NCBI GenBank assembly: GCA_947497145.1 | Contig: CANMFQ010000005.1 | Span: forward strand, 211,345-275,344 | Reading direction: 5' to 3' | DNA length: 64,000 nt | DNA from: an uncultured Flavobacteriaceae bacterium | GTDB lineage: Bacteria > Bacteroidota > Bacteroidia > Flavobacteriales > Flavobacteriaceae | Part shown: one piece after another, positions 1-64,000 of the stretch | Position numbering within the stretch: position 1 is the stretch's first letter | How the letters are laid out: each line of letters opens with the position of its first letter | Program-made: the position numbers and the translations under genes | Notes under the pieces: model-generated | What the model saw: the letters and a program-made list of their open reading frames with translations, nothing else | Database searches by the model: none | Told to the model about the DNA's origin: nothing

Positions 1-1001
1 TCAGAATCATTACCCATACCATTTGGAAAACGATCAGATTTTGATTGCATCAATATAGAAGTAGAAGCTACTGCTGAAGCGCATAAGAATATCACTTTTG
101 CTTTAAACTCAAAAGTTTCTTTGGTTACACGATCTATAACTTTAACACCAGTTGCTCTTCTTGTATCAGGGTCATACATTACCTCGTGTACAATAGAATC
201 TGGTCGTAAGGTCATATTTCCTGTAGCTTCGGCCGCAGGTAATGTAGATGAAAGACTACTAAAGTATGCACCAAAAGGACAGCCTCTTATACATCTATTT
301 CTAAATTTACAACGCGATCTTCCATTACCATCAAACTGTTTATCACTATTTATGTGTGCCACGCGACCCGCAGTTACAACACGACCATCAAAATTTTCAG
401 CTATTTTTTCGCGCACATGTTGCTCGGCACAGTTTAATTCCATCATAGGCTCAAACTGCCCGTCAGGTAATTGAGGGAGACCTAATGTTTCTCCTGTAAC
501 ACCGATATATGTTTCTACCTTATCATACCATGGTGCAATATCTTTATAACGAACAGGCCAATCAACCGCTATACCTTCCTTTAAATTTGCTTTAAAATCA
601 ATATCACTCCAACGATAACTATGACGCCCCCATTGTAATGACCGACCTCCTACGTGGTAACCACGCATCCAATCAAAACGTTTGATTTCATTATACGGGT
701 GTTCTAAGTCATTTACAAACCACATGTGGCTAGCTGCCTTGGTGGTATACCCCGTTCTATTTTGCTTTTCTTGTTTAGCAATTATTTCTTTGGTTGCCTG
801 ACCTCCATTTGGAAAATCCCACGGATCCATATTCGCGGTTTTATAGTCATCACGGTGTGTCACCATACGACCACGTTCCAACACTAAAGTTTTTAAGCCA
901 TTTTCACATAACTCTTTGGCAGCCCAGCCACCACTTATTCCTGTGCCTACAACAATCGCGTCATACGATTCTTGTTCTTCGTTGTAATAGAATTTACTCA
1001 T
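1..1001 (-). CDS. GMC-family (glucose-methanol-choline) FAD oxidoreductase, N-terminal part; C-terminus lies beyond the left window edge
   Basis: Reverse strand reads MSKFYYNEEQESYDAIVVGTGISGGWAAKELCENGLKTLVLERGRMV...GGRSLQWGRHSYRWSDIDF...CRNRCIRGCPFGAYFSSLSSTLPAA; GxGxxG-type FAD motif and GMC-like GGRSLQWGR; open to position 1, so not in ORF track. Confidence 0.9.
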   Translation of the reverse strand, partial: MSKFYYNEEQESYDAIVVGTGISGGWAAKELCENGLKTLVLERGRMVTHRDDYKTANMDPWDFPNGGQATKEIIAKQEKQNRTGYTTKAASHMWFVNDLEHPYNEIKRFDWMRGYHVGGRSLQWGRHSYRWSDIDFKANLKEGIAVDWPVRYKDIAPWYDKVETYIGVTGETLGLPQLPDGQFEPMMELNCAEQHVREKIAENFDGRVVTAGRVAHINSDKQFDGNGRSRCKFRNRCIRGCPFGAYFSSLSSTLPAAEATGNMTLRPDSIVHEVMYDPDTRRATGVKVIDRVTKETFEFKAKVIFLCASAVASTSILMQSKSDRFPNGMGNDS

Positions 1002-1230
1002 GTAACAAATTGTTTAGTCCCTAAATTTATTAAATTAAAAATTAATTTTCTACTTTTAAAAACTATTCTTAGTACGTTAAGCAAGTCTTTTGTGATATTT
1101 CTACGAATAGTGCAATAATTAAGTACAAAGTATCAATTTTACAAAAAAAATATAACATACTGACAACAAGTATTTAAAACGAACAAAGAATATCTTCAAT
1201 ACAATTAAAACCAACAAAAACGTAACATAA

Positions 1231-2223
1231 ATGAAAAGAAGAAATTTTATCCGAAATAGTTCACAGGCAGGAGTTGCCTTATCGCTTTTGGGCGTATATG
1301 CGTGTAAAGACCAAAAAAAAGCGGCACCAGAGAAGACCGAAACTTCTGATATGATGGAAAAAACTGCCGAGCCTTTCTTTAAACTTTCGTTGGCGCAATG
1401 GTCAATACATAAAATGATAAATAATGATGGTGTTGACCCGTATACTTTTGCTGAAAAAGCAAAAAAATGGGGATTTACAGGATTAGAGTACGTTAGCCAA
1501 TTATATAACCCAGAACTTTCTGATGCGAATTATTCAGAAGAAGCAATGGCAGCCTTTGTTGAAAAATCAAATGCTGAGGCAAAAAAACACGGCTTAGAAA
1601 ATGTTTTAATTATGATTGACGGACAAGGAAATTTGGCCGTTAGCGATGAAGCAGAAAGAAACGAAACTGTTGAAAAGCATAAAAAATGGGTTGATGCCGC
1701 CGCCGCTATGGGATGTCATGCAATACGCGTAAATCTCTCTGGAAGCATGGTACCCGAAGAATGGAAAGCGAATTCTATTGATGGCCTTACCAAGCTGTGC
1801 ACTTACGCAAAAACCAAAAATATAAATGTTCTTGTAGAAAATCACGGTGGACTTTCTTCCAACGGTGCTATGCACGCCGAAGTGATGAAAGCAGTAAAAA
1901 TGGATAATTGTGGCACCCTACCCGATTTTGGAAACTTTTGCATCACAAGAAATGAAGATGGTAGCTGTAAAGAAGAGTACGATATGTACAAAGGAGTCAA
2001 AGAACTTCTTCCTTATGCAAAAGCAGTAAGCGCAAAATCTAATGATTTTGACGAAGCCGGCAATGAGGTTCGAATTGACTACAAAAAAATGATGCAAATG
2101 GTGAAAAATGCAGGATACACAGGTTACATTGGCGTTGAATACGAAGGAAACGTTCTCAGTGAAGAAGATGGCATCAAAGCCACTAAAGACCTGATGCTTA
2201 AAGTAGCTAAGGAAATCAGCTAA
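1231..2223 (+). CDS. sugar phosphate isomerase/epimerase (TIM-barrel, AP-endonuclease-2-like) with twin-arginine-type N-terminus and lipobox-like Cys
   Basis: MKRRNFIRNSSQAGVALSLLGVYAC leader; LAQWSIHKM, GFTGLEYVSQLY, VLVENHGGLSSN, GYIGVEYEG typical of the family. Confidence 0.85.
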   Translation: MKRRNFIRNSSQAGVALSLLGVYACKDQKKAAPEKTETSDMMEKTAEPFFKLSLAQWSIHKMINNDGVDPYTFAEKAKKWGFTGLEYVSQLYNPELSDANYSEEAMAAFVEKSNAEAKKHGLENVLIMIDGQGNLAVSDEAERNETVEKHKKWVDAAAAMGCHAIRVNLSGSMVPEEWKANSIDGLTKLCTYAKTKNINVLVENHGGLSSNGAMHAEVMKAVKMDNCGTLPDFGNFCITRNEDGSCKEEYDMYKGVKELLPYAKAVSAKSNDFDEAGNEVRIDYKKMMQMVKNAGYTGYIGVEYEGNVLSEEDGIKATKDLMLKVAKEIS

Positions 2224-2231
2224 TACATAAA

Positions 2232-2288
2232 TAGTGCCTGGTTGGCAATGCCCAAAGCGCAAATTTGTTGCTTTCTGACCAGGCACTA
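2232..2288. terminator. compound inverted repeat (TAGTGCCTGGT ... ACCAGGCACTA) with an inner AAAGC...GCTTT arm
   Basis: 11-bp perfect outer arms at 2232-2242 and 2278-2288, directly after the stop codon at 2223; no strong T-tract. Confidence 0.55.
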
Positions 2289-2305
2289 AATAAAATTAAA
2301 AAAAA

Positions 2306-2749
2306 GTGAATGCCTTTTTCAATCAACTATTTGATTACAATTTTTTTTGTAATAAAAAACTAATTGAAACTTGTATTGCCCTTGACCACGTACCTAAAAA
2401 GAGTATAACACTTTTTAGCCATGTGCTCAATGCGCATCATATTTGGAATGCTCGTATGGAGAACAAAGCATCAACATACGATGTATTTCAAACACATGCC
2501 ATTGAAAATTGGAAGGATATTCATGATGAAAATCAAAGAAATTCTTTTGATATAATAACCCAAGCTGAAGATTTTGAAAAGCGTATTAATTATATAAGCT
2601 CTGAAGGAAGACCATATACCAATACCCTTAAAGACATACTTTTTCACATCATAAACCACTCTACCCACCATCGTGGGCAGATAGCATTAGATTTTAGACA
2701 AAACAAACATCAACCACAATCATTAGACTATATTAGTTACAAACGTTAA
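2306..2749 (+). CDS. DinB-family protein
   Basis: 147 aa; LFSHVLNAHHIWNARM and C-terminal HIINHSTHHRGQIALDFRQ His motifs of the DinB/YfiT fold. Confidence 0.8.
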   Translation: MNAFFNQLFDYNFFCNKKLIETCIALDHVPKKSITLFSHVLNAHHIWNARMENKASTYDVFQTHAIENWKDIHDENQRNSFDIITQAEDFEKRINYISSEGRPYTNTLKDILFHIINHSTHHRGQIALDFRQNKHQPQSLDYISYKR

Positions 2750-2759
2750 ATGCCATACA

Positions 2760-3989
2760 ATGAAAACTAAAGTACGCATACAGTTGTCTACAATGATGTT
2801 TTTAGAATTTTTTATTTGGGGCAGTTGGTTTGTAACCATGGGTATCTATCTACCCAATACACTGAACAGCAATGGGGTAGAAATAGCCGCTGCATATTCA
2901 ACACAGTCATGGGGCGCCATTCTTGCCCCCTTTATTATAGGTTTATTTGCTGATCGCTATTTTAACGCCGAGCGTATTCTAGGCCTAGTACACCTTCTGG
3001 GAGCTTTTTTAATGTACCTATTATATAGCACTACAGATTTTGCTGTATTTTACCCCTACCTACTTACTTATATGATTTTGTACATGTCTACCTTGGCTCT
3101 GGTAAATTCCATTTCCTTTAATCAAATGAATGACCCTGCTAAGGAGTTTTCTTTTGTTCGGGTTTTTGGCACTTTGGGCTGGATTACCGCAGGCACCTTA
3201 ATAAGTTTTCTCAATTGGGATTCACAAACAGGTGTTTCAGAAGGTAGCCTACGAAATACGTTTTTAATGGCCGCCATAGCATCAGCCTTATTAGGTTTAT
3301 TTAGTTTTTCATTACCCAAAACACCGCCAAAAGCTAAAGGCAAAACAAAGGTTTCGTTTTCCGAAATCATTGGCTTAGACGCCTTGGCATTATTAAAAGA
3401 CCGCAACTTTTTAATTTTTTTCTTAGCCTCGGTATTTATTTGTATTCCCCTAGCATTTTATTACCAGCACGCTGGGCAATTTTTGGGTGAAGTAGCGGTA
3501 ACCAATCCGGCAGGAAAAATGACTATCGGTCAATGGTCTGAAATTGGCTTCATGTTATTACTACCTATTTTCTTTAAAAGATTTGGGTTTAAGAATACCA
3601 TATTAATCGCCATGCTAGCATGGGGCTTACGCTATTTACTATTTGCTTATGGCAATGCTAGTGAGCTTTCTTTTATGTTTATTTTTGGCATAGCCTTACA
3701 CGGTGTATGCTATGACTTTTTCTTTGTTTCTGGGCAAATATATACCAACAGCAAAGCAGGAGACACCTATAAAAGTGCAGCTCAAGGACTAATAACATTA
3801 GCCACCTACGGCATAGGAATGCTCATTGGCTTTTGGGTAGCAGGACAAATTACAGATTTTTATACCTTAGCTACTACTGATGGACATGACTGGAAAACTA
3901 TTTGGATATATCCGGCAGGTTTTGCGATAGGAGTATTACTTTTATTTGCTTTTTTGTTTAAAAATGAAAAAATTGAATACGAATCTTAG
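2760..3989 (+). CDS. MFS transporter, nucleoside:H+ symporter (NupG)-like
   Basis: 409 aa, about 12 hydrophobic segments; MMFLEFFIWGSWFVTMGIYL, GVCYDFFFVSGQIYTN typical of the NupG-like family in Bacteroidetes. Confidence 0.85.
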   Translation: MKTKVRIQLSTMMFLEFFIWGSWFVTMGIYLPNTLNSNGVEIAAAYSTQSWGAILAPFIIGLFADRYFNAERILGLVHLLGAFLMYLLYSTTDFAVFYPYLLTYMILYMSTLALVNSISFNQMNDPAKEFSFVRVFGTLGWITAGTLISFLNWDSQTGVSEGSLRNTFLMAAIASALLGLFSFSLPKTPPKAKGKTKVSFSEIIGLDALALLKDRNFLIFFLASVFICIPLAFYYQHAGQFLGEVAVTNPAGKMTIGQWSEIGFMLLLPIFFKRFGFKNTILIAMLAWGLRYLLFAYGNASELSFMFIFGIALHGVCYDFFFVSGQIYTNSKAGDTYKSAAQGLITLATYGIGMLIGFWVAGQITDFYTLATTDGHDWKTIWIYPAGFAIGVLLLFAFLFKNEKIEYES

Positions 3990-4135
3990 ATATTTTATAT
4001 ATTGAGAAGGTTTACATTATTGAGCTCGTTATGACTACTTGTTTGAAACCGAGAATTATGGCTTTTGCCAGGTAAAAAAATCAAGATAAGCTCATTTTAA
4101 TAATTGATTACAAACAACATAAATACATTGAATTC

Positions 4136-5272
4136 ATGCCAAAAAAAATAAGATTAGGAATTTTAGGAGGAGGGGGAGATTCACTCATTGGAGTATTACA
4201 CAGAGTTGCTTCTCATATTAACGACAACTACCAAATTGTGGGTGGTTGCTTCAATCCAGATTTTGAAGCCAACAAAGATTTCGCAAGGGAAATTGATGTT
4301 CCCTTAGAAAGAATCTATCCCGATTTTGACACGCTAGTTGAAGAAGAAATGAAGCTTCCTGAAGATGAACGTATTCAAGTATGTTCTATTCTTACGCCTA
4401 ATTTTTTGCATTTTCCCATGGCCAAAAAATTGCTCGACAATGGTTTTCATGTTATTTGCGAAAAGCCAATGACTACAAGCCTAGCAGAAGCAAAAATTTT
4501 GCAAGAAGCGCATCAAAAATCAGGAAAAATATTTGCTTTAACACACACCTACACAGGCTACCCTATGGTGCGTCAGATGCGTGAAATGATAAAAGCAGGT
4601 GTTCTCGGAAAAATTCATAAAGTTGATGCCCGCTATTACCAAGGATGGATTAACACCATCATACACGATAAAGAAAAACGCTCTTCGGTTTGGCGCTTAG
4701 ACCCCAAAAAAGCTGGTATCAGCTCCTGCATGGGAGACATAGGCGTACATGCCTTTAATTTAGTTGAATACACAACAGGACTAAAAGTAAAATCCCTACT
4801 ATGTGATTTCAACTATCTGTATGAAGATAATAAGATGGACGTTGATGGCACTGTATTAATTCGTATGGATGACCATGTAAAAGGTGTTATTCGCAGTAGC
4901 CAAGTGGCTACAGGAGAAGAAAATGGCTTAGCAATCGCTATTTACGGGGAGAAAGGCGCTTTTAGATGGGAACAAGAAAATCCGAATTTTCTTTACAAAA
5001 TGAGTGATACAGAGCCCTTACAGGTATACAAACCTGGTCATGCCTATAATTCTGAGCTTTCGTTAGACGGTACAAAACTACCAGCCGGACATCCTGAAGG
5101 TATTTTTGATTCTATGGCAAATATTTATTTAGGTGCCGCTAGAGCCATTCGTGGAGAAAAATACAATGACGGCGAATTTCCAACTATGCAAGATGGCGTT
5201 CGAGGAATGAACTTTATTGAAGCTACCGTAGCTTCCCACAAAAAAGAAAATGTATGGGTTGAAATGGAGTAA
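4136..5272 (+). CDS. Gfo/Idh/MocA-family oxidoreductase
   Basis: LGILGGGGDSLIG Rossmann start, CEKPMTTSLAEA motif, C-terminal alpha/beta domain. Confidence 0.93.
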   Translation: MPKKIRLGILGGGGDSLIGVLHRVASHINDNYQIVGGCFNPDFEANKDFAREIDVPLERIYPDFDTLVEEEMKLPEDERIQVCSILTPNFLHFPMAKKLLDNGFHVICEKPMTTSLAEAKILQEAHQKSGKIFALTHTYTGYPMVRQMREMIKAGVLGKIHKVDARYYQGWINTIIHDKEKRSSVWRLDPKKAGISSCMGDIGVHAFNLVEYTTGLKVKSLLCDFNYLYEDNKMDVDGTVLIRMDDHVKGVIRSSQVATGEENGLAIAIYGEKGAFRWEQENPNFLYKMSDTEPLQVYKPGHAYNSELSLDGTKLPAGHPEGIFDSMANIYLGAARAIRGEKYNDGEFPTMQDGVRGMNFIEATVASHKKENVWVEME

Positions 5273-5330
5273 ATCGCAACTAAGTTGCTTTACTCTTTTT
5301 TTTAATCACGATACAAAACAGTATTAAAAA

Positions 5331-5369
5331 AACCTCAAGACATTAGTAATGTCATGAGGTTTTTTTTTG
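5331..5369. terminator. intrinsic, probably bidirectional terminator between convergent genes
   Basis: AAAAAACCTCAaGACATTA/TAATGTCaTGAGGTTTTTTTT hairpin with T-tract (and A-tract on the other side). Confidence 0.85.
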
Positions 5370-5433
5370 ATTTACACTCAAAAATACTAGGCACTGCTTC
5401 TAAAAACTAAAAAGCTTTAGCTATAGTTTGGCA

Positions 5434-5898
5434 TTACCGTTCAAATATTTTCTCAAATTCTTCACAAACCACAATCATACTCTCATTGGGTTTACGATCA
5501 AATGCAGCAAGTTCTCTTGTAAAATACTCCCAGCGTACTTTTTTCCAGTGCGCTAAGGTTTTATCGCCCTCACCTTCTTTTTTAGCATAGTCTTCATCAA
5601 TACTAAAAAATGGCTTAAGCGTCACTTTTGTAGTTCTTATGATACACTTCGCTTCTCCTTGCCAATCGGTGACTACAGTGTAATCACCTATTTTTGGCAA
5701 ACGCTCTTTTCTGTGCTGAATACCCAACAAAGTACTTGTAGTTGCGGTTTTAATTCCCGCTTTAACAAGTTCAGCACATGCATTAGCAGCTGCTTCGTTA
5801 TCACAAAAATGCATTGTTTTAGGCGCCTCATGAAAGGCATCCTCCAAATGGTGATCTAAATAATCACCCCACAAATTTCTCGCTGACGCATTCTCCAT
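5434..5898 (-). CDS. ASCH domain-containing protein
   Basis: 154 aa; KAGIKTATTSTLLG, PKIGDYTVVTDWQGEAKCIIRTTKV, EGDKTLAHWKKVRWEYF typical of ASCH proteins. Confidence 0.85.
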   Translation of the reverse strand: MENASARNLWGDYLDHHLEDAFHEAPKTMHFCDNEAAANACAELVKAGIKTATTSTLLGIQHRKERLPKIGDYTVVTDWQGEAKCIIRTTKVTLKPFFSIDEDYAKKEGEGDKTLAHWKKVRWEYFTRELAAFDRKPNESMIVVCEEFEKIFER

Positions 5899-6363
5899 AA
5901 AATTTTAAACGTAAGGGTACTTGTTAATATTGTTAATAGCATCTTGCTTTTGATAGCAAAAGGTAAATATATTAAGAATTTTTCCATGAGCTCGTCTTCA
6001 ATCTTATTTAGAATTGAGAACTATGGCTATTGTGCCGTAAAAAAGTTATTTTTTGTTGCATAGCCATAGCTGCTGAACTCTAAAATGCCAAAATTAGGAT
6101 ACAAAATGGATGATTTGCAGAAAAAAGAAAAAGTTAAGACAGTTCATAGCAATGACATTGAAGAAAAAAGACTTTACTAGAACCCTTTTAAATATAACTT
6201 TTTTAGAAGGTTTTGAAATAATAGATGATTTTCTAAAGGTATTCCCTATATTTATGACTTCACTTGTAAATAGCATTAACACGACAATAGCGACCACAAA
6301 ATCAAGGTTACATTCTCAAATGATTAAAATCAAAACTATTTAAAAACATATAGCAAAATAAGC

Positions 6364-7416
6364 ATGAAAACAATAAAAGGACCAGCGGTATTTTTAGCAC
6401 AATTTGTAGATAGCAAAGCTCCATTTAACACCTTAGACGGCATGTGTAAATGGGCATCTGATTTAGGCTATAAAGGCATTCAGATACCAACATGGGAGCA
6501 TTTTTTAATAGATTTAGACAAGGCTGCAGAAAGCCAAACCTACTGTGATGAACTTAAAGGTAAGGTAAATTCATACGGTCTTGAGATAACCGAACTTTCA
6601 ACACATTTACAAGGGCAATTAGTTGCTGTACACCCTGCTTATGATTTAATGTTCGATAATTTTGCCCCTGACAAGGTAAAAAACAATCCTAAAGCCCGAA
6701 CTGAATGGGCCGTTGATGTAGTAAAAAAAGCAGCTACAGCTAGTCGTAGATTAGGCATTTCTGCCCACGCCACTTTTTCTGGTGCCTTGCTATGGCACAC
6801 GTGGCACCCTTGGCCACAACGCCCTGCAGGATTAGTAGAAATGGGGTTTGAAGAACTCGCTAAACGATGGATGCCTATATTAAATCACTTTGATGAAGAA
6901 GGGGTTGACGTATGCTATGAAATTCACCCTGGCGAAGATTTACATGACGGTGATACTTTTGAGCGGTTTTTGGCTGCAACTGGCAATCATAAAAGAGTAA
7001 ACATCTTATACGATCCAAGTCATTTTGTTTTACAACAATTAGATTATATCGAATACATAGATCATTATCATGAGTTTATTAAATCATTTCATGTAAAAGA
7101 TTCTGAGTTTAACCCAACAGGCAAAAAAGGTGCTTTTGGCGGGTATAATGACTGGGGAGATCGTGCAGGAAGATACCGCTCACTTGGTGATGGACAAATA
7201 GATTTTAAAACTATTTTTTCAAAATTAACCCAATATGGTTGCGATGTTTGGGCAGTAATGGAATGGGAATGCTGTATTAAAAGCCCTGAGCAAGGTGCTA
7301 GAGAAGGTGCTATTTTCATTAAAGACCATATAATTGAAGCTACCGAAAAAACATTTGATGATTTTGCAGGAGCAGCAATAGATAAAGAAGTACTACGTAA
7401 AATACTAGGCACTTAA
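6364..7416 (+). CDS. sugar phosphate isomerase/epimerase (TIM-barrel)
   Basis: 350 aa; GVDVCYEIHPGEDLHDGDTFERFL, NILYDPSHFVLQQLDY, SFHVKDSEF. Confidence 0.88.
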   Translation: MKTIKGPAVFLAQFVDSKAPFNTLDGMCKWASDLGYKGIQIPTWEHFLIDLDKAAESQTYCDELKGKVNSYGLEITELSTHLQGQLVAVHPAYDLMFDNFAPDKVKNNPKARTEWAVDVVKKAATASRRLGISAHATFSGALLWHTWHPWPQRPAGLVEMGFEELAKRWMPILNHFDEEGVDVCYEIHPGEDLHDGDTFERFLAATGNHKRVNILYDPSHFVLQQLDYIEYIDHYHEFIKSFHVKDSEFNPTGKKGAFGGYNDWGDRAGRYRSLGDGQIDFKTIFSKLTQYGCDVWAVMEWECCIKSPEQGAREGAIFIKDHIIEATEKTFDDFAGAAIDKEVLRKILGT

Positions 7417-7435
7417 ATATAAAGCAGCTTGAGCC

Positions 7436-7480
7436 AAAATGCTTTTCTGATTTGATTTCATATCAGTACTAAGCATTTTT
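7436..7480 (+). terminator. hairpin terminator
   Basis: AAAATGCTT (7436-7444) pairs with AAGCATTTT (7471-7479), inner TGAT/ATCA arm, followed by T residues. Confidence 0.65.
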
Positions 7481-7543
7481 GTTGTATCCAATACATTGAA
7501 AAACAGTTACGTTTAAATATCCAATTAACTAAAATTAAATAAC

Positions 7544-8299
7544 ATGAAAAATTTCCTTTTTGCGACTTTTATTGCCCTAACCATTATCTCATGCAAAGAA
7601 AAAGCGAAAGAAAGCATGAAAGAAAAGGCCGTTGAAGTAATGCCAGAAGTTATAAAAGAAGCCTCCAACGAAGCATGGGTTTCCCTTTTTGATGGAACAT
7701 CATTTAACGGATGGCATGAATATTTACAAGATGGTGTTTCTGATCATTGGAAAATTGAAGATGGTGCCATGGTATTTTATCCGCCAGAAAAACGAGAAAA
7801 AGGCGTAAGCTATAATTTAGTTTCTGATAATGAGTATACCGATTTTGAACTATCCATAGATTGGCGCATTTCAGAAGCTGGCAACAGTGGTATTTTTTGG
7901 GGAATTAAAGAATTACCTAATGTAGACCAGCCCTACAAAACAGGCCCAGAAATTCAAGTCTTAGACAATGATAAACACCCTGATGGAAAAAACGGTACAA
8001 GTCATCAAGCTGGTGCTTTGTATGACATGGTTTCACCTACCAAAGACGTTACCAAACCTGTAGGCGAATGGAACACCTGTGTAATTACCGTAAACAACAC
8101 CACACACATGGGTAGCGTGCAATTAAATGGTGAAAAAATAGTAGAATTTCCGCTAAACAATGAAGAATGGAATGCCATGGTTGCCAAATCAAAATTTGCC
8201 AACTGGGAACATTTTGGAAAATATACCACGGGAAAAATAGGCCTGCAAGACCATGGAAATGTTGTTGCCTTTCGCAATATAAAAATAAGAAAACTGTAA
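7544..8299 (+). CDS. DUF1080 (3-keto-disaccharide hydrolase-like) lipoprotein
   Basis: Signal/lipobox MKNFLFATFIALTIISCKE; WVSLFDGTSFNGWHEY, GNSGIFWGIKE, GPEIQVLDNDKHPDGK, LQDHGNVVAFRNIKIR. Confidence 0.92.
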   Translation: MKNFLFATFIALTIISCKEKAKESMKEKAVEVMPEVIKEASNEAWVSLFDGTSFNGWHEYLQDGVSDHWKIEDGAMVFYPPEKREKGVSYNLVSDNEYTDFELSIDWRISEAGNSGIFWGIKELPNVDQPYKTGPEIQVLDNDKHPDGKNGTSHQAGALYDMVSPTKDVTKPVGEWNTCVITVNNTTHMGSVQLNGEKIVEFPLNNEEWNAMVAKSKFANWEHFGKYTTGKIGLQDHGNVVAFRNIKIRKL

Positions 8300-8428
8300 G
8301 CTTTTTTCTTAGACTACCTTATTGTCCGTTTGCATGAGCATTGAGATACCGTAAGTGATAGTTATTGATTGTAAATACAGTAATAACACAACCTATAATT
8401 TACTAATAAAAATTCAAATAGCACTCTC

Positions 8429-9253
8429 ATGAAAAATAGTTTTATCCTTAGTGCCTTTTTATGTATTGCCTTACTTTTTTCTTGCAACGAGCAAATGAAA
8501 GAAGAAGTGAAAACGCCAATGGCTAAAGTTGAAGATGCGGTAATTATTCATGAAGAATATACAGCCCCAGAACCTACCACACCAGAAGAAACAGAATACT
8601 ACGAACCAAAAGTACCTGTTGTGGGGCCCGCCACAAACGGAAACATCCCCAGCGATGCCATTGTACTTTTTGATGGCAGCTCTCTTGACGGCTGGGTGCA
8701 TACCGAAGATAATTCTCCTGCAAAATGGCACTTGAATAAAGATGGCAGCATGACAGTTGCAGACAAAACAGGAAACATTCAAACCAAACAAAAGTTTGGC
8801 GACATTCAATTGCATATTGAATGGAAATCACCATTACCCGTACAAAGAGACGGACAAAACCGAGGCAATAGCGGCATTTTTCTTGATGGAATATACGAAA
8901 TTCAAGTTTTAGATAATAACAATAATGATACCTATGTTAACGGACAAGTAGGTGCTATTTACAAACAAGGGCCACCTTTGGCTATGGCTTCTGTACCTAC
9001 AGGAGAGTGGAATGTTTATGATATTATTTATCACGCGCCAAAATTTAATGCTGAAGGAGGCAAAATAAAATCAGGCACCGTAACAGTATTACACAACGGT
9101 GTTCTTATACAAGACCATACCGAAATTAAAGGCACCACCCCTTATGTTGGTTGGCCTAAAAACCCACCACATGGCAAAGGTCCTTTAATGCTACAAGACC
9201 ATGGTGATGACAGTCGCGTAAGCTACCGTAATATTTGGGTGAGGCCACTATAA
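8429..9253 (+). CDS. DUF1080 (3-keto-disaccharide hydrolase-like) lipoprotein, second copy
   Basis: Lipobox LLFSCNE; AIVLFDGSSLDGWVH, GNSGIFLDGIYEIQVLDN, LMLQDHGDDSRVSYRNIWVRPL. Confidence 0.92.
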   Translation: MKNSFILSAFLCIALLFSCNEQMKEEVKTPMAKVEDAVIIHEEYTAPEPTTPEETEYYEPKVPVVGPATNGNIPSDAIVLFDGSSLDGWVHTEDNSPAKWHLNKDGSMTVADKTGNIQTKQKFGDIQLHIEWKSPLPVQRDGQNRGNSGIFLDGIYEIQVLDNNNNDTYVNGQVGAIYKQGPPLAMASVPTGEWNVYDIIYHAPKFNAEGGKIKSGTVTVLHNGVLIQDHTEIKGTTPYVGWPKNPPHGKGPLMLQDHGDDSRVSYRNIWVRPL

Positions 9254-9302
9254 TAGTTTCTTTTACAAAACCTGTACCTTTGCCAAAATTCAAAATGACA
9301 CA

Positions 9303-10160
9303 ATGATCCAATCCATGACTGGTTTCGGAAAGCATGTTATACAGCTTCCATCTAAAAAAATCACGGTAGAGTTAAAGTCTCTAAACAGTAAAAGTTTAGA
9401 TATTAATACACGTATGCCTTCTGCTTATCGCGAAAAAGAACTTGAATTACGTAAGATAATAGCAAACTCACTTATTAGAGGCAAAATCGATTTCACCCTT
9501 TACATAGAGTTTACGGGCAGTGAAACTTCTGCGCAAATTAATGAGACTGTTGTAAAACAATATATGGCACAATTAAGCGCCATTGCCAGTGGTGATAATT
9601 TGCGTTTGTTAGAGTTAGCTTTGCGTATGCCAGATACGATGAAAACTGAGCGCGAAAACATTGATGTTGAAGAGTTTGCTTCTATTCAACTAGCATTAAA
9701 AGAGGCGTTAACCGAAATCAATAATTTCAGAACTGCGGAAGGTAATGTTCTTGAAAATGATTTTTTAGCACGTATAAAAACACTCGAAGAATTACTACAA
9801 GCTGTTGTTGAAATGGATCCGGACAGGCAGACTGATGTGCGCGAACGCTTAAACAAGGCGGTTTCAGATATCAAAGCAGAGGTTGATGCCAATCGTTTTG
9901 AGCAAGAACTCATTTATTACCTAGAAAAATACGATATTACTGAGGAAAAAGTACGCCTAACAAACCACTTAGATTACTTTTCTGAAACTTTAAAATCAAG
10001 TGATTCAAACGGTAAAAAGCTAGCCTTTATTTCTCAAGAAATAGGTCGTGAAATAAACACCATAGGGTCAAAAGCTAACTATGCACCCATGCAACAACTA
10101 GTTGTACAAATGAAAGATGAGTTAGAAAAAATTAAGGAACAAATGCTTAATGTTTTGTGA
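9303..10160 (+). CDS. yicC: YicC family protein (putative endoribonuclease)
   Basis: MIQSMTGFGKH start, SLNSKSLDINTRMP, C-terminal REINTIGSKANYAPMQQLVVQMKDELEKIKEQ. Confidence 0.93.
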   Translation: MIQSMTGFGKHVIQLPSKKITVELKSLNSKSLDINTRMPSAYREKELELRKIIANSLIRGKIDFTLYIEFTGSETSAQINETVVKQYMAQLSAIASGDNLRLLELALRMPDTMKTERENIDVEEFASIQLALKEALTEINNFRTAEGNVLENDFLARIKTLEELLQAVVEMDPDRQTDVRERLNKAVSDIKAEVDANRFEQELIYYLEKYDITEEKVRLTNHLDYFSETLKSSDSNGKKLAFISQEIGREINTIGSKANYAPMQQLVVQMKDELEKIKEQMLNVL

Positions 10161-10744
10161 TGAAAGGAGGAAAACTAATTATATTTTCGGCACCTTCAGG
10201 CAGTGGAAAAACCACTATAGTGCGCTACCTTCTAGAGCAACCTGAATTGAACTTAGCTTTTTCAGTTTCGGCAACTTCAAGACCTCGAAGAGGCAAAGAA
10301 AAAAATGGACAGCATTACTATTTTAAAAGTGTTTCAGAATTTAAGCAGCACATTAAAAATGATGATTTTTTAGAGTGGGAAGAGGTCTATCGTGATAATT
10401 TTTACGGCACACTTAAAAGTGAAGTAGAACGCCTTTGGGCAGCAGGAAAAAACGTAATTTTTGATATTGATGTGGTAGGCGGATTACGCATTAAGAAAAA
10501 ATTTCCCAAAGAAACCCTTGCTGTTTTTGTAAAACCGCCCAGTGTTGATGAATTAAAAATAAGACTCAAAAAACGCAGTACCGAAAGTGATGACAAAATC
10601 AATATGCGCGTAGCAAAAGCCTCTGTAGAATTAGCTACCGCACCGCAATTTGACACGGTGATCAAGAACTACGATTTAGATATTGCTTTACAGGAAGCAC
10701 ATAAACTTGTAGCCGATTTTGTAGGCGTAAATAAGGACGATTAA
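10160..10744 (+). CDS. gmk: guanylate kinase
   Basis: LIIFSAPSGSGKTTIVRYLL P-loop, SVSATSRPRRGKEKNGQHYYF; ATG at 10160 overlaps the yicC stop (TGATG), track start 10157 is a GTG. Confidence 0.96.
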   Translation: MKGGKLIIFSAPSGSGKTTIVRYLLEQPELNLAFSVSATSRPRRGKEKNGQHYYFKSVSEFKQHIKNDDFLEWEEVYRDNFYGTLKSEVERLWAAGKNVIFDIDVVGGLRIKKKFPKETLAVFVKPPSVDELKIRLKKRSTESDDKINMRVAKASVELATAPQFDTVIKNYDLDIALQEAHKLVADFVGVNKDD

Positions 10745-10769
10745 ACACTAGCCAAATCACCCCTTCTTG

Positions 10770-11354
10770 ATGAAAAAAATAGGTTTGTATTTTGGCACGT
10801 TTAACCCCATTCATATTGGGCATATGGTAATTGCCAATCATATGGTAGAGTTTTCAGACTTAGATGAAGTTTGGTTTGTTGTAACACCGCAGAGTCCGTT
10901 TAAAACAAAGAAAACCTTACTTGATAATCACCACCGCTATCAAATGGTATTTGAAGCAACCAAAGATTTTGCCAAGTTATCGCCTAGCAAGATAGAATTT
11001 GACCTGCCACAACCTAATTACACCATAAATACGCTTGTTCATTTAGATGAAAAGTATGGTAACGACCATCAGTTTTGCTTAATTATGGGTGAAGACAATT
11101 TGAAAGGGTTTCATAAATGGAAAAACTATGAAACTATTTTAGAAAATTACCATTTGTATGTCTACCCCAGAATATCTGAGGGCAAAATAGCACATCAATT
11201 TGAAGGTCATCCTAAAATACACAAAGTAAATGCGCCTATAATGGAGATTTCTTCTACGTTTATTCGTAAAAATCATCAGGCAAAAAAAAATATCCGTACA
11301 CTATTACCCGATGCTGTATGGCGCTATATGGATGAAATGAACTTTTATAGGTAA
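10770..11354 (+). CDS. nadD: nicotinate-nucleotide adenylyltransferase
   Basis: IGLYFGTFNPIHIGHMVIANHM; ISSTFIRKN; conserved position after gmk. ATG at 10770. Confidence 0.95.
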   Translation: MKKIGLYFGTFNPIHIGHMVIANHMVEFSDLDEVWFVVTPQSPFKTKKTLLDNHHRYQMVFEATKDFAKLSPSKIEFDLPQPNYTINTLVHLDEKYGNDHQFCLIMGEDNLKGFHKWKNYETILENYHLYVYPRISEGKIAHQFEGHPKIHKVNAPIMEISSTFIRKNHQAKKNIRTLLPDAVWRYMDEMNFYR

Positions 11355-11439
11355 GCACCGTTTACTCCTTTGTATTTCAAACCGCTATGCGATTTATAAA
11401 GAAGGTATTACGTATTTGTCTTGTAGTGCTAATAGTCCC

Positions 11440-12564
11440 TTATTTAAATAAGTTTAAGTAACTATCAAACACATATAATTTATCACGCTTACCACCTGTT
11501 ATTTCTTTTAATATTTCTAATTCCTCTAAATCTGCAATTAAATTATAAGCTGTACGTTTAGAAACTTCTGCAACTTCAGTTATCTTATCTACATCAATCA
11601 TAGGTCGTTTAAAAAGATATTGCATTATTTTTTGAGCGTTATTTGCTTTTGTTCCTAAAGTTTGAATATTCAGCTCCGTATTTTGTTTTAATTTTAAAAT
11701 TGCATCAAATGTTTCTACTCCTTTTTGTGCTGTTTCTATAATACCTACTAAAAAGAATTTAAACCATTGTACTATATCATTTTTTGTCCTCACCTTCATT
11801 AAATTATCGTAGTACAGGTTTTTATTTCGCTCAAAAAAATCTGATAGATACAGAATTGGTTTTTTAAGTATGTCTTTGTCTACTAAATATAACGTAATTA
11901 ATAAACGCCCTACACGCCCGTTACCATCTAAAAAAGGGTGAATGGTTTCAAATTGGTAATGAATGATGGCTATTTTTAAGAGATCTGGAAAATACACTTC
12001 GTTATTATGTGCAAAATTTTCCAAATCGCTCATTAATTCATTAATTGTGGTATGTACAGGCGGAATAAAAGCAGCATCACTTATAGAAGCACCACCAATC
12101 CAGTTTTGACTGCTACGGAAAACTCCTGGTAGTTTATGCTCCCCTCTTACTCCTTGCAATAAGGTTTTGTGTGTTTCTCTAATTAAACGTGATGAAAAAG
12201 GTAATTTTTGCAACATTTCTATAGCTTGATGCATGGCTTTAATGTAGTTTTGCACTTCTACCCAATCCTCTTTTTTTTCGTTGCTTACATCCTCTGCATC
12301 TAATAAGGCTTCTTCCATATTAGTTTGTGTACCTTCTATTTTACTACTCTGTGTAGCTTCTTTAAGTACGTGCATACTAATAAATAAATCAATATCTGGT
12401 ATATGCTCACTATACATATCTAAACGCCCCAATTGCCTATCTGCTTTAGATAGTAATTGAATTAGCTCCATATCTTCTAATAGCCATTTTTTATTAATAA
12501 GTTCTGGCTGAAAACTTTTATAATGCCCTTGATTTATATACGTACCCGATTTAAAATTTTGCAT
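11440..12564 (-). CDS. Fic-family protein with N-terminal inhibitory motif and C-terminal winged-helix-like domain
   Basis: HPFLDGNGRVGRLL Fic motif; SSKIEG fits the class II inhibitory (S/T)xxxE(G/N) motif; C-term VDKITEVAEVSKRTAYNLIADLEELEILKEITGGKRDKLYVF is wHTH-like. Confidence 0.93.
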   Translation of the reverse strand: MQNFKSGTYINQGHYKSFQPELINKKWLLEDMELIQLLSKADRQLGRLDMYSEHIPDIDLFISMHVLKEATQSSKIEGTQTNMEEALLDAEDVSNEKKEDWVEVQNYIKAMHQAIEMLQKLPFSSRLIRETHKTLLQGVRGEHKLPGVFRSSQNWIGGASISDAAFIPPVHTTINELMSDLENFAHNNEVYFPDLLKIAIIHYQFETIHPFLDGNGRVGRLLITLYLVDKDILKKPILYLSDFFERNKNLYYDNLMKVRTKNDIVQWFKFFLVGIIETAQKGVETFDAILKLKQNTELNIQTLGTKANNAQKIMQYLFKRPMIDVDKITEVAEVSKRTAYNLIADLEELEILKEITGGKRDKLYVFDSYLNLFK

Positions 12565-12570
12565 TTTTTA

Positions 12571-12780
12571 GTTATTTATTGCATTAGACCGCTCACTAAT
12601 GCAAAATAACGTTTTATTTTGCAATAAGATATTCGCTAATGCAAAATATTGCATTTTTTTTGCAATAAGAAACCTGCTATTGTAAAAAATACGCTTTTTT
12701 TACAATAAGAACCTCACTAAGGTAAATTTACGCCTATTTTTACTTTAACCGTTACCACCTCATTAATTAAGGTTTTACGC
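12571..12780. repeat. array of 4 clear (plus about 1 decayed) ~40-bp units, each an imperfect dyad TTGCAWTAAG-N7/8-CTAATGCAA, immediately upstream of the fic gene
   Basis: Left half-sites at 12579, 12619, 12660, 12700; right half-sites at 12596, 12636, 12677, 12717; period 40/41/40 bp. Confidence 0.85.
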
Positions 12781-12832
12781 AACTCTTTTATCAGACCCTA
12801 AGTTAAGACCAGCATCTATTACCCAAAAACAG

Positions 12833-12864
12833 AAAATCCAACCTAAATACATAGATTGGATTTT
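12833..12864 (-). terminator. hairpin downstream of tRNA-Asn
   Basis: AAAATCCAA ... TTGGATTTT inverted repeat. Confidence 0.65.
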
Positions 12865-12873
12865 ACTTTTCTG

Positions 12874-12947
12874 CTCCCCCTCTTGGGCTCGAACCAAGGA
12901 CCCTCTGATTAACAGTCAGATGCTCTAACCAACTGAGCTAAGGAGGA
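12874..12947 (-). tRNA. tRNA-Asn(GTT)
   Basis: Reverse strand TCCTCCTTAGCTCAGTTGGTTAGAGCATCTGACTGTTAATCAGAGGGTCCTTGGTTCGAGCCCAAGAGGGGGAG: full cloverleaf, anticodon loop CTGTTAA, TTCGAGC T-loop, acceptor TCCTCCT/AGGGGGA. Confidence 0.96.
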
Positions 12948-13055
12948 AAATCACCACTTTAATTACTTAAAGCGGGTGCAAATATAATCGTTTTTTAAAA
13001 TACCACAAACAAAAAAAACATGATTTATCAGAAAGATTGCAATTAATTTTAAATC

Positions 13056-14372
13056 TTACAGAAATTTTTTGATGATATTCCAAATATCGTTTCCGAAAAC
13101 CACTGCCATTAAGCCCATTACGATAACGAAGCCAATAATTTGCCCTCTTTCCAAAACTTTTTCACTTGGCGGTCTTCCAGAAATAATTTCGTACAACAAA
13201 AACATCACATGCCCGCCATCAAGCGCAGGTATGGGTAATAAATTGACAAAAGCCAACCAAACAGAGAACATTGCTAGAAAATTCCAGAAGAAACCCCATC
13301 GCCATTTTTCTGGCATCATATCTACAATGCCTATTGGGCCTCTTACCGACTTGTACGCCTTAGTTTTGGTATTAAATATAATTTTAAATTGACGCACTTG
13401 CTTGGTCAACACCTCAATAGTTCTATTAAAACCGGCTGGTATTGCCGCAATAAAACTATAATTGTCAGTAACCATTAAATCTTCAATACTTGGCCCTACA
13501 CCAATAGTAGAATCTTTTGCAACGGTAAGCGCAATGTCTTTACGACTACCATTTCTATTTACCGTAACGGTAATTTCTTTATTAGCATGTGACCGAATTT
13601 CTTCGGTAAACTCATTCCAAAACGCTGTCTTTTTGTTATTAACGGCTATTATTTCATCTCCTGATTGTAAACCAGCTTTCGCCGCAGGCTTATTGGGCAC
13701 AATACTGTCTAAAATAGCCTTATGTCGATACGATAAAAAGTTTCTCCCCTGGGTTGCTAAAACATCAGCTAAGGCTTCGGGTGGAATAGGAAAATTAACC
13801 TCTTGCCCATCTCTTTTTACTGTAATATCATCTCCTAACAAAATATCAAAGGTGGCATCGGTAAATTTTCGAGCCTTTTTACCATCAATAGCTAAAATCT
13901 GGTCTCCTGTTCGCAGCCCTATTTTCTCTCCTATTGAATCTACCAAAATACCATACTTCAAGCTATCAGCAGGTATATAGCTATCACCGTTACTAACAAG
14001 CAAACCGGTATAAATAATCCATGCAAGCAGAAAGTTTACAGTAACCCCACCTAACATTATAATTAAACGCTGCCATGCTGGTTTACTACGAAATTCCCAT
14101 GGCTCAGGGTCTTTTTTCATTTGCTCGGTATCCATGCTCTCATCAATCATCCCTGAAATCTTCACATAGCCACCCAAAGGCAACCAACCGATACCCCACT
14201 CTGTTTCGCCAATTTTCTTTTTAAAGAGTGAAAATTTCCAATCGAAAAATAGGTAGAATTTCTCTACTCTTGTTTTAAACCACTTGGCAGGCAAGTAGTG
14301 TCCAAACTCATGTAAGATAACAAGTATTGAAATGATTAAGACAAAAGTCAGTATTTGAATAAGTAATCCCAT
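13056..14372 (-). CDS. rseP: RIP metalloprotease RseP (site-2 protease) with two PDZ-like regions
   Basis: ILHEFGHYLPAKWF (HExxH), LPIPALDGGH motif, GLRTGDQILAIDGK and GLQSGDEIIAVNNK PDZ motifs. Confidence 0.95.
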   Translation of the reverse strand: MGLLIQILTFVLIISILVILHEFGHYLPAKWFKTRVEKFYLFFDWKFSLFKKKIGETEWGIGWLPLGGYVKISGMIDESMDTEQMKKDPEPWEFRSKPAWQRLIIMLGGVTVNFLLAWIIYTGLLVSNGDSYIPADSLKYGILVDSIGEKIGLRTGDQILAIDGKKARKFTDATFDILLGDDITVKRDGQEVNFPIPPEALADVLATQGRNFLSYRHKAILDSIVPNKPAAKAGLQSGDEIIAVNNKKTAFWNEFTEEIRSHANKEITVTVNRNGSRKDIALTVAKDSTIGVGPSIEDLMVTDNYSFIAAIPAGFNRTIEVLTKQVRQFKIIFNTKTKAYKSVRGPIGIVDMMPEKWRWGFFWNFLAMFSVWLAFVNLLPIPALDGGHVMFLLYEIISGRPPSEKVLERGQIIGFVIVMGLMAVVFGNDIWNIIKKFL

Positions 14373-14499
14373 TGCTACATTCTAAAATTAAAGCTCACAA
14401 AAGTACATCTTTACGAGGTCTTATAAAAAGAAACTATGCTTGTCTGCGGTTTTTAACTCGTTTTAAGAAAGATTTAGCAACAGTATCATTCAAAAATTC

Positions 14500-14530
14500 T
14501 TGAACACTCTTGTGTACTGGTGTATCTTTG
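14500..14530 (+). promoter_or_regulatory. Bacteroidetes-type promoter (TTG-N20-TATCTTTG) upstream of the SCO gene
   Basis: TTG at 14500-14502 and TATCTTTG at 14523-14530 match the TTTG/TAnnTTTG consensus. Confidence 0.6.
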
Positions 14531-14542
14531 CCAAAAATTGGT

Positions 14543-15214
14543 ATGCGGTCTTTTTTTAGTAAATACAAGCTTTTTGGTATTGTTTTTCTCCTGCTTTCAA
14601 CAGTCATCATGTACCTGTTTTACAATGCGTTACAACCAAAAAAAATGCTTCCTATATACCAACCTTCTATGGTAAACCCTGAATTGGTAGCCCCAGAGAT
14701 ACAATACATTAAAAAATACCACACCATAGCCGATTTTTCACTCGTGAACCAAAACGGAAAAATCATCACCCAAGCCGACTATCAAGATAAAATTTATATC
14801 GCAGATTTCTTTTTCACCACCTGCCCTACCATTTGCCCTATCATGACAAAAAATATGGCAGTGATTCAAGAGCGGCTTAAAAACGAAGATGTTTTACTTT
14901 TATCGCATTCGGTCACCCCCGAAATAGATTCGGTACCTCAACTTAAAAAGTACGCCCTCAAAAACAAGGTAGACGATAGTAAATGGAATTTAGTTACTGG
15001 CGATAAAAAACAAATTTATGAACTGGCGCGAAAATCATACCTAGCAGTAAAAACCGATGGTGATGGTGGTGCTTACGACATGATCCATACAGAAAATTTC
15101 ATTTTGGTAGACAAAAAAAGGCGGGTACGCGGTTTTTACGACGGTACAAAAATGGAAAAAATTGAGCAACTACTGCAAGATGTAGTACTTTTGAAAGCTT
15201 CGTATAACAAATAA
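14543..15214 (+). CDS. SCO1/SenC family protein (copper chaperone/thioredoxin-like)
   Basis: YIADFFFTTCPTICPIMTKNM CxxxC motif, MIHTENFILVDKKRRVRGFYDGT; the track ORF starts at 14510, but ATG 14543 (MRSFFSKYKLFGIVFLLL) is preferred because the promoter overlaps the upstream part. Confidence 0.9.
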   Translation: MRSFFSKYKLFGIVFLLLSTVIMYLFYNALQPKKMLPIYQPSMVNPELVAPEIQYIKKYHTIADFSLVNQNGKIITQADYQDKIYIADFFFTTCPTICPIMTKNMAVIQERLKNEDVLLLSHSVTPEIDSVPQLKKYALKNKVDDSKWNLVTGDKKQIYELARKSYLAVKTDGDGGAYDMIHTENFILVDKKRRVRGFYDGTKMEKIEQLLQDVVLLKASYNK

Positions 15215-15341
15215 TGGGTTTATACGTATTGGTCTCTTAATAGCAGGAGATGACCTACTAAAAACATGCGGTTTACAGTGTGAGGAGCGTAACAGCCCTC
15301 AAGAACAACACAACACCTTTTGTACAAATTATGTTACGGAT

Positions 15342-15363
15342 AGCTGTTAGATAACAAACAGCT
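15342..15363. terminator. hairpin AGCTGTT-N8-AACAGCT between the SCO gene and feoA
   Basis: Perfect 7-bp arms, followed by a TTATTTTTAAATTT stretch. Confidence 0.45.
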
Positions 15364-15444
15364 CGTTATTTTTAAATTTAAGCCTTATTTTTCAGCTTTT
15401 TCTTGTATTTTTGCTGCCTTAATTATATTGAATCTAAATAAAAA

Positions 15445-15690
15445 TTGAGTACCACTGTTGCACATTTAAAGTACGGCCAGAAGGGAATTATCAAAGAGTT
15501 TACCGATAATCTACCCCCTATTAAGCTATTAGAATTAGGCTGTCTTCCGGGCAACGAAGTAGAATTGGTACAAATAGCACCATTTAACGACCCTATTTAT
15601 ATAAAAGTAAATGGTTCGCATATTGCCATACGAAGAGCAATGGCAATGCAAATAGAATTAGAACTTATTAGCGATATTGAAATCTTATGA
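15445..15690 (+). CDS. feoA: ferrous iron transport protein A (TTG start)
   Basis: 81 aa SH3-like: LLELGCLPGNEVELVQIAPFNDPIYIKVNGSHIAIRRAMAMQIEL; overlaps feoB. Confidence 0.92.
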   Translation: MSTTVAHLKYGQKGIIKEFTDNLPPIKLLELGCLPGNEVELVQIAPFNDPIYIKVNGSHIAIRRAMAMQIELELISDIEIL

Positions 15691-17927
15691 GCAAACAAAT
15701 TAATGTAGCACTCATAGGCAACCCTAACACGGGAAAGACTTCTGTTTTTAATCAACTTACAGGACTCAAGCAAAAAGTAGGCAATTACCCAGGAATAACG
15801 GTTGAAAAGAAAGAGGGAATTTGCTCCCTACCTAGAGGGGTGAAAGCCCATATTATTGATTTACCAGGTACCTACAGTCTAAACACTACTTCTTTGGATG
15901 AGAGTGTTGCGGTAGAGTTGCTTTTAAACAAAAAAGATAAAGACCACCCCGATGTGGCCGTAGTTATTTCAGATGTTGAAAACCTGAAACGCAACCTGCT
16001 GTTATTTACACAAATTAAAGACCTTAAAATTCCCACCATTCTAGTCATCAATATGGCTGATAGGATGCCGCGAAGAGGTATTTCGGTCGATATTGAACTA
16101 TTAGAGCAACAGCTAGACACCAAAATAGCACTGGTCAGCACCCGCAAAGGCACGGGAATAGACCGCCTAAAAGAACTCATTACTGGATATAAAAATCTTT
16201 CTTCAAAATCAAACATTGACATTTCGGTCATTGACCCTGCTTATTTTGAAGTGTTAAAAAATACGTTTCCGCAAGAAGATTTATACAAATTATGGTTGGT
16301 CATCACACAAGACACCAACTTTATGCCATTGGAGAAACCGCTGATTGAAAACACGGATTCTTATGCTAAATCAAAATCGGAGCTTAAACGTTTACAACAA
16401 AAAGAGACCATTTTACGGTACCAGTTCATCAATAACGTTTTAAAAGATACCTATTCAATTGATGCTAATGCCGCCAAAGGTTTTCGAGCCTCTTTAGATA
16501 AGATACTTACACATAAGGTGTATGGCTACCTTATTTTCTTTTTCATACTATTGACAATTTTTCAAGCCATTTATGGCTGGAGTAGCTACCCTATGGATGC
16601 CATAGATGCCTTTTTTGCTTCCGCTAGTGAATGGGTAAAAAACACGCTTCCCGCAGGTGCGTTTACCAACCTTATAGCAGAAGGGCTTTTGGCGGGAATT
16701 GGTGGCGTGGTTATTTTCATTCCACAAATTGCATTCTTATTCTTTTTTATCGCCCTACTTGAAGAAACAGGCTATATGAGTCGCGTTGTTTTTTTGATGG
16801 ATAAGTTGATGCGCCCTTTTGGTCTTAGCGGCAAAAGTGTGGTACCGCTTATTTCGGGTACTGCCTGTGCCATACCTGCGGTAATGGCAACACGTACCAT
16901 TGAAAACTGGAAAGAACGCCTCATTACCATTTTAGTAGTTCCTTTCACCACCTGCTCTGCCAGGCTACCTGTATACCTTATAATTATTGCTTTAGTAATT
17001 CCCGAGGGGCACTTTATTGGTTTAAGCTATCAAGCGCTTACCCTCATGTTATTATACCTCTTAGGTTTTGCATCGTCTATATTTTCAGCGATGATTTTAA
17101 ATAAAATATTGAAAATAAAAAGACGCTCCTTTTTTGTAATAGAAATGCCTAATTACAAATTACCACTCTTTAAAAATGTAGCCTACACGGTTTGGGAAAA
17201 GACCAAAAGCTTTGTTTTAGGTGCCGGAAAAATAATTCTTGCCATCTCTATTATTCTTTGGTATTTAGGTTCGCATGGCTATGCAGACAACTTTAAAAAT
17301 GCAGAATCGATTGTAAAAAATAGAATTGCAACTGACGGGTTTTCTCCTTTTAACCAATCAAATATTAAAACCGAGTTAGCCACCTATCGTGAAGCTTTGC
17401 AAGATAGCGTCAACAAAAAAGTCTATCATATCAATACCACTGCCCTTGCAGATTCTATTCAACTAAAAAAGAGCATGCTTTTTGAGCGTGCTCAAAATCA
17501 AGAAATTGCTAGCTACAAATTAGAAAATTCATATATCGGCTATGCCGGAAAAGTTATTGAACCCGTTGTAAAACCTTTGGGTTACGATTGGAAAATTGGT
17601 ATCGCCGTACTCACCTCTTTTGCTGCTCGCGAAGTATTTGTAGGTACCTTAGCCACCATCTATAGTGTAGGCAGTGATGATGAAGATACGAATACGATAA
17701 AAAATAGAATGGCGTTAGAGGTAAATTCAACAACCAAAAAACCTCAGTTTAACCTGGCTTCAGGCATTTCATTATTGCTTTTCTATGCATTTGCGATGCA
17801 ATGTATGAGTACCTTAGCCATTGTAAAACGAGAAACCAACTCATGGAAATGGCCTGCTGCACAATTGGTTTTTATGAGTGTTTTTGCTTATATTGTTGCT
17901 TTAATCGCCTATCAAACACTTAAATAA
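15687..17927 (+). CDS. feoB: ferrous iron transport protein B
   Basis: VALIGNPNTGKTSVFNQLTGLKQKVGNYPGITVEKKEG G1 motif, membrane domain with SGTACAIPAVMATRTI. Confidence 0.98.
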   Translation: MSKQINVALIGNPNTGKTSVFNQLTGLKQKVGNYPGITVEKKEGICSLPRGVKAHIIDLPGTYSLNTTSLDESVAVELLLNKKDKDHPDVAVVISDVENLKRNLLLFTQIKDLKIPTILVINMADRMPRRGISVDIELLEQQLDTKIALVSTRKGTGIDRLKELITGYKNLSSKSNIDISVIDPAYFEVLKNTFPQEDLYKLWLVITQDTNFMPLEKPLIENTDSYAKSKSELKRLQQKETILRYQFINNVLKDTYSIDANAAKGFRASLDKILTHKVYGYLIFFFILLTIFQAIYGWSSYPMDAIDAFFASASEWVKNTLPAGAFTNLIAEGLLAGIGGVVIFIPQIAFLFFFIALLEETGYMSRVVFLMDKLMRPFGLSGKSVVPLISGTACAIPAVMATRTIENWKERLITILVVPFTTCSARLPVYLIIIALVIPEGHFIGLSYQALTLMLLYLLGFASSIFSAMILNKILKIKRRSFFVIEMPNYKLPLFKNVAYTVWEKTKSFVLGAGKIILAISIILWYLGSHGYADNFKNAESIVKNRIATDGFSPFNQSNIKTELATYREALQDSVNKKVYHINTTALADSIQLKKSMLFERAQNQEIASYKLENSYIGYAGKVIEPVVKPLGYDWKIGIAVLTSFAAREVFVGTLATIYSVGSDDEDTNTIKNRMALEVNSTTKKPQFNLASGISLLLFYAFAMQCMSTLAIVKRETNSWKWPAAQLVFMSVFAYIVALIAYQTLK

Positions 17928-17929
17928 CT

Positions 17930-18079
17930 ATGGAAATTGTTCAAACAGTTTTAATGTATATTACCCTTGCCATAGCTGTAAGTTATATTGTAAAAAAATT
18001 CTTTTTACCAAAAAGGCTTTTTGCTTCTAAAAAACCCAAAACTAAGGCATGTGGGCAAGATGACTGTGGGTGTCATTAA
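17930..18079 (+). CDS. FeoB-associated small Cys-rich membrane protein
   Basis: 49 aa: MEIVQTVLMYITLAIAVSYIVKKFFLPKRLFASKKPKTKACGQDDCGCH; one TM plus C-terminal CxxxxCxCH; starts 3 nt after the feoB stop; below the ORF-track length cutoff. Confidence 0.85.
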   Translation: MEIVQTVLMYITLAIAVSYIVKKFFLPKRLFASKKPKTKACGQDDCGCH

Positions 18080-18329
18080 TACGCCAAACTCCTTTTCTAC
18101 ATTCAATATTTTTTTCTTGTAACAATTTACAGCCTTAAACGTCTTCCCAATACAACAAGGAATACAACACCTATCAATTTCAATTACTAGTTGTTTTTAG
18201 TCATTGTTATTGATACGTATTTCGTTAAAAAAACAATAAATAGGTATTAATGAAATCAAAAAAGGGAGGCTATGTTCAAATGCTATTCCGTTTTTTGCTT
18301 AATCAATCTTTTTTCACCCATAGAATTAT

Positions 18330-19856
18330 ATGTCAAAAACAATTACACTATTCTTAGCGCTTATATTACTGCATCTTTCGGGTTATTCACAATCATTAAC
18401 TGCAGTTATTGTTGACTCTGCCTCACAAAAACCCATACCCTACGTTACCGTACAACTAAAAAACAAAGGCATTATCACCAATGAAGAAGGTCGTTTTACT
18501 TTTCAGCTAAACAACACCATTCAACCTAGCGACACCTTAACCATTTCATGCATTGGATATGCTTCGATAAGCAGACCCCTAAATGAGTTTACAGAAAGTA
18601 CTATTACCTTATCTTCAAAGGCTATTGAGCTCAACCCAGTAATTGTGAGTAATAAAAATTTCACTCCAAGAGAAATTATTGAAGAAGTTGAAAAAAACAT
18701 TGCTAAAAACTACAATTTAGAAAGTACTAAAAAACGTATTTTTCTACGTGAAACCAATAAGAATAGGATTTTAAAAACCGATTACACGCTTAAAAAATCA
18801 ACTATAGAGGCGTTTAATAAAAAATTTATAGATAGCCTTGTGCGTCTCATTCCCAAGAGCAATGCCTATTATACCGAAATTCTTGGTGATTTATACGCCA
18901 ACAGCAATGCCGAAGAGCAAAAATTAGACCTCATCAAGGCCTCCGAACTATATGACAAAAGCTTAGAGATGGATTTTGATGTGATGGAAGAAAAATTCAA
19001 TACAATCATCAAAAAAAATATAAAAACCGATTCGTATTTCAAGATTAAATCGGGACTTTTAGGAACTAAAATTCAAGGAGACGAACTCTTTGAATCTGAC
19101 ATTGATTCTACTGATGTAGCTGCCCTCAACAAACAACTAGAAGAAGAAAAAAAGAACAAAGAAGAGCGCAAAAAAAACTTTGCGCAATACAAACGATCAA
19201 CAATAGGTAACTTATATAAAAAACTACCAGTTTTTGAAGATACTGATTACAACGTTATTTTCAAACCAGGTAGGTATGACCTTGCGCTTGAAGATTTCAC
19301 CTATTTGGGTGATGCGGCGGTATACGTGATAAGCTTTAACCCAAAAAGGTCAGAAGATTACAAAGGGAAACTTTACATTAATTCTGATGATTTTGCTGTT
19401 ATTAGAATGGATTTTGAAAATGTAAAACCGTTGAAAAAATTTAGTTTATTAGGCATTTCTATGAACGCTTATTTGGCAGAAGGTAAAATTATTTTTGGCA
19501 AAGGTGAAGACCAAAAATATCACCTCAGCTATTATGATATCACCAAAGGTATTCGCGTTGGGTTCAAACGCCCTGTAAAGATTATTGAAAAAAACAAACA
19601 TGTAAAAGGCAGAAGAAAGCAAAACGAACTTGCGGTAAAAATTGATGCTGCCTTTAGCAACCGAAACCGTTATGAATTGATAGTTTTTAATGAAAAACCT
19701 ATTGAAAACCCCCAATTTGAAGCCTTTAAAGAAAATAATAACGTGCTACCTACTTATATGCCTAATTACGACCCCGAGTTTTGGAAAGGATATGATATCA
19801 TAGAACCCAACCAAGCCATTAAAGAATTCACGTCAATTGGAGAGGCTAGTGAATAG
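18330..19856 (+). CDS. secreted protein with N-terminal carboxypeptidase-D-regulatory-like domain
   Basis: Signal peptide; VDSASQKPIPYVTVQLKNKGIITNEEGRFTFQL ... LTISCIGYASISRPL CarboxypepD_reg-like domain; remainder DUF5686-like in character. Confidence 0.75.
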   Translation: MSKTITLFLALILLHLSGYSQSLTAVIVDSASQKPIPYVTVQLKNKGIITNEEGRFTFQLNNTIQPSDTLTISCIGYASISRPLNEFTESTITLSSKAIELNPVIVSNKNFTPREIIEEVEKNIAKNYNLESTKKRIFLRETNKNRILKTDYTLKKSTIEAFNKKFIDSLVRLIPKSNAYYTEILGDLYANSNAEEQKLDLIKASELYDKSLEMDFDVMEEKFNTIIKKNIKTDSYFKIKSGLLGTKIQGDELFESDIDSTDVAALNKQLEEEKKNKEERKKNFAQYKRSTIGNLYKKLPVFEDTDYNVIFKPGRYDLALEDFTYLGDAAVYVISFNPKRSEDYKGKLYINSDDFAVIRMDFENVKPLKKFSLLGISMNAYLAEGKIIFGKGEDQKYHLSYYDITKGIRVGFKRPVKIIEKNKHVKGRRKQNELAVKIDAAFSNRNRYELIVFNEKPIENPQFEAFKENNNVLPTYMPNYDPEFWKGYDIIEPNQAIKEFTSIGEASE

Positions 19857-20220
19857 CAACACATAACTACTCAGAAGCTAGTTTACGGAATACTGCCAAT
19901 CGCCACCTCAAAAGCAATTCTGGAAGAAGCAAACGGTTTAAAACAAGTAACTAGCTTTTTCTTATCAAAGAAAAATAAATATCCTACAGGTATCTCATAG
20001 CTGAAATAGCACCCCTATTTTACGTCTGATAACAAAAATATAAAGCAGGTAAAAATATACCCGCCTAAAAAACGCTACACTACACTTTCAATCTTTTTTT
20101 TCATCCTCCATCAAGCCTAATTTTTAACATTTTGTGGTAAAATCGCATCGTACCAATGTATAATCTTGCTTTTTTTTTATCACTTCATGTAACCTTTTGT
20201 AATTTTCGGACTATATAGTA

Positions 20221-20769
20221 ATGAAGACCAACAAAACAATCACTTTTTTGGAAAATTTAACCGACGAAATGCTGATGGCAAAAGTGGCGAACGGAAACTT
20301 AGATGTACTTAAAATACTCTTTGAACGACACCACAAACACGTATTTAATTTTCTATATAAAATGTGTGGCGATAAAATGTTAAGCGAAGATATTACCCAA
20401 GAAGTATTCTATAAATTGATGAAATATAGAAGCTCATATAATAACGGCAAATTTGTTTCATGGTTGTTTACTATTGCTCGAAATTGTTTAAAAACACATT
20501 TTAGAAAAACAGTTAACACACCCGAAAGCATTGATACCACAGCTATTAAACACATAGAAAAAGAAGAAGAAAAACCAGACTATTCAGACTTACAAATCGC
20601 TTTAAATCAATTAGATGCTTCTGACAGAGAATTACTTGTATTACATCGGTTTCAAGAAATAAAATATGAAGAATTGGCCAACATAGTCGGTAGCACACCA
20701 GGTGCTGTTAAAACGAAAGTAAGTAGAGCCATGCAAAAATTAAGAAACATCTATTTTAAAAATATCTAA
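20221..20769 (+). CDS. ECF RNA polymerase sigma factor
   Basis: FERHHKHVFNFLYKMCGDKMLSEDITQEVFYKLMKYR region 2 and YEELANIVGSTPGAVKTKVSRAMQKLR region 4. Confidence 0.95.
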   Translation: MKTNKTITFLENLTDEMLMAKVANGNLDVLKILFERHHKHVFNFLYKMCGDKMLSEDITQEVFYKLMKYRSSYNNGKFVSWLFTIARNCLKTHFRKTVNTPESIDTTAIKHIEKEEEKPDYSDLQIALNQLDASDRELLVLHRFQEIKYEELANIVGSTPGAVKTKVSRAMQKLRNIYFKNI

Positions 20770-20771
20770 AA

Positions 20772-21569
20772 ATGGAAAACAAGCATTATATAGCACAACT
20801 GCCAGATTATTTAGATGACACACTACCCCCTGAGCAAAAGGAGGTGATAGCAACACATATTGCCAGCTGCACCACTTGCAAAGAAGCATTAAAAGAACTA
20901 CAAATACTTTCAACTGCTTTTGATAATGAACCAGAAGTGGCTCCTTCTGCTAGGCTAAGAGACAATTTCTTTGCCCAATTGGAAGCAGAAAAACAAAGCA
21001 GTTCAAAACTAATTGCTATGGATGGCTCATCCTTTTCTAAAAAAACTAACTGGCCCACTACGTTTTTAAAAATTGCCGCCAGTATCGCTCTATTGATTGG
21101 GTCTTATTTCTTAGGAAAACAACAACAAGCCCAAATAGCACATACAGAAATCGCTTTATTGACCAATGAAAATGAATCTTTTAAACAAACTGCAATGCTG
21201 TCTTTAATGGGCAATAAATCTGCCAGTAAACGTATACAAGGCGTGCAGTTTGTTACTGAATTTTCAGCACCCGATGAGACCATTGTAAGTGCTTTAATAG
21301 AACGTATGTTGAATGACGAAAACACCAATGTACGAAGAACAGCAGTAGAAGTGCTTAGTGAATTTACAAGGTCAGAACTAGTAACAAATGGCTTTATCAA
21401 AGCCTTGAAAACGGAAAAAGACCCAGGCATTCAAATTACCATCATTCAAATTTTGGGTAAAATACAAGAAAGAAATGCCGTTGTTCCTATGCAAAATCTC
21501 TTAGAACGAAAAGATACCCAGCCGTATGTAAAAGAAGAACTTGAATTAGTATTACCAAAAATCATATAA
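20772..21569 (+). CDS. anti-sigma factor: zf-HC2 N-terminus, one TM, C-terminal HEAT-like repeats
   Basis: HIASCTTCKEALKEL zinc-finger motif; FLKIAASIALLIGSYFLG TM; NVRRTAVEVLSEF / IQITIIQILGKIQER HEAT-like helices; starts 2 nt after the sigma stop. Confidence 0.88.
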   Translation: MENKHYIAQLPDYLDDTLPPEQKEVIATHIASCTTCKEALKELQILSTAFDNEPEVAPSARLRDNFFAQLEAEKQSSSKLIAMDGSSFSKKTNWPTTFLKIAASIALLIGSYFLGKQQQAQIAHTEIALLTNENESFKQTAMLSLMGNKSASKRIQGVQFVTEFSAPDETIVSALIERMLNDENTNVRRTAVEVLSEFTRSELVTNGFIKALKTEKDPGIQITIIQILGKIQERNAVVPMQNLLERKDTQPYVKEELELVLPKII

Positions 21570-21686
21570 TAACAATCGCTACATAATGTGTGGTGGGAAA
21601 TAGCCAGATTTTTACAATTCGAATTCTTTTTGGGTATTTCCACCCCAACACTTGATAGCAGTGAAACATCAAAAAAATCGAACGAC

Positions 21687-22451
21687 ATGAAACATTTTAC
21701 ATTTATTACACTAGTATTAATCTCCTTTTTCGCCGTAAATGCCCAACAATACAAACAATCACTAGCGGGTATTGAATGGGTGAAAATTGAATCAAAATCG
21801 AGTATTACCGTAAAAACCCACACCACCAATGAGTTACTCATAAAATCAGAAAATACTACAAAAATTCCTGAACGCGCCAAAGGCTTAAAATTAATAGGAG
21901 AAGGTGGCGCTGATAATACAGAAATGGGTTTTTATGTAGTAAAAGAAGGAAATAACCTTATTGTCAGAAATCTAAGAAAATCAAATCACAGTACCGCAGA
22001 AATTTACTTGCCTGCCTCACAAAACATTTCAGTCACTACCAGAGGAACGGGAGCTGCTGATATTGAAATTATTGGGTTTAAAAGTGAAATAGAAGCTAGT
22101 GCTTTACTAAACGGCAGTATACACATTGAAAACGTTAGCGGCCCTGTGACGGCAGATTCATTGAATGGCGGTATTACTATTTCGTTTAGCACCTTAAATC
22201 AAGACTCGCCCATTACCATTTATGCTACCAATGGCGAACTAGATATTACTTTACCCAAAAATACACCCGCCAATCTTTCTTTAGGAACAGTAAACGGTGA
22301 CATTTATACTGATTTTGACCTGAAATTTCCAGAAAAAAATGGCTTAAAATCCATTTCATTTTCTCAAAAATTAAACCAAGCCATCAATGGTGGCGGTGTT
22401 CCATTTCAATTAAAAACTACAAACGGAAACATCTATCTAAGAAAAAAATAA
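21687..22451 (+). CDS. secreted DUF4097-type beta-repeat protein
   Basis: Signal peptide MKHFTFITLVLISFFAVNAQ at ATG 21687 (track start 21588 lacks one); GSIHIENVSGPVTADSLNGGITISF repeats. Confidence 0.78.
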   Translation: MKHFTFITLVLISFFAVNAQQYKQSLAGIEWVKIESKSSITVKTHTTNELLIKSENTTKIPERAKGLKLIGEGGADNTEMGFYVVKEGNNLIVRNLRKSNHSTAEIYLPASQNISVTTRGTGAADIEIIGFKSEIEASALLNGSIHIENVSGPVTADSLNGGITISFSTLNQDSPITIYATNGELDITLPKNTPANLSLGTVNGDIYTDFDLKFPEKNGLKSISFSQKLNQAINGGGVPFQLKTTNGNIYLRKK

Positions 22452-22473
22452 TCAAATCAAAAAACGAACAATC

Positions 22474-23187
22474 ATGAGAACAGTTACGTTATTCCTGTTG
22501 ATAGGTCTGATCAGCCTTTCAACAAATGCACAAAAAATCATCGAAAAAAATATCGATTACAACAATCAATATATTGACATTGATGTGAAATTTGCATCCC
22601 TTATTGAAGTGAAAACTTGGAACAAACCAAACCTTTATTTTAAGGCAACTATTCGCACAAAAGAAGGTAAATATCTAGACGCATACGAATTAAATGTTGA
22701 AGAAAGTGACAACAACATTAGCATTACCGCTATATCAGAGCCTGTTCTCGAAAAATTTCGTGGTGAATGGAAACAACATCAAAAAAATAAACAAGTACAC
22801 TATTTCACCACAGATGATTGGTATGAATTTAATTATGTGATTTACGTGCCAAAAAATGCAAAATTTAAAATAAATAGTATCAATGGCGATTTAACTTCAG
22901 AAATTATTGAAGGGGATTTTGAAGCCGACCTTGTCAACGGTGACATTGATATTGCTACATATATGGGGCAGCTATATTTAAGTACTATTAATGGTGAAAT
23001 AGCCGTTAAAATGATTGATGCACATTTGGTTGCCGAAACCATTCACGGTGATATTTATGCTGATGAAAACCTAAAATTTACGGTAGATGATCGCCCTGTA
23101 GGACAAAAAATATCAGGCACTACCGGAAAGGGTTCAAATATATTGCATTTGAACACAATCAATGGCAATATGTATTTTAGGGAGTAA
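22474..23187 (+). CDS. secreted DUF4097-type beta-repeat protein
   Basis: Signal peptide; KINSINGDLTSEIIEGDFEADLVNGDIDIATYMGQLYLSTINGEIAVKM. Confidence 0.78.
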   Translation: MRTVTLFLLIGLISLSTNAQKIIEKNIDYNNQYIDIDVKFASLIEVKTWNKPNLYFKATIRTKEGKYLDAYELNVEESDNNISITAISEPVLEKFRGEWKQHQKNKQVHYFTTDDWYEFNYVIYVPKNAKFKINSINGDLTSEIIEGDFEADLVNGDIDIATYMGQLYLSTINGEIAVKMIDAHLVAETIHGDIYADENLKFTVDDRPVGQKISGTTGKGSNILHLNTINGNMYFRE

Positions 23188-23369
23188 TAAAAATATGAAT
23201 ACGCATCTTTGCTATAAACTCTATTTCAATCGTTTAAAATTTATACATTAAAAAACCAATCATTACCTTTAATTACTTCATAATAAAGTGTGATACTGTA
23301 TTTTAAATTTAACCCATTAAGACCTCATTTTCCCCATAAATAATATAGCTTGCGCCTTCAAAGTAAATT

Positions 23370-23612
23370 ATGGAATGGTATAAAATTATTGGGTGGCTTG
23401 GTGCTTTATTGTTCATCGCAGCGTATGTATTACTTACGCTGAAAAAAATATCAGCAGCAAAACCCTTCTATCACATTTTAAATATTTTAGGGGCAGTATG
23501 CCTAATCATAAATGCCTCTAAAATACATGACTTTCCTAATATTTTGGTGAATAGCATCTGGACCATTATTGGCCTATATGCACTACTGCAATTTTTCTTC
23601 ACTAGAAAGTAA
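23370..23612 (+). CDS. CBU_0592-like small membrane protein
   Basis: 80 aa, three TM; IGWLGALLFIAAYVLLTLKKISAAKPFYHILNILGAVCLIINA. Confidence 0.75.
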   Translation: MEWYKIIGWLGALLFIAAYVLLTLKKISAAKPFYHILNILGAVCLIINASKIHDFPNILVNSIWTIIGLYALLQFFFTRK

Positions 23613-24221
23613 AACTGTAGTATCATTAAAAGAGAGTAATTGGGTGGTATACTTTATATAAATAGCCACCTGCTTATCATAATCGGGTCCAGATTGCTGA
23701 AAAGTACCCAAATAATAATACGCACCATCTACCAATGCAAAAATCACTTCGGTAACCTCATCAATATTCTTATTCAATATCAATCCGTGAGCATGGGCTT
23801 CATGTAGTTTTTGTCGTAAAACTCCGTGTAAAGACTCTAAATAATCTTTAAAACTCTTATTAAAATCTTCATTACGATAAATTAAAGCATAGCAACTGTA
23901 AAAAACACCATCATCAAAATACTTATTCCATTTTCGAGAAAAAAGAGTCTCAATAAAATGTCGTAATTTTTTTTCTGAATCCATCGACCCATACTCCTTA
24001 CTAGCCACAATATTAAGATGTTGTTCGAGTATAAATTCATTAAGCCCCTTTAAAAGTTCGTCTTTAGTTTTAAAATAATGCATCACAAGACCATTGCTAA
24101 TATTCATTTTACGAGCAACTTTCGCTATCGAAGTATTTTCTAACCCTATCTCTTTTGCTATTGCATAAAATGCCTTAACAATTTCTTTACGTCGAATATT
24201 ACCTAAGCTCTTTCTTCCCAT
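23583..24221 (-). CDS. TetR-family transcriptional regulator, BetI-like
   Basis: N-terminal IRRKEIVKAFYAIAKEIGLENTSIAKVARKMNISNGLVMHYFKTKDELLKG HTH. Confidence 0.88.
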   Translation of the reverse strand: MGRKSLGNIRRKEIVKAFYAIAKEIGLENTSIAKVARKMNISNGLVMHYFKTKDELLKGLNEFILEQHLNIVASKEYGSMDSEKKLRHFIETLFSRKWNKYFDDGVFYSCYALIYRNEDFNKSFKDYLESLHGVLRQKLHEAHAHGLILNKNIDEVTEVIFALVDGAYYYLGTFQQSGPDYDKQVAIYIKYTTQLLSFNDTTVLLSSEEKLQ

Positions 24222-24284
24222 TTTTCAAAGATTAAAAAAAAAAGATTTTCTACGACAAGTTAACATTAAATTAAAGATTTATTA

Positions 24285-24302
24285 ATTGAACGTTCATTCA
24301 AT
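24285..24302. promoter_or_regulatory. candidate TetR operator ATTGAACGTTCATTCAAT
   Basis: Contains perfect 10-bp palindrome TGAACGTTCA and flanking ATTGAA/TTCAAT arms; lies in the divergent intergenic region 24222-24348. Confidence 0.65.
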
Positions 24303-24348
24303 CTATTAGAGAAGCATATACTTTTGACGACATAAAACAGAACCAATT

Positions 24349-25626
24349 ATGAAAACTAAAAATATGTTTTTGAACAATACACTGCTAGTGCTGCTAGGCA
24401 TTGTCATTTCTCAAACTTCATTTGGAAACACGGTACAACACAACGATAGTACCGCAAAAAAGAAAGTAGTCTTTATTCTTGTAGATGGGATAGCTGCTGA
24501 TATGCTTGAAAAAGCAAAAACCCCCAATTTGGATGCTATTGCCACCGTAGGACACTATTCAAAAGCCTATGTAGGAGGTAAAAAAGCAGGGTATTCTGAA
24601 ACACCTACAATTTCAGCCGTAGGTTACAATAGCATGCTTACTGGTACTTGGGCAAATAAACATAATGTATGGGGCAATAGCATAAAGAATCCTAATTACA
24701 ACTACCCTACTATTTTCCGAATTCTAAAAGACAATCACCCCCAAAAGCAAACAGCCATTTTTTCTACATGGCTAGATAACCGCACCAAACTTATCGGTGA
24801 AGATCTTGCGGCAACAGATCATATTAAAATGGATTATGCCTTTGACGGATTTGAACTTGATACCATTAACTTTCCGCATGACAAACAACGACAGTACATT
24901 AAAAATATAGATGAAAAAGTAGCACAGGAAGCTGCCCGCTATATTAAAGAAGAAGGGCCAGACCTTTCGTGGGTATACCTAGAATTTTCAGATGATATGG
25001 GGCATGGTTTTGGTGACAGTCCACAACTCTATAACGCCATTGAATTTGAAGATGCGCTAGTAGGCAACATATGGAAAGCTGTTGTAGAAAGAGAAAAAAC
25101 CTTCAACGAAGAGTGGTTGGTCATTATCACCACCGATCACGGTAGATCATCAGAAGACGGCAAAGGTCATGGAGGACAATCTGACCGAGAAAGAAGCACT
25201 TGGATTGTTACCAACGCCAAAAACACAAATAGTTATTTTAAAACGCAAACTCCAGCAATCATTGACATCATGCCTACCATACAACGCTTTATGCATTTAA
25301 ACATCCCTACACATGTTGGTTATGAAATAGATGGTATTCCATTCATTGGCAAAGTAGACGTTGCCAATTTAGAGGCTACTAAAACTCCAAACAAGCAGCT
25401 AAAACTCCGTTGGAAATGCATCTCAAATCCAACAAAAAAAGCCACTGTTCTTATCTCACCCACAAACAACCACGCAAAAGGAGGTGTTGATAAGTACACT
25501 GCTGTAGGAGAAGTTACCATAGGTGATGAAGAATTCATTGTTCCAACAGTTACAAAATCAAATCTTTATAAAATTGTCCTAAAAGCACAAAACAACACCA
25601 TAAATACATGGATGTTAAAAAACTAA
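24349..25626 (+). CDS. alkaline phosphatase family / nucleotide pyrophosphatase-phosphodiesterase-type enzyme
   Basis: VVFILVDGIAADMLEKAKTPNLDAIA, SAVGYNSMLTGTWANKHNVWGN, IITTDHGRSSEDGKGHGGQ; signal peptide. Confidence 0.9.
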   Translation: MKTKNMFLNNTLLVLLGIVISQTSFGNTVQHNDSTAKKKVVFILVDGIAADMLEKAKTPNLDAIATVGHYSKAYVGGKKAGYSETPTISAVGYNSMLTGTWANKHNVWGNSIKNPNYNYPTIFRILKDNHPQKQTAIFSTWLDNRTKLIGEDLAATDHIKMDYAFDGFELDTINFPHDKQRQYIKNIDEKVAQEAARYIKEEGPDLSWVYLEFSDDMGHGFGDSPQLYNAIEFEDALVGNIWKAVVEREKTFNEEWLVIITTDHGRSSEDGKGHGGQSDRERSTWIVTNAKNTNSYFKTQTPAIIDIMPTIQRFMHLNIPTHVGYEIDGIPFIGKVDVANLEATKTPNKQLKLRWKCISNPTKKATVLISPTNNHAKGGVDKYTAVGEVTIGDEEFIVPTVTKSNLYKIVLKAQNNTINTWMLKN

Positions 25627-25653
25627 AAATCAACAAACAAAACAGCATAAAAA

Positions 25654-28600
25654 ATGAAAGCAATAATTAATTTCTTTGTAATCTGCCTGGTAGTATTTAC
25701 CACCTATTCGCAAGAAACCATTTCAGGTGTGGTGCAAGACAATACAGGTGTACCTTTGGCTGGTGTAACGGTTTTAATAGAAAACACCGCACAAGGAACC
25801 GCCACCGATTTTGATGGTAATTTCACCATTGAAGCTCAAATAGGAGACGAAATAGTATTCTCATATATTGGTTTTAAGACAGCGCATATTACCATAACCA
25901 ACCAAAAGACCATCAACCTAACCATGGTTGAAGATTCTGAACAATTGAGTGAGGTTGTAGTTACCGCTCTGGGGATAAAAAAAGAAAAGAAAGCCTTAGG
26001 CTACGCATCACAAGAGGTGGCTGGTAATCTGCTAGAAAAAACGAAAGAACCCACGGTTTTTGGAAACCTCACGGGTAGAGTCGCAGGCTTAGAGGTAAAC
26101 AATTCTACCGACCTATTTCAAGATCCTAAAATTGTATTGAGAGGAAGAACAAACAAAACCCTAATCGTCATTGACGGTATTCCTGTTGATGGTAGTGAAT
26201 CTGGCAATACGGATTATTTTAAGGTATTGGGTGATGATGTAGCACAGGTAAACGTATTAAAAGGCACCACTGCTTCGGCACTTTATGGCGCAAGAGGAAG
26301 AAACGGTGCTATCATGATTACCACCAAAAAAGGAAAGAGTGGAAAAATAAATGTAGCGTTGAACGTTTCTACCATGTATCAGCCCTCATTTATTAGATCT
26401 CCAAAAGTTCAAACTGTTTACGGCAACGGCAATCAAGGTAACTACGCCTATATTGATGGCTCTGGATCTGGAACAGAAGGTGGCGGATGGATTTGGGGAC
26501 CAAGAGTAGACCAAAAAGATCCTAGTACCCCCAGCGGTCTTTTTGAAACAACCCAGTACAATAGCCCTACTGACCCTGTTACTGGTGAACTTATCCCTAT
26601 ACCCTTTACCTCTCGCGGAAAAGATAATATTAAAAACTTTTTCCGTACCGGATACATACGATCAGTTAATGCAAGTGCAGACTGGGGTTCTGACAAAAGC
26701 ACTTTTAGAGTATCGCTATCAAACGTGTACCAACAAGGTATTGTGCCCAATACAGACCTAAATAATGTTTCTTTTTCGCTGGCTGGATCTATGAAACCTG
26801 CCGACAACGTAAACATCAGCGGATCAATGACCTACAACAAGCAGTTTACTGAAAATTTTCCTGAAATTGGCTATGGACCAACCAACTACCTGTATAACCT
26901 TGTACTTTGGACAGGGGTAGATGTTGATGTACGTGATTTAAAAAACTACTGGCGTGAAGGGCAAGAAGGGTTTCAACAAAGACACTTCAATATATCGTAT
27001 TACAACAACCCCTATTTTCAAGCATACGAGTATCAAAGAGGATACGATAAGGATAATATTTACGGAAACCTCAGCCTTGCTTATGAGGTTGTACCCAACT
27101 TAACCCTCAAAGCCCGTAGTGGTATTAATGTGTGGAGTCTTTACCGAACCTTTAAAGAACCTAAAAGTTATATCGGCTATGGTTCAAAATCACAAGGTAA
27201 TTTTGAACAACGAGATGCCAACCTATTTGATATTACTTCAGATTTAGGACTCCGCTATGAAACCAAATTTTCTGAGAATTTTAGCTTAGAAACTGAAGCA
27301 GCTTATGCCCACTACTTTAAAAAGCAAATCTATAATTCCATCAGTACCGATGGCTTAACCATACCCGGTTTTTACAATGTTTCCAACAATTTAGGTAGCA
27401 CCTTGTTTGGCGAAAACAGAGAAGAAAAATCTGCTATTCAAAGTTTCTATGCCTATGCAGACCTTAACTTTTACAATGCTTTTTATTTATCTTTAACAGG
27501 AAGAAATGATAAAATATCAGCACTTCCAAACGGAAACAACTCCTATTTTTATCCCTCAATATCAGGTTCTTTAATTGTATCTGAATTGTTTTCAAAACCA
27601 AGCTGGCTCACCTTTGCTAAACTTCGTGGAGGTTTTAGCCAAGTGAGAGATGGTAATTATAATGACAATTCAAACGGCCCTTACTCATTACTACAGGCCT
27701 ATGGAAGTGGAACCATTTGGAATGGCGTACCGTCTAGTAGTGCATTAAATGTACTTATCAACCCCAATGTAAGAACAGAAATAGATAATACGTGGGAGAT
27801 TGGTGCCGATTTGCGTTTCTTTAATAATCGCTTAGGGATTGATTTAGCCTACTACAACAGGCTCACAGAAGATACTATATTAAAAGTACCTGCTTCAGAT
27901 GCTTCGGGCTATACTTTTCGTTTAGAAAACGGGGGATCTACCAGAACCAAAGGTATAGAAGCCATTATTAATGCTACTCCCTTAAAAACAGAAACTTTTG
28001 AATGGAATACTAGCCTTAATTTATCCCACTACAGAGACTACCAAGTAAGTATTTTTGGTGATGCTGAGCGTACCAAAAATTACGTGCGTGTTGGTGAACG
28101 TACAGATCAAATCTGGGACAATGTATATCAAACCAACAGTGAAGGTGAAGTGGTCTATGAAAATGGTTTTCCTGTATTTGATCCTTTCAAACGTTTTATT
28201 GGTCATGCAGCACCAGACCTTATTTACGGCCTTAACAATACGTTTAAGTACAAGAACTTCTCACTTTCCCTCCTTTTTGATGGTAGATTGGGTGGTTATA
28301 TGTATTCCATTACCAATCAAAAAATGTGGTGGGGCGGCAAGCATCCAGGCACTGTCAATCAGTTTAGAACCGATGCTAACAATGGCGAGAGTACCTATGT
28401 TGGCAATGGTGTTATTGTTACTGATGGTACGGTAACCTATGATGTAAACGGAAACATTACCAGCGATACTCGTACCTACGCGCCCAATACCGAGGCTATT
28501 AATTACATTACTTATAACCAAACTACCTCTGATCGCCAAAACCATAATTATCATTACTATGTTCGTGATTATATCAAATTACGTGAAGTGACACTTACCT

Positions 28601-28776
28601 ATAACTTTGGTAAAGCAACCCTAGACAGATTGCCATTTTCTGATGCAAGCCTCTCTTTTGTAGGCAGAAACCTTTGGCTTTCTTCTACTCTAGAAAATGT
28701 AGATCCTGAATTTAACGATAACCTACAAGCACCTGCAACAAGAAGCCTTGGGTTAAACCTTAATTTAAAATTTTAA
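25654..28776 (+). CDS. SusC/RagA-family TonB-linked outer membrane protein
   Basis: ISGVVQDNTGVPLAGVTVLIENTAQGTATDFDGNFTI, EVVVTALGIKKEKKALGYASQEV, ALYGARGRNGAIMITTKKG. Confidence 0.97.
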   Translation: MKAIINFFVICLVVFTTYSQETISGVVQDNTGVPLAGVTVLIENTAQGTATDFDGNFTIEAQIGDEIVFSYIGFKTAHITITNQKTINLTMVEDSEQLSEVVVTALGIKKEKKALGYASQEVAGNLLEKTKEPTVFGNLTGRVAGLEVNNSTDLFQDPKIVLRGRTNKTLIVIDGIPVDGSESGNTDYFKVLGDDVAQVNVLKGTTASALYGARGRNGAIMITTKKGKSGKINVALNVSTMYQPSFIRSPKVQTVYGNGNQGNYAYIDGSGSGTEGGGWIWGPRVDQKDPSTPSGLFETTQYNSPTDPVTGELIPIPFTSRGKDNIKNFFRTGYIRSVNASADWGSDKSTFRVSLSNVYQQGIVPNTDLNNVSFSLAGSMKPADNVNISGSMTYNKQFTENFPEIGYGPTNYLYNLVLWTGVDVDVRDLKNYWREGQEGFQQRHFNISYYNNPYFQAYEYQRGYDKDNIYGNLSLAYEVVPNLTLKARSGINVWSLYRTFKEPKSYIGYGSKSQGNFEQRDANLFDITSDLGLRYETKFSENFSLETEAAYAHYFKKQIYNSISTDGLTIPGFYNVSNNLGSTLFGENREEKSAIQSFYAYADLNFYNAFYLSLTGRNDKISALPNGNNSYFYPSISGSLIVSELFSKPSWLTFAKLRGGFSQVRDGNYNDNSNGPYSLLQAYGSGTIWNGVPSSSALNVLINPNVRTEIDNTWEIGADLRFFNNRLGIDLAYYNRLTEDTILKVPASDASGYTFRLENGGSTRTKGIEAIINATPLKTETFEWNTSLNLSHYRDYQVSIFGDAERTKNYVRVGERTDQIWDNVYQTNSEGEVVYENGFPVFDPFKRFIGHAAPDLIYGLNNTFKYKNFSLSLLFDGRLGGYMYSITNQKMWWGGKHPGTVNQFRTDANNGESTYVGNGVIVTDGTVTYDVNGNITSDTRTYAPNTEAINYITYNQTTSDRQNHNYHYYVRDYIKLREVTLTYNFGKATLDRLPFSDASLSFVGRNLWLSSTLENVDPEFNDNLQAPATRSLGLNLNLKF

Positions 28777-28786
28777 AAGCAACACT

Positions 28787-30256
28787 ATGAAAATCTATAG
28801 CATAAAACCCCTAGTGATTTTACTAACGATACTGTTGGTAGGCTGTTCTGATATTGATGCATTACAAGATGACCCAAACCGCACTGTAAATGCCAATCCT
28901 GAATTACTTTTTACACACCTTCAGATAAAGGCGTTTAGCAGCAACGTAAGCCTAAGTGCTGCCCTCGCCAACAGACAGCTTACTAATGTTGATGGCGCTA
29001 GCCAATACCAATACTACACCTGGCAACGAGGTAATTTTAATGCTTATGACAACCTCAAACAAGCCAATGAAATGACTAAAGAGGCCAACAGAACTAATCA
29101 AGATGTATATCGCATTTTGGCCAATTTCTTCAAATCTTATTTCATTGTTGAAATAAGTCAGCAATTTGGTGATGTGCCTTATACTGAAGCTGCTAAGCTT
29201 ACAGAAGGCATTAACCAACCCGTATATGACACCCAAGAAAGTATCTATTTGCAAGTTTTAGAAGATTTAAAAATGGCATCTTCAGAATTGGCTGTAACTA
29301 ATGAAACGATTTCTGGTGATATTATTTATGGAGGTGATAAATTAAAATGGCGTAAACTCATAAATTCATATGCACTACGGGTCCTTATGAGCCTGTCTAC
29401 AAAAGAAGGGCAATCAACAATTGATGTAGCAGAGCGGTTTGGCGCTATTGTTAATAATCCTTCCCAATTCCCCATATTTGAATCTAATGAAGACGCTGGG
29501 TTTATTAATTATGTTGATACCGATAAAAACCGGTATCCTTTAAACAGAAACAACAGTCTTCAAACCGCCTATTATATGGAGAAAACATTTGTGGATGAAT
29601 TAATAAACTTAAGAGACCCTCGCTTATTTGCTTTTGCAGAACGTACTCCTAACGGTGTAGCAAATGGCTTAGCAGAAGATGATTTTAATGCCTATGGCGG
29701 ACTATTAGGAAGTGCCCCTTTCAGTGACTTGGCAGTGCCTGCAACAGAAGGTAATGCATCTCGTATCAAACCCCGATATTACGAAGACCCCATTAATGAA
29801 CAAGGGGTACTCATGGGGTATGCAGAGTTGCAATTCATTTTGGCAGAAGCAGCAGAACGCGGGTGGATTTCTGGAGAAGTAGCCCCATTTTACGAAGCAG
29901 GCATCACTGCATCAATGAACTATTATGGTATTGAAGACGAAGCAAGCATCAATACATACCTTAATCAATCAGGTGTAAAACTTACAGGTACAAATACCAT
30001 TGCACAAATCATGACGCAAAAGCACATTGCCCTATTCTTAAACACAGGGTGGCAAATTTTCTATGAGCAAAGACGTACAGGATTCCCTGTTTACGATACT
30101 TCAGGTGGTGGCACCGGCAATGGCGGAAGAATTCCGAAACGTTTTATGTATCCTGAATCTGAAATAAACAATAATAATACAAATCTGGAAGCTGCAATTT
30201 CCAGACAATATCCAGCAGGCGATGATGTAAACGCTGCGATGTGGTTAATTAATTAA
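28787..30256 (+). CDS. SusD/RagB-family lipoprotein
   Basis: Lipobox LLVGCSD; ALQDDPNRTVNANPELLFTHLQ; SusD-like helical repeats; follows SusC. Confidence 0.93.
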   Translation: MKIYSIKPLVILLTILLVGCSDIDALQDDPNRTVNANPELLFTHLQIKAFSSNVSLSAALANRQLTNVDGASQYQYYTWQRGNFNAYDNLKQANEMTKEANRTNQDVYRILANFFKSYFIVEISQQFGDVPYTEAAKLTEGINQPVYDTQESIYLQVLEDLKMASSELAVTNETISGDIIYGGDKLKWRKLINSYALRVLMSLSTKEGQSTIDVAERFGAIVNNPSQFPIFESNEDAGFINYVDTDKNRYPLNRNNSLQTAYYMEKTFVDELINLRDPRLFAFAERTPNGVANGLAEDDFNAYGGLLGSAPFSDLAVPATEGNASRIKPRYYEDPINEQGVLMGYAELQFILAEAAERGWISGEVAPFYEAGITASMNYYGIEDEASINTYLNQSGVKLTGTNTIAQIMTQKHIALFLNTGWQIFYEQRRTGFPVYDTSGGGTGNGGRIPKRFMYPESEINNNNTNLEAAISRQYPAGDDVNAAMWLIN

Positions 30257-30318
30257 ACTCACTTTATGTAATCAACTATTGCCCTGCAATTAAAATGGGT
30301 TTTAAAATAATGTGATTT

Positions 30319-30351
30319 GGGTTAGTGCTTTTGGGTACTAACCCTTTTTTT
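30319..30351 (+). terminator. intrinsic terminator after SusD gene
   Basis: GGGTTAGT-N10-ACTAACCC followed by TTTTTTT. Confidence 0.88.
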
Positions 30352-30472
30352 ATGCCAAATTTCCATCTGTAGCAGCTATAACAATATGTTAAAAAAAATA
30401 CAAAATTTTAAATAACTGTAACGATGCTATTTTTCGCAAGTCATTAAGGCACATCAATCATCAATCGAAAAC

Positions 30473-33124
30473 ATGAAAATCTATATACTTACGGTATGTG
30501 CAATACTCCTTGCGCATACCGTTCTTTTATCACAAGACAGTACTGACGTTGTGATAAAAAGAAGCTACACCACCACGTTTTTAAACAAAACAGCCGCACC
30601 AGATATAGATGGTTTACTTGATGATCCTGCTTGGAACATTGTTGCATGGGAAAGTGACTTTATAGAAAGCCGCCCCGATGAGAATACAGCACCTGATCAT
30701 CAAACAAAATTTAAAATTGTGTATGACCAAAAGTTCTTGTACGTAGGTATACGTGCTTATGACAGCGAGCCTGATAAAATTGAAATGCGTCTTTCTAGGC
30801 GCGATGGTTTTACAGGTGACTGGGTAGGTTTATTTATTGACAGTTACCATGACAAGCGTTCTGCCTTTGGTTTTGTAACCACCGCCGCAGGTGTTAAAGG
30901 CGATGTTTTTGAATCTAATAATGGCAACAATGAAGATGAAAGTTGGAATCCTATTTGGTATACCAAATCAAATACCGACAAAGAAGGGTATACTGTTGAA
31001 ATGAAAATTCCACTGAGTCAACTGAAATTTGGAAATTCAAAAGAACAAATATGGGGACTCCAAGTCATGCGTCAATATTTTCGCTCCGAGGAACGTTCTG
31101 TTTGGCAGCGCATTAAACAAGATACTCCAGGTTTTGTAAGTGAGTTTGGTGTACTCAACGGATTAATGAATCTTACACCTCAAAAACAATTAGAAATTCA
31201 ACCCTATACGGTAGCTAAACTAGAAACCTATGAAGCCGAAGCAGGAAACCCTTTTCGTGATGGCAGTGATAGTGAAATAACGGGTGGACTTGATGCCAAA
31301 ATAGGAATCACCAATGATTTAACCTTAGATTTAACGGTAAACCCAGATTTTGGTCAAGTAGAAGCTGACCCTTCAGCCATTGCTCTTGATGGGTTTCAAA
31401 TATTTTTTGAAGAACAACGTCCGTTCTTTGTTGAAAACAAAAATATTTTTGATTACCAAATAAGTAACTCGGAGGCAGGTAATACCTTTCGCTCAGACAA
31501 TCTTTTTTATTCAAGACGCATAGGTAGAAGCCCCCAAGGCTACCCAGAAACCACGGATGGTGAATTCGTAGATCAGCCAGAAAATACAGCTATTTTAGGA
31601 GCAGCCAAGTTCAGCGGAAAAACCAAAAATGGATGGTCGATAGGTGTTTTAGAAAGCGTGACCGCAAAAAAATATGCGACTATAGCTAGCGATGACACAC
31701 AACGAAAAGAGGTTGTTGAACCCTTGACCAACTATTTTGTAGGCAGAGTACAAAAAGATTTTAACGACAGTAATACCTTCATTGGCGGAATTTTTACCGC
31801 AACAAGCCGCAACAAACTCACCCCTGAACTTGATTTTTTACATCATTCTGCCTTTACTGGAGGGGTAGATCTAAAACACCAATGGAACGACCGCGACTGG
31901 TATGTAGGAGGCAATTTTATAATTAGTCGTGTAAATGGCAGTAACCAAGCCATCACCAACACGCAGCAGTCTATAACACATCTTTTTCAACGTACAGGAG
32001 CTAGCCATATAACTGTTGATGAAAAACGAACCTCACTTACAGGTACCGGAGGAAATTTACAACTAGGAAAAGTTGGCAATGGGCATTGGAAATTTGAAAC
32101 TGGAGCTACCTGGCGTTCTCCAGAATTAGAACTTAATGATGTAGGCTTTCAACGGCAGGCAGATGATATACGTCACTATACATGGGTGGGATATCAAACA
32201 CTAAAACCTACCAGCACGTTTAGACAAGTAGGTATCAATTACAACCATTGGAGTGTTTGGGATTTTGGCGGAAACAATAACAGCATCCGATTCAATACCA
32301 ATAGCTGGCAAAATTGGGCAAATAACTGGTTTACCAATATTGGCTTTAATTATGAACCTAAGCAATATTCAAATTTTGCCCTGAGAGGAGGGCCAAGATT
32401 ACGAATGGCACCTGAAATAGGTTTTTTTAACGGGTATAATACCGACCGAAGAAAAAAAGTACAGTTCAATGCCTTTCATGGGGGCAATAAAGGCACTGAC
32501 AACTCTTATAGTTCTTACTTCGTAGACTTTGGCATCACCTACCGACCCCTTAATGCCCTAAGTATCTCAGCAAACCCGGAGTATAATATTTACAAAAACA
32601 AATTGCAATACATAGCTAATATCAACAACAATGATAAAACCACTTATCTCAATGGTACTGTAGACCAAAGAACCTTGAGCATGTCTCTTCGTTTAAATTA
32701 CACCATTAATCCTAACCTAACCATTCAATATTGGGGGCAACCATTTGTTTCCAGAGGAAGGTATTCAGCCTTTAAAGAAGTTACAAATCCTATTGGACAG
32801 CACTTCGTTGACAGAATTTTTCGCTACACAGCTCAACAAGTTTCATTTGCAAACAACGTGTACTCGGTAGACACAAATTTAGATAAGATAAGCGATTTCA
32901 CTTTTGACAATCCTGATTTTTCATTTGTTCAGTTCCGCTCCAATCTTGTTGTTCGTTGGGAATATATTCCTGGTTCAGAAATTTTTCTGGTCTGGTCACA
33001 AGATTTAGCACAATCTGGCAACCCACAGAATGCACTTTTTAACGACTTAGGTGACCATATTTTCAATACTGAAAAACCACAAAATATCTTTTTAATAAAG
33101 GCAACCTATCGGTTTGTACTATAA
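30473..33124 (+). CDS. DUF5916 protein with N-terminal CBM9-like domain
   Basis: PDIDGLLDDPAWNIVAWESDFIESRPDENTAPDHQTKFKIVYDQKFLYVGIRAYDSEPDKI; LDLTVNPDFGQVEADPSAIALDGFQIFFEEQRPFFVENKNIF typical of DUF5916. Confidence 0.9.
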   Translation: MKIYILTVCAILLAHTVLLSQDSTDVVIKRSYTTTFLNKTAAPDIDGLLDDPAWNIVAWESDFIESRPDENTAPDHQTKFKIVYDQKFLYVGIRAYDSEPDKIEMRLSRRDGFTGDWVGLFIDSYHDKRSAFGFVTTAAGVKGDVFESNNGNNEDESWNPIWYTKSNTDKEGYTVEMKIPLSQLKFGNSKEQIWGLQVMRQYFRSEERSVWQRIKQDTPGFVSEFGVLNGLMNLTPQKQLEIQPYTVAKLETYEAEAGNPFRDGSDSEITGGLDAKIGITNDLTLDLTVNPDFGQVEADPSAIALDGFQIFFEEQRPFFVENKNIFDYQISNSEAGNTFRSDNLFYSRRIGRSPQGYPETTDGEFVDQPENTAILGAAKFSGKTKNGWSIGVLESVTAKKYATIASDDTQRKEVVEPLTNYFVGRVQKDFNDSNTFIGGIFTATSRNKLTPELDFLHHSAFTGGVDLKHQWNDRDWYVGGNFIISRVNGSNQAITNTQQSITHLFQRTGASHITVDEKRTSLTGTGGNLQLGKVGNGHWKFETGATWRSPELELNDVGFQRQADDIRHYTWVGYQTLKPTSTFRQVGINYNHWSVWDFGGNNNSIRFNTNSWQNWANNWFTNIGFNYEPKQYSNFALRGGPRLRMAPEIGFFNGYNTDRRKKVQFNAFHGGNKGTDNSYSSYFVDFGITYRPLNALSISANPEYNIYKNKLQYIANINNNDKTTYLNGTVDQRTLSMSLRLNYTINPNLTIQYWGQPFVSRGRYSAFKEVTNPIGQHFVDRIFRYTAQQVSFANNVYSVDTNLDKISDFTFDNPDFSFVQFRSNLVVRWEYIPGSEIFLVWSQDLAQSGNPQNALFNDLGDHIFNTEKPQNIFLIKATYRFVL

Positions 33125-33489
33125 TTTGGTTTGTAAAATTCAAAATCCATCTAGCTTCAATAATCCCATCATTGGTTTATCGTATCCCGTATTAGTATTC
33201 TGTTACCGCATAAAATTTACGTACAGTGCTACAATAAACTGAAAGAGTGTTTTTTATGGATGTTGGTCTTTAAAATTTCTTGTTTTACAAAATTTCTAGA
33301 TTTTGAAAAGACAAAAACATCCTAAATTAAAAAACCCTTCAAACACTAATTATTGAGTTCATATTGTTTCCAGAAATTATTTTTTTATATATTTAGATTT
33401 AAACTTGTGTATCCACTCATAATCATACAGGTTATCAACTTATTACGCACCATACAAATACACATTACCTATTTAACTTAATAGACTAA

Positions 33490-36264
33490 ATGAAAAATTC
33501 ATTTACAATTTTTTTATTGGTTTTTGCATCTAATTTACTGATAGCACAAAACGATTCAGTAAAAGTCTCTTTAACATTTACCAATACATCAATTAATGAA
33601 GTATTACAAAATATAGAAGAACAAACTTCATATCAATTTTATTATATCGGCGCATGGTTAGAAGGTAAAAAAGTTACTGGCAACTACCAAAACACCCCAA
33701 TACAAGAGGTATTAAGAGATTTGTTTCAGAATACAATTCTCAATTTTTATCTACTTGACAAAAAAATAATTCTGACTCAAAACAATCTGATATATGATAA
33801 ACTACCTGACGGATTTTTTAAAAACTCTGAACAAAAAACGGCACGAGCAACAGAAAATGAATCTATTACTAATTCTCTAAATCCTGTTTTTTTTATCGAT
33901 GAACAATTGCTTATACAAAGCAAAATAGAAACAATTCGAATTGGCAAAGAAACACTTATCGCTCCAAAAAAAAGATACAAACTTTCTGGATATGTACGAA
34001 ATCTGAAAACAGGAAAACCAATTCCTGATTTATCACTAATCGTAAAAAATAGAGGTATTGGTGTAGTCACTGATGAAAATGGATTTTATGAGCTTGATTT
34101 ACCAGTCGGAGAAAATTTAATTCAAACTAAAGCATTAGGTGTTAAATCGCAACAAAAAAGAATTCTAGTCTACAATGAAGGTAACTTAGACTTTAATTTA
34201 AATGAAAATATTGAAAAGTTAGACGAAGTGATTGTTGAAGCAGATAGAGCTAAAAATGTTGAAGAAGAAATCACAGGGACTACCAGCATTGAATCGGAGA
34301 AAACTAAAGACATTCCTATGGTCTTAGGAGAGCGGAATATTTTGTCTGTAGCAACAACATTACCCGGCATTACTAATGCAGGCGAAGGGGCTTCGGGCCT
34401 TAATGTAAGAGGAGGAAAAACAGATCAAAATTTGATCTTATTAGATCAGGGTACAGTGTATAATCCAACACATTTTTTTGGTATTTTTCAAGCACTTAAC
34501 CCTTTCGCTACAAAGGGAGTTACCATTTACAAAGGCAACATACCAGCAGAATTTGGAGGTCGTCTGTCTTCCGTTTTTGACATTACTACTATTTACGGGA
34601 ATACCGAAAAGATTTCGGGAGAAGCTTCCATCGGCCCCATAACAGCAAATTTAATGTTAGAAATTCCAATAGCAAAAGATAAATCTTCATTGGTTATTGG
34701 AGGTAGAGGAGCATACTCCGATTGGATTTTAAAGGCTTTAGAGGAAGAATCTTTAAAAAACAGCTCTGCTTCATTTTATGATGTAGTGGCTAATTATAAC
34801 CACAAAATAAATGAAAAAAATCAATTAAAAATCACTGCATATTATAGCAAAGATGCTTTTAGTATTACATCAGATTCTTTATATGGGTACAGTAACCGTC
34901 TATTTACTTTAAATTGGAAGCATAAATTTAACGAACGGACTAATACAAATCTAATTCTAACCAATAGCGAGTATGCTTTTGGTATCGATTTTGATGGGCA
35001 AGCCAACAATGATTTTAACTTAGGTTATAATGTAAATGAGTCTGAACTAAAACTAAAATTTAAGTATTTATGGAATGACGCACATACCTTTGGTTACGGT
35101 GCCTCAAGTAAACTCTATAGTGTAAACCCAGGCTTTATAGAACCACAAGGCTCAGAATCTATAATATCTCCATTTGCAATTGACAAAGATCATGCATTAG
35201 AAAGTGCTATTTTTTTAAGTGATAATATTAAAATAGGAGATCAACTTAGTATCGAAGCAGGTATTCGTTATTCCCTATATATGGCCCTAGGAGCATCTAC
35301 GCAAAATGTTTATACCGATGGGCAACCCAGAAACGAAGCTACCCTCACAGAAACCATTAACTATGACAAAAACGAAGTTATAGAAACCTACAGCGGACCT
35401 GAATTTCGAATATCAAGCAGATACTCTTTCAGTGATGATTTTTCTATTAAGGCCGGTTTTAATAGCATGTACCAATACATCCACACCCTTTCAAACACCA
35501 CTACCGTTTCGCCAATTGACACCTGGAAATTATCAGATTCAAACATTAAACCTCAACGCTCTAATCAAATAAGCTTAGGGTTCTTTAAAAACTTTGAAAA
35601 TGACATGTACGAGCTAAGCCTTGAAGGTTACTATAAAGCAGCTAAGGACATTTTAGATTTTAAAACAGGTGCTCAATTAATTTTAAATGATAATATTGAA
35701 CAGGAAGTACTACAAGGAATAGGACGAGCCTATGGTGTTGAAGTCTTGGCTCGTAAAAATTCTGGTAGACTCAATGGCTGGTTGGGCTATACCTATTCTA
35801 GATCATTGATAAAATTTGCGAGTGCGTTTTCTGAAGAACGTATTAATGGAGGAAAGTACTTTCCATCTAATTATGACAAACCTCATGATGTAAGTTTAGT
35901 AGCGAACTACAAGTTTACCAAAAGATATAGTGCCTCTTTAAATTTTTCATATCAAACGGGTAGACCAGTTACTTACCCTATTGGGCAGTATAATTTTAAT
36001 AATTCTGAATACGTTTTCTACAGTAATAGAAATGAATTTAGAATACCTGATTACTACCGCTTAGATATAGGTATAAACATTGAAGGAAACCATAAAATCA
36101 AAAAATTTGCACACAGTTTTTGGAATATTTCAGTATACAATGTTTTAGGAAGAGCCAATCCTTATTCCGTATTTTTTGTGTCTGAAAACGGCAAGGTTAA
36201 CGCATTTAAAAGCTCCATTTTTGCCATACCCATTCCATCAATTACCTATAATTTTAAGTTTTAA
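33490..36264 (+). CDS. TonB-dependent receptor with N-terminal STN-like and CarboxypepD-regulatory domains
   Basis: STN-like VKVSLTFTNTSINEVLQNIEEQTSYQFYYIG; CTD-reg GYVRNLKTGKPIPDLSLIVKNRGIGVVTDENGFYELDLP; plug GLNVRGGKTDQNLILLDQGTVYNPTHFFGIF. Confidence 0.93.
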   Translation: MKNSFTIFLLVFASNLLIAQNDSVKVSLTFTNTSINEVLQNIEEQTSYQFYYIGAWLEGKKVTGNYQNTPIQEVLRDLFQNTILNFYLLDKKIILTQNNLIYDKLPDGFFKNSEQKTARATENESITNSLNPVFFIDEQLLIQSKIETIRIGKETLIAPKKRYKLSGYVRNLKTGKPIPDLSLIVKNRGIGVVTDENGFYELDLPVGENLIQTKALGVKSQQKRILVYNEGNLDFNLNENIEKLDEVIVEADRAKNVEEEITGTTSIESEKTKDIPMVLGERNILSVATTLPGITNAGEGASGLNVRGGKTDQNLILLDQGTVYNPTHFFGIFQALNPFATKGVTIYKGNIPAEFGGRLSSVFDITTIYGNTEKISGEASIGPITANLMLEIPIAKDKSSLVIGGRGAYSDWILKALEEESLKNSSASFYDVVANYNHKINEKNQLKITAYYSKDAFSITSDSLYGYSNRLFTLNWKHKFNERTNTNLILTNSEYAFGIDFDGQANNDFNLGYNVNESELKLKFKYLWNDAHTFGYGASSKLYSVNPGFIEPQGSESIISPFAIDKDHALESAIFLSDNIKIGDQLSIEAGIRYSLYMALGASTQNVYTDGQPRNEATLTETINYDKNEVIETYSGPEFRISSRYSFSDDFSIKAGFNSMYQYIHTLSNTTTVSPIDTWKLSDSNIKPQRSNQISLGFFKNFENDMYELSLEGYYKAAKDILDFKTGAQLILNDNIEQEVLQGIGRAYGVEVLARKNSGRLNGWLGYTYSRSLIKFASAFSEERINGGKYFPSNYDKPHDVSLVANYKFTKRYSASLNFSYQTGRPVTYPIGQYNFNNSEYVFYSNRNEFRIPDYYRLDIGINIEGNHKIKKFAHSFWNISVYNVLGRANPYSVFFVSENGKVNAFKSSIFAIPIPSITYNFKF

Positions 36265-36283
36265 AACTAATCATAAATTACTA

Positions 36284-37543
36284 ATGCAATTTTACAAATC
36301 ACTTATACTATTCATCTTTATTAATTTAGGATTTACTGCCTGTGTAGAAACTTTTGACTTTAAAACAGAAACTTTTGAGGAGGCCTTAGTTATTGAAGCA
36401 TCTTTGACAAATGAAAATAAACGACATCAAGTCCTACTATCAAGAGCCATTAGGTTTGAGGACTCAATTGTTTCGCCTGAACGAAATGCACGAATCGTCA
36501 TTCGAGATGATAAACAAAATGAGTTTTCATTTGAAGAGGTTGAACCGGGAATTTACAAATCAAACTTAGCTTTTTCCGCTGAAAAGGGAGTAAACTATTC
36601 CTTACAAGTGCTAACAGAAGATGGTACTAGCTATATTTCTGATCCTGAAAATTTTGAGTCAGAATCAGAAATTACAAACGTATATGCTGAACGAGGAACA
36701 AATGCAGAAGGTATTGAAGGCATCAATATTTATACAGATGCTGTTGATTTTTCAAATAAATCAAAATATTACCGCTATGAATACGACGAAACCTATAAAA
36801 TAATCGCCCCTAATTGGACCTCTGTTGATTTCAAATTAACGAACTATCAACCATGTAATCCAAATTCAAACGATCCTTCAATTATATATGATTTACAAGT
36901 TGTAACAAGAGATGAAGAGCAACAAGTATGTTTTAAAACATTAAATTCTCAAAATATAATTCAAAATAGTTCTGCAAATCTATCTAATAGCCAAATTCAA
37001 CGCTTTCCAATACGTTTTATAAAGGCCGGCGATTTCATTATATCCCATAGATACAGTATCTTAATAAAGCAATATGTACAGTCTGCAAATGCATTTTCTT
37101 ATTATCAAAATTTAGATAATTTTTCGTCTTCAAACTCAGTATTTTCTGACATACAACCTGGTTTTCTTAATGGAAACATTTCCGCTGAAAATGAAAGCGA
37201 CAAAAAAGTATTGGGTTATTTTGAAGTAACCTCAATATCAAAAAAGCGCCTATTTTTCAACTATCGTGATTTTTACCCTGATGAGCCTTTACCACTTTAT
37301 GTGAATAAATGCGTTCCGTTTACGGCACCATTAACCCATATATCTTATTGTTTTTCAGGACCAACAGGAGGAAATCCTTGTCCTCAATCATTAATTGAAC
37401 GTATTCATGTAAATACTATATCCTATGCTGATCAAAATGAAGCGGAAGAAATGTGTTCAGGTCCATATTTAGTAGTACCAAGGGTATGTGGCGATTGTAC
37501 CCTTTTAGGAAGTAATGAAGTACCCGATTTCTGGGTTGACTAA
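36284..37543 (+). CDS. DUF4249 domain-containing lipoprotein
   Basis: MQFYKSLILFIFINLGFTACVETFDF lipoprotein start at ATG 36284 (track start 36176 overlaps the TBDT gene); typical DUF4249 N-terminus ALVIEASLTNENKRHQVLLSRA. Confidence 0.85.
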   Translation: MQFYKSLILFIFINLGFTACVETFDFKTETFEEALVIEASLTNENKRHQVLLSRAIRFEDSIVSPERNARIVIRDDKQNEFSFEEVEPGIYKSNLAFSAEKGVNYSLQVLTEDGTSYISDPENFESESEITNVYAERGTNAEGIEGINIYTDAVDFSNKSKYYRYEYDETYKIIAPNWTSVDFKLTNYQPCNPNSNDPSIIYDLQVVTRDEEQQVCFKTLNSQNIIQNSSANLSNSQIQRFPIRFIKAGDFIISHRYSILIKQYVQSANAFSYYQNLDNFSSSNSVFSDIQPGFLNGNISAENESDKKVLGYFEVTSISKKRLFFNYRDFYPDEPLPLYVNKCVPFTAPLTHISYCFSGPTGGNPCPQSLIERIHVNTISYADQNEAEEMCSGPYLVVPRVCGDCTLLGSNEVPDFWVD

Positions 37544-37561
37544 AATTTTTATAATATACGA

Positions 37562-39313
37562 ATGAAAATAAGAATCCCGCTTTTAGTAAGTTTTGTTTTA
37601 ATATTTGCTAAATTTAGCTTTACACAAACAACAAAAGTAAAATCATACCGTCACTTTAACGTTTTACCATCGGAAAAGGTATATGTTAGTATTAATACTC
37701 CTTTACTATTCACAGGTGAATATTTGTTTTATAAGGTGTATTGCCTTAACAATAAAACTAAGCAACCAAGTAAAATTAGTAAAATAGCCTATGTAGAGCT
37801 CATTAATGAAGATTTAGAAGTGATTTTTAGTCATAAAATTCGTCTAGAAAAGAGTCAAGGGCAGGGTGATTTTTTTGTTCCTACAAAAATACCATCAGGT
37901 AATTATAAACTTGTAGCCTATACCCGATGGATGAAAAACGGAAGTATAAATCTCTTTTTTCAAGATGACATCTTTATTATCAATCCTTATCAAAGTAACC
38001 AAGATGCCTTATTGGCAAAAAATACCAAAGATACTTTAACACCTCTACCAAAAATCGTAAAAGCTACTGAAGATAAGCGATTTGTTATATCTACGGATAA
38101 AAAATCATACCCAAAGCAATCTAAAGTGAAATTAACCATTACAAATTTTAGAGGAGCATCAGGTTATGGTAACTACAATATTTCCGTAAGAAAAAAAGAA
38201 ACTATTGCTAATAGGGAAAAGCATACCCCAGAATCATATATAAATTGGCATCAAAAACAAGCATCTAATTTACCCATATTTTATAAAAAAATACGTTTTG
38301 AACCAGAATTAGAAGGTGAACTTATAAAAGGTAGGATACTTGCTAGAGATGAAAAAACCACAGTTATTGGAAAAAAAATTGGAATTTCTATTCCTGGCAA
38401 AGATTTTCAATTAAAGGTTATACATACAGATAGCACAGGTATTTTTCGCGTTAGCATTAACAAAGACTACACTGAGAATATTGCTGTTTTTCAACTATTA
38501 GACGAGTCAAAAGACGGTTACTTAATCAAGTTGGAAAAAGATCCGAACCTAAACTATAGTGCTTTACAATTTGAAAAAATATATATTGATGAATCAATGA
38601 AGGATGACATAATTACTCGAAGTGTTCATAACCAGATAGAAAACAGTTTTTTTTCAGTAAAACCTGATACAGTGCGATTAGACAAATTGAATGACCCTTA
38701 TGACGGTGCCTATGTAGAAACCGTAAACCTTGACGAATTCACTCGTTTCAAAACCCTTAGAGAAACCCTTGTAGAAATCGTCCCTAATGTATGGACAAAG
38801 AAAAATAAAAAAGGAGAATTTGTATTTAAAGTGCGTTCGTTTGATGAAACCTATGAAGAATCAGAATTTAATGCTCTAGTATATATTGATGGTATTTTAA
38901 TAGGCAATCCAAATGATATACTAGATTTTGATACTAGAACTGTTGAAAAAATTAATACCGTTCGTGAAAAGTATCGCTTGGATGGAAAAACCTATTTTGG
39001 GATGGTCAATATTCAAACTAAAGAAGGTAACTATTTTAATCAGCTAAACGGAGATGGAATTACAAAAATTGATTTGATACGACCAAGACCTCTCAAAAAA
39101 TATTTTATCCAAACTTATGATGAAAAAAGCAATAAAAGAATTCCAGATTTTAGACACCAACTTTTATGGAAACCTCAACTTTCTTTAAATGAGAAAGAAG
39201 TAACACTATCATTCTACACTTCAGAGGTTGCTGGTGATTACGAGATTATTTTAGAAGGATTCTCCATTTATGGCAGGCCAGTTATTCTCAAAAATAGTTT
39301 TGTAGTAGAATAA
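37562..39313 (+). CDS. secreted MG2-like protein with C-terminal TonB-plug-like segment but no barrel
   Basis: Signal peptide; PSEKVYVSINTPLLFTGEYLFYKVYCLN MG2-like; NALVYIDGILIGNPNDILDFDTRTVEKINTVREKYRLDGKTYFGMVNIQTKEG plug-like. Confidence 0.65.
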   Translation: MKIRIPLLVSFVLIFAKFSFTQTTKVKSYRHFNVLPSEKVYVSINTPLLFTGEYLFYKVYCLNNKTKQPSKISKIAYVELINEDLEVIFSHKIRLEKSQGQGDFFVPTKIPSGNYKLVAYTRWMKNGSINLFFQDDIFIINPYQSNQDALLAKNTKDTLTPLPKIVKATEDKRFVISTDKKSYPKQSKVKLTITNFRGASGYGNYNISVRKKETIANREKHTPESYINWHQKQASNLPIFYKKIRFEPELEGELIKGRILARDEKTTVIGKKIGISIPGKDFQLKVIHTDSTGIFRVSINKDYTENIAVFQLLDESKDGYLIKLEKDPNLNYSALQFEKIYIDESMKDDIITRSVHNQIENSFFSVKPDTVRLDKLNDPYDGAYVETVNLDEFTRFKTLRETLVEIVPNVWTKKNKKGEFVFKVRSFDETYEESEFNALVYIDGILIGNPNDILDFDTRTVEKINTVREKYRLDGKTYFGMVNIQTKEGNYFNQLNGDGITKIDLIRPRPLKKYFIQTYDEKSNKRIPDFRHQLLWKPQLSLNEKEVTLSFYTSEVAGDYEIILEGFSIYGRPVILKNSFVVE

Positions 39314-39390
39314 AACGAAATGTACAACAGATTTTAAAACCACTTTATTCAACTGCGAATGTATTCTAAGACGAAACTTTTTGCGCCCAA

Positions 39391-39777
39391 TTAAAAATAC
39401 TGCTGTACAAAAGAATAAAGTAAAAGACCCCATCCTATAACTAAAAGCAACCCTCCAAGAGGTGTTACAGGGCCTAAGAATTTCATTTTTCTTCCTTTAG
39501 ATGCACTTAGCGTTAAGCCGTAGATACTGAAAGAGAAAAGAAACGTCCCTAATACAAAGCAGTAAACCATATACTGCTCTAAAACGGTACTCAAATTCAA
39601 ATTAAAACCAAGAACCAATAGTACAAGGGCATGATACATTTGGTATTTCACGCCCGTTTCAAAGCTATTTAATTGCTCTTGAGAAAAAGACTTTTTTAAG
39701 ACATGCGCACCAAAGGCTCCAAAAACAACAGCCAATAAACCGTAAAGCGCCCCCATAACATGAGCCAAAAGAACCAT
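39391..39777 (-). CDS. DUF423 membrane protein
   Basis: VFGAFGAHVLKKSFSQEQLNSFETGVKYQMYHALVLLVLG, C-term PVTPLGGLLLVIGWGLLLYSF. Confidence 0.93.
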   Translation of the reverse strand: MVLLAHVMGALYGLLAVVFGAFGAHVLKKSFSQEQLNSFETGVKYQMYHALVLLVLGFNLNLSTVLEQYMVYCFVLGTFLFSFSIYGLTLSASKGRKMKFLGPVTPLGGLLLVIGWGLLLYSFVQQYF

Positions 39778-40273
39778 ATTTTTAATTTTTGGCTAATATA
39801 ATTCTTTGTTGGGGTTAATTATTCCAAATACCCTCAAAGAATAACATAATAGTTTCAATTAACGAAAGAAAAACAAAAGAGCCAAAAATTACCTTTCAAC
39901 AAAAAAAGCAGATCCAATTTAAAAACTACAGATAGTATATTATCACTTTAAACAATATGGCAAGCCCTAATAGCACATCGTTTTACGAAAAACAAAAAAA
40001 TCTTTTAAACAAACCTAATTATCTATAAGTAACTCATTCCCATTATACTTTAGATTACAAAAAAACTTACCCCTTGCTTTAAGGGTTATCACAAAGAAAT
40101 TATTCACCTGAAAAAAAAACTTTCTTGATATCCATTTCAATTGCAAAAAAAATTAGTAGTTTCATGAAAAATTTTACTTTTATTAACATAAAAAAAACAA
40201 AAAAATGAAGAAAAACATCCATTAATCAAAAACAAACCAATTAAATCCAATCAAAAACAAACACTCATCACGT

Positions 40274-43200
40274 ATGAAAAAAAACACAAAGTACGGGGTA
40301 TCTAATTTAGCGGTCCCGCAAGTCAATCTCAAAACGACATTATTACTCTTCGCTGCACTCCTGTTTCTGAATCAGGGGTACGCAATTAACACATTAAAAA
40401 AATCGTCAACAACACACAATCCAGTGTACCAAACTACCATTTCAGGTACTGTAGTTGATGAAGATGGTATTCCTCTGCCTGGTGCTACGGTAGTCGAAGT
40501 AGGCACCACCAATGGTGTATCAACTGATTTCGATGGAAACTATTATATCACCACCACTCGTGATTCTCCTTCCCTCGAATTCTCATACATAGGGTATGCT
40601 TCACAAACAATAGCAGTAAATGGTAGAACCACTATAAATGTTACCTTGGCTGAAAATGCCAGTGAACTTGATGAAGTTGTGGTCACTGCGTTGGGCATTA
40701 AAAAAGAATCAAAGGCACTAGGCTATTCTGTTGCCAAAGTAGATACGGAGCGTATCTTGGCAAGTGGTGCGCCAGTCAATGCATTACAATCTTTGTATGG
40801 CGCAGCAGCAGGTGTTCAAGTAGCTTCTACTGCAACAGGTCCTTCAGGGGGGTTCAAAATCAATATACGTAATGCTGTTTCATTTGATGAAAACTCAACT
40901 ACCAGACCTTTAATTGTTGTTGATGGAATTCCCATTTTTGATGAGAATTCTAAAGTTACATACAATGACCGAAACGGAAGAGACAATGGTACTGGAATTA
41001 ACGATATTAACCCAGATGATATTGCCTCAATGGAAATATTAAAAGGAGCCAAAGCATCTGTTCTTTATGGCAGTGAAGGAGCTAACGGTGTAATATTAAT
41101 TACCACAAAAAGTGGATCAAGAAGTAAAGGTTTAGGAATTTCTGCCTCATTAACCACCTCTCTTGAAAAAGCGGCCTTTACCGCTGACGTACAAGATCAA
41201 TATGGCACAGGGCGTAGTGCAAGCGTATCAGCTAATGATGACCAGGGCTACTTTATCAATGAAGCTGGTGAACGTGCATTAGATATTTCAGGAACGGCAT
41301 TTGGACCAAAATTTGACCCCAATGTAACACTACGCTGGTGGGACGGGTCTTTAAGACCCTGGCAAGCCACCCGAAGAGATGTTTACGATCAGCTATTTAA
41401 AACCGGATTTCAAAAAACAGCGAACATCGCAGTAAGTTCTGGTGGCGAAAGAGGGTCTGTACGTTTTGGATATACCAATATGGATTACAGTCCTATTATT
41501 AGAGGTGCCAAATATACCAAAAACACCTTTAGTGTTAATGCTTCCTATGATTTGAACGACTATATTTCTATAAAATATGTTAGTAATTATTTTTTAACCA
41601 ATAATCTTAATTCAGCCTATGCAGGGTCTTTTGATTCACAAGGATCAAGAACTGGTTTAGGAGCCTATTCAAGAGACATTGATGTTGACTTACTACGAAG
41701 TTTTTTGGTGACCGAAAATGGGTATAATTATTTTCAAAATGAAGATCGAAGAAGAGACCTTATTTCTGCTGGTAGAGGCGCCATAGTAGGCTCTCTTTGG
41801 GACTGGACACAAAACGAATCTGATTTTAATCGAATTCATGGCATTCAGTCCTTAACTTTAAATTTGACATTTAACGATATTTTTAGCGCTTCAATATTAG
41901 GCGGTATCGACAATACTACTGAAAGAAATGTGTACAAAGGAAAATTACAAGATCCAAGCTTAATAGGGCCAAATAGCGGCTCTGTTTTCAGAGATGAAAA
42001 TCGCATTATTAGAAGAACCTATACACAAGCAACTTTAAATTTCGATACTAACTTCAATGATTTAGGTTTTTCTGGTTTCGCAGGTGCTGTTTACAGAGAT
42101 AATCGTTTTGAAGTTAAGGGTGCAGAAAAAATTGGAGGTTTTGTTATACCAAACTTCTTTTCGTTTACAAACCTTCCTTCAGGTGTTAATCCTAACGCAA
42201 TTGTAGATAATGGTAGAGATGTACTTTATGGCCTGATGGGTTCTATGCAACTTGATTGGAAAGGGCAAGTCTATGTTGAAGCTCAAGCGCGCCAAGATTG
42301 GTCTTCTATTTTACCACCAAATAATAATACCTATTTCTACCCTGGTGTAAGTGCCACTTGGATTGCTTCTAGCTCATTAAACTTACCAAAAGCTGTAAAA
42401 TTCTTAAAACTAAGAACTTCATGGGCTGATGTAGGTCGACCAGGACCGCTCTATTTTAGTAACGTAAATTTAGGCGTTTCACAATCTGGTAATGGTTTTA
42501 TTCTTTCGCCTCCTGGAGATCTTCCCCCAATTGATGCTGAATTCGTTCCTAATTTAAAACCAGAACGTAAACGTGAATTCGAAGTAGGATTGGAAGGATA
42601 TTTCTTTGAAAACCAACGAATAGGTATAGATTTATCGGTTTACCATGCCAATACCTATGATCAGATTATGAAAATAACAGCTCCTCCAGGGCTTGGTGTA
42701 AATAATGTACGAATTAATGCAGGAGATGTTGCAAATACAGGTTGGGAGCTCGCACTAAAAACCAAACCTTTATTTAGTGAAGATTTTCAATGGAACCTAA
42801 ACATGACCTTTGCTTCAAGTAAAACAAAGGTTAAAAGACTTGATGGAGAACTTACTTCTCTTGCTCTTTTTAGTGGCAATGGACTTAACGTAGTAGCCGA
42901 AGTAGGTGGAGAATACGGTCAAATCATACAGCAACAAGGTTGGCAAAATTATATCAATCCATCTGATGACAACGACCCTAACAATGGCAAGCGAATTGTT
43001 GATAGAAATGGCCAACGATATAGCTATTCAAGACAAAGTAATAAATTGGTTGGAAAACTTTTACCTGATCTTACCGGAGGTATCTTCAATAAATTTAATT
43101 ATAAAAATTTCAGTTTAACAGCCAATATAGACTATTCGTTTGGAGCAACATTTATTAATGAAGCTGAGGCCTATTTGTTGGCATCAGGTACTTTAAAAGA

Positions 43201-43675
43201 GAGCTTACAGTATAGAGACGCTGCAAATGGCGGTCTCCCATACCACTTAAATGACGAAGGTGCTAAAATTGCAGGTGCCAATCCAAACAATGGAGCAACC
43301 TTTAATGACGGAGTATTATTAGACGGGGTATATGCTGATGGAACGCCTAACACGCAAATTTCTTCAGCACAAGACTATTATTCATCTTCATATTTTTCAA
43401 ATGGCTTTTTTCCTGAAGATCGTCTGTTCAAAAGTGATTATGTAGCACTGCGAAATGTATCGATAGATTATAGAATTCCTGAATTTTCAAAAAAAATAGG
43501 ATTGAACGATATTGTAGTATCTTTATTTGCAAACAACCTTGCTTACCTATATAAAGCTGCTCCAAATACCATTCCTGAATCATCAAACGGTACAGGATGG
43601 TCCGATGGTGCTTTCGGCACAACCGCTTTACCTTCTCAACGATCTTTTGGTCTATCGGTAAAAGCCAAATTATAA
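40274..43675 (+). CDS. SusC/RagA-family TonB-linked outer membrane protein
   Basis: ISGTVVDEDGIPLPGATVVEVGTTNGVSTDFDGNYYI, DEVVVTALGIKKESKALGYSVAKV, VLYGSEGANGVILITTKSG. Confidence 0.97.
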   Translation: MKKNTKYGVSNLAVPQVNLKTTLLLFAALLFLNQGYAINTLKKSSTTHNPVYQTTISGTVVDEDGIPLPGATVVEVGTTNGVSTDFDGNYYITTTRDSPSLEFSYIGYASQTIAVNGRTTINVTLAENASELDEVVVTALGIKKESKALGYSVAKVDTERILASGAPVNALQSLYGAAAGVQVASTATGPSGGFKINIRNAVSFDENSTTRPLIVVDGIPIFDENSKVTYNDRNGRDNGTGINDINPDDIASMEILKGAKASVLYGSEGANGVILITTKSGSRSKGLGISASLTTSLEKAAFTADVQDQYGTGRSASVSANDDQGYFINEAGERALDISGTAFGPKFDPNVTLRWWDGSLRPWQATRRDVYDQLFKTGFQKTANIAVSSGGERGSVRFGYTNMDYSPIIRGAKYTKNTFSVNASYDLNDYISIKYVSNYFLTNNLNSAYAGSFDSQGSRTGLGAYSRDIDVDLLRSFLVTENGYNYFQNEDRRRDLISAGRGAIVGSLWDWTQNESDFNRIHGIQSLTLNLTFNDIFSASILGGIDNTTERNVYKGKLQDPSLIGPNSGSVFRDENRIIRRTYTQATLNFDTNFNDLGFSGFAGAVYRDNRFEVKGAEKIGGFVIPNFFSFTNLPSGVNPNAIVDNGRDVLYGLMGSMQLDWKGQVYVEAQARQDWSSILPPNNNTYFYPGVSATWIASSSLNLPKAVKFLKLRTSWADVGRPGPLYFSNVNLGVSQSGNGFILSPPGDLPPIDAEFVPNLKPERKREFEVGLEGYFFENQRIGIDLSVYHANTYDQIMKITAPPGLGVNNVRINAGDVANTGWELALKTKPLFSEDFQWNLNMTFASSKTKVKRLDGELTSLALFSGNGLNVVAEVGGEYGQIIQQQGWQNYINPSDDNDPNNGKRIVDRNGQRYSYSRQSNKLVGKLLPDLTGGIFNKFNYKNFSLTANIDYSFGATFINEAEAYLLASGTLKESLQYRDAANGGLPYHLNDEGAKIAGANPNNGATFNDGVLLDGVYADGTPNTQISSAQDYYSSSYFSNGFFPEDRLFKSDYVALRNVSIDYRIPEFSKKIGLNDIVVSLFANNLAYLYKAAPNTIPESSNGTGWSDGAFGTTALPSQRSFGLSVKAKL

Positions 43676-43692
43676 TTTAAAAAAATAGTACT

Positions 43693-45684
43693 ATGAAAAA
43701 TTTATTTATTAAATCCATTTTATCATGCTTGATACTATTGAGTACAATAGGTTGTCAAGACCAATTAGAAGATTTGTATCAAGATCCTGACGGCTTTTCT
43801 AAAAGCCAAGCAGATGAAGCTGGGGTAAGTATTATAGCAGGCTATTTCACCTCACAGCTAACGCGTGGATTCTTGCTACGTGGTGATTATGGCTCACACT
43901 ACCATCAACTTAGAAGTGGTTCACGAGTTATGGGAACTGGTGTTCAATTATATTTCACTTCAAACACACAGGGTGTTCCATATACCTTAAGAGATGTAGA
44001 GAATGACTGGGGCTCAAATGGCTTCAATCAATCAGTCTTTAATAATTTGAATAGCCCTTGGATTAAACAAGTGCTTTGGGGACAAAAAGAATTCAACAAA
44101 ATTCCGGAGGCAGAACGCACCTCCCTCGATGTATTATTCATGAGACTATTACATGTTTTAAAAGCCTATGCCTATCAACGTGGAATAGATGGTTACGATG
44201 AAGTACCCTATTTTCCAACAGGTTCTGCAGGTGCCCTTGAAGGAGAAAAAGCATCATTTTTAGGACAAAAAGAAATATACCCTATCATCATAGAAGAATT
44301 AGGAGAAATAGAAACCTATCTTTCAACTGTTGAATTAGATGCAACTGAACAAACAATATTTCAAAATCAAGATGTAATTTTCAATGGAAGTTTATTGCAG
44401 TGGCGAAAGTACATTAATTCGCTTCGTTTACGCTGGGCCATGACGGTAAGTGAACAAATGCCCGAACTTACTACGGCAACAGTTAACGATCTAGTTAACA
44501 AGCCACTCTTTAAGGAAGCTACAGATGTTGCTGGTTTGGCTGATATTGCTATTGTTGAACCAAATCGTTTACAAGTTGAACTCGGTATTACTAGAGCATT
44601 TAGAGAACGTGGTGATGAGAGTAGAGCACCAAAACGTTACTTAGAAGACGTGATGCATTGCATTCCCACAGAAAAAAGTATCGAAATAAATGGTGAAACC
44701 CTACTTTATTTTGACGGTGACAATTCAGAAGAAGGCTTAGCTAACGGCACTGTTGATCCACGAGTTGCTTATCTATTCTCAAAAGATATTATGGGCAGAT
44801 ACATTGGAGCAGAGACTGGTTTTGATAACGGAAATGACCCTAATAGCTATCTCAATAAAACCTTGAGAGCCTATTATATCAACCATCCTATTATGACCGA
44901 TTTGAGCGTAACTGAGATATCTTTTGGCACTGAGGCAGATGAACAAATCATAAGACTAGACGATGAAGCTACAGCTGATCTTTCAAAGCGTGAGGAATTT
45001 TTATTGGATGCATTTAGAGATTATATTGGTAACTATAGAGACACCAATTATACCATAGGTACAGACAACAACCTAATTTCAGAATTTAATACTAGACCAC
45101 AATATAACTTTGATCTTAGATACCCTACCTTACATGCGGTTGAAACTGAACTTTCTCTAGCAGAGGCAGCGGTAAGAGGTTTTGGAGATCCTGGATCAGC
45201 ACGTGATCACTACGCAAAAGCTATTGAACTATCTTGTAAATACTGGTACGCTATAAATGTAGACAATAGCTACTCGAAACAAACAGTACCTTCATTTCCA
45301 AGCACCATGGATCAATCAAGAATTGACAGAGATAAGCCAAGAGAAGAATATAACGCCATGGCTTATGCTGAATACGAAGCACAACGTTTTGATGGATTAT
45401 CTGATCAAGAAAAAGTGAGGTCTATTTTTAATCAATTACAGTTGCATTATAATATGTTTAATTTTGAAACTCCATGGACAGCAGCGCGACGTTTAGTGAA
45501 ATATCTTGGCGACAACCCTGGTTCTCCCTATGAAATTTTTCAATGGAAAGAGCGGTTTCTTTACAACCCAAGCATTCAAGCTACAGACCCTGAAGCTTGG
45601 GCTCGCTTAAGCCAGCATGACGACGCTAATTTACCCGTATGGTTTACAGGGCGCGACACAAAATGGAAAAACGTATTAGAATAA
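43693..45684 (+). CDS. SusD/RagB-family lipoprotein
   Basis: Lipobox LLSTIGCQD; YQDPDGFSKSQADEAGVSIIAGY; follows SusC by 17 nt. Confidence 0.88.
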   Translation: MKNLFIKSILSCLILLSTIGCQDQLEDLYQDPDGFSKSQADEAGVSIIAGYFTSQLTRGFLLRGDYGSHYHQLRSGSRVMGTGVQLYFTSNTQGVPYTLRDVENDWGSNGFNQSVFNNLNSPWIKQVLWGQKEFNKIPEAERTSLDVLFMRLLHVLKAYAYQRGIDGYDEVPYFPTGSAGALEGEKASFLGQKEIYPIIIEELGEIETYLSTVELDATEQTIFQNQDVIFNGSLLQWRKYINSLRLRWAMTVSEQMPELTTATVNDLVNKPLFKEATDVAGLADIAIVEPNRLQVELGITRAFRERGDESRAPKRYLEDVMHCIPTEKSIEINGETLLYFDGDNSEEGLANGTVDPRVAYLFSKDIMGRYIGAETGFDNGNDPNSYLNKTLRAYYINHPIMTDLSVTEISFGTEADEQIIRLDDEATADLSKREEFLLDAFRDYIGNYRDTNYTIGTDNNLISEFNTRPQYNFDLRYPTLHAVETELSLAEAAVRGFGDPGSARDHYAKAIELSCKYWYAINVDNSYSKQTVPSFPSTMDQSRIDRDKPREEYNAMAYAEYEAQRFDGLSDQEKVRSIFNQLQLHYNMFNFETPWTAARRLVKYLGDNPGSPYEIFQWKERFLYNPSIQATDPEAWARLSQHDDANLPVWFTGRDTKWKNVLE

Positions 45685-45703
45685 ACAATATTAAAACTAC
45701 ACT

Positions 45704-46045
45704 ATGAAAAGAATATCTTTTTTAATCATCTCACTTATTATAATGGCATCTTGCAGTAAAGATGACCAAGGTTCAATTTTTGGAACAGCAAGTGCAGATA
45801 ATGAGAATGTACTATCAGGAATTACCGTAAAATTATATACTGAAGACACAACCTTAATTTCAACAACTACAACAGATGGAGAAGGGAATTTCTCCTTCTC
45901 TGGACTTGAATCTGGCAATTATTTTATTGGTGCCACCATTACCGTAGAAGAAGAAATTTGGGATACAGGAAACACCCCTAAAATTGTCTATGTCGGAGGT
46001 GAAATTGCTAAAGAAGTTGCTTTAACATTAGCAAAAAAAGAATGA
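45704..46045 (+). CDS. small lipoprotein with carboxypeptidase-regulatory/SdrD-like beta-sandwich domain
   Basis: Lipobox IMASCSK; ENVLSGITVKLYTEDTTLISTTTTDGEGNFSFSGLESGNYFIGA. Confidence 0.8.
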   Translation: MKRISFLIISLIIMASCSKDDQGSIFGTASADNENVLSGITVKLYTEDTTLISTTTTDGEGNFSFSGLESGNYFIGATITVEEEIWDTGNTPKIVYVGGEIAKEVALTLAKKE

Positions 46046-46050
46046 GTTTA

Positions 46051-46093
46051 ATTAAGCCAAGGTTTTGGGAAGTTTTCAAAACCTTGGCTTAAT
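46051..46093 (+). terminator. long hairpin terminator of the second SusCD operon
   Basis: ATTAAGCCAAGGTTTTG (46051-46067) exactly complementary to CAAAACCTTGGCTTAAT (46077-46093). Confidence 0.8.
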
Positions 46094-46192
46094 CATTTAA
46101 TTTCTTCAACTTAATTTTGCGTTGTCAGTACTAAAAAATAACGTCAATAATCAAGCAGTATGCCTATCACTATAGACAACCAATAACCTACC

Positions 46193-46558
46193 TCACTTCT
46201 CATCATAAAAAAACTGCTCTTTAACAATCTTACCATCTTTAACTTGGTACACCCCTATTTCTGAAGTTGTTGAACGCTGCCCCGATGGTTTATGTGTTGT
46301 ATCCATTTCAAAACGTACCGAAAACCAATTGTCTGCAACTATGGGCGCTGATACTTTACTACTGTGAACTTCAAAATTCTCGCTCCACCATTCGCCTTTT
46401 TTTTGAATACCCTCAAAACCTTCTACATAACCTCCTTCGCTTTTTCCGTCATTTTCAATACTAACAATTTTGGGACTATACAACTCTTGATATGGTTTTT
46501 CGAAATCTCCTTCGTTACACCAAGCTACTAATTGTGATGCAATTTCTTCTGTTTTCAT
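46193..46558 (-). CDS. SnoaL/NTF2-like protein
   Basis: 121 aa; ELYSPKIVSIE, GFEGIQKKGEWWSENFEVHSSKVSAPIVADNWFSVRFEMD, GVYQVKDGKIVKEQFFYD. Confidence 0.8.
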   Translation of the reverse strand: MKTEEIASQLVAWCNEGDFEKPYQELYSPKIVSIENDGKSEGGYVEGFEGIQKKGEWWSENFEVHSSKVSAPIVADNWFSVRFEMDTTHKPSGQRSTTSEIGVYQVKDGKIVKEQFFYDEK

Positions 46559-46840
46559 ATGTAAATATTATTTTAAATTCGTTTTCAAATTACAATATAA
46601 AACACTTCAAAACAAAGTTTTATCTCAATTTGTAATACATTTTAAGCATACCATATAACCGCTCACTAGAAACCAGACTACAGAAAATAACAGCTTTAAA
46701 TAAAACCAAGACATCGGCAATTTGTATTTGTGCTTGTTTCTTACAGCGCAGCAGTCTTTATAACACCCACCATATAAAGCTAGCGGTTTTGGTAAGTCAT
46801 TAGTAGTAGAAGTAGATAGAAGTTAAATGACATACGATAC

Positions 46841-47281
46841 TCACTCAAAAGGAATCTCAATATTATAATTAGCATCTAACTTAAAAGCACATGCTTCAAA
46901 ACTAGGTGGGCCAAAAGTTCGCATTTTAGCCTTTGAAAAAGCGCAGGCTTCCTTAGGTATACCAAAAAAATTGGTATCTAATTTTTTATTACCATTTGCA
47001 TCATGAAAAATAGAAACAGCATACGTACCCGAAGGTAAATTAGGAATTTCAACAATTGTGGTTCCCGCTTTTGACACCGCAAAATCACCGGCAAAAACCC
47101 CATTTTTTTTTAAAAAACTAGCCTTAGCATCATACACCCCTACTGCTATATAGCCATCAGAAGAAGCCACATTCTTGACTTGTACGGTTAAGGTATGCTG
47201 TGCTCCAACAAAAAACGGAAGACTTACAAAAACAAATAAAAATAAGCGCTTTAATTTTTGTGTTGATTTTCTATCGTGCAT
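46841..47281 (-). CDS. DUF2141 secreted protein
   Basis: LTVQVKNVASSDGYIAVGVYDAKASF, LPSGTYAVSIFHDANGNKKLDTNFFGIPKEACAFS. Confidence 0.9.
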   Translation of the reverse strand: MHDRKSTQKLKRLFLFVFVSLPFFVGAQHTLTVQVKNVASSDGYIAVGVYDAKASFLKKNGVFAGDFAVSKAGTTIVEIPNLPSGTYAVSIFHDANGNKKLDTNFFGIPKEACAFSKAKMRTFGPPSFEACAFKLDANYNIEIPFE

Positions 47282-47720
47282 TGGACGTTTTTTTTATGGC
47301 TGCTATTTTGGCTTCAAGAAGATTAAACAAGGTCACCGTTTCTGTTGAATCCTTTAAGTTTATAAAAAGTTGAGACGCATCTTTATGCACCACTTGTATT
47401 TTCTGTTGCTCAAAATTATCGACAAAAACATATACTTTTTTATCCGTTAAGGTATCTTTAAATTCTTGATAAACTCCCTTTCCTTTATCAAAGGCAGAAA
47501 ACCCACTTAGCCGTTTCATAGGCGGAATTCTATCTACCCACTGTACATTTTCAAGCGAATCAAATTTTACATCATGGTAATAAATTCCCGAAAGTATCGT
47601 CATTTTATCGGCATCTACCCTTGTCCAATTTTTATAATGAGCTGCAAAGGCACAAAAACAAATAATGACCGTAATGACAATTAATATATTCCAAAGCCAG
47701 GGTCTTTTTTTTGGCGACAT
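47271..47720 (-). CDS. hypothetical single-TM protein
   Basis: 149 aa, N-terminal TM WLWNILIVITVIICFCAFAAHY; overlaps start of the DUF2141 gene by 11 nt, suggesting coupling. Confidence 0.6.
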   Translation of the reverse strand: MSPKKRPWLWNILIVITVIICFCAFAAHYKNWTRVDADKMTILSGIYYHDVKFDSLENVQWVDRIPPMKRLSGFSAFDKGKGVYQEFKDTLTDKKVYVFVDNFEQQKIQVVHKDASQLFINLKDSTETVTLFNLLEAKIAAIKKTSNAR

Positions 47721-48008
47721 AGGTTGTTGTATTTAATATTAAAATTCAAACCAAGGCCATGAAAGCATTGGTATAAATCAAGTTAGTATCATTTATAATC
47801 CAGTTAACGAAAAAGGGACAAAGTAAAAACCAACTCAATAACACTAGCAGTTAAGCTACAATAGTCTTACCAAAGATAAGGTATCACACTGAAATCATAA
47901 CGTGTTCTTGCCAACAACTATTGTCACTTTTGGCTGATAAATCTACCAAGGGTAGTTTGCATACATTCAGCAATACCTTATATTTAATCCCATTAAACAG
48001 TTCTATCA

Positions 48009-50789
48009 ATGCAAAAAAATATATTTCTAGTTGTTTTTCTTCTGTCCTATTCAATTTTTAGTCAAAAAAAAGTACTTGACCATGATGATTACGCCCTTTG
48101 GAATACCATTAAAAGTCCGCTTATAGCAGCTGATGGTAAGCACGTCTTATTTTCTTTAGAAAAAGGAGAAAAAGATAATTTTCTAAAAGTAAAAACTATT
48201 GAAGGAACAACAATTTTCTCACACGAAAGAAGTTCTGAAGGCATGTTTAGCCATGACGCCAAGCATGTATTTTTTACCATAAAAGCATGGAAAGATAGCG
48301 TGATAGCATTAAAAAGCAGAAAAACGAAAAAAGAAAATTTACCCAAAGACTCGCTAGGCATACTACATATTAAAACAGGTGACCTTGTAAAAATAGGAGG
48401 CGTTAAATCGTATAAAATTCCTGAAGACTGGTCTGGTTATATTGCTTATGAACTCGCCGAAATGAAAAACAAAAAAGCAGCAACTAAAGATACTGTTTCA
48501 GACAAAAAAAATAAGCAAAAGAAAGTAGGCAAAAAAAACGGCTATCATGTGGTGCTACGCAATCTTAAAACCAACAACGAAGACACTTTAAAATTTGTCA
48601 CTAATTTTACATTTGCAAAAAAGGGGAAAACCTTTGCATATAGCACCTCTGGTGTTGACAAAAACAGTGATGCAGGCGTTTTTGTTATCGATTTAGAAAA
48701 GAAAGAAACCACCGCTATACACAGTGCTAAAAAAGCTCAATATGCGCAACTTTCCTTTAGCGAATCGGGTAACAATTTAGGATTTATTGTAGATACCGAT
48801 ACGACAAAAATTCAAATACGCCCCAATGCACTATTTCACTGGAAAAAAGGGGCTGCAAAGGCAGAAAAATTAATAACTACTAAAAACGCTCCCAAGGGGT
48901 ATCTCGTATCCGCTGATGGAAAAGTGAGCTTTTCAAAAGACGAATCGAAATTATTTTTTGGTTTACGAAAACCATCCATACTAAAAGACACAACCCTTAC
49001 CGATGAAGAAATTGTAAACGTAGAGGTATGGACCTACAATGAACCAAGACTGTATACCGTACAAGAATTAGATTTAAAAAAAGATACCCTACAATCTTTT
49101 CAAACTGCTTTTCATTTAAAAAATAACAAAATGACACAGTTAGCTACTATTGACTACCCCAATAGTGAGCTAGGTGATGAAGGCAATGCTCTATACGCAT
49201 TGGTAAGTACTGCCAAACCACATCAATTAGAAAGTCAATGGAAAGGCTACCGAGCGTATGACTATGCGGTTGTAGCTGTTAGCACGGGAGACATTAAATT
49301 GGAAATAAAAAAATCAGAAAAATTGCAATTAAGCCCAAGCGCTACTTATGCATACGGATATAGCCGAGTAGACACTACCTGGGTTACCCATGACCTTACG
49401 ACTGGCGCCAGCAAGGCCCTGACCAAAAATAAGGGGTTTCATAATGAATTACACGATTACCCTGACCATCCTTACGCCTATAATATGGCAGGTTTTACTA
49501 AAAATGATGCTTCCATCATTATTTATGACCGCTATGACCTTTGGGAATTCAACCCCAAAACGGGGGTTGGTAATAGACTGACCAAAGGGCGCGAAACCAA
49601 AACCCAATACCGTTATGTACAGCTTGATACAGAAGCACGTTTTTTAGACCCCAATAAAAAATGGCTACTAAGCACATTTAATGAAACAACCAAAAATTCG
49701 GGTTACGCCACCTACCACCCAAAAAGTAAAAAGCTGATTTCTTTAATTGCTGGTCCGTACCGCTATGGAAACATTCAAAAAGCAAAACTCGCTGACCAAT
49801 TGCTATTTACCAAAGAGTCTTTTCAAGTATTTCCAGATTTGCTAACCGCCGATATGAGTTTTAAAAATAGTAGGCAGCTCAGCGATGCAAATCCGCAACA
49901 AAAGCAATACAACTGGGGTACTAATGAACTGGTTAATTGGACCTCATTAGACGGGGAAGAACTCACAGGAATGCTGATAAAACCCGAAAATTTCAATCCG
50001 AATAAAAAATATCCCTTGTTAGTAAACTTTTATGAGCGTAGTTCAAATGGGCTACATCGCCATATCGCACCAAAACCAGAAAGGTCAACGATAAACTATA
50101 GCTTTTATACTAGCCGTGGGTATGTAATTTTCAATCCTGATGTGCAATACCGCGTAGGATACCCAGGAGAAAGTGCTTACAATTGTGTGCTTCCAGGGGT
50201 TACAGCATTAATAGAAAAAGGGTTTATTGACAAAGACAAAATAGGGGTTCAAGGCCATAGTTGGGGAGGCTACCAAGTAGCGTATTTGGTTACCAAAACT
50301 GATATTTTTAAAGCAGCAGAATCAGGCGCCCCCGTACCAAATATGATTAGTGCTTATGGAGGCATTCGCTGGTGGACGGGGCTAAGTCGTCAATTTCAGT
50401 ATGAACACACTCAAAGTAGAATTGGCGGTACTCCTTGGGAATATCCTATGCGCTATATCGAAAATTCACCTATTTTTAATATCGACAAAATCAATACGCC
50501 ACTATTAATCATGCACAATGATGCCGACGGGCACGTACCTTGGTATCAAGGGATTGAGTTTTTTGTGAGTTTACGTCGCTTGGGTAAACCATCGTGGTTT
50601 TTAAATTACAATGGTGAACCCCACTGGCCTTTAAAATTACAGAACAGAAAAGACTTCAGTATTCGTATGGCACAATTTTTTGATTACTATTTAAAGGGAA
50701 CTGCAAAACCTATGTGGATGGAACGCGGTGTTCCTGCAATAGAAAAAGGTATCAATCAAGGGTATGAATTGCTGCCCACCAATAGGTAA
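48009..50789 (+). CDS. S9-family (prolyl oligopeptidase-like) peptidase
   Basis: GVQGHSWGGYQVAYLVTKTDIFKAAESGAPV nucleophile elbow, HNDADGHVPWYQGIEFFVSLRRLGKPSWFLNYNGEPHWP catalytic Asp/His region. Confidence 0.93.
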   Translation: MQKNIFLVVFLLSYSIFSQKKVLDHDDYALWNTIKSPLIAADGKHVLFSLEKGEKDNFLKVKTIEGTTIFSHERSSEGMFSHDAKHVFFTIKAWKDSVIALKSRKTKKENLPKDSLGILHIKTGDLVKIGGVKSYKIPEDWSGYIAYELAEMKNKKAATKDTVSDKKNKQKKVGKKNGYHVVLRNLKTNNEDTLKFVTNFTFAKKGKTFAYSTSGVDKNSDAGVFVIDLEKKETTAIHSAKKAQYAQLSFSESGNNLGFIVDTDTTKIQIRPNALFHWKKGAAKAEKLITTKNAPKGYLVSADGKVSFSKDESKLFFGLRKPSILKDTTLTDEEIVNVEVWTYNEPRLYTVQELDLKKDTLQSFQTAFHLKNNKMTQLATIDYPNSELGDEGNALYALVSTAKPHQLESQWKGYRAYDYAVVAVSTGDIKLEIKKSEKLQLSPSATYAYGYSRVDTTWVTHDLTTGASKALTKNKGFHNELHDYPDHPYAYNMAGFTKNDASIIIYDRYDLWEFNPKTGVGNRLTKGRETKTQYRYVQLDTEARFLDPNKKWLLSTFNETTKNSGYATYHPKSKKLISLIAGPYRYGNIQKAKLADQLLFTKESFQVFPDLLTADMSFKNSRQLSDANPQQKQYNWGTNELVNWTSLDGEELTGMLIKPENFNPNKKYPLLVNFYERSSNGLHRHIAPKPERSTINYSFYTSRGYVIFNPDVQYRVGYPGESAYNCVLPGVTALIEKGFIDKDKIGVQGHSWGGYQVAYLVTKTDIFKAAESGAPVPNMISAYGGIRWWTGLSRQFQYEHTQSRIGGTPWEYPMRYIENSPIFNIDKINTPLLIMHNDADGHVPWYQGIEFFVSLRRLGKPSWFLNYNGEPHWPLKLQNRKDFSIRMAQFFDYYLKGTAKPMWMERGVPAIEKGINQGYELLPTNR

Positions 50790-51034
50790 GACTGTTATCA
50801 TTTTACTACCTTAAAATGACAACTAACTACCATTTAGAAACCATGCGTTACCGTATAAAAACCATTGCACTGCAAGAATCAAGATTTTCTTTATAGTCCT
50901 GTTTCTTGGTGAATGTCCCTGATTATAGTTGACCGTTTTTAGTTATTAATTTCATTGTTAAAAACAGTAATCATTGGCTTGTTTTTCATAGGTATTTCCA
51001 TTAGTCCTGTTTCGTGGCTCTTGTTTCTGTGAAT

Positions 51035-51076
51035 GCTCTCTGCTCTCTGCTCTCTGCTCTCTGTTCTCTGCTCTCT
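51035..51076. repeat. heptanucleotide tandem repeat (GCTCTCT)x6, one unit variant (GTTCTCT)
   Basis: Direct reading of 51035-51076. Confidence 0.95.
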
Positions 51077-51160
51077 AATAGCTACTAAAATCGGGGCTTT
51101 TTTCTTAACCAAGGTAAATGACTCTTGTTTCTTGGCGCTAATTTACTAACGCTCTTTCCT

Positions 51161-51982
51161 TTAACCCAGTCCCACATCTAACGACATCATTACAATAAAG
51201 CCACCAATAAAGCCTAAAACAGCAATATCAGTATACTTATCTTGTTGTGTTTCAGGTATTACTTCTTCAACAACCACAAAAATCATTGCTCCTGCCGCAA
51301 ATGAAAGTGCGTAGGGCAAAATAGGCTGAAAAGTAAGTACCGCCCATGCACCTATTACTGCTGCAATAGGCTCTACCAGTGCCGAAGCCTGACCATACAT
51401 AAAACTTCTTTTTCTACTAAGACCCTGCCTACGTAAAGGCATGGCAACGGCAAAACCCTCGGGGAAATTTTGTAAACCAATACCCAACGCTAGCGCAACT
51501 GCTCCCCCAATAGTAGCGCCGTCAAAACCTGCCGCAACACCACCAAAAAGCACACCAACCGCCAATCCCTCTGGTATATTATGTAAGGTAATGGCTAAGG
51601 TTAATAATGTAGTTTTATGCCAGGGTGTTTTAATACCTTCGCTTTCGGTTTCTTTAAAATTTATATGCAAGTGGGGCAACACTTTATCTAATGCAAAGAG
51701 AAAAAGCGCCCCCATTAAAAAGCCAACTGCAGCGGGAATAACTTTTACAAAACCCTCACCCGGACTCATCTCTATACCCGGCGCTAATAAGCTCCAAAAA
51801 CTAGCGGCAACCATTACACCTCCTGTAAAACCCAACATACCATCTAAAACCGCACGGTTCATGGTTTTAAAGAAAAATACAAGTGCGGCGCCCAATGCCG
51901 TTAAAGCCCAAGTGAAAATAGTAGCATAAAATGCCGCTAAAATGGGGTCTATTGACTCAAAATACTCGATTACTTGTTCCAT
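51161..51982 (-). CDS. ZIP-family metal transporter
   Basis: LAITLHNIPEGLAVGVLFGG and LGIGLQNFPEGFAVAMPLR ZIP TM4/TM5 motifs. Confidence 0.94.
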   Translation of the reverse strand: MEQVIEYFESIDPILAAFYATIFTWALTALGAALVFFFKTMNRAVLDGMLGFTGGVMVAASFWSLLAPGIEMSPGEGFVKVIPAAVGFLMGALFLFALDKVLPHLHINFKETESEGIKTPWHKTTLLTLAITLHNIPEGLAVGVLFGGVAAGFDGATIGGAVALALGIGLQNFPEGFAVAMPLRRQGLSRKRSFMYGQASALVEPIAAVIGAWAVLTFQPILPYALSFAAGAMIFVVVEEVIPETQQDKYTDIAVLGFIGGFIVMMSLDVGLG

Positions 51983-52026
51983 TTTTACTATTTAATTAAC
52001 TATATTTTCTTTCTCAAAAGACAGCA

Positions 52027-52719
52027 TTATGCCGTAATTTTAAGATAAAGATTTGATGCTATCTGATTTGAGATATGAATCTCCTTTTGCTTTATTTGAA
52101 TATATAATGACCCGTCAAATTCTTCTTTATCTACTACGGCAATAGTATCTCCCAAGGCAATTTTATTCTTATCCAAGAATTTTAAAAAAGGTGCTGAAGA
52201 ATCTTTAACACCAACACAAACTCCACTTGTGCCTATGGGTACTTCTATCAATAATTTTTTAATAGCCTTTTTAAATTCGCCTTTCTTTGACGGAATAGGG
52301 TCACCATGCGGGTCTACATCAGGATAACCTAAGTGCTTATCAAGCTGATCGACCAATTTTTCGCTTTTAATATGTTCTAGCTGCTCGGCTACTTCATGAA
52401 CCTCATCCCAAGAAAAATCGAGCTTATCTACCAAAAAAACCTCCCAAAGTCGATGTTTTCGCACCAAAGAAAGCGCTATCTTTTCCCCGTATTCTGATAG
52501 GCTCACCCCTTTATAAGGCTTGTAGTTTGCAACACCTTTTTCTGACAGTTTTTTAATCATATCAGTTACCGAAGAAGGTTTGGTATGCATCTGCTCGGCC
52601 AAGGCATTGGTTGAAACCGTGGTATTCTCACCCTTACCCAAATGGTAAATTGCTTTTATATAATCTTCTTCAGAAAGTGTCATTCTAGTCTTTTTTGTAA
52701 CAGTACTGTTTGGCAGCAC
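52027..52719 (-). CDS. DtxR/MntR-family metal-dependent transcriptional regulator
   Basis: EEDYIKAIYHLGKGENTTVSTNALAEQMHTKPSSVTDMIKKLSEKGVANYKPYKGVSLSEYGEKIALSLVRKHRLWEVFLVDKL. Confidence 0.95.
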   Translation of the reverse strand: MLPNSTVTKKTRMTLSEEDYIKAIYHLGKGENTTVSTNALAEQMHTKPSSVTDMIKKLSEKGVANYKPYKGVSLSEYGEKIALSLVRKHRLWEVFLVDKLDFSWDEVHEVAEQLEHIKSEKLVDQLDKHLGYPDVDPHGDPIPSKKGEFKKAIKKLLIEVPIGTSGVCVGVKDSSAPFLKFLDKNKIALGDTIAVVDKEEFDGSLYIQIKQKEIHISNQIASNLYLKITA

Positions 52720-52820
52720 ATACTTTCATAAGCTTTCACATTCATTCAACCCATAAGCGGTATTTGAACCCTACTAAAAATAGCCTTTAAACAAAAATAC
52801 ATTTTTATATCCAAAAACAA

Positions 52821-52842
52821 ATATTTAGTTTTGTCTAAAAAT
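52821..52842. promoter_or_regulatory. candidate DtxR/MntR operator ATATTTAG-N6-CTAAAAAT, overlapping a TAGTTTTG -7-like element (52826-52833)
   Basis: 8-bp arms with 7/8 complementarity in the intergenic region between mntR-like and the divergent TonB receptor gene. Confidence 0.6.
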
Positions 52843-52849
52843 TAATTTT

Positions 52850-55144
52850 ATGCATTCAGAAATTAAATTTTTGATAGGCAAAAACGCAAGCTACAGTCTA
52901 CTTTGCTTATTTTATTTTGCTGTTTTTTGGGCGCAGGCTCAACAAGCAGCAATTCATGGTACAATTACAGATAGTGATGCCCCCATACCCTTTGCCAATA
53001 TCTATTTAGAAGGTATCTCCATAGGAACCGCTTCCGATGGAGACGGGAAATATCATTTAAAAAACATCCCTGCAGGAAAGTACAAGCTAAAAGCCACCGT
53101 TTTGGGCTACCATAACTTTTCTAAAACCATTTACATACAACCCAATGCGCAATTAAACATTCCTATTACGGTAACACCAGCCTCCGAACAGCTAGAAGAA
53201 ACCGTTGTTACGGGTACGCTTAAAGCAGTTAGCAGGTCTCAAAGTCCTGTTCCGGTAGAAGTGTACAGTCCCACTTTTTTAAAAAAGAATCCTACAGCCA
53301 ATATTTTTGAAGCTTTACAAAACGTAAACGGTGTACGCCCACAAATAAATTGTAATGTTTGTAATACGGGCGATATTCATATCAATGGCTTAGAAGGACC
53401 CTACACACTGGTTTTAATAGACGGCATGCCCATTGTAAGTGGCCTGGGGACGGTTTACGGCCTATCGGGTATTCCAAACTCGCTTATAGAACAAGTAGAA
53501 ATTATTAAAGGGCCCGCATCGAGTCTTTATGGTAGTGAAGCAGTAGGCGGACTCATTAATATCATCACCAAAAACACTTTAGCAGCACCAGTTTTTGCCG
53601 CCGATACCTTTATCACTGATTGGGGCGAATATAATATTGATGTAGGTGGCAAAATAACTATAGGAAAGAAAACTAATTTGCTTTTAGGGCTTAACTATTT
53701 CAATTATGATGCGTTAATTGATAATAACGGGGATAATTTTACTGATTTAACACTGCAAGACCGTATTTCTATTTTTCAAAAATGGAATTTTCAACGCAAA
53801 GACAATCGCATCTTCACCTTGGCTGGGCGTTATTTTTATGAAGACAGATGGGGCGGCGAATTACAATGGACACCAGCTTTTCGCGGCGGTGATGAAATTT
53901 ACGGCGAAAGCATCTATACCAGTCGGTGGGAGGTTTTGGGTAAATACCAACTGCCTGTAAACGAAAAACTGCTTTTATCGTTTTCTTACAACGACCACGC
54001 ACAAAACTCGGTATATGGTGATGTTGCTTATAAGGCCGATCAGCGTATAGGCTTCACTCAATTAACCTGGGATAAAAAAATAAACAAACATGATTTACTG
54101 TTAGGCAGTGCCCTACGCTACAATTATTATGATGATAACACAACGGCTACAGTAGCTGCTGATGAAGTAGTTATTCCGAGTTTGTTTGTGCAAGATGAAA
54201 TTGGCTTTTCTAAAAAACACGCTCTGTTATTGGGCATGCGTTATGACTATGACAAAAGACACGGCAACATTGTTACACCAAGAATGGCATATCGTTTTAA
54301 AATGACCGATAATGACATTATACGCCTCAATGCAGGTACCGGTTTTAGGGTGGTTAATTTATTTACCGAAGAGCATGCCGCCCTTACCGGTGCGCGTGAT
54401 GTTATTGTAGCTGAAACATTACAACCTGAAAAATCATTTAATGTAAACCTCAATTATCTAAAAAAAATATACGCAGACAATGGCACCTTTGCCAATATTG
54501 ATGCCTCGCTGTTTTACACCCATTTTAGCAATGCCATTCTACCCGATTACGATACTAACCCCAACCAAATTATTTATGATAATTTAAAAGGAAAATCAGT
54601 TTCTCAGGGGTTGAGCGTTAATCTTGATGTGGTATTTCCATCTGGTTTTAAATACTTGATTGGGGCTACTTTTCAAGATGTGCGTCAAACAGAAAACAAT
54701 AGCTCAAGTCGTCAAATTTTAACCGAAAGCTATACCGCTACTTGGAATGCAGGTTATAGTTTCAAAAAATTAAACCTAAGTATTGATTATACTGGCAATT
54801 TATATGGCCCTATGCGTTTACCTACCCTTGGCCCAAAAGACCCTCGTAGTGACTATTCACCCGTATGGAGTATTCAAAATATACAGTTTACCTACAAGGG
54901 CTTTGCTAATTTTGAAATTTACGGAGGCGTAAAAAACCTTTTAAACTGGACACCCAACAAAGGCAATCCGTTTATTATTGCCCGTGCAAATGACCCTTTT
55001 GACAAAAACGTAGTCTTTGATTCCAATGGTAATGTAATAGCCACCGCTGACAACCCCCATGCCTTAACTTTTGACCCTAGTTACGTATACGCCCCAAACC
55101 AAGGAATACGTAGTTTCTTGGGGCTACGGTATCGCCTAAATTGA
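52850..55144 (+). CDS. TonB-dependent receptor with carboxypeptidase-regulatory N-domain and CxxC-containing plug
   Basis: IHGTITDSDAPIPFANIYLEGISIGTASDGDGKYHLKNIPAG; RPQINCNVCNTGDIHINGLEGPYTLVLIDGMPIVSGLGTVYGLSGIP; SLYGSEAVGGLINIITK. Confidence 0.94.
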   Translation: MHSEIKFLIGKNASYSLLCLFYFAVFWAQAQQAAIHGTITDSDAPIPFANIYLEGISIGTASDGDGKYHLKNIPAGKYKLKATVLGYHNFSKTIYIQPNAQLNIPITVTPASEQLEETVVTGTLKAVSRSQSPVPVEVYSPTFLKKNPTANIFEALQNVNGVRPQINCNVCNTGDIHINGLEGPYTLVLIDGMPIVSGLGTVYGLSGIPNSLIEQVEIIKGPASSLYGSEAVGGLINIITKNTLAAPVFAADTFITDWGEYNIDVGGKITIGKKTNLLLGLNYFNYDALIDNNGDNFTDLTLQDRISIFQKWNFQRKDNRIFTLAGRYFYEDRWGGELQWTPAFRGGDEIYGESIYTSRWEVLGKYQLPVNEKLLLSFSYNDHAQNSVYGDVAYKADQRIGFTQLTWDKKINKHDLLLGSALRYNYYDDNTTATVAADEVVIPSLFVQDEIGFSKKHALLLGMRYDYDKRHGNIVTPRMAYRFKMTDNDIIRLNAGTGFRVVNLFTEEHAALTGARDVIVAETLQPEKSFNVNLNYLKKIYADNGTFANIDASLFYTHFSNAILPDYDTNPNQIIYDNLKGKSVSQGLSVNLDVVFPSGFKYLIGATFQDVRQTENNSSSRQILTESYTATWNAGYSFKKLNLSIDYTGNLYGPMRLPTLGPKDPRSDYSPVWSIQNIQFTYKGFANFEIYGGVKNLLNWTPNKGNPFIIARANDPFDKNVVFDSNGNVIATADNPHALTFDPSYVYAPNQGIRSFLGLRYRLN

Positions 55145-55313
55145 TTTTAACCTGCTTTAAATAGAAAACCTATTACGCCTTACAATCACTTCAAACCAAA
55201 ACGTACTAGCGCATTTTTTAAGGTAACCCTAGCAATCACTATAGCTATAGGGGTGCTAACATTAAGAAAACACTTTATTTTACGGTGCTTTTAAGTCTCA
55301 TCACAAAGTTCTA

Positions 55314-55344
55314 TTGCATACAGCGGGTTTAATGGCTATTTTTG
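55314..55344 (+). promoter_or_regulatory. Bacteroidetes-type promoter (TTG-N20-TATTTTTG) of the lycopene cyclase gene
   Basis: TTG 55314-55316, TATTTTTG 55337-55344; overlaps the TTG start predicted by the track at 55342. Confidence 0.6.
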
Positions 55345-56523
55345 AAAGTACAAATACCAATTACAGCATTGAATGATTCTTTACATTACGACTATATCAT
55401 AATAGGTGCTGGTGCAGCCGGTTTAATGCTAGCCAATGCTATGGGTGAAGATGCTTTTTTTAAGAAAAAAAGTATTTTGCTGCTAGACAAAGATGACAAA
55501 AAAACCAACGATCGTACTTGGTGTTTTTGGGAACGTGGAGCGGGGCAATTTGAATTTCTTGTTTCTAAAAAATGGCATCATATTTTTTTCAAAGGAAAAC
55601 AATTTTCAAAACGCTATAACATCAACCCCTATTGCTATAAAATGATACGGGGTATTGATTTTTATACCGCATTATTACAAAAAATAGCCAAATACCCTAA
55701 TGTTACTTTTAAAAAAACAGCGGTAACCAATGTGGTTGATAACGGAAAAGTAGTAACCGTAACTACCGCAACACAAACATTTGTTGCTAACAAAGTTTGC
55801 AATAGCATTTTTAGCTATAAAATGGCTACCCACCAAAAAAAATACCCTGTTTTACAGCAGCATTTTTTAGGCTGGGTGGTACAAACAGAAAAAGCTGTTT
55901 TTGATGCTGATCAAGCTACCTATATGGATTTTTCTATTCCCCAGCAGGGAAATACCCGTTTTATGTATGTACTTCCTTTTTCTGCAAAAGAAGCCCTGAT
56001 AGAATATACCTTATTTTCAACAGATTTACTACCAAAAGACGCCTATGAAACTGCCCTAAAAGACTACCTCACCAATGATTTAAAATGTAGTGCATATACC
56101 ATAAAAGAAAAAGAAATAGGCAGCATACCCATGACCTGCTATGAGTTTAAAGAACACCACACCAAAAACCTTCGTTATATTGGTACAGCAGGGGGCTGGG
56201 CAAAACCCAGTACGGGCTATACTTTTGCCAGTACAGCACAAAAAATTCCTATTTTAATAGCGCATATAAAAAGTGAAAAGCCGCTAAAAAGTTTGCGTTT
56301 TAAAAATAGGTTCTGGTACTACGATTTATTATTTTTAGATGTGCTTTATAAAGATAATGCCAGCGGATACCACATCTTTGAAACCCTTTTTAAAAATCGA
56401 AGACCGCAACTCATCTTTAAATTTTTAGATGAAAAAACGCGCCTTTGGGAAGATATAAAATACATTGCTGGCTGCCCAAAAAAGCCTTTTATACAAGCAT
56501 TATTTCGAAGATTGTTTTTTTAA
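55342..56523 (+). CDS. crtY: lycopene beta-cyclase (CrtY-like); true start probably downstream of 55342
   Basis: DYIIIGAGAAGLMLANAM, DRTWCFWE, TRFMYVLPFSAKEALIEYTLFS, GTAGGWAKPSTGYTFA typical of lycopene cyclases. Confidence 0.9.
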   Translation: MKVQIPITALNDSLHYDYIIIGAGAAGLMLANAMGEDAFFKKKSILLLDKDDKKTNDRTWCFWERGAGQFEFLVSKKWHHIFFKGKQFSKRYNINPYCYKMIRGIDFYTALLQKIAKYPNVTFKKTAVTNVVDNGKVVTVTTATQTFVANKVCNSIFSYKMATHQKKYPVLQQHFLGWVVQTEKAVFDADQATYMDFSIPQQGNTRFMYVLPFSAKEALIEYTLFSTDLLPKDAYETALKDYLTNDLKCSAYTIKEKEIGSIPMTCYEFKEHHTKNLRYIGTAGGWAKPSTGYTFASTAQKIPILIAHIKSEKPLKSLRFKNRFWYYDLLFLDVLYKDNASGYHIFETLFKNRRPQLIFKFLDEKTRLWEDIKYIAGCPKKPFIQALFRRLFF

Positions 56524-56550
56524 GAACGGTATAAAATAACAGAGAGCAAA

Positions 56551-56638
56551 TTCCCCCTAGCCCCCAAAGGGGGAATAACAACCGTGGGAACTCCCCTTCA
56601 AAGGAAAAAAATTCCCCCTTTTAAGGGGCGACAGAGCG
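56551..56638. repeat. GC-rich palindromic repeat cluster (TTCCCCCTAGCCCCCAAAGGGGGAA; CTCCCCTTCAAAGG; ATTCCCCCTTTTAAGGGGCGACA)
   Basis: Self-complementary C/G runs in an AT-rich genome; related sequences at 58722-58790. Confidence 0.8.
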
Positions 56639-56779
56639 AGTTGACGGTACTTGCACTATTTTGCCAAGCTAAATGGCGATGAAGGTATTATGATAGTTTT
56701 CGGTAAAGCTTCTAAAGTATTTGAGGGAGCAGTGAAAAAAATTAGGAATAAACAGTTTACATGAATCCGATAGAAGCAA

Positions 56780-57307
56780 ATGAATAAATATATAAAACAT
56801 ATAATTCTATTATTACACTCTGCGTTAGTTTTTTTTCTAATTGCTTTCGCTAGTGGCTACACCCAGTATACAGATTGTGATTACTATAAACTTAAAAGAT
56901 CTTCTATAATTCCAATTTTAGTAATCGCTCTTTTAAGCTTTGTTGTTGGTTTAGTACTAAAAATGAAAAAAGATACAAGATATATTTTTGTTGTTTCAGT
57001 ATCGATGATTTCATTTTTTTTAATGTCACATTTCTATGAAAAAAAACAACTAGAATTATTAAAAAATAACGATACAATTATTACCAAAGCAATTATTTTT
57101 GATATTGAATATCAACAATTCACAACTTTTATTTTATTTAAAACTACTCCAAAAAAATTTAAAGCATCTAAAGATTTGAAAAAGAAAAGCGATCTAGGAA
57201 ACTTAAAAATTGGAGATACTATTTTAATAAAATACGCTATGGATTGTTATGCCATTTTCAATTTTCATAACCTATCACCAACCAAAGAAGAATTAGCAAA
57301 ATATTGA
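56780..57307 (+). CDS. hypothetical membrane protein
   Basis: 175 aa, about three TM helices, DUF3592-like layout, no confident family. Confidence 0.55.
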   Translation: MNKYIKHIILLLHSALVFFLIAFASGYTQYTDCDYYKLKRSSIIPILVIALLSFVVGLVLKMKKDTRYIFVVSVSMISFFLMSHFYEKKQLELLKNNDTIITKAIIFDIEYQQFTTFILFKTTPKKFKASKDLKKKSDLGNLKIGDTILIKYAMDCYAIFNFHNLSPTKEELAKY

Positions 57308-57348
57308 AAGAATTTTACCTACCTTAAAAATAGTGAATAGCCCCGCTA

Positions 57349-57543
57349 GTGATAGCGTCAAGAATAAAAAAACAATACCGAAAGCTATTTCAAAAAGAAA
57401 GTAAAGCTCAGGAACTAATGGATTACATGGGACAGACAAGGTTTATTGAGAAATTTCAAGTAGACAATATTGATGATTTTTTAACTGTAGTAGTTCCCAA
57501 TCTTAATAATACTAGGCTTTATGGCTTTATAAAAGTAAAATAA
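57349..57543 (+). CDS. short hypothetical ORF, possibly a remnant; stop overlaps next start (TAATG)
   Basis: 64 aa; GTG at 57349 lies inside a dispersed repeat (57345-57360), so the true start may be ATG 57418. Confidence 0.35.
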   Translation: MIASRIKKQYRKLFQKESKAQELMDYMGQTRFIEKFQVDNIDDFLTVVVPNLNNTRLYGFIKVK

Positions 57544-58628
57544 TGTACAAACCACTAGAAAAAATAAATAAAATACAGGGATATAATTTAGAAGTTGAAG
57601 ACCTTTTTTTTCAGGTTAATAAGGAGGATAAGTTTAAAGTTTTCAATAAAAAATACTCAAGTCAAATTGATAAAGAAGTTTTTGGTAATCCCTTTTATTG
57701 GAATGATTATTTAATTTTTTCAAATGTAAATAAATATAAAAGTTCGTTTTGGCTTGAAGGTAAAGAAATCTTTAGGAAAGATTTTCATGCACGTTGTCAA
57801 ATAGGACCTTATTTGATTTCCACTTACAAAAAAGAGCGAAAGAAATACATACAATTTTTAAATAAAGAACTAAAAGTAGTTTTTGAGAAAGAATTTAGAT
57901 CTGGGATTTACTATAGCAACAAAAACTTGCACGTATGTGCTGAAGTTGCATTAGCTAATAAAATCAATGTTTTCCTTGGCTCCGATACTATTAAATTTTA
58001 CACAATAGACATTACCAATCAACAGTGGTCTAATTTAGAAGGAGAAAAGTTTGACGGAGAAGTTTTTCAAATTATAGGTAAATGGAATAATGAGCTTTTG
58101 GTATCTATAGGACGGTTTATACTTGTTTCTTATGACTTAGAAACAGGGAAAGAGCTTTGGAGGATAGATGATTTTATTCAAGAAATATCATCAAATCTAA
58201 TCATTGAATCAAAAAAACGGAAAAGTATTAAATGGCTTCTTGCAGAAGAGGAGAGTAAGGCTTATTTATTGGTTCTAAATTATTTATTCGTGTTAGATTT
58301 AAATCAAAAGAAATCTCAACTCATAAAGGATTATAATAAATTAGCAGAAAAAGAATGGTACTTTGCTAATAGCAGGTTATATGATGAATATATCACTTTT
58401 TCGGGTGCAAATACATTAGGTAAGTTTCCAATGGTCGCAGGTGTAATTGATAGAAACACAAAAGAAATACTTTGGACTACTAAAAGTGAGCCAGGTATTT
58501 ATTTTGAAGAAGCTCCACAAATTAAAGAGGATAAACTGTACATTCTAGATAGTTCTAAAACACTCCATATCTTTGAAAAAGAAACTTTCCCAGCTGGCGC
58601 AAGTAAAAACATTAGTGCGAAAAGCTAG
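57543..58628 (+). CDS. cytoplasmic PQQ-like/beta-propeller hypothetical protein
   Basis: 361 aa, no signal peptide; ILVSYDLETGKELWRIDD, AGVIDRNTKEILWTTKSEPGIYFEEAPQIKEDKLYILDSSKTLHIFEKE PQQ-propeller-like. Confidence 0.65.
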   Translation: MYKPLEKINKIQGYNLEVEDLFFQVNKEDKFKVFNKKYSSQIDKEVFGNPFYWNDYLIFSNVNKYKSSFWLEGKEIFRKDFHARCQIGPYLISTYKKERKKYIQFLNKELKVVFEKEFRSGIYYSNKNLHVCAEVALANKINVFLGSDTIKFYTIDITNQQWSNLEGEKFDGEVFQIIGKWNNELLVSIGRFILVSYDLETGKELWRIDDFIQEISSNLIIESKKRKSIKWLLAEEESKAYLLVLNYLFVLDLNQKKSQLIKDYNKLAEKEWYFANSRLYDEYITFSGANTLGKFPMVAGVIDRNTKEILWTTKSEPGIYFEEAPQIKEDKLYILDSSKTLHIFEKETFPAGASKNISAKS

Positions 58629-58648
58629 TACGAGCGTCACGCTAGTAC
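58623..58648. repeat. dispersed repeat GCTAG-N4-AGCGTCA (copy 2), contains the stop codon of the propeller gene
   Basis: GCTAGTACGAGCGTCACGCTAGTACC; related copies at 57345-57360 and 58808-58823, degenerate copy at 58931-58944. Confidence 0.75.
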
Positions 58649-58721
58649 CTGGGTAATAACGAATATTGATTGTTAAAGGGAAAAAGATAAATGAGCAAGA
58701 AAATAAAAATGAGGCGTAGCA

Positions 58722-58780
58722 CATCCCCCTAGCCCCTTCAAAGGGGAAATTTTTACTCTTGTTGTCGCCCCTTCGAAAGG
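58722..58780. repeat. GC-rich palindromic repeat cluster, second locus
   Basis: ATCCCCCTAGCCCCTTCAAAGGGGAAAT and GTCGCCCCTTCGAAAGGGGAT, related to 56551-56638. Confidence 0.8.
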
Positions 58781-59320
58781 GGATTTCCACTCCTGCTGTT
58801 ATCCCGCGCTAGGGCAAGCGTCACGTTTGTGCCGTTGAACAAATTAAAGTTTATCCATTTCATAACTATATAATAACGCTATTTTACTTGTTTTTTTCTT
58901 ACTTTTATTATCACGAGTAGGGTGCTCGTACTAACGAGGGTCACTATAAAGATTACCTAAAGAAGAATCTACTATCCGCTATCCAAATCCTTTGTTTATA
59001 AAGATTTATTTCGAGAGATTATAACCTAATAACGCTTGCAATATTAAAAACATTAGCGAGTTAGGGAGAGGTGCGTCTAATTTCTAAAATAATGCAATTT
59101 TGGTCGAAAAATTAAAAAATGCCATATTAATTCTCTAAAAATAAACAGAAAATTTTCATAATCCATACTCACTATCTGTGCTTGATAATTTGAAAATGAA
59201 CATTCCTAAATTTATACAAGCAATGAATAATGCGGATTAATGAGAGTCTAGTGTGTGTTTCTACGCTGCATTAAAAACGGGGTTAAAATTGACCCCGTTT
59301 TATTAGTTTGTAAATTGGTT

Positions 59321-62300
59321 TTAGTGTTTTATGGCCAACTGTTTTTGATACTGCAAACCATTCTCATCTAATGTTTTTAAAAAATAGATTCCGTTAGAGA
59401 GCATGCTGACATTAATATGAAAAGTACCGTCAGTATCGGCATTATTTGAGGGCACCGAAAGCACAACTCTTCCATAGACATCATAGATCATAAGGTTATT
59501 TACTATTTTTTTACCAGTGTCTGATTTAAAGCTTACCTGAACAATATCTGCCGCAGGATTTGGTGATAATTTTAAAGTGCTGGTCAACTTTGATGTTGAG
59601 CCCGCATTTGTTGTAATTGATAGGCGAGGAAATTTTAAGGATTCATCTGAGGCAAAAGCCACATCGTTACCATTACTTTGCTTAACAATCAAAGTCAATT
59701 CTCCGCCGGTAGACAAGTTGGTAACATCTAAATTCCAAATTTTTGTTTGTCCCAAGGCATGGATACCGCTTATTGATGCTAGTGCATTGTTAACAGCAAC
59801 CGGTTTATTACTTCCATCAAGTCCTGTCTCTGTCCAATTAGAAGTATTACCTAAAAAGACTTCAATTGTACCATAACCTGGATCACTTGTTACATACATT
59901 TCTAATCGAGCATGTGTAATGACACCCGTAAAATCTTTTGTATCAAACTTGAGGTAGGTTTCTCGTTTGCCTTTTTCCACTCGGAGAATTGGTCCTAAGG
60001 GTTGCGGATTATCCATTCCTTCAATATAAGTTGCGGCAATAAGATTGGCATCATTTTCTGGTGGTATGTTACAATCTGGAGCTAACCCTCCATCACTAAT
60101 AATCCACCCAAAATCACCAATAAGTTTTAATCTAGCATCTTTACCAATACAGTATTGGCTATTTCCTGCATTAAATGTAACTCCATTTTGTAAATTTTGA
60201 CCGCTCCACCCCTGCAACAAGCTATCGTAATTGGCAATAGACAAATTGGTTCTACTCAGCATATGTTCCATATCAACAACATTATTAACTTTCCAATTTC
60301 CTATATCTTGATTAAAATTTATGGCTCCATTTAGCATAAAGTCCATGTGAGTTACATTGTCTACATCCCAACCGCTAATATCTTGGTTAAAGGAATCAGC
60401 AGCTTGGAACATAGCTCCCATAGAGGTCACCTTACTTACATCCCATTGACTAATGTTTTGATTAAATGATCTTGCAAAGGTAAACATGCCTGCCATACTT
60501 TCTACATTTCCTACGTCCCAGCTGCTAATATCCTGGTTGAAAGAGGTATTGCCACCAAACATTTGATCCATAAACTTTACCTTACTAACATCCCAGTCAC
60601 CTATATCTTGATTAAAATCGGTGCCACGAAACATCTCTCGCATATTAGTAACGTTAGAAACGTCCCATGTATAAATTTCACTGGAGTTAAAATTAGAAAA
60701 GGCGAACAACTCACTCATGTTAGTTACATTTGAAACATCCCAATCATTAAAAATAGAACCTGTAATACTATCGCAATCTCTAAACATACCAGCCATAGAA
60801 GATACCCTTGATAGGTTTGGTGCGTCATATGCCACAACTTTTAGGTTTTTACAGCCTGCAAAAGCATATTCCATGGAACTCCATTTAATGTCGCCCCATT
60901 GTTGTATTTGAAGAAGCTTTTCAGCATCAGCATATCCATCCATAATCATCCTCGGAAAGACACCTCCGATGGAAACGGTATAGGTACCCTCTACAGAATA
61001 GGTATGGGTTATGTCTCCAATAACATTGGTATCACTATTACCATCACCCCAGTCAACGTTATAATTGTACGTTTCGCCAGCAAAGGTAGAAACCTTAATT
61101 TGATTGTCATTTGAAAACCCTGGATTATCAGTTTTCCATACGGTTATGAATGGCAATGAGGGTTCTGTTATTCCATTGGTGGTAATCATTAATTTTGGAG
61201 CCTTTGCGGTTTCATCTGAAGCAAAAGCAACATCATTACCATTTCGGTGTTTTACAATTAGGGTTAAATGTCCATCCACAGGAAGCATTTCTGATGACAA
61301 AACCCAAACTACAGTTTGCCCTAAAGCAAAAGTACCGTTTACAGAAGCAAGTGCATCGCCAGTTGCTATTGGTTTGTTGCTTCCCGTAAGCCCTGTTTCT
61401 GTCCAATTAGAATGGTTTCCTAGAAAAACATCTACGGTGCCTTGGCCAGGGTCTTCAGAGACTACCATTTCTAATCTAACCTTGGTAATGGCACCATTTA
61501 GTTCGCTCAAATCAAACTTCAAATAGGTTTCTCTATTGCCTTCTTCTACCCTTAATATCTGACCTTTAGGGCTTGGGTTGCTTGAACCTTCAAGATAGGT
61601 TGCTGTCAATAAATCTGCTTCAAAATCCATAGATGAGCCACAGAAAGTCAATGCTGTTCCATAATCAAGGCAGTTTCCTGTGTTTCCAGAAATACTTACC
61701 GAACCATTAACAATAGATTCAGCTTTACATACTGCTTCTATGGCACAATTTGATAATTTTCCATTATCAACAATTACTAAATCTCCCCATATTTTATCTA
61801 TGTTGGAGATGCCAGTGATATCTGTTAAATTAGTGTTGTCGATTATTTTGACGTTACCAAAAGTTTCAGCGACTAAAGAGAGCCCATTTAAATTAGAGAG
61901 AACTGTATTTGATTTAATGTCAAAACCTAGACCAACATAAGACACATTAGAAAGACCGTCTATATTTTCAAGCGCAGGATTAGATGTTATATTTAAGAAA
62001 TTATCAATATATTGAATGGATGATAAGCCGTCTAAATTGGTTAACGAAGCATTGTTTTTGATAATCAAGTCGTCTTGAATTGATGTTAGAGAAGAGAAAC
62101 CATTTAAATTGGTTAATGATGCATTGTTTTCAATAATTATATTACCAATACTACCATTAAAACCTGAACCAAGTAAACTAAGACCGTTTACATCTGACAA
62201 ATTAGAGTTATTTGAAAGAACAATTTTAGACGCATCAGTTAATGCTGACAACCCATCCAAATTGGTTATTTTCGTATTTTTTATTTCTATTTCTCCACCC

Positions 62301-63610
62301 AATCTAGTCAATGAATTTAAACCATCTAAGTTTGTAATTTCACTGCCTTCAATTAATATGCCGCTTGCAAATCTACAATTGACTGCGTCATGAATTGTTG
62401 CGAAATCATCAATTTGCGCTTGAGTGTTTAATACCAACTTTTCTGTTGGACATTCTTTGCATGATTCGCTTTTTCCACCATCAGTAATTGACCAATTATA
62501 AAAACTGACAAAAAGTTGTCGTGCTGCTTCACCTTGGCAGAATTGACTTTCACCTCCATTAAACGTTACTCCATGCTGCAGGTTTTGGTTTGACCAACCT
62601 AATAAAATAGAATCATAAATTTGAGATGAAAGGGTAACACCAGCAAAAATATTTGTCATGTCAGCAGTATTGCTTACATCCCATCCAGATAAATCTTGAT
62701 TAAAGGTAGTGTTATTAAACATTCCTGATAAATCAGATACCGTAGAAATATCCCAATTTTCAATACCAGGAATAGTTAACGGACTAGAATCTACATTAAA
62801 AAACATTCTACGTAAACTTTGTAAGTTTGATAGAATAGGCTCATCAGTTGCTTTTACCATTAATTCTTTGCAACCTGCAAATGCTGAATCCATAGAGGTC
62901 CAAGAAATTTCGCCCCACTGGTCTATACTTAACAACTTATTTTCATCACCAACTATCTCATTAACTTCAGTATTATTAAAATATATTCTTGGAAAGTCTC
63001 CTGAAATAGAAACCCTATAAGTTCCGGAAGTGGCATAGGTGTGAGTTATGTTTCCCGTTATTCCCGAATTGGAACTGCCGTCTCCCCAATTTACTTTGTA
63101 GTTGTAGGTTTCACCTAAATAGGTTGGTATTGTTATTTGGTTATCATTTGATGTTCCGATATTATCTGTTTTCCAAGTGGTAATAAACGAGCGCTGTACG
63201 GGCTCATTCACAACATTAAAATTAATAGTATAATCTTGGCCAATCACTCCATTCTCCGAATAAGGCGTGGCCGTTATATTATATGAGCCGACAGGAAATT
63301 CTTGTCCTCTGTAATTGCCCGCAGGGAAGTCTCCATATAATGCAAAAGGTGCCACGTTTTCAGTACTAGAATGAGACAAGGAACCCGAAAGCTGAAAACC
63401 TATGCTCTTCGTTACAATAGAACCATTTGCTCTAATATTGAATGCTATTCCCTCATAATCTTTTAAGTTTATATTAAATCCACTAGTGAGTTCTAAGATA
63501 TCTTCATTGGTAGATGCGTTTACCAAAATAAGACTTTGTACCTCGGGTGATTGAGCTATAAGATTTGTGTAAACAAAGATAAATAATAATTGAAGTAGTA
63601 TTTTTTTCAT
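59321..63610 (-). CDS. 1429-aa modular surface protein: PKD-like, BspA/DUF285-type repeats, receptor-L-domain-like repeats, DNRLRE-like modules, T9SS type A sorting domain
   Basis: NWGDGSSNSGITGNITHTYATSGTYRVSI (PKD-like); DFNQDIGDWDVSKVKFMDQMF repeats (DUF285); LTNLDGLSSIQYIDNFLNITSNPALENIDGLS repeats; two RVEEGNRETYLKFDLSELNGAI..LEM modules; C-term LKLSPNPAADIVQVSF...NGIYFLKTLDENGLQYQKQLAIKH. Confidence 0.92.
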   Translation of the reverse strand: MKKILLQLLFIFVYTNLIAQSPEVQSLILVNASTNEDILELTSGFNINLKDYEGIAFNIRANGSIVTKSIGFQLSGSLSHSSTENVAPFALYGDFPAGNYRGQEFPVGSYNITATPYSENGVIGQDYTINFNVVNEPVQRSFITTWKTDNIGTSNDNQITIPTYLGETYNYKVNWGDGSSNSGITGNITHTYATSGTYRVSISGDFPRIYFNNTEVNEIVGDENKLLSIDQWGEISWTSMDSAFAGCKELMVKATDEPILSNLQSLRRMFFNVDSSPLTIPGIENWDISTVSDLSGMFNNTTFNQDLSGWDVSNTADMTNIFAGVTLSSQIYDSILLGWSNQNLQHGVTFNGGESQFCQGEAARQLFVSFYNWSITDGGKSESCKECPTEKLVLNTQAQIDDFATIHDAVNCRFASGILIEGSEITNLDGLNSLTRLGGEIEIKNTKITNLDGLSALTDASKIVLSNNSNLSDVNGLSLLGSGFNGSIGNIIIENNASLTNLNGFSSLTSIQDDLIIKNNASLTNLDGLSSIQYIDNFLNITSNPALENIDGLSNVSYVGLGFDIKSNTVLSNLNGLSLVAETFGNVKIIDNTNLTDITGISNIDKIWGDLVIVDNGKLSNCAIEAVCKAESIVNGSVSISGNTGNCLDYGTALTFCGSSMDFEADLLTATYLEGSSNPSPKGQILRVEEGNRETYLKFDLSELNGAITKVRLEMVVSEDPGQGTVDVFLGNHSNWTETGLTGSNKPIATGDALASVNGTFALGQTVVWVLSSEMLPVDGHLTLIVKHRNGNDVAFASDETAKAPKLMITTNGITEPSLPFITVWKTDNPGFSNDNQIKVSTFAGETYNYNVDWGDGNSDTNVIGDITHTYSVEGTYTVSIGGVFPRMIMDGYADAEKLLQIQQWGDIKWSSMEYAFAGCKNLKVVAYDAPNLSRVSSMAGMFRDCDSITGSIFNDWDVSNVTNMSELFAFSNFNSSEIYTWDVSNVTNMREMFRGTDFNQDIGDWDVSKVKFMDQMFGGNTSFNQDISSWDVGNVESMAGMFTFARSFNQNISQWDVSKVTSMGAMFQAADSFNQDISGWDVDNVTHMDFMLNGAINFNQDIGNWKVNNVVDMEHMLSRTNLSIANYDSLLQGWSGQNLQNGVTFNAGNSQYCIGKDARLKLIGDFGWIISDGGLAPDCNIPPENDANLIAATYIEGMDNPQPLGPILRVEKGKRETYLKFDTKDFTGVITHARLEMYVTSDPGYGTIEVFLGNTSNWTETGLDGSNKPVAVNNALASISGIHALGQTKIWNLDVTNLSTGGELTLIVKQSNGNDVAFASDESLKFPRLSITTNAGSTSKLTSTLKLSPNPAADIVQVSFKSDTGKKIVNNLMIYDVYGRVVLSVPSNNADTDGTFHINVSMLSNGIYFLKTLDENGLQYQKQLAIKH

Positions 63611-64000
63611 AGTGTTTTTTGGTTTATTCTCTTCATTTAACGTACTACAGTAAAATAAAAGAATATTGGTTGTTGTTAAAATAATGTTTGTTATGGCCCT
63701 ACTAAAAAATCAGAAAGAAGCATTACATATAAAGTTAATATTAAAATTAACACTTTGCAAGACTAACATCAAATTCTAGACAAAGAACTGAATTAAAGGA
63801 CGATGTGGAGGGTGATTAACTTAAATTATGTTCCGAATACCGAACTACTATAATTATTAAATGACATTTTTTGTAGTCAATACACAACATATATATAATC
63901 ATAAGTTATAAACAATTGAAAATACATAATTTTGTTATTACCAGTACCACAGATCAAGTATCTTATGTAAGTTATAAAAATAACAAGGTTATGCTTTATA

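Follow-up and report, generated by a model that had tools for sequence, protein, structure and literature searches.

SusC/SusD pairs are generally treated as glycan importers. The closest precedent for the locus described here, the PusCD system of Flavobacterium, combines such a pair with phosphodiesterases and is induced by phosphate depletion (PMC8115612). The regulator BetI controls the bet genes, including a betB gene elsewhere in the genome, and its operator is the BetI box ATTGACG*CGTCAAT (PMC12442346). ENPP6 is a choline-specific glycerophosphodiesterase with a serine nucleophile (PMC4757880). In the open-access literature searched, we found no account of a BetI-like TetR protein and its own operator combined with SusCD and exported phosphoesterases. 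Here, we describe a computational analysis of a locus with this composition in an uncultured Flavobacteriaceae bacterium, and argue from comparison with its relatives that it is probably an operon, controlled by TetR, that acquires choline phosphoesters as nutrients, a reading to which we assign a probability of about 0.72.

The window, that is, the whole 64,000-nucleotide stretch that was analysed, comes from a genome of the Flavobacteriaceae type, and its gene order was observed directly. The gene for the TetR-family regulator (23583..24221, minus strand) is divergent from an operon of three plus-strand genes encoding an exported phosphoesterase of the alkaline phosphatase superfamily (PF01663; 24349..25626), a SusC/RagA TonB-dependent transporter (TIGR04056, 541 bits; 25654..28776) and a SusD-like lipoprotein (PF12771; 28787..30256). 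The operon ends at an intrinsic terminator on the plus strand, an 11-bp stem followed by a T run (30319..30344). A sequence-only reading of the window had named the TetR protein, the exported phosphoesterase, the SusC/SusD pair and a DUF5916 protein together, and open reading frames and profile matches locate every one of these. The DUF5916 gene (30473-33124) starts past the terminator, however, and we place it outside the SusCD operon because that terminator is strong; as it is also a conserved neighbour only in the closest relative, it was rejected as a partner. The remaining genes, in which SusC and SusD stand side by side and are accompanied by an exported hydrolase, have the make-up of a SusC/SusD nutrient-acquisition locus, and they share with PusCD the pairing of SusCD with a predicted exported phosphodiesterase and no glycoside hydrolase. 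PusCD differs in its induction by phosphate depletion and in its partner enzymes, and a TetR protein, a dedicated operator and bet genes are not described for it. An 80-amino acid membrane protein is encoded tail-to-tail with TetR (23370..23612, plus strand). Its family has no Pfam match and adjoins TetR in 25 of 43 loci, small open reading frames resembling it occupy the same place in most of the loci found with TetR as bait (below), and it may belong to the TetR-SusCD system. Elsewhere in the window there are a TonB-dependent receptor gene followed by a DUF4249 gene (33490-37543) and a further SusC/SusD pair, with a SusD-like_2 protein (40274-45684).

The best NCBIfam model for the TetR protein is BetI, at scores far under the cut-offs (64.6 versus 201.3 bits for TIGR03384 and 66.0 versus 118 for NF001978). 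Its ligand domain matches PF18665 (TetR_C_37) with 132 bits, whereas PF13977, the BetI-type C-terminal domain, reaches 21.8 bits against a cut-off of 27. The earlier description of the regulator as BetI-like can thus be kept as a likeness, but not as membership of the BetI family, in which the TetR_C_37 domain is replaced by the BetI C-terminal domain. Residues W98, D103, D104, Y108 and Y168-Y170 of the ligand domain are invariant in 41 sequences, and such aromatic and acidic residues would suit a quaternary-amine pocket. The regulator also travels with the enzyme: a TetR orthologue is present in four of 150 related genomes, and all four are among the five that have a close phosphoesterase orthologue.

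Conserved regulatory sequences were sought in 80 loci that each carry a relative of the phosphoesterase gene and four loci from whole genomes, giving 85 loci with the window, one genome having been fetched twice. A TetR orthologue lies within about 10 kb in 43 of these 85 loci (window counted, one genome twice), usually in divergent orientation to the operon. In 1.70 Mb of related loci there are 55 occurrences of the core pattern TGAAYRNNYRTTCA (56 with the duplicate fetch), against one to three expected from eight order-1 Markov simulations, and all 56 matches are at promoters of TetR, phosphoesterase, metallophosphoesterase or SusC genes. The bases flanking the search pattern are also kept (A in 95%, T in 94%), which yields the consensus ATTGAAYRNNYRTTCAAT. 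Operator conservation is in this respect a direct observation and, as judged by phylogenetic footprinting, the 18-bp palindrome ATTGAACGTTCATTCAAT of the window (24285..24302, assigned to neither strand) is a true conserved operator; its co-conservation with TetR suggests that TetR is the protein that binds it. The sequence-only reading had anticipated a palindromic operator here, with the inner palindrome TGAACGTTCA as its core. The inner element was rejected: a relative of the same genus reads TGAACGATCA, and the conserved element is therefore the outer palindrome. The proposed resemblance to BetI operators likewise survives in part, since the ATTGA...TCAAT half-sites are shared, but they are 8 bp apart instead of the 4 bp of the BetI box (PMC12442346).

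A match to the -7 element, TACTTTTG, lies downstream of the operator on the plus strand (24319..24326) and fits the Bacteroidota consensus, TAnnTTTG. The window operator ends where a -33 element would lie, and no good -33 match was found upstream of TACTTTTG in this promoter. In several cases the operator overlaps or abuts a Bacteroidota-type promoter, as would be expected of a repressor site. Eight locus rows of the Flavobacteriaceae type (L046, L049, L055 and similar) have a pair of operators, separated by exactly 58 bp, in the gap between TetR and the phosphoesterase, a spacing that suggests cooperative binding or looping; the operator search of the window found no second site at this distance. 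In loci of the Algoriphagus type a second operator is situated about 90 bp ahead of SusC. A genome-wide search of the window organism returned the TetR promoter as the sole exact operator. One site with a single mismatch, at C14:58122, was rejected because it is inside an alcohol dehydrogenase gene.

The exported phosphoesterase passes the PF01663 gathering score (74.6 versus 23 bits), and structure searches place it in the alkaline phosphatase superfamily, with matches at superfamily level only and no close solved relative. This assignment does not in itself separate a diesterase from a monoesterase. In an alignment with nucleotide pyrophosphatase/phosphodiesterases (NPPs), Ser89 falls on the nucleophile, a role we predict for it here, and Asn110 follows at +21. 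The residues S89, N110, D46, D215, H219, D263, H264 and H274, which include the putative ligands of the two metals, are invariant in 24 sequences. As in ENPP6, a tyrosine follows the nucleophile by four residues (Y93 here, Y75 in ENPP6) and a YxE motif precedes a metal-binding Asp; unlike ENPP6, to which its sequence is only remotely related, the protein has alanine in place of Tyr72, and the histidine predicted as third metal ligand (H274) comes directly after a DHG motif. We have not used the YxE likeness as a test of specificity, because the two proteins agree only in part and NPPs in general share the motif. Sulfatases carry C/S-x-P/A-S/A-R at the nucleophile, and a formylglycine sulfatase of the choline sulfatase (BetC) kind was rejected on the finding of SAVGY there instead. 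The phosphoesterase is fused to an acid phosphatase in L101, and acid phosphatases are encoded a short way downstream of it in L059, L054 and L210, an arrangement that fits a diesterase yielding a monoester product. Elsewhere in the window organism's genome, contig C9 (L117:7107-10003) encodes a PF01663 paralogue of 305 amino acids and two calcineurin-like phosphoesterases, one of which belongs to the metallophosphoesterase family that relatives have in their TetR-SusCD loci. No operator turned up at this group in the search.

A link to choline emerges from the genus Algoriphagus. In four genomes the choline dehydrogenase gene betA directly follows the phosphoesterase gene (819-832 bits, cut-off 732), with a BCCT transporter gene convergent to it. 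When 26 genomes were searched with the operator for extra sites, these four alone were observed to have a single additional operator each, an intergenic site of conserved sequence at the promoter of betB, which encodes betaine-aldehyde dehydrogenase (760-768 bits, cut-off 593). The -7 element TAAATTTG overlaps the betB operator in three of the four, and in A. yeomjeoni betB directly adjoins TetR. The operator thus ties the SusCD locus to choline oxidation, in one case in trans. The system resembles BetI regulons in its TetR-family regulator and half-sites, in its connection to both betA and betB and in having betB as a separate trans target; it differs in controlling SusCD and exported phosphoesterases, and in that the window genome is without bet genes. 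Extra operator matches in the relatives L151 and L153-L157 are intragenic and were taken as chance, and one in L152 is intergenic, upstream of a KdtA-like gene. Arenibacter and Echinicola also encode BetBA (G172, G160, G174), and no operator was found in the stretches around their betA genes.

Because a search that starts from the phosphoesterase biases the sample, TetR was used as bait in a second survey. A TetR-profile search covered 396 genomes of the phylum and then 299 of one other family, and 24 loci were read. Of the 20 loci read from the other family, 19 have SusC-SusD starting immediately at the TetR promoter, and the enzyme slot is filled by the phosphoesterase in 13, a metallophosphoesterase in three and a phosphocholine-specific phospholipase C in two. 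The phylum-wide search supplied a third locus of the last kind (L194), and TIGR03396 scores 751-759 bits across such loci (cut-off 580). This phospholipase C, the slot's occupant in three TetR-SusCD loci, is absent from the window locus and belongs to an unrelated family (PF04185); the swap for an unrelated enzyme specific for phosphocholine is a strong hint as to the substrate. In L212, genes for a permease, BetB, BetA (854 bits, cut-off 732), a GbcA-like oxygenase (406 bits, under its cut-off of 670) and a SoxB-like protein stand beside TetR-SusCD, and the set looks like a possible choline-to-glycine path. The GbcA-like, SoxB-like and an 861-amino acid protein gene adjoin BetBA and TetR-SusCD at L212:1-4247. 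Two structural details were recorded in passing. SusC of L194 is present as two overlapping open reading frames (9809-13011), through a frameshift or sequencing error, and in six loci (among them L035:5318-6160, L059:8908-9795 and L105:8240-9076) a lipoprotein of about 280-295 amino acids, Calx-beta-like in L035, is encoded between SusD and the enzymes and is possibly a surface binding protein.

We propose the following sequence of events. TetR would occupy the 18-bp operator and repress the divergent operon, and probably its own gene too, until choline or a choline metabolite was bound by TetR and caused it to leave the operator. SusCD would then import phosphocholine-containing molecules such as glycerophosphocholine, a lysolipid or other phosphocholine conjugates, and the exported PF01663 phosphoesterase would cut the phosphoester to give choline and phosphate, a step that may be aided in relatives by partners of the metallophosphoesterase, EEP or acid-phosphatase kinds. 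In relatives the choline would then enter through the BCCT transporter or permease, and oxidation by BetA and BetB would turn it into glycine betaine, with further demethylation in one case. The sequence-only reading had suggested choline or phosphoester scavenging through SusCD. From the window alone that suggestion would be weak, but relatives of several families support it well, through betA with BCCT, the operator on betB, the phospholipase C in the enzyme slot, and BetBA with a GbcA-like gene beside TetR.

Several findings count against choline. Direct bet linkage was seen only in Algoriphagus and at a single locus in a second family. Oligomers are the usual cargo of SusCD systems, and a molecule as small as glycerophosphocholine could pass through porins. 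No BetA or BetB above cut-off was found in the window genome or in four members of its family, no BCCT transporter in the window genome, and no OpuAC in nine genomes searched, the window genome included. For the window organism the gain may be phosphate, glycerol or carbon; it may also use other choline genes or differ in substrate. Phosphate or glycerol as the gain would accord with an account in which, as in Flavobacterium PusCD, where SusCD is joined with periplasmic phosphodiesterases (PMC8115612), the locus scavenges phosphate from any phosphodiester and choline is incidental. We regard this as unlikely in view of the local TetR with its dedicated operator and the same operator in trans on betB in four genomes; a TetR protein is not mentioned in the PUS paper (PMC8115612). 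Somewhat more doubtful still is the proposal that in the lineage of the window the same system serves another headgroup, such as phosphoethanolamine or some other phospho-alcohol, and that choline became the speciality of those relatives that gained bet genes. It would account for the Flavobacteriaceae examined being without bet genes, for the two lineage-specific types of SusCD pair and for the variable enzyme set. Against it, W98, D103, D104, Y108 and Y168-Y170 of TetR and the operator are the same in the choline-linked and the window lineages, which suggests the same ligand, and we infer that the window organism shares the substrate of its relatives despite lacking BetA and BetB. Scavenging of nucleotides or nucleic acids, to which the nucleotide enzymes within the PF01663, EEP and metallophosphoesterase families, weak matches to NPPs and exodeoxyribonuclease III, and an e(P4)-family nucleotidase adjoining the phosphoesterase in L210 might point, is very improbable, as no nucleoside genes were noticed among the recurrent neighbours, which instead include bet and phosphocholine-specific phospholipase C genes.

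Beyond the single operon, and with a little more reserve than for its assignment to choline phosphoesters, we consider it reasonably probable that these loci form a widespread class in the Bacteroidota, in which a BetI-like TetR protein and an operator family of the form ATTGAAYRNNYRTTCAAT couple uptake of phosphocholine esters by SusCD to phosphoesterases that are exported and, in a number of lineages, also to the complete catabolism of choline. With the operator consensus in hand, the regulon can be tested directly. If the reading is correct, lipid-headgroup or phosphocholine compounds would join the substrates of SusCD pairs, and the PF18665 TetR protein, this PF01663 subfamily and the neighbouring SusCD pairs would gain an annotation. 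The system would then hint at a route for the turnover of choline phospholipids by Bacteroidota.
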